Positions 1-44,240 of a stretch of DNA of 44,240 nt are shown piece by piece. The notes under the pieces are model-generated. The model ran no database searches and was not told the origin of the DNA. It saw only the letters and a list, made by a program, of their open reading frames with translations. The position numbers were made by a program, and so were the translations under genes. The DNA is from Verrucomicrobiales bacterium. GTDB lineage: Bacteria > Verrucomicrobiota > Verrucomicrobiia > Verrucomicrobiales > DEV007. The DNA is taken from assembly GCA_030730365.1 (NCBI GenBank), contig JANQVJ010000050.1:7410-51649 (forward strand), in the 5' to 3' direction. Position 1 is the first letter of the stretch. Each line of letters opens with the position of its first letter.

Positions 1-24
1 GTTGTGCCTGTTGTGCCTGTTGTG
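1..24. repeat. 9-bp tandem repeat, about 2.7 copies
   Basis: The unit GTTGTGCCT occurs twice in full and then partly as GTTGTG, starting at the first base of the window, so the array may extend beyond it. Read in the frame of the overlapping CobW-like gene it encodes alternating Cys-Ala-Cys triplets. It lies where CobW-type GTPases carry their CxCC metal-binding motif. Confidence 0.8.
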
Positions 25-337
25 ACAGTCTCGAGTCCCTCGTGGAACTCTGTCTCGCCGCGCAAAAGAGCGAGGGCGACGCGCTCTTCATCGAGTTGAA
101 CGGCACCGCTGATCCGCTGCCGCTCCTCGAGACCTTTACTCTGCTCGATAAGAAGATGCCCTTTCCCATCGCTTCACCGGTTGCCAGATCCCGCTGCCGG
201 GTCGCTATCGCACGATAGAGGTGATCCGCTTTCTCGAGGCGCTCCCCGGCGAAGTTGAGCGTGCCCGGAAAATGCTCGACCCGGAACGTCCTCTCTCGCG
301 GGACGGAAGCGGCATCGCGCTCCCTGTGCTTGCATGA
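1..337 (+). pseudogene. CobW/G3E-family GTPase remnant, 5' cut by window edge, internally deleted and frameshifted
   Basis: Positions 3-218 form one open frame starting with a Cys-rich CACCACC stretch, followed by a segment ending FIELNGTADPLPLLE. This matches the CxCC motif and the E-x-x-G-x-A-D-P segment of CobW-type metal-chaperone GTPases. That frame stops at 216-218. From about 152 to 337 a different frame reads HRFTGCQIPLP and then a segment ending ALPGEVERARKML, which resembles the start of the CobW C-terminal domain. The roughly 100 or more residues normally between these parts are missing, so the gene looks like a deletion joined out of frame. The second frame ends with TGA in an ATGA overlap with the next gene, which suggests it was once the translated 3' end. 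The P-loop half lies outside the window. Misassembly is an alternative. The family call for the first part is fairly secure; for the second it is an inference. Confidence 0.55.
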
Positions 338-1446
338 CTTCGACCTCTGCGCGAAGTCTGTCGCGCATGACCACCTCTTCGCCCGACGATTCTTCCGCTC
401 CACTGCAGTCCCGGCTCGTTCGTCTGCCCAAGCTCTTCGACGGCATCGCCGAGGAGCTTGTCGCCTGCTTCGGTGCGGTCTCGAGCACGAGACTGGGCCG
501 CGACTACGATCTCATCCGCACCGTGACGCCAGAAAGGGTAGCGGAGTCAGAAGCCTCTCTCTACGTGCGGTGGCAGATCCCGATGGATCACACCTGGCCC
601 TGTCAGCCGCGAAAGATGGAGGGCTTTATCGAAAAGGCGGCGCAAACTCTGCAGCGAAAATTCGCGGACCGCAAACCGCAGGGCATCTTCATCGGGACGC
701 TCCATCCCACCTCGCCCGATCGCTACTTTAAAACCCTTGCCTCGAATTTGCGGGGACGTGTCCTCCAGCTCTTCCCGAATCTCCCTGTCGGAGCCGTGGA
801 GGATCAGGACCCGCTCATCGAGACGCTTTTCTGCCTCGTCGGGAAAGAGGGGCTCTACTGCGGCATGGCAACACCCCGTTCGGCGAACGGCTTTTATCCT
901 GGGGGCAGCAAGTATATCGATCAGGACGCCCCCGATACCATCAGCCGCGCCGGGGCCAAGATCGCCGAGGCCCTGCATTACCTGCGGCTCCATCGTCCCG
1001 CCCTGCCCGAAGGCGCGCAATGGCTGGAACTCGGGGCCTGTCCCGGCGGCATGACGTCGGAGCTCCTCGCGCGCAGGCAGCGCGTCACCGCGATCGACCG
1101 TTCTCCGCTCGATCCCAGACTGAACGGCCGCCCCGGCCTGAAATTTGTCCTCGCCGATGTCTCCGATTTTCCGGTCGGGACGCGAGGGCACTACGATGCC
1201 CTTCTCTGCGACATGAACGGTCCGCCCGAAGACTCGATCGCTCAGGTCATCCGGCTTTCGCCTTCGTTGAAAAAAGGAGGGCTCGTCGTTTTCACCCTGA
1301 AAGTGCCGCGGATTGAGACGGTCGACGGTCCGCTCGCCTGGTATAGTCTCATTCTCAGGACGGCGGAGAAGGCGGGGCTGCGTCTCCTCGCAAAGACGCA
1401 CCTCACTTACAACCGTCACGAGTTCACCCTTTTCTTCGAGACCTGA
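334..1446 (+). CDS. RlmM/FtsJ-like S-adenosylmethionine-dependent RNA 2'-O-methyltransferase
   Basis: A 370-residue protein with a C-terminal Rossmann methyltransferase domain. The SAM-binding motif is LELGACPGGM at residues 231-240. A K-D-K-E type catalytic set is suggested by D293 in LLCDM, K323 in FTLKVP and E363 in RHEFT. The N-terminal half is THUMP-like, and the segment around CGMATPRSANG resembles the same region of RlmM, which methylates C2498 of 23S rRNA. Its length is close to that of Escherichia coli RlmM (about 366 residues). I therefore infer an rRNA 2'-O-methyltransferase, but the exact nucleotide cannot be read from sequence. The ATG at 334 overlaps the upstream stop as ATGA, which favours this start. 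The gene converges on alaS with one base between the stops. Confidence 0.8.
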   Translation: MTSTSARSLSRMTTSSPDDSSAPLQSRLVRLPKLFDGIAEELVACFGAVSSTRLGRDYDLIRTVTPERVAESEASLYVRWQIPMDHTWPCQPRKMEGFIEKAAQTLQRKFADRKPQGIFIGTLHPTSPDRYFKTLASNLRGRVLQLFPNLPVGAVEDQDPLIETLFCLVGKEGLYCGMATPRSANGFYPGGSKYIDQDAPDTISRAGAKIAEALHYLRLHRPALPEGAQWLELGACPGGMTSELLARRQRVTAIDRSPLDPRLNGRPGLKFVLADVSDFPVGTRGHYDALLCDMNGPPEDSIAQVIRLSPSLKKGGLVVFTLKVPRIETVDGPLAWYSLILRTAEKAGLRLLAKTHLTYNRHEFTLFFET

Positions 1447-1447
1447 G

Positions 1448-4276
1448 TTACGCGAGCAATTCCTTCGCCTTCGCGAGGATCGCCTCGGCTTCGGACGCAC
1501 CGCCCGGTGCGGCACCGCGTGCCATTTCGGGTTTGCCGCCGCCCTTGCCTCCCGCGACGGCGAGGGATTCACGGACGATGTCGCCCGCTTTGAAACGGCT
1601 TGCCACATCGGGATGGACGAGCACGCCGAGATGGACCGATCCATCGGCGACCACGGCCATGGCGACCGCTCCGCGGAAATGACGCGACTTTATCGCGTTC
1701 ATTGCCTCCTGGAGCAGTTCGGCCGAGTCCCCGGGGAGCAGTCCCGCCCAGGTCTCGCCTTTGTAGCCGGTGAAAGTCTCCTCGCACCACTGAGAGGCGA
1801 TTCCGGCGGCGGCGCCGGCCGAGGCTTTCCTGACCGATTTTTCCGCCTGGACGGCGGCGGCACGGATCGCGTCACGATGGGCTTCGAATTGTTTGAGGTG
1901 AACGTTCGCACCGGGGAGATCGCTCGAGGAGAGCGATTTTTCGATGATCTTGTAGAGGTTGTCGACCTCCTCGAGCTCGACATAGGATTTACCGAGAGCC
2001 TTCAGTTTTGCGTTAGCCGCGGCGAGCTTTTCCGCGGCATCGGCGAAGTCGCTTTCAATGGCGGTGGCTTCTTCGGCAATGAGCGCGGCGGCGGCGTCTC
2101 CGCAGACCGCCTCGATCCGGCGAATCCCGGCAGCGACGGCGCCCTCACTTTTGATTTTGAAAAATCCGATCTCACCGGTCGAGGCGACGTGAGTCCCGCC
2201 GCAGAGTTCCATCGAGTAACCGTCGAAGGCTCCGCTCTTGCCGCCGATCTGGACGACGCGGACTTTGTCCCCGTATTTGTCCCCGAAGAACTGCATCACT
2301 TCGGGGTGGTTCTTCACCTCGGCATGGGGCACCTCGAGGACAGTGACCTTGTCGTTCGAAAGGATGCAGCCGTTCACCTCGGCCTCGATGCGGTGGAGCT
2401 TGTCGGTGTCGAGCGCGGAAGAGTTGAAGTCAAAGCGGAGCCGGTCAGGAGCGACGAGCGAGCCCTGCTGGGTCGCGTCAGGGTTCACGAGCTGATGGAG
2501 CGCCCAGTGGAAAAGGTGGGTCGCGGTATGGTGCTGTTCGATGCCGCGGCGACGGGTCGTGTCCACCTTGAGCGTTACCGTTGTGGTGTCTTTGTCAGGG
2601 ATCTTTGCGAGCTGGAGCACGGTCGCCTCGCCCACGCCGAGGACGGAGATGACGGGGATGCTTTCGCCGCCTGCGATGAGGACGCCGGTGTCGCCCTGCT
2701 GTCCGCCCTTTTCGATGTAGAAGGGGCTGAGGTCCACGATCGCAAAGATACCGCTGCCGTTGTCGATCCAGGTCACGACTTCAGCCTCGGTCTCATCCTT
2801 TTCATAACCGACGAACTCGGTCTTCACGTTCGTCTCGATCGAGACAGCTTCGATGATGGCGGTGGTGCGGCCTTCCGCTCCGGTGCTCTTGTGGGCATCG
2901 ACGAGACGGGCGACTTCGTCCTGATCGGTCGTGAGGGAGCGCTCGTCGAGGAGGAGCTGGGTCAGGTCGGTGGGAAAGCCGAAGGTCTCCCAGAGTTTCA
3001 CGACGGTGTCGGCGGGGAATTTGGCCCCCTCGGTAACCTTCGCGGCGGCGTCGTCGAACAGCTTCAGTCCGCGGTCGAGGGTGCGGTTGAACTGCTCTTC
3101 CTCGGCCTTGAGGACGGCGGTGATTTTCTCCTGCCGGGTCGCGAGTTCGGGGAAGACGTCGCCGAACTCCGCGACGAGCACGGGGACGAGCTGGTGGAGG
3201 AAAGGGTTAGTGGCGTCGAAGCCGAGGATACGGCCGAAGCGCACCGCGCGTCGCAGGATGTTGCGAATGACGTAGTTGCGACCGCCGTTGCCGGGCTCGA
3301 TCCCGTCGGCGATGGAAAAGCTGACGGTGCGGATGTGGTCACCGATAACGCGGAAAGCGATGTCGATTTGCTCCTGCTCGGTGAGGCTGTGGCGTTTTCC
3401 GCCCTCGGGCACCGTCGAGGTGTAGGTCTTGCCGGTGAGGGCCGAAAGCTTCGCGAAAATCGGGGTGAAGACGTCGGTGTCGTAGTTCGAGGCGAGACGC
3501 GAGAAATCGGTGAACCCTTTCGTGCCTTGGATCGTGGCACAGGCGCGCTCGAAGCCCATCCCCGTGTCGACGTGGCAGGCCGGAAGAGGGCGGAAGGTGC
3601 CGTCCTCGTTCGCATTGAACTGGATGAAGACGAGGTTCCAGATCTCGATGCAGCGGGCGTCGCTGCCGTTGACGAGACTGCCTTTGGTGTCGCCTTCGGG
3701 GGTGAGGTCGATATGGATCTCCGAACAGGGACCGCAGGGGCCGGTCTCGCCCATCATCCAGAAGTTGTCCTTGCGGTTGCCGTTCACGATGTGGATGGCC
3801 GGATCGAGGCCCGCCTTTTTAAAGATCGCCGCCCAGAGATCGTAGGCCTCCTGATCGAACTCGGACGGATCGCCCTCGGACGGAGCATAGACCGTCGCAT
3901 AAAGACGATTCGCGGGGAGACCCCAGCGCTCCGTGAGCAACTCCCAGGCCCAGTTGATCGCCTCGGCCTTGAAGTAGTTGCCGAAGCTCCAGTTTCCCAG
4001 CATCTCGAAGAGAGTGTGGTGGTAAGTGTCGTAGCCGACATCCTCGAGGTCGTTGTGTTTGCCTCCGGCGCGGATGCACTTCTGCGTATCGGCCGCGCGC
4101 GGCGGGTCATAGGGAGCGGCCTCGGTGCCGAGGAAATACGGAATAAACTGGTTCATCCCCGCGTTGGTAAACAACAGGTTGGGGGATGTCGGCATGAGGG
4201 AGGCAGAGGGCACAATGGTGTGCTGTTTTTCTTCGAAAAAATCGAGGAAGGACTGCCGGATTTCGCGTGAGGTCAT
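1448..4276 (-). CDS. alaS: Alanyl-tRNA synthetase
   Basis: A 942-residue class II synthetase that charges tRNA-Ala in the cytoplasm. The order of parts is complete: N-terminal aminoacylation domain (FTNAGMNQF, the DTYHHTLFEMLGNWSFG segment and GTHTDTG-like CHVDTGMGFER), the editing domain with zinc ligands HTATH at 583-587 and CGGTH at 692-696, and a C-terminal C-Ala domain with a Gly-rich GGKGGGKPEMARG stretch. The start MTSREIRQSF is the usual one for AlaS. It lies downstream of lysA on the same strand, separated by 268 bases with several potential hairpins. A very long antisense frame (985 codons) covers the same region and is a codon-bias shadow. Confidence 0.98.
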   Translation of the reverse strand: MTSREIRQSFLDFFEEKQHTIVPSASLMPTSPNLLFTNAGMNQFIPYFLGTEAAPYDPPRAADTQKCIRAGGKHNDLEDVGYDTYHHTLFEMLGNWSFGNYFKAEAINWAWELLTERWGLPANRLYATVYAPSEGDPSEFDQEAYDLWAAIFKKAGLDPAIHIVNGNRKDNFWMMGETGPCGPCSEIHIDLTPEGDTKGSLVNGSDARCIEIWNLVFIQFNANEDGTFRPLPACHVDTGMGFERACATIQGTKGFTDFSRLASNYDTDVFTPIFAKLSALTGKTYTSTVPEGGKRHSLTEQEQIDIAFRVIGDHIRTVSFSIADGIEPGNGGRNYVIRNILRRAVRFGRILGFDATNPFLHQLVPVLVAEFGDVFPELATRQEKITAVLKAEEEQFNRTLDRGLKLFDDAAAKVTEGAKFPADTVVKLWETFGFPTDLTQLLLDERSLTTDQDEVARLVDAHKSTGAEGRTTAIIEAVSIETNVKTEFVGYEKDETEAEVVTWIDNGSGIFAIVDLSPFYIEKGGQQGDTGVLIAGGESIPVISVLGVGEATVLQLAKIPDKDTTTVTLKVDTTRRRGIEQHHTATHLFHWALHQLVNPDATQQGSLVAPDRLRFDFNSSALDTDKLHRIEAEVNGCILSNDKVTVLEVPHAEVKNHPEVMQFFGDKYGDKVRVVQIGGKSGAFDGYSMELCGGTHVASTGEIGFFKIKSEGAVAAGIRRIEAVCGDAAAALIAEEATAIESDFADAAEKLAAANAKLKALGKSYVELEEVDNLYKIIEKSLSSSDLPGANVHLKQFEAHRDAIRAAAVQAEKSVRKASAGAAAGIASQWCEETFTGYKGETWAGLLPGDSAELLQEAMNAIKSRHFRGAVAMAVVADGSVHLGVLVHPDVASRFKAGDIVRESLAVAGGKGGGKPEMARGAAPGGASEAEAILAKAKELLA

Positions 4277-4544
4277 AGCGCGGGGAGCTTAGCGCGCCCT
4301 TGCCGAGGCGCAAGTGGCAAGGGCAGGGGCGTTGGAAGACCTGCCAAATAGGAAAGAAGCCGATCGCCCGAGCGCCATTCAACGACCGTGAGATGGTCAG
4401 GCTACAAAGTGGCGGGAAAAGGGTCGACCGCAAGGTCGGGAGAAGTCGACGCGGAAGTGAAAGCCGAACCCGTCGGGAATCAGATCTCCCGTCGCCGCCT
4501 GGAAGCAGGTTACTCTTTTCCCCGAGCAGTTTCCGGCCATCCGC
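4277..4544 (-). other. Intergenic gap lysA-alaS with several small hairpins, possible alaS leader
   Basis: No convincing gene is present. Perfect inverted repeats are CCCTTGCC/GGCAAGGG at 4297-4304 and 4316-4323 (11-base loop), CGACC/GGTCG at 4425-4429 and 4434-4438 (4-base loop) and CGGGA/TCCCG at 4474-4478 and 4487-4491 (8-base loop). The first lies 20 to 47 bases before the alaS start codon. None is followed by a T tract on the minus strand. This could be a structured leader or chance in GC-rich DNA. Confidence 0.3.
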
Positions 4545-5834
4545 TCAACCCGCTACCGCTTCGCCCGCGATGATGTCGTCATAGGTCTGGCGTTTCCTTA
4601 CGACCCTTGCCTGATCACCGTCGACGAGGATCTCGGCTGGGAGGGGGCGCGAGTTGTAATTCGACGCCATCGCAAAGCCGTAGGCCCCCGCACTGAGCAG
4701 AGCGATACGGTCGCCCGCGTCAAGCAAAGGCAGTTCACGATTCTGGGCAAAGAAATCACCGCTCTCACAGACCGGCCCGACGATGTCGACGACCTCGGTT
4801 TTTTCCGAGAGCGGCTCCTTGAGTGGAGCAACCTCATGATGTCCTTCGTAAAGAGCGGGACGGATGAGGTCGTTCATGCCTGCGTCGACGATCTTGAAAG
4901 TCTTGGCCGCGCCCCGCTTTTCATAGAGCACCTCGGTGATGAGGACGCCGGCATTGCCCACCATGAAACGGCCTGGCTCAAGGATGATTTTCAGGCCTAG
5001 CGGCTTCAGCAACGGGACGAGTTTTTCGGCATATTCCTCGATTGTGAGAGGTGTCTCCTCGTGACGATCCCACCAGTCGAGATGACCACTGGCGAGACTA
5101 TCCTGATAAACGATTCCGATGCCGCCGCCGATGCTGAAAAACTCGATGTCATAAGTCGCTCTGAGCTCCTCGACAAAGGGGAGCACCTTCTGCACGGCCT
5201 CGACGAAGGGATTCACCGAGGTCAGCTGGGACCCGATGTGCATTTGGAGACCGCGGATCTTCACATGCGGCAGCGTCGCCGCGCGAGCATAGGCTTCGCG
5301 GATCGTGGAGAAATCGATTCCGAATTTGTTCTCGCTCTTGCCTGTGGAGATGTATTTGTGGGTCTTTGCATCGACATTGGGATTCACCCGCAGGGCGATC
5401 GGGGCGATCATGCCGAGGCTACCGGCGACTTCATTAATAAAGGCTACTTCGGCCTCGCTTTCAGCGTTGAAAGAGTAGATCCCTTTTCGAAGGCCCGCGA
5501 CGATCTCGGCCTTCGTCTTGCCGACACCGGCAAAAGTGCATTTGCCCGGGTCGCCTCCTGCCTTTTCGACCCGGAAAAGTTCCCCTTCGGAGACGATGTC
5601 AAAACCAGCGCCCTCTTTTGCTAGAAGATTGAGAATCGCGAGATTCGAGTTTGCCTTCGTCGCGTAGCAGATGCGGCAGTCGAGCTCGCTCATCGAGGCG
5701 GCGAGGCGACGGTAATGATCGAGGATCGTCGCTTTGCTGTAGACGTAGAGAGGTGTGCCGTGGGTCGCGGCTAGAGCGTCGAGGTCCACTCCCTCGCAAT
5801 GGAGCGAGCCGTTCGCGTAGTGAAAAGAATGCAT
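4545..5834 (-). CDS. lysA: Diaminopimelate decarboxylase
   Basis: A 429-residue fold-type III PLP enzyme that converts meso-diaminopimelate to L-lysine, the last step of the DAP pathway. The Schiff-base lysine is K60 in CYATKANSN. Other family signatures are HIGSQL, the glycine-rich GGGIGI phosphate-binding segment, EPGR, the substrate-binding CESGDFFA (Cys-Glu pair) and the C-terminal AYGFAMASNYNSRPLP. Its length fits the family (about 415-430). The ATG at 5834 gives a normal N-terminus. It follows sufU on the same strand after 51 bases. That gap holds a 7-bp inverted repeat ATAGAGG/CCTCTAT with a long loop and the palindrome AAGCGCTT. Co-transcription with sufU is plausible but not proven. 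Confidence 0.96.
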   Translation of the reverse strand: MHSFHYANGSLHCEGVDLDALAATHGTPLYVYSKATILDHYRRLAASMSELDCRICYATKANSNLAILNLLAKEGAGFDIVSEGELFRVEKAGGDPGKCTFAGVGKTKAEIVAGLRKGIYSFNAESEAEVAFINEVAGSLGMIAPIALRVNPNVDAKTHKYISTGKSENKFGIDFSTIREAYARAATLPHVKIRGLQMHIGSQLTSVNPFVEAVQKVLPFVEELRATYDIEFFSIGGGIGIVYQDSLASGHLDWWDRHEETPLTIEEYAEKLVPLLKPLGLKIILEPGRFMVGNAGVLITEVLYEKRGAAKTFKIVDAGMNDLIRPALYEGHHEVAPLKEPLSEKTEVVDIVGPVCESGDFFAQNRELPLLDAGDRIALLSAGAYGFAMASNYNSRPLPAEILVDGDQARVVRKRQTYDDIIAGEAVAG

Positions 5835-5885
5835 GGGCGCGAAGATAGAGGTTAAATTGCGGAGGGCAAGCGCTTCGCGGTGCCT

Positions 5886-6335
5886 CTATTCCGTCGAAAT
5901 CCGCGTCTCGTTCTTTAGCGCGGCCGCGAGGGTGTGCCAGGCGAGGGTGGCGCATTTGACCCGTGCGGGGAATTTGCGCACGCCGAGCAGGGCGGCGAGT
6001 TCGCCTAGGTCGAAAGGATCCACGATCGGATCTTCCCTCGCCGTGAGCATTTCCACGACTTCATCGATTTTCGCGTCGAGGTCCGCTCCGCTGAGCCCCT
6101 TGATCGCCTCGGTCATGATTGATGCCGAGGCCCGCGAGATGGCACAGCCCTCGCCGGTGAACTTGACCGCATCGACGAGCGGGCCGGACTGTTGCACGAA
6201 GATTTTGAGCCGGTCACCGCAGAGGGGATTGTAGCCCTCTGCTACGTGGCTGTGCGGATCGAGTTCGCCCTCGTTGCGAGGGCGCTTGTTGTGACTCAGG
6301 ATGATTTCCTGGTAAAGGTCTTCGAGATTGTCCAT
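5886..6335 (-). CDS. sufU: SufU-type iron-sulfur cluster assembly protein
   Basis: A 149-residue NifU_N-domain protein if translation starts at the ATG at 6335 (MDNLEDLYQEII). The three conserved cysteines and the aspartate are present: C39 and D41 in NPLCGD, C64 in GEGCAIS and C128 in VKCATLAW. The spacing matches Bacillus subtilis SufU (C41, D43, C66, C128), which binds zinc and accepts sulfur from SufS. An upstream in-frame ATG at 6377 would add 14 residues not typical of the family, so I prefer the inner start. No clear Shine-Dalgarno supports either. No sufS, sufB, sufC or sufD gene is in the window, so it is separated from the usual operon here. A tRNA-Leu gene lies upstream on the same strand. 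Confidence 0.93.
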   Translation of the reverse strand: MDNLEDLYQEIILSHNKRPRNEGELDPHSHVAEGYNPLCGDRLKIFVQQSGPLVDAVKFTGEGCAISRASASIMTEAIKGLSGADLDAKIDEVVEMLTAREDPIVDPFDLGELAALLGVRKFPARVKCATLAWHTLAAALKNETRISTE

Positions 6336-6459
6336 CGTGGTAAGAGATACGACCGAAAGAGCGGCTCCGGGACTCATGATGGCCAGGTGCGGAACTGACC
6401 TTCGTTGCTTTGGTCAGAGCACATGGCCACATAGGCAGTTGCCCGTGCCCCGCGAGCGA

Positions 6460-6541
6460 TACCGGGAACAGGACTCGAACCTGCACACCTTACGGCACTT
6501 GATCCTAAGTCAAGCGTGTCTACCAATTCCACCACCCCGGC
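6460..6541 (-). tRNA. tRNA-Leu (UAG anticodon)
   Basis: On the minus strand an 82-base cloverleaf can be drawn: acceptor GCCGGGG pairing with TCCCGGT (G-U at both ends), D-loop GAATTGGTAGA, anticodon stem CTTGA/TCAAG with loop CTTAGGA (anticodon TAG, leucine), a long class II variable arm as expected for leucine, and a T-arm with loop TTCGAGT. The discriminator base is A and CCA is not encoded. It lies just upstream of sufU on the same strand. Confidence 0.95.
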
Positions 6542-6795
6542 CTTTCGCGGACGCTAAGTTGCCACCGCCCGCCAAGAAGACAAGCCGCGAGGTGAGCGAT
6601 TTCCCGAATTCACAAGGCTAAGGCGCCCTCAATAAAGGGCCAGGCCCTATATAATTTGCCGATTTTTAAAGATTGCTGAGCTTACTCATGAGTTGCTTTG
6701 TTCTACTTTGAAGCTGAATTTTATTTTATCATTGCATTTGAGAAAAGGGATGGGGCATTTGAATTCGGACGGATCGGGTTTACTACTTCGACCCC
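6542..6795. promoter_or_regulatory. Divergent intergenic region between tRNA-Leu and the SNF2 helicase gene
   Basis: No gene is seen. The helicase-proximal half is AT-rich compared with the GC-rich surroundings. A TATAAT hexamer at 6650-6655 could be a -10 element for rightward transcription, but no good -35 lies 16-18 bases upstream. The perfect 13-bp palindrome AGGGCCAGGCCCT at 6636-6648 abuts it, and GCCCT/AGGGC (6625-6629 and 6636-6640) forms a small hairpin. An operator over a promoter is possible. Confidence 0.3.
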
Positions 6796-9700
6796 ATGAG
6801 CCAGCCCGTAGCCCTCAGCCGACAGTTTCTTTCCGATACCGGCGGATGGAAGGAGATGAAGGAAGCCCGGGCGATCCACGCGGCGGGCCGGGTTTCGGAG
6901 GCCACTTACAGTTACGGAATTATCGAGGGGCTTGTGCGGGAGGGGAGCAGGTCGCTGAAAGTGCGACTGGAGATCCGGTCACCCACGGATGTGGTGAATC
7001 ACTGTCCCTGCTTCCGTGCCCGTCGCGACGGCATTATCTGCGCACATGCCCTCGCGACGGGTTTGGAGGTGCTGGAACCGACGGAGCAAAAAGCGGGTGC
7101 GAGTGAGCCGCGGATCACGGCGAAGACGGCGGGAGCCCCCCCCAGGGTGGAACCCTGCCCCGACTGGCCGCGCCTGACGGAACTGGCCGATGATGAGGCG
7201 ACTCCCGCGAGACTCTTTCTCGTGGTCGCGCCGAACCTAGCGGCGGCGTGGGAAAAAGGCCGTCTCACCGTCGGGGTCGAAGTCGCGATTGAGGGGGAAC
7301 GACAGCTTCTCAAAGCGGTCCCTGCCTCGACGACTTTGTTTCTCGATACGGGTGACGCCTTTCTTTACCGGGCGCTACAGCAACTCTCCCCGATGGAGGT
7401 GCCGGGGATGCTGCTGATCGCGGCCGAGGCTTTTTCACAACTCCTCGCCACGGTCCCGGGGCATCCGGGGATAACGCTGGGAAAAAATGAGCCACTCCAC
7501 ATTTCGCCGCGTCCCCTGCGCCCCTTTCTGCGCCGACAAAAGGGCCTGCGTTTCCGGGTGGAATGGGCGGCGGGGCAGATCCCTCTCGCGGCTCCTTCGG
7601 GGAGTTGGGTCTTTGATGGGAAGAATCGGCTTCATCCGGTCGCTCACGGCCTCGGGCCTGAGGCAGAGGCGCTTCTCGGCGAGGGGCTCAGCCTGGCGGC
7701 GGGCGATTTTCCTTCCGTTTTTCTGCAATGGCAGGACCATTTTGACACGACTGGCATTGCCCTGACACGCCCCCGGCCCGAGGTGAGGCTGGAACTCGAG
7801 GGCTCGCTCAATCATCTCGATGCCGATCTCTCGTTCGTCTACGGAGGCGAGGTCATCGTGGCGGCAGAGGGTAGACTTCCCGTCCGGGAAAAGGGTGATG
7901 TTCTTGAAGTCTCCGATCTTGCAGCGGAAAGCGCGGCGATTGCGGAGATCGAGACGGCGGGATTTGTCCGGCGAGGCGGAGGCGGCCGTTTTGTGCTGAA
8001 AGACAAGGCGGCGATCCTGCAATTTCTTGCGCACGGCTACCCGGTCTTTCAGCGGCGGTGGGAGACTCGCACCGGCGAGCGTTTCGATCACGTCCTCGCG
8101 CAGGTCGAGCCGATCACCACGCAAATGCATTTTCGCCCGGGCGGGGAGGACTGGTTTGCGATGGATATATCCTTCGGAACGCCTTCGGGCGAGTCGATCT
8201 CGCGGCAAGAGATCCAGCGGCTCCTGCAAATGGGGCAGGCGGGCAAGCCGATCACCGGCGGTCGCATCGCAGTGCTCGACACTGCCCTCGCGGCGAGTTT
8301 TGGCGAGATCATCAGCGACTGTGACCCGCAGCAGGTGCAGCCCGGAAGTTATCGCGTCGACCAGGCGCAGGCGGGCTACTTGCGCGAGACGGTGAATGAA
8401 CTCGGCTTCGGGGCCGACGGCACCCTTCCCTGGAAGTCGACGGGGGAGTCGGTCAGCTTTTACGATCTCTCTCCCGAACTTTCGGCGACCTTGCGACCCT
8501 ATCAGCGCATCGGAGTGGAGTGGATGCAGGGGCTTGCCTCGCAGGGCATGGGCGGCATCCTCGCCGATGATATGGGTCTGGGGAAAACGCTGCAGACCTT
8601 GTCCTTTCTTTACTCGGTCGGAGGATCGGCGCTGGTCGTCTGCCCATCGTCGCTGGTTCATAACTGGCTCGCGGAGGCGGAAAAATTTGTCCCTGATTTG
8701 AAGGCTGTTGCGATCGAGGGGCCTGATCGCGAAAAAATCCTCGCTGAGCACGGTGACGCCGACATCCTCGTAACGAGCTATGCGCTCCTTCGTCGCGACG
8801 AGGCCTGGTATGCGGAGCGGGAGTTCGATGTCGTTATCCTCGACGAAGCGCAGAATATTAAAAACCCCGAGGCACAGATTAGTCAGGCGGTGCACCGGCT
8901 CAAGGGCACTTATCGATTCGCCCTGACGGGGACGCCGATCGAGAACTCGGCGCAGGATCTCTGGTCCATCGCCCGTTTTGCCTTACCTGGCTATCTCGGG
9001 AGCCGTCAGAGTTTTGCGGAAAGATTCGTGAAACCGCTCGCGTTGTCGGAGCCTGCCGCGGGGGTGCGGGAGAGACTCTCGCGGCGCTTGCGTCCGGTCA
9101 TCCTGCGAAGGCTCAAGAGCGAAGTGGCGCGCGACTTGCCCGAAAAAATTGAGCAGATTGTCTTTTGCGATCTGAAACCGAAGCAGCGCGAAGTCTACGC
9201 AAAGCTGCTGCAGGAGAGCAAGACTTCGCTGCTCGAGGCGGAGGCCGGGCGTAAACGCATGCTCGCGCTCACTGCTCTGCTGCGCTTGCGCCAGACCTGT
9301 TGTGATCTGCGTTTGTTAGGGCTCCGCGAGCTCGCGGACGAGGATGCCTCGGTCAAGGCTGAGGTCCTCGCCGAGTTGCTTGATGAAGCCCTCGAGGGTG
9401 GTCATCGGGTCCTCGTCTTCAGCCAGTTTGTGGAGATGCTGCAGCTCATCGTGCCGCAGCTCGCGGCGAAGGAGATCGACTTTTGTTACCTCGACGGACA
9501 GACGCGGAACCGTGCCGATGTCGTGAAACGCTTTCAGACGAAAGACGTGCCGGTCTTTTTGATCAGTCTCAAGGCCGGCGGCGTCGGGCTCAACCTTACC
9601 GGGGCGGATACTGTCATTCACGTCGATCCGTGGTGGAACCCCGCCGTCGAGGCCCAGGCGACTGATCGGGCCCACCGGATCGGTCAGGACCGCGTCGTGA

Positions 9701-9846
9701 CGAGTTACAAACTGATCACGCGAAATACGGTGGAGGAAAAAATCCTCTCTCTTCAAAACCGCAAACGAGCCCTCACCGATTCCCTGCTCGGCGAGGCGGG
9801 CGATGCGCATCTGAGCGAGGGAGAGTTGATGAGTTTGTTCGAGTGA
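6796..9846 (+). CDS. SWIM zinc-finger SNF2-family helicase/translocase
   Basis: A 1016-residue protein. Near the N-terminus a SWIM-type zinc finger has C70, C72, C82 and H84 (CPC then CAH), a motif thought to bind DNA or protein. The C-terminal half is a SNF2/SWI2 ATPase: Walker A DDMGLGKT with K597, Walker B DEAQ at 683-686, the LTGTPIEN motif, and helicase C with SLKAGGVGLNLTGAD and arginine-finger motif DRAHRIGQ around 957-964. These proteins act as ATP-driven double-stranded DNA translocases, and the bacterial RapA/HepA-type role in transcription or repair is only an analogy. The middle 400 residues have no motif I recognise. It stands alone, divergent from tRNA-Leu and convergent with hflC. 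Confidence 0.93.
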   Translation: MSQPVALSRQFLSDTGGWKEMKEARAIHAAGRVSEATYSYGIIEGLVREGSRSLKVRLEIRSPTDVVNHCPCFRARRDGIICAHALATGLEVLEPTEQKAGASEPRITAKTAGAPPRVEPCPDWPRLTELADDEATPARLFLVVAPNLAAAWEKGRLTVGVEVAIEGERQLLKAVPASTTLFLDTGDAFLYRALQQLSPMEVPGMLLIAAEAFSQLLATVPGHPGITLGKNEPLHISPRPLRPFLRRQKGLRFRVEWAAGQIPLAAPSGSWVFDGKNRLHPVAHGLGPEAEALLGEGLSLAAGDFPSVFLQWQDHFDTTGIALTRPRPEVRLELEGSLNHLDADLSFVYGGEVIVAAEGRLPVREKGDVLEVSDLAAESAAIAEIETAGFVRRGGGGRFVLKDKAAILQFLAHGYPVFQRRWETRTGERFDHVLAQVEPITTQMHFRPGGEDWFAMDISFGTPSGESISRQEIQRLLQMGQAGKPITGGRIAVLDTALAASFGEIISDCDPQQVQPGSYRVDQAQAGYLRETVNELGFGADGTLPWKSTGESVSFYDLSPELSATLRPYQRIGVEWMQGLASQGMGGILADDMGLGKTLQTLSFLYSVGGSALVVCPSSLVHNWLAEAEKFVPDLKAVAIEGPDREKILAEHGDADILVTSYALLRRDEAWYAEREFDVVILDEAQNIKNPEAQISQAVHRLKGTYRFALTGTPIENSAQDLWSIARFALPGYLGSRQSFAERFVKPLALSEPAAGVRERLSRRLRPVILRRLKSEVARDLPEKIEQIVFCDLKPKQREVYAKLLQESKTSLLEAEAGRKRMLALTALLRLRQTCCDLRLLGLRELADEDASVKAEVLAELLDEALEGGHRVLVFSQFVEMLQLIVPQLAAKEIDFCYLDGQTRNRADVVKRFQTKDVPVFLISLKAGGVGLNLTGADTVIHVDPWWNPAVEAQATDRAHRIGQDRVVTSYKLITRNTVEEKILSLQNRKRALTDSLLGEAGDAHLSEGELMSLFE

Positions 9847-9855
9847 AAGAGGTAG

Positions 9856-9876
9856 GGACGCACCGCTGGGGCGTCC
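9856..9876 (+). terminator. Weak hairpin between convergent helicase and hflC genes
   Basis: GGACGC at 9856-9861 pairs with GCGTCC at 9871-9876 across a 9-base loop, just after the helicase stop. A TTGGA/TCCAA inverted repeat follows at 9880-9891. There is no T tract, so intrinsic termination is uncertain. No other structure is seen in this 125-base gap. Confidence 0.25.
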
Positions 9877-9971
9877 GCGTTGGACATCCAAGCCACCTCG
9901 CACACCAAACCCGCGCCCGGGCCGCACGCGGCTACCTTTTGCTCAAGACGATCTCAAAAACAATTTCCCGA

Positions 9972-11117
9972 TCACTGCTCCAACGCCGGAGCCGCCGCTG
10001 CCGGGGCGGGAGCAGGCGCAGGAGTTACCGGCACGGGCCGTGGCGGCTCGACGGCGGCCGGCCTGGATACGGCGGGAGCTGTCGGAGCCTTCGTCGCAGC
10101 TGCCTCGATCGCCGGCGCCGCATCGCCGACCACATCGGCCGAGTTGCTCGGTCCGACCGGTTTCACCGCTTTCAGGTATTTAAACAAATCACTATCGGTC
10201 GAGAGAACAACGGTTCCACCGCCGAGGGTGCTGCGGTAGAGGTCCATCGTGCGGACGAACTCATAGAAATCTGCCGCCTCGGGGGAAATATTGAAAGCCT
10301 GTGCATAAATTTCGGTGGCTTTTGCATCGGCTTCACCCTTGGTCGTCTCCACGATCTTGTAAGCGCCCGACTCGATCTCGCGGAGTTCTTTCTCCATGTC
10401 GCCGAGAATCTTGGCGGCCTCGCCGGCCCCTTCGGAACGGAATTTTTCGGCGATCTGCTGACGCTCGGAGACCATGCGCTCGTAGATGCGCTCCTGCACG
10501 CCCTGATTGTAATTGATTCGTTTGAAGCGGATGTCGAGCAGCTCGATACCGAACTCGGCAAGTTTCACCTTGGCGGTATCCTGAATCTCTTTCTCGAGCA
10601 GGGTGCGGCCGCGGCGGATGGGGATGAGTTTCCCGACGGTGCCGGTTTTATCAGCTTCGGCGAGGTCGGCATCAACCTGGACGGTGCGTTCTTTGGTGGT
10701 GCGGATGATCTCGATGAGCTCATGCTTGGCGACGGTGTTGCGCGTCTCGGACCCGAGGATGTCATCGAGGCGGGACTGGGCGGTGCGCTCGTCGCGCAGT
10801 TTTTCAAAGAATCGCAGCGGATCGACGATTTTCCAGCGGGCGTAGGTGTCGACGATGATATACGTTTTATCCTTCGTCGGCATCTCGGTGGTACGGCCGT
10901 CCCATTCGAGGATGCGGCGGTCAAAGGAGTTGACCTTCTGGAGGAAGGGGATTTTGAACTTAAGTCCGGGTTCAATGACCGGTTCGCCGACGAGTTTACC
11001 GAACTGGGTCACGATGACCTGATCGGTTTCCTTGACGGTGTAAATCGCGCCCGAGGCGATGAGAAGAAAGACGAAGAGAGTGATGGCGACAAGGCAGCCG
11101 AATCCTGATTTTTTCAT
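9972..11117 (-). CDS. hflC: HflC, SPFH/prohibitin-family membrane protein
   Basis: A 381-residue protein with one N-terminal membrane segment (about residues 8-28) followed by an SPFH domain on the periplasmic side, including LVGEPVIEPGLKFKIPF and a coiled-coil region rich in Glu and Ala. HflC assembles with HflK into a membrane cage that modulates the FtsH protease. It lies 33 bases downstream of hflK on the same strand, the usual operon order. The last 50 residues are an Ala/Pro-rich low-complexity tail ending ALEQ, absent from Escherichia coli HflC. This makes the protein longer than usual, and its role is unknown. The call as HflC rather than HflK rests on gene order and the N-terminal context. 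Confidence 0.92.
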   Translation of the reverse strand: MKKSGFGCLVAITLFVFLLIASGAIYTVKETDQVIVTQFGKLVGEPVIEPGLKFKIPFLQKVNSFDRRILEWDGRTTEMPTKDKTYIIVDTYARWKIVDPLRFFEKLRDERTAQSRLDDILGSETRNTVAKHELIEIIRTTKERTVQVDADLAEADKTGTVGKLIPIRRGRTLLEKEIQDTAKVKLAEFGIELLDIRFKRINYNQGVQERIYERMVSERQQIAEKFRSEGAGEAAKILGDMEKELREIESGAYKIVETTKGEADAKATEIYAQAFNISPEAADFYEFVRTMDLYRSTLGGGTVVLSTDSDLFKYLKAVKPVGPSNSADVVGDAAPAIEAAATKAPTAPAVSRPAAVEPPRPVPVTPAPAPAPAAAAPALEQ

Positions 11118-11150
11118 GGGAAAGTGTTGGTTAAAGGGGGCTCGGTCAGA

Positions 11151-12206
11151 TCAGCGCTGGGCTGGGGCTGTGGCGGGTATCGTAGCGCGCGTCGGTGCCG
11201 TCACGGGAGCGGGTGCAATTTGGTTGAGCGGGAGGAAGGGCAGGACCTGATTCGCACCTTCGTCCATCACCACCATGCCGCCGAGGCGGGGGATCACTTC
11301 CTCCATCGTCTCGAGGTAGATGCGGCGTCGGGTCACGTCTGAAGCCTTTTGATATTCGGTGAAGAGAGCGGTAAAGCGGGCTGCGTCACCTTCGGCTTCG
11401 TTGATGCGCTGGGTCGCGTAGCCTTCGGCCTCGCTGATGACCTTCTGTGCTTCGCCGCTGGCCTTCGGAACGGCGCGGTTGTATTCGCCATTGGCGATGT
11501 TGATGGATTTTTCTTTTTCCTGCTGGGCGTTGTTCACTTCGTTAAACGAGTCCTGAACCGGCACGGGCGGGTCGACATCTTTCAATTGCACCTGATCGAT
11601 CGTGATCCCGAGGCTGTAGAGGTTGACCAGTTCCTTGAGTCGGGTGTTGCACTCTGTCTCGATTTCCTGACGACCGATCGTGATAACCTCGTCTACGGTG
11701 CGGTCACCGACGACCTGGCGCATTACGGATTCGCTCGCATACCGCAGGGTGGCGTCGGCATCGCGCACTTTAAAAAGGAAATTTTCGGGCTCGGTGACGC
11801 GATACTGGATGACCCAGTCAACGAGAACGGAGTTAAGATCACCGGTGACCATATTGCGTTCGAGATCATTCTCTTCGCGGTTGGTCCATTGATTCGGATT
11901 TGATGCTCCGGGGGTGCCAAAGCCGAACTCCTGCTTCAACTGGCGGGCGATCGGCACGGTGTAGACCTGGTCGATCCCGAAGGGGAGCTTGAAATGAAGC
12001 CCGGGCGATACGGTATCGACGTGTTTGCCGAATCGCAGGACCACGCCCGCCTCTTCCACTTCAATGGTGTAAAATGACCCTCCGGCGGCGATGAGTCCGA
12101 GAAAAGCGGCGATTCCGATCGCAACAAGCTTTCCGCTGAAGGACGGGGTTTTGATTTCGATGATATCTTTACCTACCTGGATGCGCATGGCGGACTGTAA
12201 GGGCAT
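11151..12206 (-). CDS. hflK: HflK, SPFH/prohibitin-family membrane protein
   Basis: A 351-residue protein with an N-terminal membrane segment (LVAIGIAAFLGLIAAGG), an SPFH domain (VLRFGKHVDTVSPGLHFKLP) and the EGDAARF segment typical of HflK. It is the partner of HflC in the FtsH-regulating complex. It lacks the Gly/Pro-rich N-terminal extension of Escherichia coli HflK. Two starts are possible, ATG at 12206 and ATG at 12188 (MRIQVGKD). The second removes a short odd peptide and may be the true one, but no ribosome-binding site decides. The C-terminus is Ala/Pro/Thr-rich. It diverges from the pseudopilin cassette, with a 161-base gap that shows no strong promoter. Confidence 0.92.
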   Translation of the reverse strand: MPLQSAMRIQVGKDIIEIKTPSFSGKLVAIGIAAFLGLIAAGGSFYTIEVEEAGVVLRFGKHVDTVSPGLHFKLPFGIDQVYTVPIARQLKQEFGFGTPGASNPNQWTNREENDLERNMVTGDLNSVLVDWVIQYRVTEPENFLFKVRDADATLRYASESVMRQVVGDRTVDEVITIGRQEIETECNTRLKELVNLYSLGITIDQVQLKDVDPPVPVQDSFNEVNNAQQEKEKSINIANGEYNRAVPKASGEAQKVISEAEGYATQRINEAEGDAARFTALFTEYQKASDVTRRRIYLETMEEVIPRLGGMVVMDEGANQVLPFLPLNQIAPAPVTAPTRATIPATAPAQR

Positions 12207-12367
12207 TAGTCAGGGGTGCCAGTTACAAATCAGGGCCGATTTTCTCCGCAGTGAATGCGACGAAACGGATTCAGGCGCGATTCTTGCTTTGGGAAGCGGT
12301 AAAGGTTGATTTTTCCAAACTGACTCTTTCATCACTCTCGCCAAATCGTTCACATGCAACTGCGTCC

Positions 12368-13102
12368 ATGACGCCACCGGGAACAGCACGCTCGAAAACG
12401 GCATTTGTCTTAGGGCGACAGGCGCGCGATGGCTTTTCACTGGTGGAAGTCCTCGTGGTATCGGGAGTGATCGGTCTGTTGCTGGCCTTGTCAGTGCCCG
12501 GTCTCGTCGCGACCAGTCCCTCGAGAAAGTCGGCCATTCACGAGGTTTCCGGATTTCTCGAAAACGCACGTTCGCGGGCGATGGCATCGCGGTCGGAGAT
12601 GGTCGTGGCCTTTGCCGACGGCGCTTTTCCCGGTGATGGCGCCTATCGCAGTTACGCGCTTTTTACGCTGGAAGGCGAGGACGACGATCGTGCCGAGGAG
12701 GGCACGCTGAGGCAACTCACGCCATGGAAAAATCTCCCGCCCGGAGTGGTGTTTGGCCTCGGTGAACATTTTGAGGTGCCGGGCGGGACGGCCTTCCGGA
12801 CGCTCTTCGAGGTGCCGGAGCGACGCGACTTCGCGATGCCGTCGGCGACTCCGGGAAGCGATGGAGGCACCTCGCCGCTGCCGTCTCTGCATTTCGGGCC
12901 CGAAGGCGGAGTTCTCTTCCCCGCGTTCTCCGATGCGGACGCGCTGCACCTGGGAGTGATCGAGGGATTTTATTCGCGGGAGCGCGGCGCGGTCGAACTG
13001 ACTGCAACGCGTCCGGGAATCATGGGCACAGGCACTTATGCGAGCGGCGAGTGTCTCGAGATCGGTTTTTACACAGGGCGGTCGCGCATCCTCACTGACT
13101 GA
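12368..13102 (+). CDS. Verru_Chthon cassette protein D-like pseudopilin (GspH-like)
   Basis: A 244-residue protein with a class III prepilin signal: a 22-residue leader ending ARDG, cleaved before FSLVEVLVVSGVIG, with Glu at +5. After the hydrophobic helix comes SGFLENARSRAMASRSEMVV, which resembles the GspH segment following the helix. It should be processed by a prepilin peptidase (none in the window) and inserted in the inner membrane as a pseudopilus subunit. The ATG at 12368 is chosen because the longer frame from 12251 adds 39 residues before the leader. It is the first of four cassette genes with gaps of at most 2 bases. The family name is recalled from TIGRFAM-style cassettes and was not searched. 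Confidence 0.8.
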   Translation: MTPPGTARSKTAFVLGRQARDGFSLVEVLVVSGVIGLLLALSVPGLVATSPSRKSAIHEVSGFLENARSRAMASRSEMVVAFADGAFPGDGAYRSYALFTLEGEDDDRAEEGTLRQLTPWKNLPPGVVFGLGEHFEVPGGTAFRTLFEVPERRDFAMPSATPGSDGGTSPLPSLHFGPEGGVLFPAFSDADALHLGVIEGFYSRERGAVELTATRPGIMGTGTYASGECLEIGFYTGRSRILTD

Positions 13103-13104
13103 CG

Positions 13105-13623
13105 ATGAAAAAGAAACGCCATCGTTTTTCGGGCACTGCTGCTTTTTCTCTGTCCGAGGTCACCATCGCCATGGGCATCGTCGCGGTACTGATGTTGCCT
13201 GCGCTCGCAATGCTGGCGGGCGGTGGATCGATGGAAGCGCTCTCCCGCGATCGCGAAACGGTGAGCCGCATCGCGCGGATGGTGGTATCGAGCGCCCGGG
13301 TTGGCGAGACGGGAGATCACTACCGGATCGACTTTCCCGGGGGAGGCACTTTTCCTGTCGACCTGCCGGGCCGTGGCGGGATGAAAACGGCCTACCTTCT
13401 TTTTGACGAAAAGGGGCTTTTTCTGGGAGAGATCGAACAGGCAGGCTATGAGACGGGCGTTGATCCCGCCGGTGGCGGGTTTCATCTCGTCAGGCTGCAT
13501 TTCTCCGCACACGAAACAAAGGCCGGTCTTTACGAATGGGATCTCTCAGTGGAGCACGCGGCCGCCGCGCCAAGGGAAGTGAGGCATGCGGAATTGTTTC
13601 AAACCCGTCTCACCGACCCATGA
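13105..13623 (+). CDS. Verru_Chthon cassette protein B-like pseudopilin (GspI-like)
   Basis: A 172-residue protein with an N-terminal prepilin motif. A 13-residue basic leader ends GTAA, followed by FSLSEVTIAMGIVAVL with Glu at +5. The residue before the cleavage site is Ala rather than Gly, which prepilin peptidases accept less often. The small size and the second position match GspI, the scaffold of the type II tip complex; this parallel is my inference. It starts 2 bases after the previous stop, and its own stop overlaps the next start as ATGA, so translation is probably coupled. Confidence 0.8.
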   Translation: MKKKRHRFSGTAAFSLSEVTIAMGIVAVLMLPALAMLAGGGSMEALSRDRETVSRIARMVVSSARVGETGDHYRIDFPGGGTFPVDLPGRGGMKTAYLLFDEKGLFLGEIEQAGYETGVDPAGGGFHLVRLHFSAHETKAGLYEWDLSVEHAAAAPREVRHAELFQTRLTDP

Positions 13624-14834
13624 GCACGGTGGGGATCATTACCCTGCCTTCGTTCCGGTCGGTCCGGACTGGCTCCACTCTTGTCGAGTTGCTTGCCTCG
13701 ATGGCGATTCTATCAATCCTCCTGGTAGTCCTCGGATCGACTCTCGAGGTGGCGATGGGACGATTCCGCAGCGGGGCGGAGAAGTCGGAAAAGGAAGCCG
13801 GCGCCCGCCTCATGGCCCAGTGGTTGGAGCGCGACCTTTCCTCAATGGTCGGCTCCCGCCCCGCCCGCCTTCCTCGTCTGCCCAAGGGTACAACCGCGGT
13901 GCAGCGAGCCTTTTTCGAAGGCCGGATCTTTCTCCCGTTTGAGATCAATCGCAAAGTCGGCATCGGCATGACCGAACCGCGCAGTTTTCAAAATGCCTCA
14001 ACCGGCTTTGACTCCATCGCCTTTGCCACGGATCGCGATGGAGGGGGCCTCGCTATCGCCGGTTATTATGTCGCCTATGCGCGTCATTCGCCGCTGAGCG
14101 GTGAGGTATCTGCGGGAATGAAACTCTTCCGGCATTTTCGACGCGGTGGGAGTGTCTCTGGTGACGGCTATGCGGGCGGGCTGATTCTTTATGCTTCGCA
14201 CGAGATCAACGACATTTGGGACGAGTTGAGTCAGGGGGCGGCGCGTCCTCCCGGGCAGGAGAACCTGGCGGCGGTGCGACGCGGACGATTTGAAAACGCG
14301 GACCTTCCTTTTCTCCTCGCGCGGCGTTTCGCCGGACGCACGACGATGTCTCCGGTCGCGGCGACTCAGCCCTGGCCAGCGAATCCGGTCCGTGAATGGC
14401 TGACCGCGCCCCCGCCGACCTATCAGCCGTATCGAGGCACGGCCGATGACTGGACCGATCCCGACAGCCCCGTGCACGATTCGGTCTTTCCCGACGAGGC
14501 GGTCTGCGATCATGTCGTGAAGTTCGAACTGGTGCCGCGTCTTCGTGTCACCCTCGCCGACGGGAGATCCGAACTGATGGATGCCGCTGCCTTGAACGAA
14601 CACCTCGGGCTCGCGGGCGGGGATGAATGGCCCGTCCTCGTGACCCCCGACTTCATCGAGATGACGATCGCGACGATCAATGAAAAGGCGGCCCTCACCC
14701 TGACAAACCCCGAAGACTGGATCATCGATTTCGCGGCGACAGATCCTGGGAGCTGGTCTTCCCGGCGACAGTTCCTTGAGCGCGAGATGCAGACCCGTCA
14801 TTTTCGGATCCCGCTCCCGCCCCGCACGCGATGA
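13620..14834 (+). CDS. Verru_Chthon cassette protein C-like pseudopilin (GspJ-like)
   Basis: A 404-residue protein when started at the ATG at 13620, which overlaps the upstream stop (ATGA). The longer frame from 13536 is rejected because it precedes the leader and overlaps the previous gene. The prepilin signal is an 18-residue leader ending VRTG, then STLVELLASMAILSILL with Glu at +5. The rest is a large globular part with no known motif, including Pro-rich segments. Position and motif match GspJ, although GspJ is about half this size. The gene ends in another ATGA overlap with the next gene. Confidence 0.78.
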   Translation: MSTVGIITLPSFRSVRTGSTLVELLASMAILSILLVVLGSTLEVAMGRFRSGAEKSEKEAGARLMAQWLERDLSSMVGSRPARLPRLPKGTTAVQRAFFEGRIFLPFEINRKVGIGMTEPRSFQNASTGFDSIAFATDRDGGGLAIAGYYVAYARHSPLSGEVSAGMKLFRHFRRGGSVSGDGYAGGLILYASHEINDIWDELSQGAARPPGQENLAAVRRGRFENADLPFLLARRFAGRTTMSPVAATQPWPANPVREWLTAPPPTYQPYRGTADDWTDPDSPVHDSVFPDEAVCDHVVKFELVPRLRVTLADGRSELMDAAALNEHLGLAGGDEWPVLVTPDFIEMTIATINEKAALTLTNPEDWIIDFAATDPGSWSSRRQFLEREMQTRHFRIPLPPRTR

Positions 14835-17800
14835 AGAGGTCCCGCCCAGATCAGCGTTCCGGCGCGGCCCTCATCATGACGCTGATCCTCGTCACGGCGA
14901 TCTCGCTCCTTGTGATCAGCTACTATGCGATCACGCGGCAGGAGGCGACGGTGAGCAGCGCGACCGTCTCGCTGGCTCGCGCCGATCTCGGGGAAAAGGC
15001 GGCCTTCGCCGAGGCGGGGGCGTTGCTGCGCCGACTCACCGCGAATGATCGCTATCTCGTCAGCGTCGTGACACGTCCCGGAGGGGACGGAAAACCGACG
15101 CGCTACACCTACCTCTCTACTCCAGACGGGGACGGGGTGACTCACGCGGCTCTTTTTAGTGGGGGCGGTGAAAGGCGAGGCTCCCTCCCCAATCTCGATT
15201 CGCGCGACACCACAGCGCTCCTTGATGCTCCCGTCGCGCCGCCCGAGGATGTCCTCGAGGGTGAGGCGGCGGAAAAAGCGATCCGGACTTTTCCGCTCAC
15301 GCATCTTACCGGGTCGGGCAACACGGTGGAAGAGAATCGGTATCCCGCGGTCGCTTTTCAAGACCTCGGAGACCCCGGAGATTCCCCATACCGGACCCGC
15401 TACGCCTATTGGATTGAGGATCTCGAAGGCTATCCGAATCTCGATGTCGTCGGGGCGTGGACGGATCACTACCGGTCTGCCGACGGCGAGCTGGCGCGGG
15501 ATCCGATTCGATATGGCTACGGTCCTTTCGATTCGCGGCGCGCCCGGACAGGTCCGAAGGGAGGGCAAACGGGGCGGTATCCGCTCGAAGGGGAACCCGA
15601 TTTGTTTTACCAGTTCCCGACCGTGTTTCGCGGTCAGAGTCTCCTCGATCAGGTCGCGCCGGGACTCTCGACGCGTGAGATCGCCCTCGTGCCGTGGAGA
15701 ACCGCCGCTCTTTCTGCGGCAAAGCATCCCTATGCCGGAGCGCTGCAAAAACTCTCGCGGCGCTATCTTTTTGCGAGCGGTCCGGTCGATCAGGGGTCCG
15801 TCGGCCATCACGAGCCCGGGCGATTCGCGAGCGGGCTCCAGCCCTATCGCCGCCGCCCTCTTATTCCCTTTTCTCACGGCTACGCCGATGAGGGGAAGCC
15901 GCGCTACAACCTCAACACGCTCGTCGCGAATCGCGATCTCGGGCTCGCCGTGATCGTCGAACGCAACCTGCCGAAATTTAAGGAGCGTCGCGGCGGTTTC
16001 CCTGATGACGAGGACTACCTCGCGACGCTCGCGGCCAATGCGATCGACTACGCAGACAGGGATAGCCTGCCTGCTCTGCCAGCGAACACCCTGAATGCCG
16101 GTTCGAGAGTCTTTCGCGGGGTGGATAGCTATTGCCCGGTGAATGAGTTTTTTGTGAAGTTCAAATATGTCGGATACGAACTCGCCGGGAGCCAATACCT
16201 GATCGTCTTCGAGGCGGTGCCCTACGTTGAGCTCTGGAATCCCTCGAACCGCGAGGCGAAGATGGAGCAGATACGCCTGAGGTTCAGTTTTCTCGAGCGG
16301 ATCCGCTTCAGGGCGAACGGCAGCTGGCATGAGATTCTCGAGGCCCATCGCGGGCTCGATGAATCGTTTCCGGACACGGGCGGCCTGACCGTATCGGTTC
16401 CGCCGAATGGTTACAAGGTTCTCAGCTTCGGCAAGATCATGTGGAAAGTCCCTATTCCCCGGGATCCGTCATCGCCCATTGCCTTCCCGGTGATACAGGA
16501 TCTCCGGGGCGTCACGAATGTTTCGGTGCGGGCGAACTACGAATTCTATCTCGGGGCTGATCTCGTCGATACCTGCGGGCGGTTCGATTCAGCTGATCCC
16601 GCGACGGCTGCCCGCCATGGGTTTTTCTTCGCCCGGCGGGCCGGAGTCATCAGTTCGGGACAGTCATTCATGCGGCTAGCGACTCCTAACATGGCCGCAA
16701 AAGCCTACGGATTCAATGCGGGGGACGGTTCCCATCTCGGGGATCCGTGGATGCCCTACTACTCACGGGCGACCGCCGAGGACTTGCAGTATCGGCTGAA
16801 AGGATCGCCGGGCACGCGGAACTACGACCACTCAAAGGTCAATGCGGGACGGCCCGACTGGTTCAAGGATCAGACGAGAGTTCGCGATTGGCCCGACCGT
16901 GGCTACGACAAGGCACACGGCCCCAATTACCCGGCCGATGACACAGAACTGCCCGATACCTTCAATCCTCCATGGACAGATGATGACGGAGCCTTCGCTC
17001 CATGGCGGATCTCGAATCTCGGGCGGTATTTTTCCGTGACCGAGTTGGGGAATCTGCACGATCCCGTGATGTGGACCCCGGGCCCCCCGACGATTCTAAC
17101 GCAGAACGCGCAGCGATTTGAAAATTACCGCAACACCACTCTAAAAAATCTCCCTGCAGGTTCCGTCCCCGGTAAAATGTGGGGCGGCGGCAATACCCTG
17201 CGCATCGGTCGGCCCGAGCATGCCCTCTTCGACCGGCCCGGGATGCGGGCGAGCCAGTGGCTCGATCTTTTTCACACCGGATTTACCGGAACAAATCTCG
17301 CGGCAGAGAGCGGGATCGATCTCCACGCAACCTATGATCCGCGGGATCATCAGCCTCCGGCGGCTGCCTCAGGCCCTCTTGAGTCGGGCGCTCAACCCTA
17401 TGCAGCCCTCTACGATAGCGATCTCCATGCGCAGGGTCAATTCGCCCTCATCGATGGCCATCTTAATGTGAACACGGCGCCGACCGCATTTGAAATCGAG
17501 GCCCTCTTGCGGGGTCCGTTTGTCTCCTCTGACATTCGGCTCGAGGAGGACAGATTCGATACGCCCGTCTACTCCCGCGAGGGTGACACCGGAACCTTGC
17601 AGAGCGGTCTGCGGCCCGAATCTATCCCGATGATCGCGGTGGGCCTGATGAAAGCGCGGCCTTTTTACAGCCCGTCCCACCTCGCTCGCGTCCTCTCGGG
17701 CCTGATCGACCGACACGACGCCCTGCCCGATCATCACAATGACGCCGAGGCCGAGGAGACTTTTGCGCGGCTCCTCAATACGACGACAATGTCGAGCCGC

Positions 17801-17962
17801 CATTTCCGTATCTTCACCAGTGCGGAGATCTATCACCACGAGACCGGCGAGGTCACCGGTCGCAGCCGTCGCGTCCACGAAGTCTTCCTCCGTCCCCTTC
17901 ACGCGGTGGACGGTGAGGTGGAATGCAGCCGTCTCGAACTGATTTCGTCCCGCGATTTATAA
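14831..17962 (+). CDS. Verru_Chthon cassette protein A-like, giant GspK-like protein
   Basis: A 1043-residue protein with N-terminus RSGAALIMTLILVTAISLL. This has the prepilin-like Gly-hydrophobic junction but lacks Glu at +5, just as GspK does among type II minor pseudopilins. GspK is about 320 residues, so this version is roughly three times larger. The extra part holds no domain I recognise. It has many Trp/Tyr-rich segments, an NVNTAPTAFEIEALL segment reminiscent of the GspK helix-hairpin region (NVNTA is typical there), and a conserved-looking end SRHFRIFTSAEIYHHETGE. The ATG at 14831 overlaps the previous stop. It probably caps a pseudopilus or forms a surface tip; substrate and partners are unknown. 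Confidence 0.75.
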   Translation: MKRSRPDQRSGAALIMTLILVTAISLLVISYYAITRQEATVSSATVSLARADLGEKAAFAEAGALLRRLTANDRYLVSVVTRPGGDGKPTRYTYLSTPDGDGVTHAALFSGGGERRGSLPNLDSRDTTALLDAPVAPPEDVLEGEAAEKAIRTFPLTHLTGSGNTVEENRYPAVAFQDLGDPGDSPYRTRYAYWIEDLEGYPNLDVVGAWTDHYRSADGELARDPIRYGYGPFDSRRARTGPKGGQTGRYPLEGEPDLFYQFPTVFRGQSLLDQVAPGLSTREIALVPWRTAALSAAKHPYAGALQKLSRRYLFASGPVDQGSVGHHEPGRFASGLQPYRRRPLIPFSHGYADEGKPRYNLNTLVANRDLGLAVIVERNLPKFKERRGGFPDDEDYLATLAANAIDYADRDSLPALPANTLNAGSRVFRGVDSYCPVNEFFVKFKYVGYELAGSQYLIVFEAVPYVELWNPSNREAKMEQIRLRFSFLERIRFRANGSWHEILEAHRGLDESFPDTGGLTVSVPPNGYKVLSFGKIMWKVPIPRDPSSPIAFPVIQDLRGVTNVSVRANYEFYLGADLVDTCGRFDSADPATAARHGFFFARRAGVISSGQSFMRLATPNMAAKAYGFNAGDGSHLGDPWMPYYSRATAEDLQYRLKGSPGTRNYDHSKVNAGRPDWFKDQTRVRDWPDRGYDKAHGPNYPADDTELPDTFNPPWTDDDGAFAPWRISNLGRYFSVTELGNLHDPVMWTPGPPTILTQNAQRFENYRNTTLKNLPAGSVPGKMWGGGNTLRIGRPEHALFDRPGMRASQWLDLFHTGFTGTNLAAESGIDLHATYDPRDHQPPAAASGPLESGAQPYAALYDSDLHAQGQFALIDGHLNVNTAPTAFEIEALLRGPFVSSDIRLEEDRFDTPVYSREGDTGTLQSGLRPESIPMIAVGLMKARPFYSPSHLARVLSGLIDRHDALPDHHNDAEAEETFARLLNTTTMSSRHFRIFTSAEIYHHETGEVTGRSRRVHEVFLRPLHAVDGEVECSRLELISSRDL

Positions 17963-17965
17963 ACG

Positions 17966-18664
17966 ATGAAAACGCATTTTCTTTTTCTTTCGATTGTCCT
18001 GACAGGAACATATCACGTCCTCGCCCGGGAGGCTCCCGAAGCGGCCACGGCCGGTTTTTTGAATGTCGTAAATCTCGTCGGGCTGAAGAGTCACACCTTC
18101 ATCGAGCTCGGCACTTTTGCGCTGAACGGAGGTGAGCCGGTAAGGCCGGGAGGCAGCTCGGGCGTTCTCGCGATCAAGCCGGGGAGTTACTCTTTCACTC
18201 TTTCCAACGCGGCTGCAAAGCCCGCCGAAGTTACCGGTGATATCACGATGGAGGCAGACAGCACTGTGGCCATCATCTGCTACGATGAAGTGAAGGTCTA
18301 TCGCGACGGCAGCGAAGAGGTGAAATTGCGTTTCAACGTTCTCGTGGAGTCCGACGCGGTCGGTCCGCGGCTCAGTCTCATCTCCCTGCTGCGTGAGCCG
18401 AGCGTCGGCCTCGAAGTCTCGGGTGATCGGGTGAGCCTGGTTCCGCGTCAGGCGCACAAGCGCAAGGTTGCCCTTGAGGATGAGATTCGGATCGAGTACG
18501 GGGGCAAAACGCTCGCCGAATTCGCCATCGAACGACCTCTCCATTACCTCGGTTTTCTTTTTGAAAATATCGAGACCGGGGAAGTCGAACTTTCCCTCAT
18601 CGAAAACGAAAAGCTCGAGTATCAACCGCCCCTCGAAGCTGAGGAAGGTGATGCCGACGAGTGA
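17966..18664 (+). CDS. Secreted protein of unknown function, fifth gene of the cassette operon
   Basis: A 232-residue protein with a Sec signal peptide (MKTHFLFLSIVLTGTYHVLA, probable cut after VLA). The mature part looks beta-rich, with FIELGTFALNGGEPV and a segment on strand-forming residues, and ends in an acidic tail EAEEGDADE. I do not recognise the family. The gene starts 3 bases after the cassette A stop, so it is very probably in the same transcript and may be a periplasmic partner of the pseudopilins. Its last 43 bases overlap the 3' end of folP on the other strand. Confidence 0.75.
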   Translation: MKTHFLFLSIVLTGTYHVLAREAPEAATAGFLNVVNLVGLKSHTFIELGTFALNGGEPVRPGGSSGVLAIKPGSYSFTLSNAAAKPAEVTGDITMEADSTVAIICYDEVKVYRDGSEEVKLRFNVLVESDAVGPRLSLISLLREPSVGLEVSGDRVSLVPRQAHKRKVALEDEIRIEYGGKTLAEFAIERPLHYLGFLFENIETGEVELSLIENEKLEYQPPLEAEEGDADE

Positions 18665-19527
18665 GAATAGCCGTGACTGAAATCGCCCCGGATCGCGGCG
18701 ATGACGCGCACGCTGTCGGCGACCGCTTTGACGTGGTGGACGCGGAAGATGTTCGCCCGCGCGACGAGGCCGCGGACGAGGCAGGCAATCGTCCCGGCAT
18801 CGCGCTCGGCCGGGGAAGTGATGCCGAGGACCTCACCGATGACCGTCTTGCGCGAGATGGGGAGGAGGAGGGGCAGGTCGTGGTGATGGAGTCGTTCGAA
18901 CTCACGGTAGACCGCGAGATTGTCGGCGCATTGCTTCGCGAAATCGATCCCCGGGTCGAGGATGATCTGGTCGTCGCTCAGCCCGATCGCTCGGGCGCGG
19001 GCGAGGCGGTCGTCGAAGAAGGTCTCCATCGCCTCCCAGATGTCGTGGTAGTGCTGACTGGTGTGAGGGACCTTCGGCTCGCCCACCGTATGCATGATGA
19101 GGAGCGCGGCATTGAACTCGAAACAGAGCCGAGCATTCGTGTCATCGACGAGTCCGCCGATGTCGTTGATGATGTCGACTCGCCCGGTTTTGAGGACTGC
19201 CTCGACGATCTCGGGTCTCCAGGTGTTGATTGAGAGGAGCGGCGGCCAGATCTGATAGCCGTCGCGCGGTCCCGTCTCGGCGCAGAGTGTCTCGAAGCCG
19301 TCAATGAAGGGGAGGAGGCGCCCGATTTCTTCCGAAATGCCGATCGCGTTGCGGTTCGTGCGCGCACTCTCGGCCCCGACGTCGATGATGTCGGCCCCGT
19401 CTTCGGCCATCTTGAGGGCCTGCCCGAGAGCTTTCCCGATGTCGAGAGTGCCGTCTCCGGAGAAGGAATCGTCGTTGATATTGACGATGCCCATGACCCG
19501 GGGAAATGCTCTGAGAATCTCCTTCAT
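18622..19527 (-). CDS. folP: Divergent dihydropteroate synthase
   Basis: A 301-residue TIM-barrel protein when started at the ATG at 19527 (MKEILRAFPRVMGIVNINDDSFS). The longer frame to 19638 has no family counterpart. DHPS joins para-aminobenzoate to dihydropterin pyrophosphate in folate synthesis. Visible motifs are NINDDSFS, DVGAESAR (usually DxGGESTRPG), LSINTW (usually SVDT), NDIGG, IMHTVGEP, DPGIDFAK, ISRKTVIG and RVHHV (usually RVHD). Several pterin-pocket residues differ, notably Asn for Asp in SVDT. It may be a divergent true FolP or a non-folate paralogue. It follows tyrS by 107 bases and overlaps the convergent secreted-protein gene by 43 bases. Confidence 0.82.
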   Translation of the reverse strand: MKEILRAFPRVMGIVNINDDSFSGDGTLDIGKALGQALKMAEDGADIIDVGAESARTNRNAIGISEEIGRLLPFIDGFETLCAETGPRDGYQIWPPLLSINTWRPEIVEAVLKTGRVDIINDIGGLVDDTNARLCFEFNAALLIMHTVGEPKVPHTSQHYHDIWEAMETFFDDRLARARAIGLSDDQIILDPGIDFAKQCADNLAVYREFERLHHHDLPLLLPISRKTVIGEVLGITSPAERDAGTIACLVRGLVARANIFRVHHVKAVADSVRVIAAIRGDFSHGYSHSSASPSSASRGG

Positions 19528-19634
19528 CTCTAATCGGTCCGAAATGGATCCTTTCCGATGATTGGATGAAAAAGAGGAGGAGGCAATGTTAAAAGCGATT
19601 TTTAAAAGCTCGACAAGGCCGGTGGGATGTGATC

Positions 19635-20807
19635 TCACGCAATCCGCACGCTGCGTTTCTTATCCACTTTCAAAACCTGGCCTCTTGCCCAGGCAGGCTC
19701 TGCTCTGGGGTCGGTGAGTTTTTCGCCGTCGAGCTGCACGCTGCCCTGCTGGATGAGGCGGCGCACGTCGGAGCCGGACTTCGGGCTGCTAAAAATGGTT
19801 TCGTAGACTTCGGTGACGACTCCGACGAGGTCGCGTCGCTCACCGATCGCGAAATCGGGAAGGTCCGCAGCGTCGAGGTCTTTGCGGCTGAACATGGCCT
19901 CCCAGTTGTCGCGGGCGGCGGCGGCTTCGTCTGTCGTGTAGTAGCGGGTCACGAGGGCAGCGGCGAGGGATTTTTTCGCCTCCATCGGGTGGATCGTGGA
20001 GTCGATTTCCTCACCCATGAGGAGGAGCGAGTAGCGGGCCATGAGCTCGTCGGAGATGCTCATGAGCTTGCCGAACATCTCGCGGGGCGCTTCGGAGATG
20101 CCGACGTAGTTGTTGAGGCTCTTGCTCATTTTCTGAACACCGTCGAGGCCTTCGAGGATGGGCAGGCACATCACGACCTGGGGCTCCATCCCTTCGGTCT
20201 TCTGCATGTCGCGTCCGACGAGGATGTTAAAGAGCTGATCGGTTCCGCCGAGCTCGACGTCGGCACGGACTTCGACCGAGTCCCAGCCCTGCACGATGGG
20301 GTACTGGATCTCGTGGAGGCGGACTTCCTGATCGTTCGCGATGCGGTTTTTGAAATCCTCGCGCTGGAGCATCTGCTGCATCGTGACGCGGGCATTGAGC
20401 TGGATCACGTCGGAGAAGGACATTTTGTTGAACCACTCGCCGTTGAAGACGACTTCGGTTTTCTCTCTGTCGAGGATGCGGAAGGCCTGCTCGGTGTAGG
20501 TCTCCGCATTGGAGAGAATGGCCTCGCGGGAGAGGGGCGGGCGGGTTTTTGAGCGTCCCGTGGGATCGCCGATCTGCGCGGTGAAGTCGCCGATGATGAG
20601 GACGGCCTGGTGGCCGAGCTCCTGGAACTGGCGCAGCTTTTCGAGGACGACGCTGTGGCCGAGATGGAGGTCGGGCGAGGTCGGGTCGACGCCGAGCTTG
20701 GCCCGCAGAGGCGTGCCGCGCTCGAGTTTTTTCAGCAGCTCTTTCTCGCTGATGATCTGGGCGGTTCCACGGGTGAGGAGCTGGAGCTGTTCGGCGGGTG
20801 ATTTCAT
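19635..20807 (-). CDS. tyrS: Tyrosyl-tRNA synthetase
   Basis: A 390-residue class I synthetase that charges tRNA-Tyr. The HIGH-type motif is HLGH at 48-51 and the KMSKS motif is at 226-230. Between them are the tyrosine-binding segment ELGGTDQLFN and the GWDSVEVRADVE region. The C-terminus is an S4 RNA-binding domain (SGSDVRRLIQQGSVQLDGEKL). The start MKSPAEQLQLL at 20807 is chosen because the longer open frame (to 21494) runs antisense-like through the regulator gene with low-complexity Arg/Pro text. It lies 104 bases after the AraC-type gene on the same strand and before folP. Confidence 0.97.
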   Translation of the reverse strand: MKSPAEQLQLLTRGTAQIISEKELLKKLERGTPLRAKLGVDPTSPDLHLGHSVVLEKLRQFQELGHQAVLIIGDFTAQIGDPTGRSKTRPPLSREAILSNAETYTEQAFRILDREKTEVVFNGEWFNKMSFSDVIQLNARVTMQQMLQREDFKNRIANDQEVRLHEIQYPIVQGWDSVEVRADVELGGTDQLFNILVGRDMQKTEGMEPQVVMCLPILEGLDGVQKMSKSLNNYVGISEAPREMFGKLMSISDELMARYSLLLMGEEIDSTIHPMEAKKSLAAALVTRYYTTDEAAAARDNWEAMFSRKDLDAADLPDFAIGERRDLVGVVTEVYETIFSSPKSGSDVRRLIQQGSVQLDGEKLTDPRAEPAWARGQVLKVDKKRSVRIA

Positions 20808-20911
20808 GGCCTGGCAAAAAAAGGGGGCAAATGGGTTGGCAAGGAACATGGCGGGACGCCAATGATCAAGCCGTAGTTTGGAAGCGCGGGATCGGGCGGT
20901 GACCCGGGGGG

Positions 20912-21847
20912 TCATCCCTTTTCCTCGTTTGGCAGCGCGGCGGCCTTCGGCTCGAGGGGGACGCCGAACTTCCGGCGATAGACGGCGGGAGTGATGTCGA
21001 AGACGGCTTCGAACTGTTTCCCGAACTCGGCCGTGGTTGTGAAACCGAGGTCCTTGGAGATGCGGCGCGGCTCGGCAGTGCCGGTGAGGAGGCGAGAGGC
21101 GGCGTGGAAGATGCGGCGGCGCCGCGCGTAATCGGGCATGCTCATGCCGGTGAGATCCCCGAAGGCCTTGTCGATGGCGCGTTTTTCGAATCCGCCACGG
21201 GGCATCTTGCCTGCCTCGAAGGGGGCGGCGCGGAGGACGCAGGACTCGATCTGATCGAGGGCGTGCTTGGCCTCGGGCAACATCTCGACTTCGGAGACCC
21301 CGCGCCAGAAGCGGTGGTGTTCGTCGGCGAGGAGCATCATCAGCTTGAGCACAGCAACGCGGGTGACAGGCTCGAGCTGGCGTCTTTCCCTGAGGAGATC
21401 GCGCAGGTATTCGAGCTCGGCGCGGATGCGGACGGTGCCGTCGCCGCGGGTGGTGAAGACGTGGAGATTCTCGTCGCGGGGGAAGCGGAACCACGACTGA
21501 TCAAAAAAGAGCGAGAGCACGTTCGTGGTGTTGGCAATGATCTCGTATTCGCGGGTGAGCCACTCGGGGAGGAAGCGTAAGCGGGTGAGCACGACTTCGT
21601 CGGGCTGCTTCACGGTGTGGCGGAGCCCGGGATTGACCATGATCGCCGCGCCCTCGCGGATCGCCTGGGTGCCGGCATCGGTCACGTGGAGAAAATTTCC
21701 TTCCTCTACAAAGAAGATCTCGGGGAAATTCGTCGCGGGGAATTCGTAGTCGTCGATGAGCTGGAAGAGGGTGAGCCGCACCGGCCACCGCCCCGAGTTC
21801 TCGATGCGGTTTTCCCCGATTCCCGATTTCTTGAAAAACAAAGCCAT
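20912..21847 (-). CDS. AraC-family transcriptional regulator
   Basis: A 311-residue protein from the ATG at 21847 (MALFFKKSGIG). The N-terminal 110 residues look like a cupin-type sensor domain (FPEIFFVEEGNFLHVTD and INPGLRHTV-like MVNPGLRHTV). The C-terminal region, about 215-300, is an AraC double helix-turn-helix: FEKRAIDKAFGDLTGMS, the ARRRRIFHAASRLL recognition region, then ISKDLGFTTTAEFGKQFEAVFDITPAVYRRKF. The ligand and target genes are unknown. It starts 16 bases after truA on the same strand, so it may be co-transcribed with truA and tyrS, an unusual neighbourhood for a regulator. The longer frame to 21928 overlaps truA and is rejected. Confidence 0.9.
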   Translation of the reverse strand: MALFFKKSGIGENRIENSGRWPVRLTLFQLIDDYEFPATNFPEIFFVEEGNFLHVTDAGTQAIREGAAIMVNPGLRHTVKQPDEVVLTRLRFLPEWLTREYEIIANTTNVLSLFFDQSWFRFPRDENLHVFTTRGDGTVRIRAELEYLRDLLRERRQLEPVTRVAVLKLMMLLADEHHRFWRGVSEVEMLPEAKHALDQIESCVLRAAPFEAGKMPRGGFEKRAIDKAFGDLTGMSMPDYARRRRIFHAASRLLTGTAEPRRISKDLGFTTTAEFGKQFEAVFDITPAVYRRKFGVPLEPKAAALPNEEKG

Positions 21848-21863
21848 GGCAACAGTCTCGCAG

Positions 21864-22664
21864 TCAATACCTCTCGAACTCTTCGGGGTAGTGCACGCCC
21901 GCGAGGGTGAGTCCGTCGGCGGGCGCACAGTAGGGTGCTCTGACGTCCCCGGCGCGGCCTTCCAGCAAACGACTCATTTCCTCAAGGGAGATTCTACCCT
22001 TCACACAATACACTGCCGAGCCGACAAGAAAACGGACCATTTTATAAAGAAAGCCGTTTCCGCGTATTTCAATGAGGAGGGATTCATCCTTCGTCGCGAT
22101 GACGCGGGCGGTGGTGATCGTTCTGACGTTGTCGCGTCCTTCGTCTTTCCCATCGTGTCGCTTCGCGGAAAAGGCCCCGAAATCGTGGGTGCCCTCGTAG
22201 AGCGCGAGGACGGTGGCGAGATCGTCTTCCGCACCGAGGCCGCGCTGGTGCCAGGCGAGTCCGTGTTGCAGGGGTGGGAGGACTTCGCCGGTGGCGATCT
22301 CGTAGCAGTAGGTTTTGGCGAGGGCGGAAAAGCGGGCGTGAAAGCGCGGGTCTATTGCTCCGCAGCGCATCACCCGGACGGCGGGCGGGAGTTTCGTGTT
22401 GAGGGCGCGTTGCCAGGCTCCGCCGTCCATGCGCCAGTCGGCGGGCGCATCAAAGTGGGCGACCTGGCCGAGGGCGGACACTCCTGCGTCGGTCCGGCCC
22501 GAACCCTGCACGCCGGTGATCGCAGGGCAGATCGAGGCGAGCGCCCGCTCCACGACATCCTGCACGGCGTCGTCGCTCGCCTGACTCTGCCAGCCCGAAA
22601 AAGGGCGGCCGTCATAGGCGAGATCGAGCCGGAATCGGCAGGGTGTTATACTTTCGTCCTCCAT
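21864..22664 (-). CDS. truA: tRNA pseudouridine(38-40) synthase TruA
   Basis: A 266-residue enzyme that isomerises uridines 38-40 in the tRNA anticodon arm. The catalytic aspartate is D59 in GSGRTDAGVSALGQVAHF, the family hallmark. The N-terminal LDLAYDGRPFSGWQ and the FLYKMVRFLVG segment are also characteristic. The size is typical (about 250-270 residues). It is the first gene of a minus-strand run truA, araC-type, tyrS, folP. It diverges from the M23 peptidase gene, with only 36 bases between the two start positions, so the promoters must be very close or overlap. Confidence 0.97.
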   Translation of the reverse strand: MEDESITPCRFRLDLAYDGRPFSGWQSQASDDAVQDVVERALASICPAITGVQGSGRTDAGVSALGQVAHFDAPADWRMDGGAWQRALNTKLPPAVRVMRCGAIDPRFHARFSALAKTYCYEIATGEVLPPLQHGLAWHQRGLGAEDDLATVLALYEGTHDFGAFSAKRHDGKDEGRDNVRTITTARVIATKDESLLIEIRGNGFLYKMVRFLVGSAVYCVKGRISLEEMSRLLEGRAGDVRAPYCAPADGLTLAGVHYPEEFERY

Positions 22665-22700
22665 CAGTAATCGGCAGGGAGTAGGACAGTAACGTCATTT

Positions 22701-23561
22701 TTGCTCCCTGCCGTTGCCAAATCGCCCCCGCGGCCTTCTATTCCCTACGATTTGAGAACTAACCACTATTTTGATCTCCGCGCCCATCTCAGGGAGCTGA
22801 ACCGTTTTGTTTTCCCTTTCTTTTTCATTCTTTGTGCCGTCGTGATGCTGATTTTAATTTCCCTCCGCGCGGGCAAAATGGGGCCGCGCGGATCGGACGA
22901 AGGCCACGAATCCGCGAGGATCGGTCTCCTCCGTGCGACGGAAGAGGCGCTCTTTGACCCCGCTTTTGCGGTGCTCTCACCGATTGAGCTCGTCCTCGCC
23001 CCGACGGCGACCTCCTTTGATCTTCCTGTCGGCAGCGAGCACGGCGCCCTGACTTACAATGCACAGCCTTTTCAGGAAAACCGCCATCTCGGCGATGATT
23101 TCAACGGCATCGGCGGACAGGACTCGGACCTCGGCGACCCCGTCTTTGCCGTCGCGGATGGACAGGTCATCTTTGCGGGCGCTCCGTCTCCGGGCTGGGG
23201 CAATGTCGTGATGCTGCTCCACGAGACGGGGGAGGGGGAAATAGTTGAGAGCGTCTACGGGCATCTCGATGCGATTCGGGTTCCCGTCGGCGGGCAGGTC
23301 CGGCGCGGGGACGTCATCGGCACGATCGGATCGGCGAAGGGTCGCTACCTCGCCCATCTCCATTTCGAACTTCGCCGTGCGCCCGCGCTCGATACCGGGG
23401 TCGGCTATGGAGACACGTCCCAGGGACGGCTCGACGGGGAGAAGACGATCCTCTCGTGGCGGCATCGCCGCGACGATCAACTCGCCGCCGCGCCTGCGGG
23501 GGAACCACTCGAGCCCTCGGCCCTGAGCCTTGGGATCGAGAAAGAAGTCCCCGTTCCCTGA
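22701..23561 (+). CDS. Membrane-anchored M23-family peptidase (LytM type)
   Basis: A 286-residue protein with a single membrane segment near residues 36-57 and a C-terminal zinc metallopeptidase domain. Zinc ligands are H129 and D133 in HLGDD and H221 of the HLHFE motif, with the catalytic-region histidines H188 (YGHL) and H219. All expected residues are present, so it should be an active endopeptidase cutting peptidoglycan cross-links, probably in the periplasm. No ATG lies at the 5' end. TTG at 22701 or TTG at 22752 are the candidate starts and neither has a clear ribosome-binding site. The TauE-type gene follows after 6 bases. Confidence 0.9.
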   Translation: MLPAVAKSPPRPSIPYDLRTNHYFDLRAHLRELNRFVFPFFFILCAVVMLILISLRAGKMGPRGSDEGHESARIGLLRATEEALFDPAFAVLSPIELVLAPTATSFDLPVGSEHGALTYNAQPFQENRHLGDDFNGIGGQDSDLGDPVFAVADGQVIFAGAPSPGWGNVVMLLHETGEGEIVESVYGHLDAIRVPVGGQVRRGDVIGTIGSAKGRYLAHLHFELRRAPALDTGVGYGDTSQGRLDGEKTILSWRHRRDDQLAAAPAGEPLEPSALSLGIEKEVPVP

Positions 23562-23567
23562 CGAGCC

Positions 23568-24308
23568 ATGGACGTGACCACACCGGCATTGGTGACCCTA
23601 TCGGTCGCTGCGATTTTGTTTGCTGCCGCCTACCTGCAGTCGGCCACGGGCTTCGGGCTGGCCCTCGTCTGTATGGCGCTGGTGCCGCTCGTCCTGCCCG
23701 TGGGAGAGGCGATCGCCTTCGTCGCGATCGCGAGTTTCGGGGTAAATCTCTTTGTGATCTTCGCCAATCGCGCGGGATTTTCGTGGCGGCATGCGATCCC
23801 GCTCAGTCTCGGGATGGCGCTCGGGATACCGGTCGGATATTATGGACTCAGGGCCCTCGACGGTGAGTGGGTCGTGCGACTGCTCGGCGTCGTTCTGATG
23901 GGGATCGCAATGGCCGAGTTCCTTCAGAAACGTTTTGTCGCGCTGAAGATTCCGGAGCGCAGCGGGTCGGTCTTCGGCCTCATCGGCGGCATCCTCGCCG
24001 GAGCGTTTAATGTCGGCGGTCCGCCTGTGGTCGTCTATGCCTACTCGATGCGCTGGTCGAAGGTCGAGACCGTCGCGATCCTGCAGACCGTCTTCCTCTC
24101 CGGCGGGCTCGTGCGAAATCTGCTCATGATGCAGGCAGGGGAATACAAAGCCCCCCTTTTGACTCTCGTGGCATGGTCCCTCCCGGCCTCTATCCTCGCG
24201 GTGTGGCTGGGAAAATTGACCCTCGACCGGCTTCCCCGGTCGGCGTTAAAGGCCTTCGTGTTTCTGCTGATTTTTGTGATCGGGCTGCGTTACGCCATCC
24301 TCGGTTAA
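23568..24308 (+). CDS. TauE/SafE-family membrane transporter
   Basis: A 246-residue hydrophobic protein with about seven or eight membrane segments. It shows the family pattern of two similar halves, each with a Gly-rich motif: LQSATGFGLALV in the first and GGILAGAFNVGGPPVVVYAY in the second. Members export or import sulfite, sulfoacetate and other organosulfur or sulfur anions; the substrate here cannot be told. It is probably co-transcribed with the M23 peptidase gene upstream. Its TAA stop overlaps the stop of the convergent gene in the four bases TTAA. Confidence 0.9.
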   Translation: MDVTTPALVTLSVAAILFAAAYLQSATGFGLALVCMALVPLVLPVGEAIAFVAIASFGVNLFVIFANRAGFSWRHAIPLSLGMALGIPVGYYGLRALDGEWVVRLLGVVLMGIAMAEFLQKRFVALKIPERSGSVFGLIGGILAGAFNVGGPPVVVYAYSMRWSKVETVAILQTVFLSGGLVRNLLMMQAGEYKAPLLTLVAWSLPASILAVWLGKLTLDRLPRSALKAFVFLLIFVIGLRYAILG

Positions 24309-25291
24309 GCCGGTCTGTCGTCCCCGAAGGCATCTTCGTAGAGGTAGACGAGAGCAGCGGAGGCCCAGGCGCCGGTTACGAGCATGCCGATGAAGAAAAC
24401 GACCGCCCCCGCCATTGAGAGAAAGGCTGTCGCCACCATGAAAATCAGGAATTTGAAGAGAAAAGGCCTGATCGCGACCCACGCGAGGGACATGGACTCT
24501 TTCGCCTGAAGGTCGCAGTCGAGGATGAGGATGCTGGCGAAAGTCCCTACCAGATTGAGAATCATGAGCGGGAGGGAGAAGAGAAAGATGAGAATGAAAA
24601 ACCCGCCGAACAGGGCGGTGAAAGCGGCCGGATTCTCAATATTGCCTTCGAGAGCCGAAAGGCCACCCGCCATAAAGACTCCGCCAGCGGCAATGACGAT
24701 CATGAGCACGATCATCGCGACCATGGAGATACCGACGATGATGAGATTGACGATCGCGAGCGGCCCGAACTGGCGCCGGAAGCCCTCGAAGAGCATTTCC
24801 ACCGTGGCCGTATGCCCCCGCACCTTGCCCAGCAGATACCAGTAAAGACCCGCCATGAGAGGATAGGTCAGAAAAAAGATCGGGATAAAAAACTGCGAGG
24901 CGACCGAGAGGATCAGCGTCGTCAGGGTGAAACAGCCGACGATAGGCCAGAAGTTTGCGGTCAGGAGAGTCCACGCCCGTCCGAAGCTGGATCGCAGTTG
25001 CGGTTGAAATCCGGGCCGTAGCGCGGCGGCGCGGGGCACAAAGGGCGTGATGCCGGCGTGCATCGGAGGCGGTCCAGCGGCGGGCAAAGGGGGTCTTGCG
25101 GGAACCTGCGGCGGCCCTGCGCTGGCCAACTCGCTCGCTGAAAAGGGGATCCAGTTTCCGAGGCCGTCGCGCCAGACGAGCGTCTCCTCCCGGATCCTGC
25201 CGTTGCGGTGATGGGTGAGGATTTCATCGGCAGAGACGGGTCCGACCCGCTCACCGTTGCTTTCATAAAACCATGCCGGATCCGTGCTCAT
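24305..25291 (-). CDS. GYF_2-domain multi-pass membrane protein of unknown function
   Basis: A 328-residue protein. Residues about 7-55 form a GYF_2/DUF4339 domain (WFYESNGERVGPVS, then LVWRDGLGNWIPF), a small peptide-binding module common in Planctomycetes and Verrucomicrobia. A Pro-rich linker follows, then four to six membrane segments starting near residue 110, with NFWPIVGCFTLTTLILSV and repeated isoleucine/methionine-rich helices. The membrane part resembles DUF975/YciC-like integral proteins. The function is unknown. It starts 11 bases after the deacetylase stop on the same strand, so the two are probably one transcript. Confidence 0.85.
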   Translation of the reverse strand: MSTDPAWFYESNGERVGPVSADEILTHHRNGRIREETLVWRDGLGNWIPFSASELASAGPPQVPARPPLPAAGPPPMHAGITPFVPRAAALRPGFQPQLRSSFGRAWTLLTANFWPIVGCFTLTTLILSVASQFFIPIFFLTYPLMAGLYWYLLGKVRGHTATVEMLFEGFRRQFGPLAIVNLIIVGISMVAMIVLMIVIAAGGVFMAGGLSALEGNIENPAAFTALFGGFFILIFLFSLPLMILNLVGTFASILILDCDLQAKESMSLAWVAIRPFLFKFLIFMVATAFLSMAGAVVFFIGMLVTGAWASAALVYLYEDAFGDDRPA

Positions 25292-25302
25292 CTGATTTTG
25301 TT

Positions 25303-26124
25303 TCAGTCACTTACCTGCTCATCGAGTTCGATCAACTCGGTCACGGTGACGAACTCGTAGCCCTGGGCGAGGAGCTGGTCAAGAGTCGAGGGCATCGCAT
25401 CGACCGTGGGCTTGTGGAGATCGTGCACGAGGAGGATGCCGCCGGGACTGGCACCATTGACGAGGCGGCTCGTGACCACGGCGGGTCCGGGACGTTTCCA
25501 GTCTTCGGGATCGACCGACCAGAGGATCGTCGGGTAGCCGAATTCCCTCAGCATCAGTTCCTTCTGGCTCTTTTTGATCGCGCCGCCGGGAGGCCGCATG
25601 GTGCGCGGCGTCACCCCCGTCTCGGCGATGATCTGGTCGTGGGCGGCTTGCAGTTCTTTACGCAGCGCATCGTCTGACATGCGGGCGAGATTGCCGTGGG
25701 TGACGGTGTGGTTCCCGATTTCGTGGCCTTCGGCGATCATGCGGCGGATCAGCTGGGGGCTGTATTTCACCATGTTGCCCACGACGTAGAAGGTCGCCTT
25801 GATCCTGCGCTCTTTGAGCATGTCGAGGAGGCGCGGCGTATTCTCCGGGTGGGGTCCGTCGTCAAAGGTGATCGCGACCACCTTACGGCCCGTCGAGACG
25901 CGGGTGTAGGTGTCATTGACTGGCTTGCTCCAGCTCGGTGCGTTTTCCTCGACCGGTTGCACGTCTTCCCATGTCGGGGCTTCGAGACCGACGATGAGCG
26001 GCGGCAGGGCGACTTTCAGCTCACTCCCCAGGGGCATCGTCGCCGTGGACTTCGAGATCGAAGACGGCACCTGGCAGGCGCTCAGGAAAAAGAGCGACAG
26101 CAGTGAGAGGAGGGCGGGTTTCAT
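25303..26124 (-). CDS. Polysaccharide deacetylase (NodB domain) lipoprotein, copy 1
   Basis: A 273-residue lipoprotein. The signal peptide ends in the lipobox LSAC with C17 as the lipidation site, so the start is set at the ATG at 26124. The NodB domain has TFDDGPHP with D88 and D89, the metal-binding HTVTH (H139, H143), RPPGGA at motif 3 (often R-x-P-Y) and LLVHD near the end. Such enzymes remove N-acetyl groups from chitin, peptidoglycan or similar envelope sugars; the substrate is unknown. It is a close paralogue of the gene at 34205-34972 and has a downstream GYF-domain membrane protein as operon partner. Confidence 0.92.
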   Translation of the reverse strand: MKPALLSLLSLFFLSACQVPSSISKSTATMPLGSELKVALPPLIVGLEAPTWEDVQPVEENAPSWSKPVNDTYTRVSTGRKVVAITFDDGPHPENTPRLLDMLKERRIKATFYVVGNMVKYSPQLIRRMIAEGHEIGNHTVTHGNLARMSDDALRKELQAAHDQIIAETGVTPRTMRPPGGAIKKSQKELMLREFGYPTILWSVDPEDWKRPGPAVVTSRLVNGASPGGILLVHDLHKPTVDAMPSTLDQLLAQGYEFVTVTELIELDEQVSD

Positions 26125-26374
26125 TGAGGTCGAGAGAGGAGGCGCCGGATCTACTGGCCCCGACGAGGTCAGCATCCGGTCTACGCAGTGAAATTTCAAG
26201 GCTCAAGTCGCCCTCCCTGTTGATGGCTTCGGCGTTTTACCCACGCCGCAGATCGATGCCTGAAGCGGTAAAATGATTACGCCATCACGCCCTCGAGGAC
26301 GTTTGGAAAAGGAAAGGGAGGGACTAACTTGAAGATGTAGGAATTTACGATCCGTCCCCTCTTCCTTTTTCTTC
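26125..26374. promoter_or_regulatory. Divergent intergenic region between deacetylase copy 1 and the DUF1592 gene
   Basis: No gene is supported in these 250 bases. A perfect 6-bp hairpin CGGCGT/ACGCCG with a 7-base loop lies at 26230-26248. Promoters for both flanking genes are expected here, but I see no convincing -35/-10 pair on either strand. Confidence 0.3.
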
Positions 26375-29300
26375 ATGTCCCGAATTCTCCAGACGCTCCT
26401 CCCGGGCATCCTTTTTCTCGCTGCCCTGCCGGCCGCGGCCAACGATCCGGTGCCCGACTGGAAGTCTGTCGAGCCGATGCTAAAGGCAAAATGCTACTCC
26501 TGCCACGGCGGGGAGGACGTCAAAGGCGAGGTCGATCTGAAGATCCTCGCGGCGGACCCGAAGATGGAAGAGGAATTCGAGCTCTGGCACCGCGTCCTCG
26601 ACACGATCGAGAACGGGGAGATGCCGCCGCGGAAGTCCGAGCCGCTCGAGGAGGCCGAGGAAAAAACGATCGTCTCCTGGGTCAATCATTCCCTCGACGT
26701 GCTCGCCTCGACGAACGCCGGTGATCCCGGTCCGGTCACGATGCGGCGGCTCACGAACGGGGAATACGACCGCTCCATCCGCGACCTCACGGGGCGGGAT
26801 TACGGCCTCGCGAAGGAGTTCCAGACCGATGGCGGCGGCGGGGAGGGATTCTCCAACACCGGCGACGTCCTCTTCATGAGCCCCGCCGCGCTCGACAAGT
26901 ATTTCAGCGCGGCCCGGCAGCTCGCCGACCACGCCACGATCATGCCCGGCACCGGGATCATTTTTAACGAGGGCCGCATCGGTCTCCGCGGACCCGAGCA
27001 GTTCAAGGCCCACGCCGAGCAGGGGCTCTACGTCTGGTATCAGCAAAAAGCAGCCCCGCACCTGCCCGGCGACTTCGACGACATGCGCGAGGGCGACTAC
27101 CTCCTCGCCTGCTGGAAACATCAGCATTTTAAAACGCCGCTCGAAGCCCTCGCCAAAGAGACCGGGTTGAAGCTGCCCTTCCTCCAGAACTGGTGGAACC
27201 TCGTCACCAAGCCCGAGCCCAAGTCGCGCTTCCTCGACCTCGTCCGTGAGCCCTGGCGCGAGCTGCCCGCGCCCGATGCGGCGAAGCCGAACGAAGTGCC
27301 CGCCGCCGTGACCGGGCGAATCGCGCAGATCGCGGCAGACCTGCTCTCGTGGAACAATCCGCAAAAGCCCGGCAGCGGGGTGCAGCGTCGCCAGCAGGAC
27401 TCCGACGGGATCCGTCCCTACAACATGGACGCCCAGGTGAAAGGCAAAAGCCAGGTTCACCTCTGCTTCGGCGATCTCGGCGACGGCAACGCCGGCGACA
27501 TCGCCCTCGTCACGAAGATCGATGTCAAACTCGAGAAAGGCGGCGTGAATTACTTCAACTGGCTCGAGAAAACCATCGGCGAGCTGAAACCGCAGATCGC
27601 GGTGCATCCCGCGCCCGCGAACCTCGAAGAGCTGAAGAAAAAACTCGCCTCGCTCGAATCGACCCGCGCCCTTTTCGGTAAACATCCCCTGCCTGACCGC
27701 AAGATCGAGCCGCAGATCCTCGCCGTCGCCGCGCCGAAGGTCATCACCCTGCCCCTGCCTCCCGGTGCGGTCTCGCTGCGTGCCGAGACGAAACTCGATT
27801 ACGAAAACCCTGAAGTCGATCGGGCCACGATCCAGTGGACCGCAACCGCCGAAACGCCGCGCGATGTCACGAAAATCATCCCTGGCGTGCTCACGATCTG
27901 GAAGATCCAGACCGAGGCGGCGAGGAATACGATGGGTGACTTCAATGTCATGAAAGTCGCCTTTCCGGACATGATGGAACGCCGTCTCGAGCAGGTCGCC
28001 CGCAATCTCAATCGCACTACTCCCGGCTACACCGTCTACTACTTCAGCGACGAACAGCTCGGCAAAGTCCTCGGCGAAAAAGACAGGGCGACCCTCACGG
28101 CGATGAAAAAAGACTGGCGTCTCGCCGGTCCGAGACAGCTCAACGATCAGCAAAAGGGCGAGTTCGACGGAGCCATGATCTGGCACCTCCATCAGTTCGC
28201 CGCGAAGGCCTGGCGGCGTCCGCTTGCGGACGCAGAAAAAGAAACGCTCTCCGCCTTCTACCGCGAGCGCGTCACGCAGGGGCTCGACCGCGAGTCGGCC
28301 GTGCGCGAGGGCATCGTGCTGGCGCTCGTCTCGCCGCATTTCCTGTTCAAAGCCGAGACTCTGCCCGCCCCGGACACCCTGACAAATGCACCATCCGGCG
28401 GCGACGTATCGCTCTCGGCCTGGGAGATTGCCTCGCGTCTCAGCTATTTCCTTTGGGCTTCCATCCCCGACGGGGAACTGCGCAAGGCCGCCGAAAACGG
28501 CAGTCTCCTCAAGCCCGAAGTCCTCGCCGCCCAGGCCAAACGCATGATGAAAGACTCGCGGTCCTCGGCCCTCGCCCACGAGTTTGCCGGGCAGTGGCTG
28601 AAGTTCGGCGGCTTCCTCGAACACGACGGTGTCGATCTGAAAAAGTTCCCCGAGATGACCCCCGAGCTTCGCGCCGACATGCACCGCGAAGTCGTCGAGT
28701 ATTTCGCGCGGCTCTTCCGCGAGGACAGGAAAGTGATGGATGTCGTTGCCGGCGACACTTCCTTTATCAATGAGCGTCTCGCCAAATTTTACGGAGTTCC
28801 CGGCGTGAGCGGCGGCGAGTTCCGCGAGGTCAAGGTCTCTGATCATCATCGCGGCGGACTCCTCGGAATGGGCGCGGTCCTGACAAAGACCTCACGACCG
28901 CACCGCACCAGTCCGGTGATTCGCGGAGAGTACCTTTACGCCGTCGTCCTCGGGCATTCCTCCCCGCCGCCTCCGCCGAATGTGCCCGAAATCGACGAGA
29001 ACACGACCAAACCCGCGTCGCTGCGCGAAGCGCTCAAGCAGCACGCCAAAGACCAGGCCTGCGCCGTCTGCCACGACCGCATCGACCCGCTCGGGTTTGC
29101 CCTCGAATCCTTTGACCCCATAGGCCGATTCCGCCCCGCCGACGAGAGCGGCGGTGTTATCGATGACACCGGAGTGCTCCGCGACGGCACCACCTTCAAA
29201 GGGATGGACGGCCTGCGCCAATACCTCGCCGCGAACGACGCCCAGTTCACCGGTCACTTCAGCCGCAAGCTCCTCGGTTATGCCCTCGGGCGTTCCGTCC

Positions 29301-29449
29301 TTCCAAGTGACAAAGACCTCCTCGCGAAAATGCAGGACTCCCTCAAAAAGAACAACGGAGCCGTCTCCGCCATCGTCACTGACATCGTCACGAGCCGCCA
29401 GTTCCTCAACCGCCGCAACGAAGCCCCCGCCCTAGCAGCAAATCCCTGA
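26375..29449 (+). CDS. Planctomycete-type cytochrome c / DUF1587-DUF1595-DUF1592-DUF1588-DUF1585 protein
   Basis: A 1024-residue exported protein with a Sec signal peptide (cut near AAA-ND, about residue 22). A planctomycete-type cytochrome c motif follows, with C40, C43 and H44 (CYSCH). Then come regions matching my recollection of DUF1587 (TMRRLTNGEYDRSIRDLTG, about 121), DUF1595 (around 610-680, KAWRRPL), DUF1592 (SAWEIASRLSYFLWASIPD), DUF1588 (RTSPVIRGEYLYAVVLG, with CAVCHDRIDPLGFALE) and DUF1585 (FSRKLLGYALGR). The second CxxCH gives a possible second haem. The function is not established; a periplasmic redox-linked role is inferred. It is paired with the DUF1552 gene downstream, 54 bases away. 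Confidence 0.92.
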   Translation: MSRILQTLLPGILFLAALPAAANDPVPDWKSVEPMLKAKCYSCHGGEDVKGEVDLKILAADPKMEEEFELWHRVLDTIENGEMPPRKSEPLEEAEEKTIVSWVNHSLDVLASTNAGDPGPVTMRRLTNGEYDRSIRDLTGRDYGLAKEFQTDGGGGEGFSNTGDVLFMSPAALDKYFSAARQLADHATIMPGTGIIFNEGRIGLRGPEQFKAHAEQGLYVWYQQKAAPHLPGDFDDMREGDYLLACWKHQHFKTPLEALAKETGLKLPFLQNWWNLVTKPEPKSRFLDLVREPWRELPAPDAAKPNEVPAAVTGRIAQIAADLLSWNNPQKPGSGVQRRQQDSDGIRPYNMDAQVKGKSQVHLCFGDLGDGNAGDIALVTKIDVKLEKGGVNYFNWLEKTIGELKPQIAVHPAPANLEELKKKLASLESTRALFGKHPLPDRKIEPQILAVAAPKVITLPLPPGAVSLRAETKLDYENPEVDRATIQWTATAETPRDVTKIIPGVLTIWKIQTEAARNTMGDFNVMKVAFPDMMERRLEQVARNLNRTTPGYTVYYFSDEQLGKVLGEKDRATLTAMKKDWRLAGPRQLNDQQKGEFDGAMIWHLHQFAAKAWRRPLADAEKETLSAFYRERVTQGLDRESAVREGIVLALVSPHFLFKAETLPAPDTLTNAPSGGDVSLSAWEIASRLSYFLWASIPDGELRKAAENGSLLKPEVLAAQAKRMMKDSRSSALAHEFAGQWLKFGGFLEHDGVDLKKFPEMTPELRADMHREVVEYFARLFREDRKVMDVVAGDTSFINERLAKFYGVPGVSGGEFREVKVSDHHRGGLLGMGAVLTKTSRPHRTSPVIRGEYLYAVVLGHSSPPPPPNVPEIDENTTKPASLREALKQHAKDQACAVCHDRIDPLGFALESFDPIGRFRPADESGGVIDDTGVLRDGTTFKGMDGLRQYLAANDAQFTGHFSRKLLGYALGRSVLPSDKDLLAKMQDSLKKNNGAVSAIVTDIVTSRQFLNRRNEAPALAANP

Positions 29450-29492
29450 ACGCCTGAAAGCCTGAAAGCCTCAACGCCTCAACTCCTGAATT
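29445..29492 (+). repeat. 8-bp degenerate tandem repeat, six units, between the DUF1592 and DUF1552 genes
   Basis: Successive octamers are CCTGAACG, CCTGAAAG, CCTGAAAG, CCTCAACG, CCTCAACT and CCTGAATT. The array begins inside the last codons of the DUF1592 gene, and its first unit supplies the TGA stop. It fills most of the 54-base gap before the DUF1552 start. Confidence 0.85.
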
Positions 29493-29503
29493 CCTTCCTC
29501 CCC

Positions 29504-30823
29504 ATGAACACCACCCGACGTAAATTTCTCCGCGGAACCGGCGTTGCCCTCGGGCTGCCCTGGCTCGAATCTGTCTCTGTCTTCGGTGCCGAGACACCCA
29601 AGCAGAATGTCGCGCCGCGCCGTCTTGGCGTGTGCTTCACCGGCAACGGGGTCAACCCTCACCACTGGGGGGCGAAGATGGGATCCAACGGGATCGAGTT
29701 CGCCAATTCGCTGCGTCCGCTTGAGCCGATTAAAAATCAGGTCGCCGTATTCACCGGACTCTGGAACCCCACCACGATCGAGGGCGAGGGCGGCCACTAC
29801 CCGAAAATGAACGTGCTCTGCGGGCTGCGCGTGAAAAAGACCACGACCGATGTCGAGGTCGGCACGACGATGGATCAGATCGTCGCCGCCCATGCCGGAC
29901 GCAACACACCCGTGCCGAGCATCGTCCTCGGGACCGAGCGCCCCAGCTACGCGACCGACTCGGGTTTCACCTCGATCTACTCCGCCTACATTTCGTGGAG
30001 CACTCCCACGACGCCCGCGCCGAAAGAGATCTTCCCTCAGCAGGCCTTTGACCAGCTTTTCGACGACGGCAGCAAACGCAAGCGTGACAAAAGCATCCTC
30101 GACCTCGTCCTCGGAGATGCCAAAGGTCTCCGCACCCGCCTCAGCCAGCGCGACAGTCAGAAGCTCGACGAGTATCTCACCTCCGTCCGCGAGATCGAAC
30201 TGCGCGTCGAGCAGGCTGAGAAAATCAGTCAGGCGGAAACCGGCGGCCAGGGCTGGCAGCCGAGTGTGAAGACTCCCACCCTCGGACGTCCCGAGGCGGG
30301 CATTCCCGCCAGCTCCGAGGACCATCTCCGGATCATGTTCGACATCCTCCTCCTCGCCTACCAGATGGACCGCACCCGCGTCGCGACCTTCATGCTCAAC
30401 AACGACTTGTCGAACATGCGCTTCCCCAGTCTCGACGGGGTCAGCTCGGGCATCCACGAACTTTCCCACCACGCTAACGACGAGACCCGTCTCGCCCATT
30501 ATCAGAAAGTGAACGAATTCCAGGTGAAACTCTGGTCCGAGTTCCTTCAGAAAATGGCGGCGACGAACGAAGGCGAGCGCTCTCTCCTCGACAACAGCAT
30601 GATCCTGCTCACGAGCAGCCTCATGGACGGGAACGCCCACGACTCCAAGCAGCTCCCCGTCGTCCTCGCCGGAGGCGGAGGCGGCACCATCAAAGGCGGG
30701 CAGGCCTACGACCTCAGCGCCGACCCGAACCGCAAACTCTGCCGTCTCCACCTCGCCCTCATGGACCGCATGGGCGTGCGGGTGGACCGCTTCGGCGACG
30801 CGGAGAACGCGCTGGCGATTTGA
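29504..30823 (+). CDS. DUF1552 protein with Tat-type signal
   Basis: A 439-residue protein with a twin-arginine-like signal TRRKFLRGTGVALGLPWLE and likely export across the inner membrane. The body matches DUF1552, a family restricted mostly to Planctomycetes and Verrucomicrobia and distantly related to the alkaline phosphatase/DUF1501 group. Recognisable segments are CFTGNGVNPHHWG, MLNNDLSNMRFPSLDG and ELSHHANDE, then VVLAGGGGG near the end. The catalytic role is unknown. It regularly neighbours DUF1592-type cytochrome genes, which suggests a shared periplasmic pathway, perhaps breaking down a polymer; this is an inference. A short hairpin and T-run follow the stop. Confidence 0.9.
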   Translation: MNTTRRKFLRGTGVALGLPWLESVSVFGAETPKQNVAPRRLGVCFTGNGVNPHHWGAKMGSNGIEFANSLRPLEPIKNQVAVFTGLWNPTTIEGEGGHYPKMNVLCGLRVKKTTTDVEVGTTMDQIVAAHAGRNTPVPSIVLGTERPSYATDSGFTSIYSAYISWSTPTTPAPKEIFPQQAFDQLFDDGSKRKRDKSILDLVLGDAKGLRTRLSQRDSQKLDEYLTSVREIELRVEQAEKISQAETGGQGWQPSVKTPTLGRPEAGIPASSEDHLRIMFDILLLAYQMDRTRVATFMLNNDLSNMRFPSLDGVSSGIHELSHHANDETRLAHYQKVNEFQVKLWSEFLQKMAATNEGERSLLDNSMILLTSSLMDGNAHDSKQLPVVLAGGGGGTIKGGQAYDLSADPNRKLCRLHLALMDRMGVRVDRFGDAENALAI

Positions 30824-30840
30824 GGGGTTGCTACCCTTTT
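30824..30840 (+). terminator. Short terminator-like hairpin after the DUF1552 gene
   Basis: GGGGT at 30824-30828 pairs with ACCCT at 30833-30837 (one G-U pair) around a TGCT loop and runs into TTT. It starts right after the TGA stop. The stem is short, so strength is doubtful. Confidence 0.35.
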
Positions 30841-30884
30841 GGGACGCGGCAATGACAGTTTCCTCGAGGGTGCCACCGAAGAGT

Positions 30885-30927
30885 AAAACCGCCGCCTCGC
30901 GATCACGGAGCCGGAGTGAGGGAGGCG
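30885..30927 (-). terminator. Possible terminator downstream of the CPA2 antiporter pair
   Basis: On the minus strand CGCCTC (30922-30927) can pair with GAGGCG (30893-30898) across a 23-base loop and is followed by GCGG and TTTT (30885-30888). It lies just past the stop of the second antiporter gene. The long loop weakens the case. Confidence 0.3.
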
Positions 30928-30934
30928 CGCATTT

Positions 30935-32533
30935 TCACCCCGTCGAACCTGGTTTACCGTTTTGTTGCCGGGAATCCCCCTCCTTCATCTGAAGTTCAAA
31001 CCATTCCATGAACCGGTCGGCGGCTGCGGTGGAGTTGAGAATCGGAATGCCGCCGCTCTCTTCGACCTTCTTCGCGGAAGCTTCTTCGAAGACGCGGGCA
31101 AAGACGGGCACGCTGGAGGAGACGTGTTCGATCACCTTCACCACTTCGGCTACCTGATGGAGGGAGACGAGGATGAAGCGGGCTTTGTCCGCACCGGCCT
31201 GGAGTAGGACCTTCTCATCCGAGGCGTCTCCGCGTATGCAGATATGGCCTTCCCTGCGCAGTTGAGCGATGACGTGGGGGTCCTGATCGACGATGACGAT
31301 GCGCTGGCCGCTGGCGAGGAGGGGGCGGATAATCCAGCGTCCTGCTGATCCGTATCCGAGGACAACGACGTGGTCGCTTAGCTGCGAGTCGGTCTTCATG
31401 AGACGACGAAGTGGATGGAGATGGAGGAGCCGGCGTGCCACCGAGTCTGTTGCGAGAAACGGTGTTAGGGTCATTGAGATGACGGCGACGAGAGCGATGA
31501 TGGAAACTGTCTCCTCTCCGATCTGACCGAGCCTTTGCCCGTATACGGCGAGAATGACGGAAAACTCACTCGTCTGAGCCAGAAGCAGTCCTGCGGTGAT
31601 CGCATTACGCGAAGAGAGGTTTGCCTTCCACTCGGCGATGATAGTGACGACGACGGGGGTGGCAATGAGGACAATTCCGGCGAAGGCGAGACTCTTTACG
31701 AACGTGGCCATGTCAGGGTGCTCGACCTGGGCTCCAAGGGCGCTGAAAAAGAGCGCCACGAAGAACGTATTGAGCGAACTGATTACGCCTCGGGCTTCCC
31801 CACTGACGGGAAAGCCTGAGAGGGCGAAGCCTGCCGCAAAGCCACCGGCGATGAAGCTGATGTTCATCCAGTGGGAGAATCCGGAAAAGAGAAAGAGGAT
31901 CGCGAGGGTGCAGAGCAGCATTGTTTCCTCGTCGGGAAGGCGATTTTTGGTGAGAAGCTTCGGTAGATAACGCTGGAAGACGGTCGCCGTGGCGGCCATG
32001 ACTGCGAGACCGAGCACGCCCGGGGTGATTTCTCCTACTCCCCCGGCGAATCGCGGGAGGAGGACAATGAAGAGAATCATCACGATATCCTGGATGAGGA
32101 GAACTCCGAGAACGACCCGACCGTAGGTCCGCAGCGATCCCGGAGAACGGTAGAGCTGCCGCAAAGCGACAAGGGTGGAGCTGGTGGACAGCCCGATTCC
32201 AAGATAGAGGGAGGCAACCGTGTCGAAGTCGAGGGCACGACCGAGCAGGAAACCGAGGATCGCGGTTACTGCGAACTGGAGAAGTCCAATCCAGAGGAGG
32301 GCGCGGGTTTGCAACGCAAAACGTGAGGGGTTGAGCTCGATCCCGGCAGCAAAGACGAGGAAGGCAAGCCCTACGTCGATGACCTGGTTCAACCCGGCGC
32401 GGTCGATCTCGACTCCGCAGCGGGACATGGCGAATCCGAGGAGAATGAGAAGGGGAATCGTCGGGAGACGAAAGCGCTGCGCTAGCGCGAAGGCGACCGC
32501 AGAGGAGAGCAGGAGCAGGGCGAGACCGGTCAT
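30935..32533 (-). CDS. CPA2-family cation:proton antiporter with RCK/TrkA_N domain, copy B
   Basis: A 532-residue protein with an N-terminal Na+/H+ exchanger-type membrane domain of about 12 segments (LLIQDIVMILF carries the conserved QD pair, and a TSSTLVAL segment precedes it). A cytosolic TrkA_N domain starts near residue 390, with an intact dinucleotide motif GYGSAG and the acidic end of the following strand (IVIVDQD). This arrangement resembles KefB/KefC potassium efflux systems and other CPA2 members. The ion transported is not known. Its ATG at 32533 overlaps the stop of the upstream antiporter gene as ATGA, so the two are translationally coupled. Confidence 0.92.
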   Translation of the reverse strand: MTGLALLLLSSAVAFALAQRFRLPTIPLLILLGFAMSRCGVEIDRAGLNQVIDVGLAFLVFAAGIELNPSRFALQTRALLWIGLLQFAVTAILGFLLGRALDFDTVASLYLGIGLSTSSTLVALRQLYRSPGSLRTYGRVVLGVLLIQDIVMILFIVLLPRFAGGVGEITPGVLGLAVMAATATVFQRYLPKLLTKNRLPDEETMLLCTLAILFLFSGFSHWMNISFIAGGFAAGFALSGFPVSGEARGVISSLNTFFVALFFSALGAQVEHPDMATFVKSLAFAGIVLIATPVVVTIIAEWKANLSSRNAITAGLLLAQTSEFSVILAVYGQRLGQIGEETVSIIALVAVISMTLTPFLATDSVARRLLHLHPLRRLMKTDSQLSDHVVVLGYGSAGRWIIRPLLASGQRIVIVDQDPHVIAQLRREGHICIRGDASDEKVLLQAGADKARFILVSLHQVAEVVKVIEHVSSSVPVFARVFEEASAKKVEESGGIPILNSTAAADRFMEWFELQMKEGDSRQQNGKPGSTG

Positions 32534-34164
32534 TTTCGGATAATGCCCCGGCGGCTGAGTTCCGCGTTCTGGAGTTGGATGCCGTCTACCTTGGGCGACA
32601 TCATGTAGGCTACCTCCATGTCGAGCAGGTTGGTGACCTCGCGAAGATTTACGGCATGGATCGCGGCCGGAACTCCCGCGACGCGGCAGCGGAAGGCGAG
32701 AAGGTCGTTGGTCGACTCGATGTGCATGGTCGAGACGAGAAGTTTCGCAGTTTCCAGTCCCGCTTCCCGCAGGACGGCGGGAGATTCCGCATCTCCGAGG
32801 ATCTTGATGCAGGGGAGGTCCTGTAGTTTCAAGGGGTCGGTATCGGCGGCGACCACAGTCTCCCCCCGGGCGTCGAGGCGTCGGACGAGTTCGCGTCCGA
32901 GTGTGTTCATCCCGATCACGATGACGTGGTTCGAGAGAGATGTGGTCTCTGCCTCTGGTTTTTCCGGTGGCGGCGGAAAGGCGCGCAGCAGATTTCGTCT
33001 CATGAGAAAGGAAAAGATCGGCTCGCGTGCGCTGATGAGGAGAGCGGACAGGGTGATTGTGATCGCGCCGACGAGACCGAGAAGATTACCGGCCTCACCT
33101 GTTGGCAGGCCTGACTTTTTGGCGACGGCGGCGAGGATGAAGGAAAACTCGCTGATCTGGGTGAGGAGTAACGCGGTGAGAAAAGCCCGCCGCGCGTCGA
33201 ACTTCAATTTCGCGGCAATGACGAGGATGATGAGAAATTTGCCGATGAGAACAAAAAGGGAAAGCACGATAGCACTACCCCAGAGAGAGGCGGGAACATC
33301 CACGCTCATTCCGATGCCAAGGGTGACGAAGAATATCGCGACGAAAAAGTTCATGAGCGGGCGCACCCGGCGCTGGAGATCGTGGCTGTGCGGCAGCTGA
33401 GCGAGACTGACTCCGGCGAGGAAAGCGCCGATTTCGTGGGAAAGATGGAGGAAGTGCCCGACGGTGACCACGATGAAGCACCATGAAAGACTCCAGATAA
33501 AAATGGTCTCACGTGACTTTCCCGCCCAACTGAATGGGGAGGGGAGGACATACCGTGCCGCGACGAGCATCATTACCACGAGGGCAAGCATCCCCCCGAA
33601 AGCCTTGGCAAGTCCTGTGGTAATGGCGCTGGCATCGGTCTCTTCACCGCCATCGAGCCCGGTCAGGATGGTGAGCAGCAGGATAACGAACACGTCCTGC
33701 ACAAGGAGGATGCCGATGGCGGCCTGACCGTGACTAGTGGAGGATTCGTCACGTTCGACGAGGATGGTGACGACGACAACGGTGCTACTGATCGTCAGGG
33801 CGGCGGCGAGGAGCACGGATTGGAGGAGGTCGAACCCCAGAGCGCGGCAGATTCCCCAGCTAATCACCGAAGTAAGCAGAATCTGAATGGAACCGGCGAT
33901 GATGGCCACTTTCCCGACCTCGCGAATACGATCGACAGTCAGTTCCAGGCCCACCAGAAAGAGGAGGAGGACAATGCCCGACTCGGTCAGTAGCTTCAGC
34001 TCCTCTGATTCCGCTACCAGCCCGGTGACCGGCCCGAGAAACAGCCCGGCGAGGAGAAACGCGACGATGGAAGGTAGCCTGACACGTCTCCCGATTAGAG
34101 AGAAGAGCGCGGCAGCGACAATAATCAGGCCGAGGTTTTGGAGAAAAGCGGTATCAGTCAACAC
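32530..34164 (-). CDS. CPA2-family cation:proton antiporter with altered RCK/TrkA_N motif, copy A
   Basis: A 544-residue protein starting with GTG at 34164. The membrane domain has about 12 segments, with LLVQDVFVILLL carrying the QD pair and ISSTVVVVTIL before it. A charged, Pro-rich linker leads to a cytosolic TrkA_N-like domain near residue 410. There the usual GxGxxG reads GMNTLG, so the middle glycine is Asn and nucleotide binding may be weak or lost. The domain otherwise keeps the fold pattern (VVAADTDP). It is the first of two coupled antiporter genes and follows deacetylase copy 2 by 40 bases. KefB/KefC-like function is inferred from architecture. Confidence 0.9.
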   Translation of the reverse strand: MLTDTAFLQNLGLIIVAAALFSLIGRRVRLPSIVAFLLAGLFLGPVTGLVAESEELKLLTESGIVLLLFLVGLELTVDRIREVGKVAIIAGSIQILLTSVISWGICRALGFDLLQSVLLAAALTISSTVVVVTILVERDESSTSHGQAAIGILLVQDVFVILLLTILTGLDGGEETDASAITTGLAKAFGGMLALVVMMLVAARYVLPSPFSWAGKSRETIFIWSLSWCFIVVTVGHFLHLSHEIGAFLAGVSLAQLPHSHDLQRRVRPLMNFFVAIFFVTLGIGMSVDVPASLWGSAIVLSLFVLIGKFLIILVIAAKLKFDARRAFLTALLLTQISEFSFILAAVAKKSGLPTGEAGNLLGLVGAITITLSALLISAREPIFSFLMRRNLLRAFPPPPEKPEAETTSLSNHVIVIGMNTLGRELVRRLDARGETVVAADTDPLKLQDLPCIKILGDAESPAVLREAGLETAKLLVSTMHIESTNDLLAFRCRVAGVPAAIHAVNLREVTNLLDMEVAYMMSPKVDGIQLQNAELSRRGIIRK

Positions 34165-34204
34165 GCCCAGTATGACTCAAATCCGAGGGAAAGTCACTTT
34201 CAAC

Positions 34205-34972
34205 TCACCCTCTGCCGTCCATCGCGATAAGCTGCGTCACGGTGACGAACTTTAAGCCGCGTCCGAGGAGCTGGTCCACTGTCGAGGGCATCGCGTCGAT
34301 CGTGGAGGAGTGGATGTCGTGGACGAGGAGAATGCCGCCCGGCGTGGCACCGGAAACGAGGCGCGAGGTCACCACGGAAGCCCCGGGCTTTTTCCAGTCT
34401 TCCGGATCGACCGACCACATGATCGTGGGGTAACCGAAGTCGTGGCGAATCCAGGCTTTCTGCGACGCGGTGATGGCGCCGTAGGGCGGGCGCATCGTGC
34501 GGGGGGCGACGCCGGTCGTGGCGACAATGGCCTCGTGCGCGGCGGTGAGCTCCTGCCGGACGCCGGCCTCGGACATCTTGGCAAGATTGCCGTGGGTGAC
34601 GGTGTGATTTCCGATCTCGTGCCCTTCAGCGACGATGCGGCGCATGATCTCGGGGTAACGTCTTGCGTTGGTAGCCACGACATAGAAGGTGGCCTTAACG
34701 TTACGCTGTTTGAGGATGTCGAGAAGTCTGGGGGTGTGCTGCGGGTGGGGACCGTCGTCGAAGGTGAGAGCGATAAAGGGGAGACCAGTGGCGACGCGGG
34801 AGTAGGAATCTTTGTTGCCCACCGAGGTCGGAAGAGGCTGGGGCGCGGGAGCTCCACCCATCGGAGCAGGATCGACCGCTTTGCCTCTGTTACCGGGCGT
34901 GCATGAGGTAACAGAAAAGCTCGTTCCGATCAGGAGAAGGGAAATAAGGGCTGATGCGTGAATTGTATTCAA
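34205..34972 (-). CDS. Polysaccharide deacetylase (NodB domain) lipoprotein, copy 2
   Basis: A 255-residue lipoprotein with lipobox VTSC (C24) and a Pro-rich spacer. The NodB domain has TFDDGPHP (D72, D73), HTVTH (H123, H127), RPPYGA as motif 3 and LLVHD. Large parts are near-identical in wording to copy 1 (25303-26124), including EDWK, VVTSRLV and TVT-LI, so the two are recent paralogues. The start is TTG at 34972; a stop codon lies directly upstream in frame and no ATG precedes the signal peptide. It probably deacetylates an envelope or exopolysaccharide sugar. Confidence 0.9.
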   Translation of the reverse strand: MNTIHASALISLLLIGTSFSVTSCTPGNRGKAVDPAPMGGAPAPQPLPTSVGNKDSYSRVATGLPFIALTFDDGPHPQHTPRLLDILKQRNVKATFYVVATNARRYPEIMRRIVAEGHEIGNHTVTHGNLAKMSEAGVRQELTAAHEAIVATTGVAPRTMRPPYGAITASQKAWIRHDFGYPTIMWSVDPEDWKKPGASVVTSRLVSGATPGGILLVHDIHSSTIDAMPSTVDQLLGRGLKFVTVTQLIAMDGRG

Positions 34973-35059
34973 TCAGGATAGGCGGTGAGGTTGAGTTGTC
35001 TCGCGACTGGCAAGCTTAATAAGTTTTTATAAAAACGCAATTCAGAAATGCAACTCATC
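34973..35059 (-). promoter_or_regulatory. AT-rich gap between mtnP and deacetylase copy 2, with a 14-bp palindrome
   Basis: The gap is AT-rich on the mtnP side. GTTTTTATAAAAAC at 35023-35036 is a perfect palindrome. It lies 24 bases after the mtnP stop and about 50 before the deacetylase start. It could be a regulator site or part of a promoter; there is no loop for a stable hairpin. Confidence 0.35.
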
Positions 35060-35944
35060 TTAATATTTTAAAAATCTTTGAAGTAAGGGTGCCAGCTTAC
35101 GGGACGTCGCCTCGGGCCAAAGGGACTGATCAGTGAAGATGGCCGAGTCGAGGGATCGGTGTTCGGGCCAGTCTGGCGTGCTCGGCATCTTCGGGATGAG
35201 GGCCTGAAGAATCTCGCGGGCTGTCGCGGCGTTAGCGTGAACGTGCTCGATCACGGAGTGAGCACTGACGGCGTCTTCCTCGATTTTCCAGCAGTCATAG
35301 TCAGTGATCAAGGCCAGGGTTGCCAGGGCGATCTCGGCTTCGCGGGCGAGCTTGGCCTCGGGCAGGTTAGTCATTCCGATCAGATCAAAGCCGAGCTTGC
35401 GGTTTGTCTCGGACTCGGCGCGGGTGGAAAAGGCCGGACCATCCATGTTCACGTAGGTGCCGCGATCGTGAACGCGCTTGCCGAGATCGGTCGCGGTCGT
35501 AAAAAGGAGCTCGCGGAGCCGGTCCGAGATGGGATCGCTGAAACCGATGTGGGCGACGATGCCTTCCCCGAAAAAGGTGTGGTGGGCGCGCTGGCTCGTG
35601 CGGTCGAAGAACTGGTCGGGCAAGACGATGTCGCGGGGTTCGTATTCTTCTTTCAATGATCCCACTGCCGTCACTGCGATGATCCAGCGCACATTGAGCG
35701 AGCGCAGCGCCCAAATATTCGCCCGGTGATTGAGTTCCGTGGGGAGAAGGCGGTGGCCGCGTCCGTGCCGGGGGAGAAAGCAGACGGTTCGGCCCGCGAG
35801 ATTACCTCGCACAATGAGGTCGGAAGGATCACCGAAAGGGGTCTCGAGGCGGAGTTCTTCCGTCCCGGTCAGTCCTTCGATTTCGTAAAGTCCGGAGCCT
35901 CCGATGACTCCGATGGCGGGTGCTGCTTCTCCGTGGTCGCTCAT
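35060..35944 (-). CDS. mtnP: S-methyl-5'-thioadenosine phosphorylase
   Basis: A 294-residue phosphorylase of the purine nucleoside phosphorylase family 2. Signatures are GVIGGSGLYE at the N-terminus, PRHGRGHR with phosphate-binding residues, MDGPAFSTRAES and the substrate-defining MTNLPEAKLAREAEI. It splits methylthioadenosine, the by-product of polyamine synthesis, into adenine and methylthioribose-1-phosphate. The inner ATG at 35944 (MSDHGEAAP) is chosen over the frame to 35980 because it fits the family N-terminus. It diverges from the transpeptidase homologue across a 120-base, partly very AT-rich gap. Confidence 0.93.
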   Translation of the reverse strand: MSDHGEAAPAIGVIGGSGLYEIEGLTGTEELRLETPFGDPSDLIVRGNLAGRTVCFLPRHGRGHRLLPTELNHRANIWALRSLNVRWIIAVTAVGSLKEEYEPRDIVLPDQFFDRTSQRAHHTFFGEGIVAHIGFSDPISDRLRELLFTTATDLGKRVHDRGTYVNMDGPAFSTRAESETNRKLGFDLIGMTNLPEAKLAREAEIALATLALITDYDCWKIEEDAVSAHSVIEHVHANAATAREILQALIPKMPSTPDWPEHRSLDSAIFTDQSLWPEATSRKLAPLLQRFLKY

Positions 35945-36064
35945 GGTCCAGCAAGTTAAAAGGGAATAGGGGGAATCCAAGTGGCAACCGGCGCCAGTGA
36001 TAAATAAAAATTAATAGTTAACTAATCTTGATTTTAATTTAAATTTTGTTAATCTTTTTAAAAA
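35945..36064. promoter_or_regulatory. Divergent intergenic region with a roughly 90% AT stretch
   Basis: Bases 36001-36064 contain only a handful of G or C and include a TAGTTAACTA palindrome and long A/T runs. This contrasts sharply with the GC-rich genome and probably holds promoters or UP-like elements for the transpeptidase homologue and possibly mtnP. I cannot assign a clear -35/-10 pair. Confidence 0.45.
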
Positions 36065-37039
36065 ATGTCTATCCGTCTTATTATTTCCCTGTTTTTGCTG
36101 GGTGTCGGCGTCGGTTCTCCCTGGCTGGTAGGGAACTGCCTCGACGGGCGGGCGGCGGAGAAGCCTTGCGGAAGTTTATTCGACGGAATCGCCACCCTGG
36201 CAAACCGGGTCAAAAGTCACTTCAGGGATGAAGCGGTATCTTCTCCTGTGGCGAGTGAGGTGGAGGCAATCTCATCAGAGCGAATGCCTTATCCGCTCGC
36301 GGGGAAGACGCAGCGTATCATGCAGGGATTCCTCTCGCCACCGACCGGGGAGAAGGTGTCTTTCTACAGTGACGGCAGGGTCCCGACGACACCACGCACC
36401 AGTATTATCACCAAAAATTCGGGCGAGCGCTTGCGCGGGCAGTTCACCGATCTCGGACTCGAGTTGGGTGATCCGGTTTATATGCGGGTGTTTAAGGAGG
36501 AATCCGAACTCGAGGTCTGGATAAAGAGCCGCCACGAGCTTCAGTATGTTCTTTTCAAGGTCTTCCGCCTCACGCATTGCGCCGGCAAGCCCGGGCCGAA
36601 GCTCCGCGAGGGGGATGGTCAGGCGCCCGAAGGCTTCTATTTCGCCTCCTCCGGCAGCATGCGCCCCGACACGCGGCATTACCTCGGGATCGATCTGGGT
36701 TTCCCCAATGCTTACGACAAGGAAAGCGGATACACGGGGAGTGATCTCATGATACACGGGGGAGCCAATGCCGCCGGAGCCTTTGCACTCTCCCCTCGGG
36801 ACATCGAAGAAGTCTACACCGTGGTCGAGGCAAGTCTTGAAGGTGGTCAGAAGATGACGCCCATCAACGTGTTCCCCTTTCGCATGACTGACAAGCGCAT
36901 GGACCAAGCCTGGGAGGGGAATCCCGTCTGCCTCGATTTTTGGGTCAATCTGAAGGAAGGATACGATTTCTTTGAAAACGTTAGGCAGCCACCCCTCGTG
37001 GAGATGGCATCGGGGCGCTACGCCTTTCTGATGGAATAG
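36065..37039 (+). CDS. YafK/DpaA-like L,D-transpeptidase homologue lacking the catalytic cysteine
   Basis: A 324-residue secreted protein with a signal peptide ending near GRAAE. The C-terminal half matches the YkuD-fold YafK group: the VYMRVFKEESELEVW segment, GPKLREGDGQAPEGFYF, LGFPNAYDKESGYTGS and INVFPFRM. In active members the motif is HG-x5-GC. Here it reads HGGANAAGAF, with H231 kept but A239 (codon GCC at 36779-36781) instead of Cys. The enzyme should therefore not form the thioester intermediate. Other cysteines are at 172 and 289, not near the motif. It could be a binding or regulatory pseudoenzyme. In Escherichia coli the relative DpaA detaches Braun lipoprotein from peptidoglycan. 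A clear terminator follows the stop. Confidence 0.87.
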   Translation: MSIRLIISLFLLGVGVGSPWLVGNCLDGRAAEKPCGSLFDGIATLANRVKSHFRDEAVSSPVASEVEAISSERMPYPLAGKTQRIMQGFLSPPTGEKVSFYSDGRVPTTPRTSIITKNSGERLRGQFTDLGLELGDPVYMRVFKEESELEVWIKSRHELQYVLFKVFRLTHCAGKPGPKLREGDGQAPEGFYFASSGSMRPDTRHYLGIDLGFPNAYDKESGYTGSDLMIHGGANAAGAFALSPRDIEEVYTVVEASLEGGQKMTPINVFPFRMTDKRMDQAWEGNPVCLDFWVNLKEGYDFFENVRQPPLVEMASGRYAFLME

Positions 37040-37048
37040 TGACGACCG

Positions 37049-37080
37049 GGTGAAAATTGCCGATTTCACCTTTTTTTTCT
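37049..37080 (+). terminator. Rho-independent terminator after the transpeptidase homologue
   Basis: GGTGAAA at 37049-37055 pairs with TTTCACC at 37064-37070 around an 8-base loop, and is followed by eight T residues at 37071-37078. This separates the transpeptidase homologue from the secretion ATPase cluster. Confidence 0.85.
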
Positions 37081-37200
37081 TCCCGTCTCCCGTCAATTCC
37101 TCTAGGTTCAGCGCCCCGAGCGTCGAGAGATGGCTTCGTAGCGGTCGCCCCGGCTTGCAAATTTCCGTCGATCATTCACCTGTAAACTCCCCTCCCAGTC

Positions 37201-38880
37201 TTGTACACGAACGAACCTTACCTTCTGGAACTCTTGCAGGAAGCCCAACGGGTAACCCCAGCGGCGCTCGAAGATGCAAAACACAAGAAAAAGTCGCAGG
37301 AGACGACGATCCAGGCGCTCCTCTCGCTGAACCTTCTCACCGACGAGATGATCGCGGAAACTCTCGCGGAAAATGCGGGGATGGACTACGTCGATCTGAA
37401 GCGTCTCGACTTGAATCCGGCCGTCGCCTTGCGTGTTCCCGCCGATGTCGCGGTGCGCTTTCGCATCGTTCCTGTCGCCGAGGGGCATGGTTCCCTCGTC
37501 ATCGCGGTAACCGATCCGCTCGATTTCGATGCGCTCGATTCCGTCCGCCACGTGCTCTCAGTCGAGCCAGAGTTCGTTGTCGCCTCTGACAGTGCGATCA
37601 AGCAGCGCCAGCTCGACTTTTACGCCTCGCAGCTCGATGCCGAGCAGATCAGTAAGCTCGATGCCGACGCCATCGCCGTGTCCGAAGGTGCCGGTGGTGA
37701 GGGTGGCGACGCGCCCATCATCAAGATGGTTTATCAGATCCTCCAGGAGGCCTATCAGAACCGCGCCTCGGACATTCACATTGAACCAACCGAGAAGGAG
37801 ATGCGGGTCCGTTACCGCATCGATGGTTCGCTCCACAAAGTGCAGAGCCACCCGCTCCGTCTTCTCCCCTCCATCGTCAGTCGCATCAAGATTATGACCG
37901 GGACGATGGCGATTTCTGAAAAGCGTCTCCCGCAGGATGGCCGTATCCAGGCGAAATTCGGAGCCGGTGACCTCGATCTTCGCGTCTCGACAGTGCCGAC
38001 GAGTTGCGGAGAGAGCATCGTCATGCGTATTCTCGACAAGAGTTCGCTCACGATCGGTCTGCCTCAGCTGGGATTCTTCAGTGATGACCAGGCCACCTTT
38101 GAGGAACTCATTCGTCTCCCTGACGGCATCATTCTCGTGACCGGCCCGACCGGTTCCGGGAAAACGACGACGCTCTACGCCTGCCTCAACTCGATTAACA
38201 AGCCCGACCGCAAGATCATCACGGTTGAGGACCCGGTGGAATACCTACTTTCCGGAATCAACCAGGTTCAGGTGAAGGAGTCCATCGGGATGTCTTTCGC
38301 GGCAGCGCTGCGAGCCATCCTCCGACAGGCGCCGAACATCATCATGATCGGGGAGATTCGGGATCTTGAGACCGCTTCCATCGCGATCAATGCGAGTCTT
38401 ACCGGTCACCTCGTCTTCAGTACGCTTCACACGAACGACGCGCCCTCAGCAGTGGCCCGTCTCGCCGATATCGGGGTGAAAAAATTCCTCATCGCGAGTG
38501 CGGTGAGATCCATCATGGCCCAGCGTCTCGTGCGGTTCATCTGCAAGGACTGCGCCCAGCCCGGTGAGATCTCGCTGAAAGACATCCGTGCCCTGCGTCT
38601 CACCGAGGAGCAGTTGTCTAAGGCCGAGATCCGCCAGGGGGCCGGTTGCCGCACCTGCCGCATGACCGGTTACAAGGGGCGAAAAGGTTGCTTCGAGATT
38701 TTCAACATCGACGAAGAGGTGCGGCTGCTCATCAATGGCGATGAGTCCACCAGCGGCTTGCGCAAGCGCGCGCGTGAGCTGGGCATGCGGACTCTCCGCG
38801 AAGACGGCGTTCGCAAAGTCCTCTCGGGCATGACGACCGCTTCCGAAGTGATTCGGGTGACCATGGCGGATAACGACTGA
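37201..38880 (+). CDS. gspE: GspE/PilB-family assembly ATPase, first of two
   Basis: A 559-residue ATPase that powers pseudopilus or pilus assembly at the inner membrane. It has an N-terminal T2SSE_N-type domain (about 1-150), then the ATPase core: Walker A TGPTGSGKT with K321, the Asp box, Walker B IMIGEIRD, the His box HLVFSTLHTNDAPSA and two CxxC pairs of the zinc-binding insert (CKDC and CRTC). All catalytic motifs are intact. The start is TTG at 37201; no ATG precedes the domain. It is followed by a second ATPase gene after 39 bases. Which machine (type II or type IV) is served cannot be decided from the ATPase alone. Confidence 0.93.
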   Translation: MYTNEPYLLELLQEAQRVTPAALEDAKHKKKSQETTIQALLSLNLLTDEMIAETLAENAGMDYVDLKRLDLNPAVALRVPADVAVRFRIVPVAEGHGSLVIAVTDPLDFDALDSVRHVLSVEPEFVVASDSAIKQRQLDFYASQLDAEQISKLDADAIAVSEGAGGEGGDAPIIKMVYQILQEAYQNRASDIHIEPTEKEMRVRYRIDGSLHKVQSHPLRLLPSIVSRIKIMTGTMAISEKRLPQDGRIQAKFGAGDLDLRVSTVPTSCGESIVMRILDKSSLTIGLPQLGFFSDDQATFEELIRLPDGIILVTGPTGSGKTTTLYACLNSINKPDRKIITVEDPVEYLLSGINQVQVKESIGMSFAAALRAILRQAPNIIMIGEIRDLETASIAINASLTGHLVFSTLHTNDAPSAVARLADIGVKKFLIASAVRSIMAQRLVRFICKDCAQPGEISLKDIRALRLTEEQLSKAEIRQGAGCRTCRMTGYKGRKGCFEIFNIDEEVRLLINGDESTSGLRKRARELGMRTLREDGVRKVLSGMTTASEVIRVTMADND

Positions 38881-38919
38881 TAACGACAGGGTCGCGAATT
38901 TTAATATTTTTGAGCTTAT

Positions 38920-40617
38920 ATGACGGTTGAAAGTGTAATCGATCTGCTTATTTCCAGGGGTCTGATCGATGATTCCCAGAGAGAAGAATACATCGCCGCG
39001 GCCTACGGCAGCGAGCGTGACATCACCTACGCGGTTGAGGAGCTGGGTCTGCTGCAGCGGGAGCAGCTCTTCCAGCTCGTTGCCCAGGACATCGGGGGGG
39101 AATACTATGATCTCACCGGTTTCGAACCGGCTCCGCAGGTCCTTCGTGCCGTGCCGGGAGGGACAGCGAAACTCTATCAGTGTTTCCCGATTCAGTTTCT
39201 TGATCAGGGACTTCAGGTGGCGATCGCCAATCCGCTCGATCCCCAGAATCTCGAAGAACTCGGCTTTTCGCTCAACCAGCAGATCGTCCCTGCGGTCGCT
39301 CCTCCGGAGCAGATCGCCGAGCTGATCCAGAAGTTCTACTACGGCGGAACTGCCGGGGCCGAAGCCCAGGCGGCCGGCGGAGCGGGAGAAAGTGACGCCC
39401 TCGCCGCGATCCGGGCGGAAGTGGCAGCGCTCTCGGCTGATGATCTTGAAGAGGAGTCCAATTCAGCCCCTATCATTCGCTATGTCGATCTCGTCCTCTA
39501 CCAGGCGATCAAGGAGAAGGCGTCTGACGTTCACTTCGAGCCCTTCGAAGATGACTTTAAGATTCGTTACCGCGTCGATGGTGCGCTCTACGAGATGGCG
39601 CCGCCTCCGCAGCACCTGAAGCAGGCCATCGTCTCGCGGATCAAGGTCATGTCGTCGCTCAACATCGCGGAGACCCGACTCCCGCAGGATGGTCGTATCA
39701 CCAAGGAGATCAACGGTCAGCCTATCGACATGCGTGTCTCGACTCTGCCGACGATCTTCGGAGAGAGCGTCGTGCTCCGGGTGCTCGACCGGTCGAACAT
39801 TAACCTGAACCTCGAGATGCTCAATCTCCCGGCGGAGACTTACGAGTACATCATCGACACGATCGAGAAACCGAACGGAATTTTCATCTGCACCGGACCG
39901 ACCGGAGCGGGAAAAACAACGACTCTCTACGCCTGTCTCCGCCGCATTAACACCGAAGATGCCAAGCTCCTCACCGCCGAGGATCCGGTCGAGTATGAGA
40001 TGGATGGGATCATGCAGGTCCCGATCAACGAAGCGATCGGTCTGAATTTCGGACGAGTCCTGCGGGCCTTCCTTCGTCAGGATCCTGACCGTATTCTCGT
40101 AGGCGAGATGCGTGACCTCGAGACCGCCCAGATCGCGATCCAGGCCTCCCTCACCGGTCACCTCGTGCTCTCGACCCTGCACACCAACGACGCCCCCGGT
40201 GCCGTGACGCGTCTCATCGACATGGGTTGCGAGCCTTTCCTCGTCGCGGCGACGCTCGAGGGCGTCCTCGGTCAGCGTCTCCTGCGCCGGATTTGCCCCG
40301 CCTGCCGGGTCGCCTACAAACCCTCTGCCGCCGTCCTCAATCAGCTCGGCCTCACCGCGGCGGATACGGGGGGACGCGAGTTCTTCACCGGTCAGGGTTG
40401 TGACGCCTGCAACGACACCGGTTACAAGGGACGACAGGGGCTCTTCGAGTTGCTCGACATGTCGAATCCCATCCGCGACCTCATCGCCCAGCGTGCCGCC
40501 ACCGTCGTGCTCAAGCAAAAAGCCCAGGAGCTCGGGATGCGAACCCTCCGCGAGGACGGACTGCGAAACATCTTTGAAGGCGTCACGACGATTGAAGAGG
40601 TTCTCAAATACACCTGA
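38920..40617 (+). CDS. gspE: GspE/PilB-family assembly ATPase, second of two
   Basis: A 565-residue paralogue of the preceding protein. It has an N-terminal T2SSE_N-like domain, an Ala/Gly-rich linker (about 145-160), Walker A TGPTGAGKT with K332, Walker B ILVGEMRD, the HLVLSTLHTNDAPGA box and zinc pairs CPAC and CDAC. All motifs look functional, so this is not a decayed copy. It starts 39 bases after the first ATPase and is followed 91 bases later by gspF, giving the order ATPase, ATPase, platform, major pseudopilin. The two may act in the same or alternate motors. Confidence 0.93.
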   Translation: MTVESVIDLLISRGLIDDSQREEYIAAAYGSERDITYAVEELGLLQREQLFQLVAQDIGGEYYDLTGFEPAPQVLRAVPGGTAKLYQCFPIQFLDQGLQVAIANPLDPQNLEELGFSLNQQIVPAVAPPEQIAELIQKFYYGGTAGAEAQAAGGAGESDALAAIRAEVAALSADDLEEESNSAPIIRYVDLVLYQAIKEKASDVHFEPFEDDFKIRYRVDGALYEMAPPPQHLKQAIVSRIKVMSSLNIAETRLPQDGRITKEINGQPIDMRVSTLPTIFGESVVLRVLDRSNINLNLEMLNLPAETYEYIIDTIEKPNGIFICTGPTGAGKTTTLYACLRRINTEDAKLLTAEDPVEYEMDGIMQVPINEAIGLNFGRVLRAFLRQDPDRILVGEMRDLETAQIAIQASLTGHLVLSTLHTNDAPGAVTRLIDMGCEPFLVAATLEGVLGQRLLRRICPACRVAYKPSAAVLNQLGLTAADTGGREFFTGQGCDACNDTGYKGRQGLFELLDMSNPIRDLIAQRAATVVLKQKAQELGMRTLREDGLRNIFEGVTTIEEVLKYT

Positions 40618-40708
40618 TGCGAAGACTGCCGTTTTTTCCATCGACAGCAATGACGGGGAAAAGCTAATCTCAGGAAAATTTCTAACGAAAACACGATAAG
40701 AAAATACT

Positions 40709-41977
40709 ATGGCAAATTTCGAATACATTGCCTTGGATGCGAAGGGGTCGGAAACGACGGGGTCGATCAAGGCAAGCGATGAGGCGGACGCGATCAGTCA
40801 GCTTCGCAAGAGCGGACTTTATCCCACCCAGGTGGTGGCTGCGGGCAAAGGAGGGGTCTCCAGTGCCTCGAAGAAGCGGGCCAAGGCTAGCGCCAAGGCG
40901 AAAAAGGGGATGGCGACGGGCGGTCGCGTCAACGGCAAGATCCTCATGATTTTCACCCGCCAGCTCGCCACCCTCGTGGACGCCGGTCTCCCTCTGCTGC
41001 GCGGTCTTTCCGTGCTCGGTAAACAGGAAAAGAACCGTGTCATGGCCGGGACGATCAATCACCTCGCGGATTCTGTCGCAGGCGGTTCGACCTTCTCGGA
41101 AAGTCTCGGTCAGCACCCGAAAATCTTTGATAAACTCTACGTCAACATGGTCAAGGCCGGTGAGCTCGGCGGTGTCCTCGAACTCGTTCTCGTCCGTCTC
41201 GCCGAGTATCAGGAAAAGGCCCAGAAGCTGAAAAACCGCATCGTTGCGGCGATGGTTTATCCCATCATCGTTATCGTCATTGCGGTGGCCATCCTTATCT
41301 TCCTGATGGCGGTCATCGTGCCTCGGTTCGAGAAGATTTTCGCCGAGATGCTCGGTGACAAACCGCTCCCGGGGATCACCCAGTTCGTCATCGGGATCAG
41401 TCGCTTTGTGCAGGACTCGTGGCTTATCATCGCCATCGCCCTCGGCGTTCTTTATGCCGGTTGGAAAGTCTTCGCAATGACTAAGGTCGGCCGTGTCGCG
41501 ATCGACCGGATCAAACTCTTCATGCCCGTCTTCGGTCCGGTGCAGCTCAAGGGCGGCATCTCCCGCTTTACGCGGACACTCGGCACGCTCGTGACGAGCG
41601 GGGTGCCCATTCTCCAGGCGCTCAATATCACGCGCGACACCGCCGGTAACGTCGTCATCGCGAATGCTATTGAGAAAGTCCACGAAGCGGTCCGCGAAGG
41701 GGAATCCGTCGTCGCTCCACTCGAGGCAAGCCGTATTTTCCCGCCCATGGTCATCAGTATGGTGGACGTCGGTGAAGAGACCGGACAGCTCCCCGACATG
41801 CTTCTGAAGATCGCCGACGTCTACGACGACGAGGTCGACAACGCGGTCGACGCAATGACCTCGATGATCGAGCCCATCATGATCGTCTTCCTCGCCGCCA
41901 TCGTGGGAACGATCGTTATCGCGCTCTTCATGCCCATGATCACAATCATCACCGAGATGAATAACCAGGCTGGTTAA
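40709..41977 (+). CDS. gspF: GspF/PilC inner-membrane platform protein
   Basis: A 422-residue protein with a short N-terminal domain (FEYIALDAKGSETTGSI, typical of GspF/PilC), a basic Lys/Ala-rich linker, and two T2SSF domains. Each holds a cytosolic helical part (FTRQLATLVDAGLPLLRGL and its counterpart FTRTLGTLVTSGVPILQAL). Membrane segments lie near MVYPIIVIVIAVAILIF and the C-terminal IMIVFLAAIVGTIVIALF. It anchors the ATPases and passes pseudopilin subunits into the fibre. It sits between the second ATPase and gspG. Confidence 0.95.
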   Translation: MANFEYIALDAKGSETTGSIKASDEADAISQLRKSGLYPTQVVAAGKGGVSSASKKRAKASAKAKKGMATGGRVNGKILMIFTRQLATLVDAGLPLLRGLSVLGKQEKNRVMAGTINHLADSVAGGSTFSESLGQHPKIFDKLYVNMVKAGELGGVLELVLVRLAEYQEKAQKLKNRIVAAMVYPIIVIVIAVAILIFLMAVIVPRFEKIFAEMLGDKPLPGITQFVIGISRFVQDSWLIIAIALGVLYAGWKVFAMTKVGRVAIDRIKLFMPVFGPVQLKGGISRFTRTLGTLVTSGVPILQALNITRDTAGNVVIANAIEKVHEAVREGESVVAPLEASRIFPPMVISMVDVGEETGQLPDMLLKIADVYDDEVDNAVDAMTSMIEPIMIVFLAAIVGTIVIALFMPMITIITEMNNQAG

Positions 41978-41990
41978 AAAGGCGAAAAAG

Positions 41991-42051
41991 GGGCAAATCG
42001 GGAGATTCGGTGTTTACATTGTATTGACGATTTGCCCGCCTCTCTGATAAA
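41991..42051 (+). promoter_or_regulatory. 10-bp inverted repeat and candidate promoter upstream of gspG
   Basis: GGGCAAATCG at 41991-42000 and CGATTTGCCC at 42028-42037 are a perfect 10-bp inverted repeat with a 27-base spacer. TTGACG at 42024-42029 and GATAAA at 42046-42051 are spaced by 16 bases and resemble a sigma-70 promoter; the right arm overlaps it. The start codon follows at 42060, leaving almost no leader. It may allow gspG to be expressed separately from gspF. Confidence 0.5.
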
Positions 42052-42059
42052 GTCAGGAC

Positions 42060-42644
42060 ATGAAATCATTTCCAGCCTCCCGCCGGAACGGCGGCTTCAG
42101 CATGATCGAGCTCATGGTCGTCGTGGGGATCATGGTGATTCTCGCCGGCCTGCTCATCGCCGCCCTTCCCGGGATCCAGAGCCGGATCAACCGCAACAAG
42201 GTCGAGACCTTTATTGCCGAGCTCGAAAGCGGACTCTCCAAGTTCCAGATCGACAACGGGACCTACCCGCTCAACGAGCCCGGCGGTGATCGCGACATTG
42301 CCGGAATAAAAGGCGCGGTAGTGCTCTACAAGCATCTCTCCGGAGACTGGGATCTCAACGGCGAAGTCGACTTCACCCAGAATGAAAAGGTCTACGTGCC
42401 AAAGATCGATTATTTCTCCCAGCGCGAAGCTCGCGAGCCGCGCTCTATGTCGATCGGTGGTCAATACATGCTGATCGACTCCTACAGCAATCCGATCCGC
42501 TACTTGGCTCAAGTCCCCAATCTCGCTCCCGGCGAGAAGCGGGAAACTTACAATCCGACCTACGATATCTGGTCCATCACCGATGCGAACCCGGACAATC
42601 CTGACGAGTCAGCGAAATACATCACGAACTGGCAGGGCCAGTAA
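42060..42644 (+). CDS. gspG: Major pseudopilin GspG
   Basis: A 194-residue protein with a 12-residue leader ending RNGG, cut before FSMIELMVVVGIMVILAGL with Glu at +5. After the helix, INRNKVETFIAELESGLSKFQIDNGTYPLNEPG is characteristic of GspG, including the Tyr-Pro of the calcium-site region. It is the main subunit of the pseudopilus. It has its own candidate promoter upstream and a terminator-like hairpin downstream, consistent with high separate expression. It is the last gene of the secretion cluster seen here; gspH-K-like genes lie 24 kb away. Confidence 0.95.
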   Translation: MKSFPASRRNGGFSMIELMVVVGIMVILAGLLIAALPGIQSRINRNKVETFIAELESGLSKFQIDNGTYPLNEPGGDRDIAGIKGAVVLYKHLSGDWDLNGEVDFTQNEKVYVPKIDYFSQREAREPRSMSIGGQYMLIDSYSNPIRYLAQVPNLAPGEKRETYNPTYDIWSITDANPDNPDESAKYITNWQGQ

Positions 42645-42651
42645 GTGAGGT

Positions 42652-42682
42652 TCCCCGCCATTATTCCGGGGGACTTTTATTA
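42652..42682 (+). terminator. Terminator-like hairpin after gspG
   Basis: TCCCC at 42652-42656 pairs with GGGGA at 42669-42673 around a 12-base loop and is followed by CTTTTATTA. It lies 8 bases after the gspG stop. Confidence 0.5.
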
Positions 42683-42786
42683 CTCCGACGATCCCTTTCA
42701 AGGGCGAGCGATGCACCGTCCTCCGTGCCCCTCCGCTTTCCTGCGATCTTCTCGCTTAGACTTTTGCCATATTCAGGCCCGACAGA

Positions 42787-42918
42787 CTGCCTCTCGACGA
42801 CAAGGCCGACAGTTTCGATGACGAGGAAGAACCTCAATTCGAACTCATTTCGGTTGCTGCAGCCCGCGAAATGGGAATCATGCCTATCGCCTCCGGCCGC
42901 GCGCGAAAGCAAAATTAA
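42787..42918 (+). CDS. Possible small acidic protein with non-ATG start
   Basis: After an in-frame stop at 42757-42759, an open frame ends with TAA at 42916-42918. From CTG at 42787 it would encode 43 residues, starting PLDDKADSFDDEEEP and ending ARKQN: an acidic N-terminal half and a basic tail. The text looks protein-like, and its stop overlaps the convergent stop of the sugar dehydrogenase in TTAA, as at 24305-24308. There is no ATG before residue 29 and no clear ribosome-binding site. I do not recognise it. The rest of the gap after gspG, apart from the hairpin, shows nothing I can support. Confidence 0.25.
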   Translation: MPLDDKADSFDDEEEPQFELISVAAAREMGIMPIASGRARKQN

Positions 42919-44108
42919 TCCGCCCCCGACACCTCGACGAGTTCCCCGAGCCAGCCGCGGTGGTTGAGGATGAGCGGTTCCCCGTCTTTATCGGGGCAGA
43001 TCAGGGTGGGGTTAAATCCCACCTCGCTCGCCTGGTAGAGCAGTCGTATCTCTGTCGCGCGTTCGCCCGGTTGCTCCGGCGGTCGCATCGCCCAGATCTT
43101 ACCCATACCCCAGTCGGCGTAAAGGTAACAGCCCGTGAGCGATTTCAACTTCGTGCCGCGGTAGAGCATCCCCCCGACGATGCAGATCCCGTCTCCGTCG
43201 AGTCTTGAATAGCGATGCACCGGGTCGATGTAGGGCACTTCGGGGATCACGGGCGGCAGGTCCTTGCGCGCCGCGAGCCGCTCCGTGCCGTCGCGTTCAC
43301 TCCAACCGTAGTTGCCGCCGGAAGTAATCCAGTTGATCTCCTCATGAAAATCCTGCCCCACATCAGCTGCCCACAGGTTCCCAGTGTGTGGATCGAAGCT
43401 GATGCCCCAGGGGTTGCGAAAGCCGAGCGCGTAGATTTCCCCCCGCCACTCCTGTTTGCCGACAAATGGATTATCCGTCGGGATGAGGTAGGGCCGGCCA
43501 TCCTCCTCCGGGGTATTGATATCGATTCGGAGAATTTTCCCCTGGAGGAGAAATGGATGCTGCGCCATTCCCATCGGATCATCGCGCAGACCGCCGTCCC
43601 CCACCGCGTAATAGAGCATCCCGTCAGGACCGAAAGCCATGCTCCCTGAGAAGTGATCCGCGAGCTGGTGCGGGATCTCCAGGAGGATGCGTTCACTCGA
43701 CGGGTCCGCCGCAAAAGTTCCCTCAGGCACTCGCATCTCGGTGAGAACATTGCGGCGGGGATTCGACTGGGAATAGGAAAGGTAAACGAGGCGTTTCCGG
43801 GCAAAGTCAGGATGGAAGACGACGGCATGGAGCCCCGCCTCAAAATGAAATTCCTCTTTTAATTGGGGACGCAGATCAAGAAACACCCGCGATGTAGCGC
43901 TCTCGCGATCTTCGGGCAGCACGTGGACGAGCCCCCGCTGCAGGGCGACAATGCTGCGGGGAGGGTCCTCGTCCGTATGCGCCACCCCTACGGGACAGTC
44001 CGGGAAAGTCAGCTCGGGATAGACCGGTTTCAGCTCGTAGAGGGTCTGGGCCGTGGCACTTAATACCGGGCCTGCGAGAACGATGATGAAGAGGAGGCGT
44101 GCGTTCAT
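42915..44108 (-). CDS. Secreted PQQ-dependent sugar dehydrogenase-like protein (GSDH family)
   Basis: A 397-residue exported beta-propeller with a Sec signal peptide (MNARLLFIIVLAGPVLSATA, cut near TAQ). Family signatures are AGLHAVVFHPDFA, FGPDGMLYYAVGDGG, GKILRIDI, EIYALGFRNPWGISFD, LWAADVGQD and NYGWSERDG. These proteins oxidise sugars or sugar derivatives in the periplasm using PQQ and calcium; the substrate is unknown. Whether all PQQ ligands are kept was not checked residue by residue. It stands alone at the window end. The ATG at 44108 gives the signal peptide directly. Confidence 0.9.
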   Translation of the reverse strand: MNARLLFIIVLAGPVLSATAQTLYELKPVYPELTFPDCPVGVAHTDEDPPRSIVALQRGLVHVLPEDRESATSRVFLDLRPQLKEEFHFEAGLHAVVFHPDFARKRLVYLSYSQSNPRRNVLTEMRVPEGTFAADPSSERILLEIPHQLADHFSGSMAFGPDGMLYYAVGDGGLRDDPMGMAQHPFLLQGKILRIDINTPEEDGRPYLIPTDNPFVGKQEWRGEIYALGFRNPWGISFDPHTGNLWAADVGQDFHEEINWITSGGNYGWSERDGTERLAARKDLPPVIPEVPYIDPVHRYSRLDGDGICIVGGMLYRGTKLKSLTGCYLYADWGMGKIWAMRPPEQPGERATEIRLLYQASEVGFNPTLICPDKDGEPLILNHRGWLGELVEVSGAD

Positions 44109-44138
44109 GAAAAGCGGGAGGTAGCGCGATCACGTATA

Positions 44139-44159
44139 GCAGGTAACATTCCTACCTGC
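44139..44159. repeat. 7-bp inverted repeat upstream of the sugar dehydrogenase gene
   Basis: GCAGGTA at 44139-44145 and TACCTGC at 44153-44159 are separated by 7 bases. The same TACCTGCC word recurs twice in the tandem repeat at the window end. It lies 31 bases before the dehydrogenase start on the minus strand, a fair position for an operator. Confidence 0.5.
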
Positions 44160-44214
44160 CATGGCTCTTTCGGGTAAAATTCGTCACCCGCACCGTTTTC
44201 TACCGGCCGGAGCA

Positions 44215-44240
44215 CGGGCTACCTGCCCGGGCTACCTGCC
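44215..44240. repeat. 13-bp direct tandem repeat at the window end
   Basis: CGGGCTACCTGCC occurs twice back to back at 44215-44227 and 44228-44240, running into the last base. The array may continue beyond the window. Confidence 0.8.

What the first reader, a model, noticed from the sequence alone, without database searches (positions are those of the whole stretch)
12368..18664. Pseudopilin cassette mirrors GspH-I-J-K order with a giant K-like subunit
Four genes with gaps of at most 2 bases, two of the three junctions being ATGA overlaps, encode three prepilin-signal proteins with Glu+5 (244, 172 and 404 residues) and a fourth of 1043 residues without it. Type II minor pseudopilins H-I-J-K show the same order and pattern, and K alone lacks Glu+5. 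The cassette families are known in Verrucomicrobia (my recollection) but their function is not. Reading them as an enlarged secretion or surface tip complex is new to me and testable.
Basis: partly seen in the sequence, partly recalled or inferred. Interest (0 to 1): 0.72.

Follow-up and report, generated by a model that had tools for sequence, protein, structure and literature searches.

The report
Giant-capped pilus-tip gene set
Five adjacent genes in an uncultured Verrucomicrobiales bacterium appear to encode an oversized version of the four-part tip of bacterial secretion filaments and pili, plus a small secreted partner usually found beside it; it is a new variant of a gene set that databases name but do not explain.

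Summary
D-B-C-A (244, 172, 404, 1043 aa) lie at 12368-17962 with a 2-base gap and two ATGA overlaps; D, B and C have Glu+5 and A does not. The order recurs in 7 of 7 complete named relatives. A fifth gene, E (17966-18664, 232 aa, secreted), belongs to the set: of genus genomes seen in two searches, 13 of 13 with A have E and 9 of 10 without A lack it.

By profile comparison the four are divergent Verru_Chthon cassette proteins, each closest to its namesake, but all miss the NCBIfam cut-offs, and the order is D-B-C-A where this genome's classic cassette is A-B-C-D. The K-likeness of A is real beyond the shared helix: it has a block matching the first GspK domain and, more weakly, a later NxNTAP-type site in the same order, with about 420 residues between. 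D resembles GspH mainly at the N-terminus. Domain-level similarity of B to GspI and C to GspJ was not detected. The genome separately holds a T2SS-like F-G-H-I-J-K set, the classic cassette and a PilT-equipped pilus.

The parts
12368..13102 (+). Cassette D, 244 aa, GspH/FimU-like prepilin with Glu+5
   Evidence: best profile match Verru_Chthon D 161; best T2SS match GspH 74
13105..13623 (+). Cassette B, 172 aa, prepilin with Glu+5 and Ala before the cleavage site
   Evidence: best profile match Verru_Chthon B 74
13620..14834 (+). Cassette C, 404 aa, large prepilin with Glu+5
   Evidence: best profile match Verru_Chthon C 105; best T2SS match GspJ 51
14831..17962 (+). Cassette A, 1043 aa, giant GspK-like prepilin without Glu+5
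14861..15052 (+). A residues 11-74: hydrophobic helix block aligned to the GspK N-terminus
15899..16171 (+). A residues 357-447: NLNTL...AIDYADRD block aligned to GspK (where Pfam T2SSK_1st lies in the genome's own GspK)
16172..17443 (+). A residues 448-871: extra region relative to GspK, no Pfam match
17453..17515 (+). A residues 875-895: GHLNVNTAPTAFEIEALLRG, colinear with GspK's second NxNxAP-type site (weak by itself)
17966..18664 (+). Fifth gene E, 232 aa, Sec-type signal peptide by eye; faint PEGA/DUF4397 similarity in relatives; co-conserved with A

Best explanation
D-B-C-A is a minor-pilin (pseudopilin) tip set of the H-I-J-K kind, related to it through the Verru_Chthon families. Proposed mechanism: the four are inserted in the inner membrane by their class III signal peptides, processed by prepilin peptidase, and assemble into a staggered complex with A, which lacks Glu+5, as the ultimate cap. 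That complex primes and tops a type IV-like filament. A has kept GspK landmarks but carries a very large extra region that would stand out at the tip. E is exported by Sec and is held by, or pushed out with, the A cap, as PilY1 is by PilX or a substrate is by GspK. Since the T2SS-like system in this genome has its own H-I-J-K, the cassette is an additional, dedicated tip, most likely for the PilT-equipped type IV pilus. Shown: gene order, signals, relationships to the named families, A-GspK similarity outside the helix, co-conservation of E. Inferred: assembly, tip position, E as partner or cargo, which machine it uses.
For: Anatomy and conserved order. Profile matrix: D, B, C and A each match Verru_Chthon D, B, C and A best; A's best T2SS partner is K, D's is H. 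Helix-free A-GspK signal above 60 of 60 shuffles in two alignments, while A-H and A-I are at chance (39 and 40 of 60 shuffles reach them) and reversed profiles give A at most 24. 10 of 10 A members hit NCBIfam GspK and 9 of 10 hit Verru_Chthon_A at E up to 1, best 5.8e-8 and 4.7e-6. E follows A in 14 of 14 unnamed loci that reach past A, in 12 of 15 distant A loci and in 13 of 13 genus genomes with A. Separate T2SS-like F-G-H-I-J-K, GspD-like secretin, Amuc_1098-1101-like pilus locus and two PilT-family ATPases. GspK caps the I-J-K complex, and PilX like GspK lacks Glu5 (passages of PMC7248040, and PMC7541494).
Against: All four miss the curated cut-offs of the named families, though the order's own GspK proteins also miss the NCBIfam GspK cut-off (0 of 57 genomes over it). 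B-I and C-J cores are not clearly above shuffles (2 and 7 of 60); B's core is closer to D of the same cassette (25.1) than to Verru_Chthon B (20.9). A's core also exceeds its shuffles against GspJ at a short stretch (25.0, max 18.4). The NxNTAP site alone is not significant: P 0.078 and 0.059 (combined set), and with the window-type set it aligned to GspK's first NLN site instead (P 0.21). No structure or contact prediction could be made. No filament motor is in the cassette; PilB-PilB-PilC-pilin genes are about 19 kb away. E has no PilY1 domain hit.
Confidence: 0.6

Rival explanations
1. The cassette is an alternative tip of the type II secretion pseudopilus: it replaces H-I-J-K on that system to select a special substrate, E being the substrate.
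For: A matches GspK better than any other T2SS subunit tested. GspK is proposed to interact with T2SS substrates (passage of PMC7541494). E has a signal peptide (by eye), is single copy in this genome and is tied to A.
Against: The T2SS-like set of this genome has its own G-H-I-J-K behind GspF, so a second set is not needed, and the cassette is not linked to it.
Confidence: 0.2
2. Only the leader and helix are pilin-like: the proteins use prepilin peptidase for membrane processing and their large domains do something unrelated in the periplasm.
For: The library hits of D, B, C and A cover mainly the N-terminus; B and C cores are not detectably like GspI and GspJ.
Against: The A-GspK block outside the helix, cores that match the Verru_Chthon namesakes, and the conserved order with A last of the four and without Glu+5.
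Confidence: 0.12
3. A surface or matrix-export role not tied to a classical pilus: a pseudopilus that helps to export polymer, as proposed for cyanobacterial Hps pseudopilins.
For: The HpsC model hits the B and C proteins of the C71 cassette weakly (E 0.0043 and 0.047); hps loci combine several pseudopilins with glycosyltransferases (passages of PMC4284469).
Against: The direct neighbours are hflK and hflC and a folP-like gene, no glycosyltransferase. No HpsA model among the families listed for the A members.
Confidence: 0.08

Closest known systems
Verru_Chthon cassette proteins A-D (NCBIfam TIGR02600, TIGR02598, TIGR02599, TIGR02596)
   Same: Same four-protein make-up; each window protein's best profile match is its namesake (D 161, B 74, C 105, A 107), and the cores match above shuffles.
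   Different: Scores far below curated cut-offs (D 21.1/70, B 24.4/51.4, C 20/256.5, A 12.2/332.3 bits). Order D-B-C-A, not A-B-C-D as on this genome's C71. A is 1043 aa against 1540 on C71. Has E. There is a continuum: of 7 further giant A proteins tested, the 3 from A-B-C-D loci score 832-1818 bits, the 3 from D-B-C-A loci 158, 159 and 414 (cut-off 332.3), and one B-C-A locus 132.
T2SS minor pseudopilins GspH-I-J-K
   Same: Gene order, last gene without Glu+5, A shares a GspK block outside the helix.
   Different: A is about 3.5 times the local GspK (median 297 aa); B and C domains not detectably GspI/GspJ; not in a gsp operon; fifth gene E.
T4aP FimU-PilV-PilW-PilX-PilY1 clusters (M. xanthus has three)
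   Same: Four minor pilins plus a fifth exported protein; PilX lacks Glu5; several sets are thought to serve one machine (passages of PMC7541494). A has a weak PilX_N hit (16.3 bits, cut-off 25.5).
   Different: E is 232 aa with no PilY1 domain hit; A carries a GspK-type block, while the GspK insertion is said to be absent from P. aeruginosa PilX (passage of PMC7248040).
Modular pilins (S. sanguinis PilB type)
   Same: A bulky region carried on a pilin module, likely tip-exposed (passages of PMC8179133).
   Different: In A the extra mass lies between GspK-like blocks, not after a short linker. That survey started from the N-terminal motif IPR012902; A has no N_methyl hit (that the two are the same motif is recalled).

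Membership tests
Verru_Chthon cassette (TIGR02596/98/99/600) | Each protein scores over its curated cut-off | tested here: not met
   D 21.1/70, B 24.4/51.4, C 20/256.5, A 12.2/332.3 bits
Verru_Chthon cassette (TIGR02596/98/99/600) | Profile-level homology of each protein to its namesake, beyond the helix | tested here: met
   cores D 88.3, A 43.5, C 33.6, B 20.9; shuffles reaching them 0 of 60, 0 of 58, 0 of 59, 0 of 60
Verru_Chthon cassette (TIGR02596/98/99/600) | Gene order A-B-C-D as in the C71 cassette | tested here: not met
   Window is D-B-C-A. Of 20 further regions, 6 are A-B-C-D, 3 D-B-C-A, 11 other or unresolved
T2SS minor pseudopilins H-I-J-K | Class III signal; Glu+5 in H, I, J and not in K | tested here: met
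T2SS minor pseudopilins H-I-J-K | GspK model over cut-off, or Pfam T2SSK_1st, in A | tested here: not met
   14 of 130 bits, no T2SSK_1st hit. The genome's own GspK has T2SSK_1st at 56.3 bits but also misses the NCBIfam cut-off (84.1 of 130)
T2SS minor pseudopilins H-I-J-K | GspK-type sequence outside the helix in A | tested here: met
   35.3 vs shuffled max 24.7, 0 of 60; distant A 35.5 vs 23.1, 0 of 60
T2SS minor pseudopilins H-I-J-K | B and C domains related to GspI and GspJ | tested here: inconclusive
   B-I 2 of 60, C-J 7 of 60 shuffles reach the score
T2SS minor pseudopilins H-I-J-K | Linked to gsp machinery | tested here: not met
   Neighbours hflK/hflC and a folP-like gene; the F-G-H-I-J-K set is on another contig
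T2SS minor pseudopilins H-I-J-K | I-J-K type trimer and pseudopilin folds | not testable with these tools
   structure prediction switched off
T4aP FimU-PilV-PilW-PilX-PilY1 | PilX_N over cut-off in A | tested here: not met
   16.3 bits, cut-off 25.5
T4aP FimU-PilV-PilW-PilX-PilY1 | Fifth gene has a PilY1/PilC domain | tested here: not met
   no such hit for E or its 9 aligned relatives

The most novel reading that the evidence does not exclude
D-B-C-A-E is a distinct tip module of Verrucomicrobiales filaments: a GspK-type cap enlarged to about 1000 residues that carries its own binding surface, with an obligate small secreted partner E in the place that PilY1 or a T2SS substrate takes elsewhere. 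Genomes with several such cassettes would swap tips on shared filament machines, which would explain the large number of GspK-like and giant A proteins per genome (up to 19 GspK-model matches in one genome).
Probability: 0.3. Interest if true: 0.65.

Novelty: new variant of a known kind. Interest (0 to 1): 0.42.

Why it matters
The Verru_Chthon families have names but, as far as I could find, no function. Tying their giant A-type protein to GspK by sequence outside the helix, and finding a closely accompanying secreted gene in one branch, turns them into a testable tip-complex hypothesis. If right, these bacteria build filament tips with a far larger K-type subunit than the GspK of their own T2SS, and the tip rather than the filament would be what diversifies.

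Tried and rejected
Solved-structure searches with A alone and with the A and E profiles gave nothing useful: none; three weak hits, best E 0.081 to the helix of a pilin; two hits at E 0.38 or worse. Literature: 'Verru_Chthon' and TIGR02596/98/99/600 are in 0 papers of the held open-licence library; the lists hold related pilus and secretion papers among others, and no listed title is about these cassettes. Passages only were seen of PMC13274419, PMC12487129, PMC7541494, PMC8179133, PMC7248040, PMC4284469 and PMC6211770. PilY1 identity of E: rejected, no domain hit. Direct B-I and C-J correspondence: not supported at domain level. A link with the number of extension ATPases in the genus was looked for: 29 of 29 genomes have T2SSE-family ATPases, so it says nothing.

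Rows dropped: the GspK set used 19 of 30 loci. The T2SS sets used 14 of the 20 regions plus L064; 6 were left out because the operon was not cleanly called, and 3 of the 14 gave only I, J and K. The comparison set called Verru_Chthon here is C71 plus giant-A loci picked by their GspK-like start; only C71 (all four proteins) and 7 further A proteins were scored against NCBIfam, of which 4 of 7 are over the A cut-off. Two A sequences of that set end at the edge of the fetched stretch (L140, L146). In L136 and L145 the C gene was not flagged by the motif and was read as the ORF between B and A. The script stopped after 4 pairs; other pairs ran, where 58 and 59 of 60 shuffles finished for two pairs.
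Full report
OBSERVATION. D-B are 2 bases apart; B-C and C-A overlap by ATGA. D, B and C have a prepilin leader with Glu+5; A has a leader but no Glu+5. The set is flanked by hflK/hflC on the other strand and, downstream, by a minus-strand ORF at 18622-19638 that I take for folP from recalled motifs.

CONSERVATION. A scan of named genomes gave 11 loci, all titled as Verrucomicrobiales, Verrucomicrobiaceae or Akkermansiaceae MAGs. In the 7 complete ones (L053-L059) the order D-B-C-A-E is kept, with 4-base overlaps at B-C and C-A in 7 of 7. Six of these are the same A sequence as an unnamed locus. Of the other 4, L060 and L063 are cut by contig ends but show A then E, and L061 and L062 are distant. 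In 189 genomes of the order, 53 have a match to A at E up to 0.001, many of them only to the N-terminus; 29 of 189 are at E up to 1e-30 (my count). In 288 genomes of the phylum, 47 match the A profile at E up to 1e-5; the 9 below 1e-50 all lie in this order (my count).

WHAT THE PROTEINS ARE. NCBIfam names them weakly as Verru_Chthon cassette D, B, C and A, all below cut-off. I built alignments of the window type (16 A, 8 B, 18 C, 8 D), of Verru_Chthon-like proteins (22 A, 14 B, 11 C, 11 D) and of local T2SS-like pseudopilins (15 K, 15 J, 15 I, 12 H, 11 G) from the same order. In an all-against-all hhalign matrix each window protein is closest to its Verru_Chthon namesake (D 161, B 74, C 105, A 107). 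Among T2SS subunits D is closest to H (74, next G 50), A to K (51, next J 40), C to J (51, next H 45) and B to J (43; I only 24). With the first 35 residues removed, the namesake matches stay above all shuffles (D 88.3, A 43.5, C 33.6, B 20.9). D-H is 18.6 (0 of 60, next to the helix), C-J 15.6 (7 of 60), B-I 13.7 (2 of 60). B's core is also above shuffles against D of its own cassette, at 25.1 (0 of 60).

A AND GSPK. A versus GspK without the helix scores 35.3 against a shuffled maximum of 24.7 (0 of 60), and the distant A set 35.5 against 23.1 (0 of 60), both at the same place. A-H and A-I are at chance (39 and 40 of 60); A-J exceeds its shuffles at a short stretch (25.0, max 18.4). The Verru_Chthon-like A set against GspK gives 25.2 (0 of 60), only next to the helix. 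The block in A, residues about 357-447, reads NLNTL...AIDYADRD and aligns to the GspK region that Pfam calls T2SSK_1st in this genome's own GspK. A later GHLNVNTAP site at 875 aligns in the same order to GspK's NxAP site, but is not significant alone (P 0.078; 0.059 with the combined set), and with the window-type set it aligned to the first NLN site instead (P 0.21). Between the two lie some 420 residues with no Pfam match. The C-terminal part of A (about 864-1015 of the mature protein) matches that of the Verru_Chthon-like A set (P 0.0012). So A is best read as a GspK-type subunit with a very large extra region. No curated GspK cut-off is met, but the local GspK proteins miss the NCBIfam one too (0 of 57 genomes over it).

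E IS PART OF IT. E has one match in this genome. Of genus genomes present in both searches, 13 of 13 with A (E-value up to 1e-30) have E and 9 of 10 without it lack E. The exception, G104, shows part of D running into part of E, with B, C and A missing (L150). E follows A in 14 of 14 unnamed loci that reach past A. An E profile finds a homologue beside A in 12 of 15 distant A loci and nothing significant in the 20 Verru_Chthon-like regions. E and its relatives give only faint DUF4397 and PEGA hits (3 of 10 members for DUF4397); a small beta-sandwich is my inference.

MACHINES IN THE GENOME. By below-cut-off NCBIfam hits plus Pfam T2SSK_1st: GspF, H, I, J, K on C39, with a prepilin in the G position; a GspD-like secretin on C55; an Amuc_1098-1101-like pilus locus on C18 (1098 and 1099 over cut-off, 1100 and 1101 just below); a second Amuc_1098-type secretin on C56; two PilT-family ATPases on C40 over cut-off; prepilin peptidase on C75; and in the window PilB-like, PilB-like, PilC/GspF-like and a pilin at 37201-42644. 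A classic A-B-C-D cassette, four of four over cut-off, is on C71. So this genome has three H-I-J-K-like sets.

A CONTINUUM. Of 7 further giant A proteins scored against TIGR02600 (cut-off 332.3), the three from A-B-C-D loci have 832-1818 bits, the three from D-B-C-A loci 158, 159 and 414, and one B-C-A locus 132. D-B-C-A cassettes thus form a graded, partly unnamed branch, with the window's A (12.2 bits) at its far end.

MECHANISM. In ETEC the GspI-J-K complex has GspK as cap with an inserted domain (passage of PMC7248040). In M. xanthus three clusters of four minor pilins plus PilY1 are thought to work with a single pilus machine, PilX lacks Glu5 as GspK does, and PilY1 is suggested to be an analogue of T2SS substrates (passages of PMC7541494). 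By analogy D-B-C-A would form a priming and capping complex, A the outermost subunit, and E the exported partner. I favour a pilus over the T2SS since the T2SS-like set has its own H-I-J-K; this choice is inference.

NOVELTY. The kind is known by name (NCBIfam), without a paper in the searched library. New here: the D-B-C-A-E branch, its companion gene E, and evidence that A is GspK-like outside the helix. I rate it a new variant of a known kind.

Noticed in passing
L150 (G104:C9), about 1107-1911, minus strand: A remnant of the cassette: part of D runs into part of E, with B, C and A missing; it could be a deletion or an assembly artefact.
   Followed up: partly
window 37201-42644: Tandem PilB-like ATPases, a PilC/GspF-like gene and a GspG-like pilin; ATPase pairs with similar spacing appear in several other genomes of the genus.
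   Followed up: partly
G000:C71, L065:3067-4026: A QrcA-like multihaem cytochrome gene (below cut-off) lies just downstream of the classic Verru_Chthon A-B-C-D cassette.
   Followed up: no
genus g16 of family f2: 12 of 13 sampled genomes of this small-genome genus have no GspK match and the other a weak one, while the other 44 of 44 sampled genomes have one; no g16 genome is among the 47 with an A match.
   Followed up: no
loci L131, L142, L148: Verru_Chthon-like A proteins reach about 1640 mature residues, larger than the 860-residue extreme named for modular pilins in a passage of PMC8179133.
   Followed up: no
G308, G434, G228, G339, G239: In other lineages of the phylum, frames of 845-945 residues match the A profile only at the GspK-like block (about 373-497), so shorter relatives may exist there.
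   Followed up: no
PMC13274419 (passage): Another verrucomicrobial genome is reported to hold 67 homologues of one PulG-like pseudopilin, and a pseudopilin is among its genes over-expressed on alginate; pseudopilin expansion may be common in the phylum.
   Followed up: no
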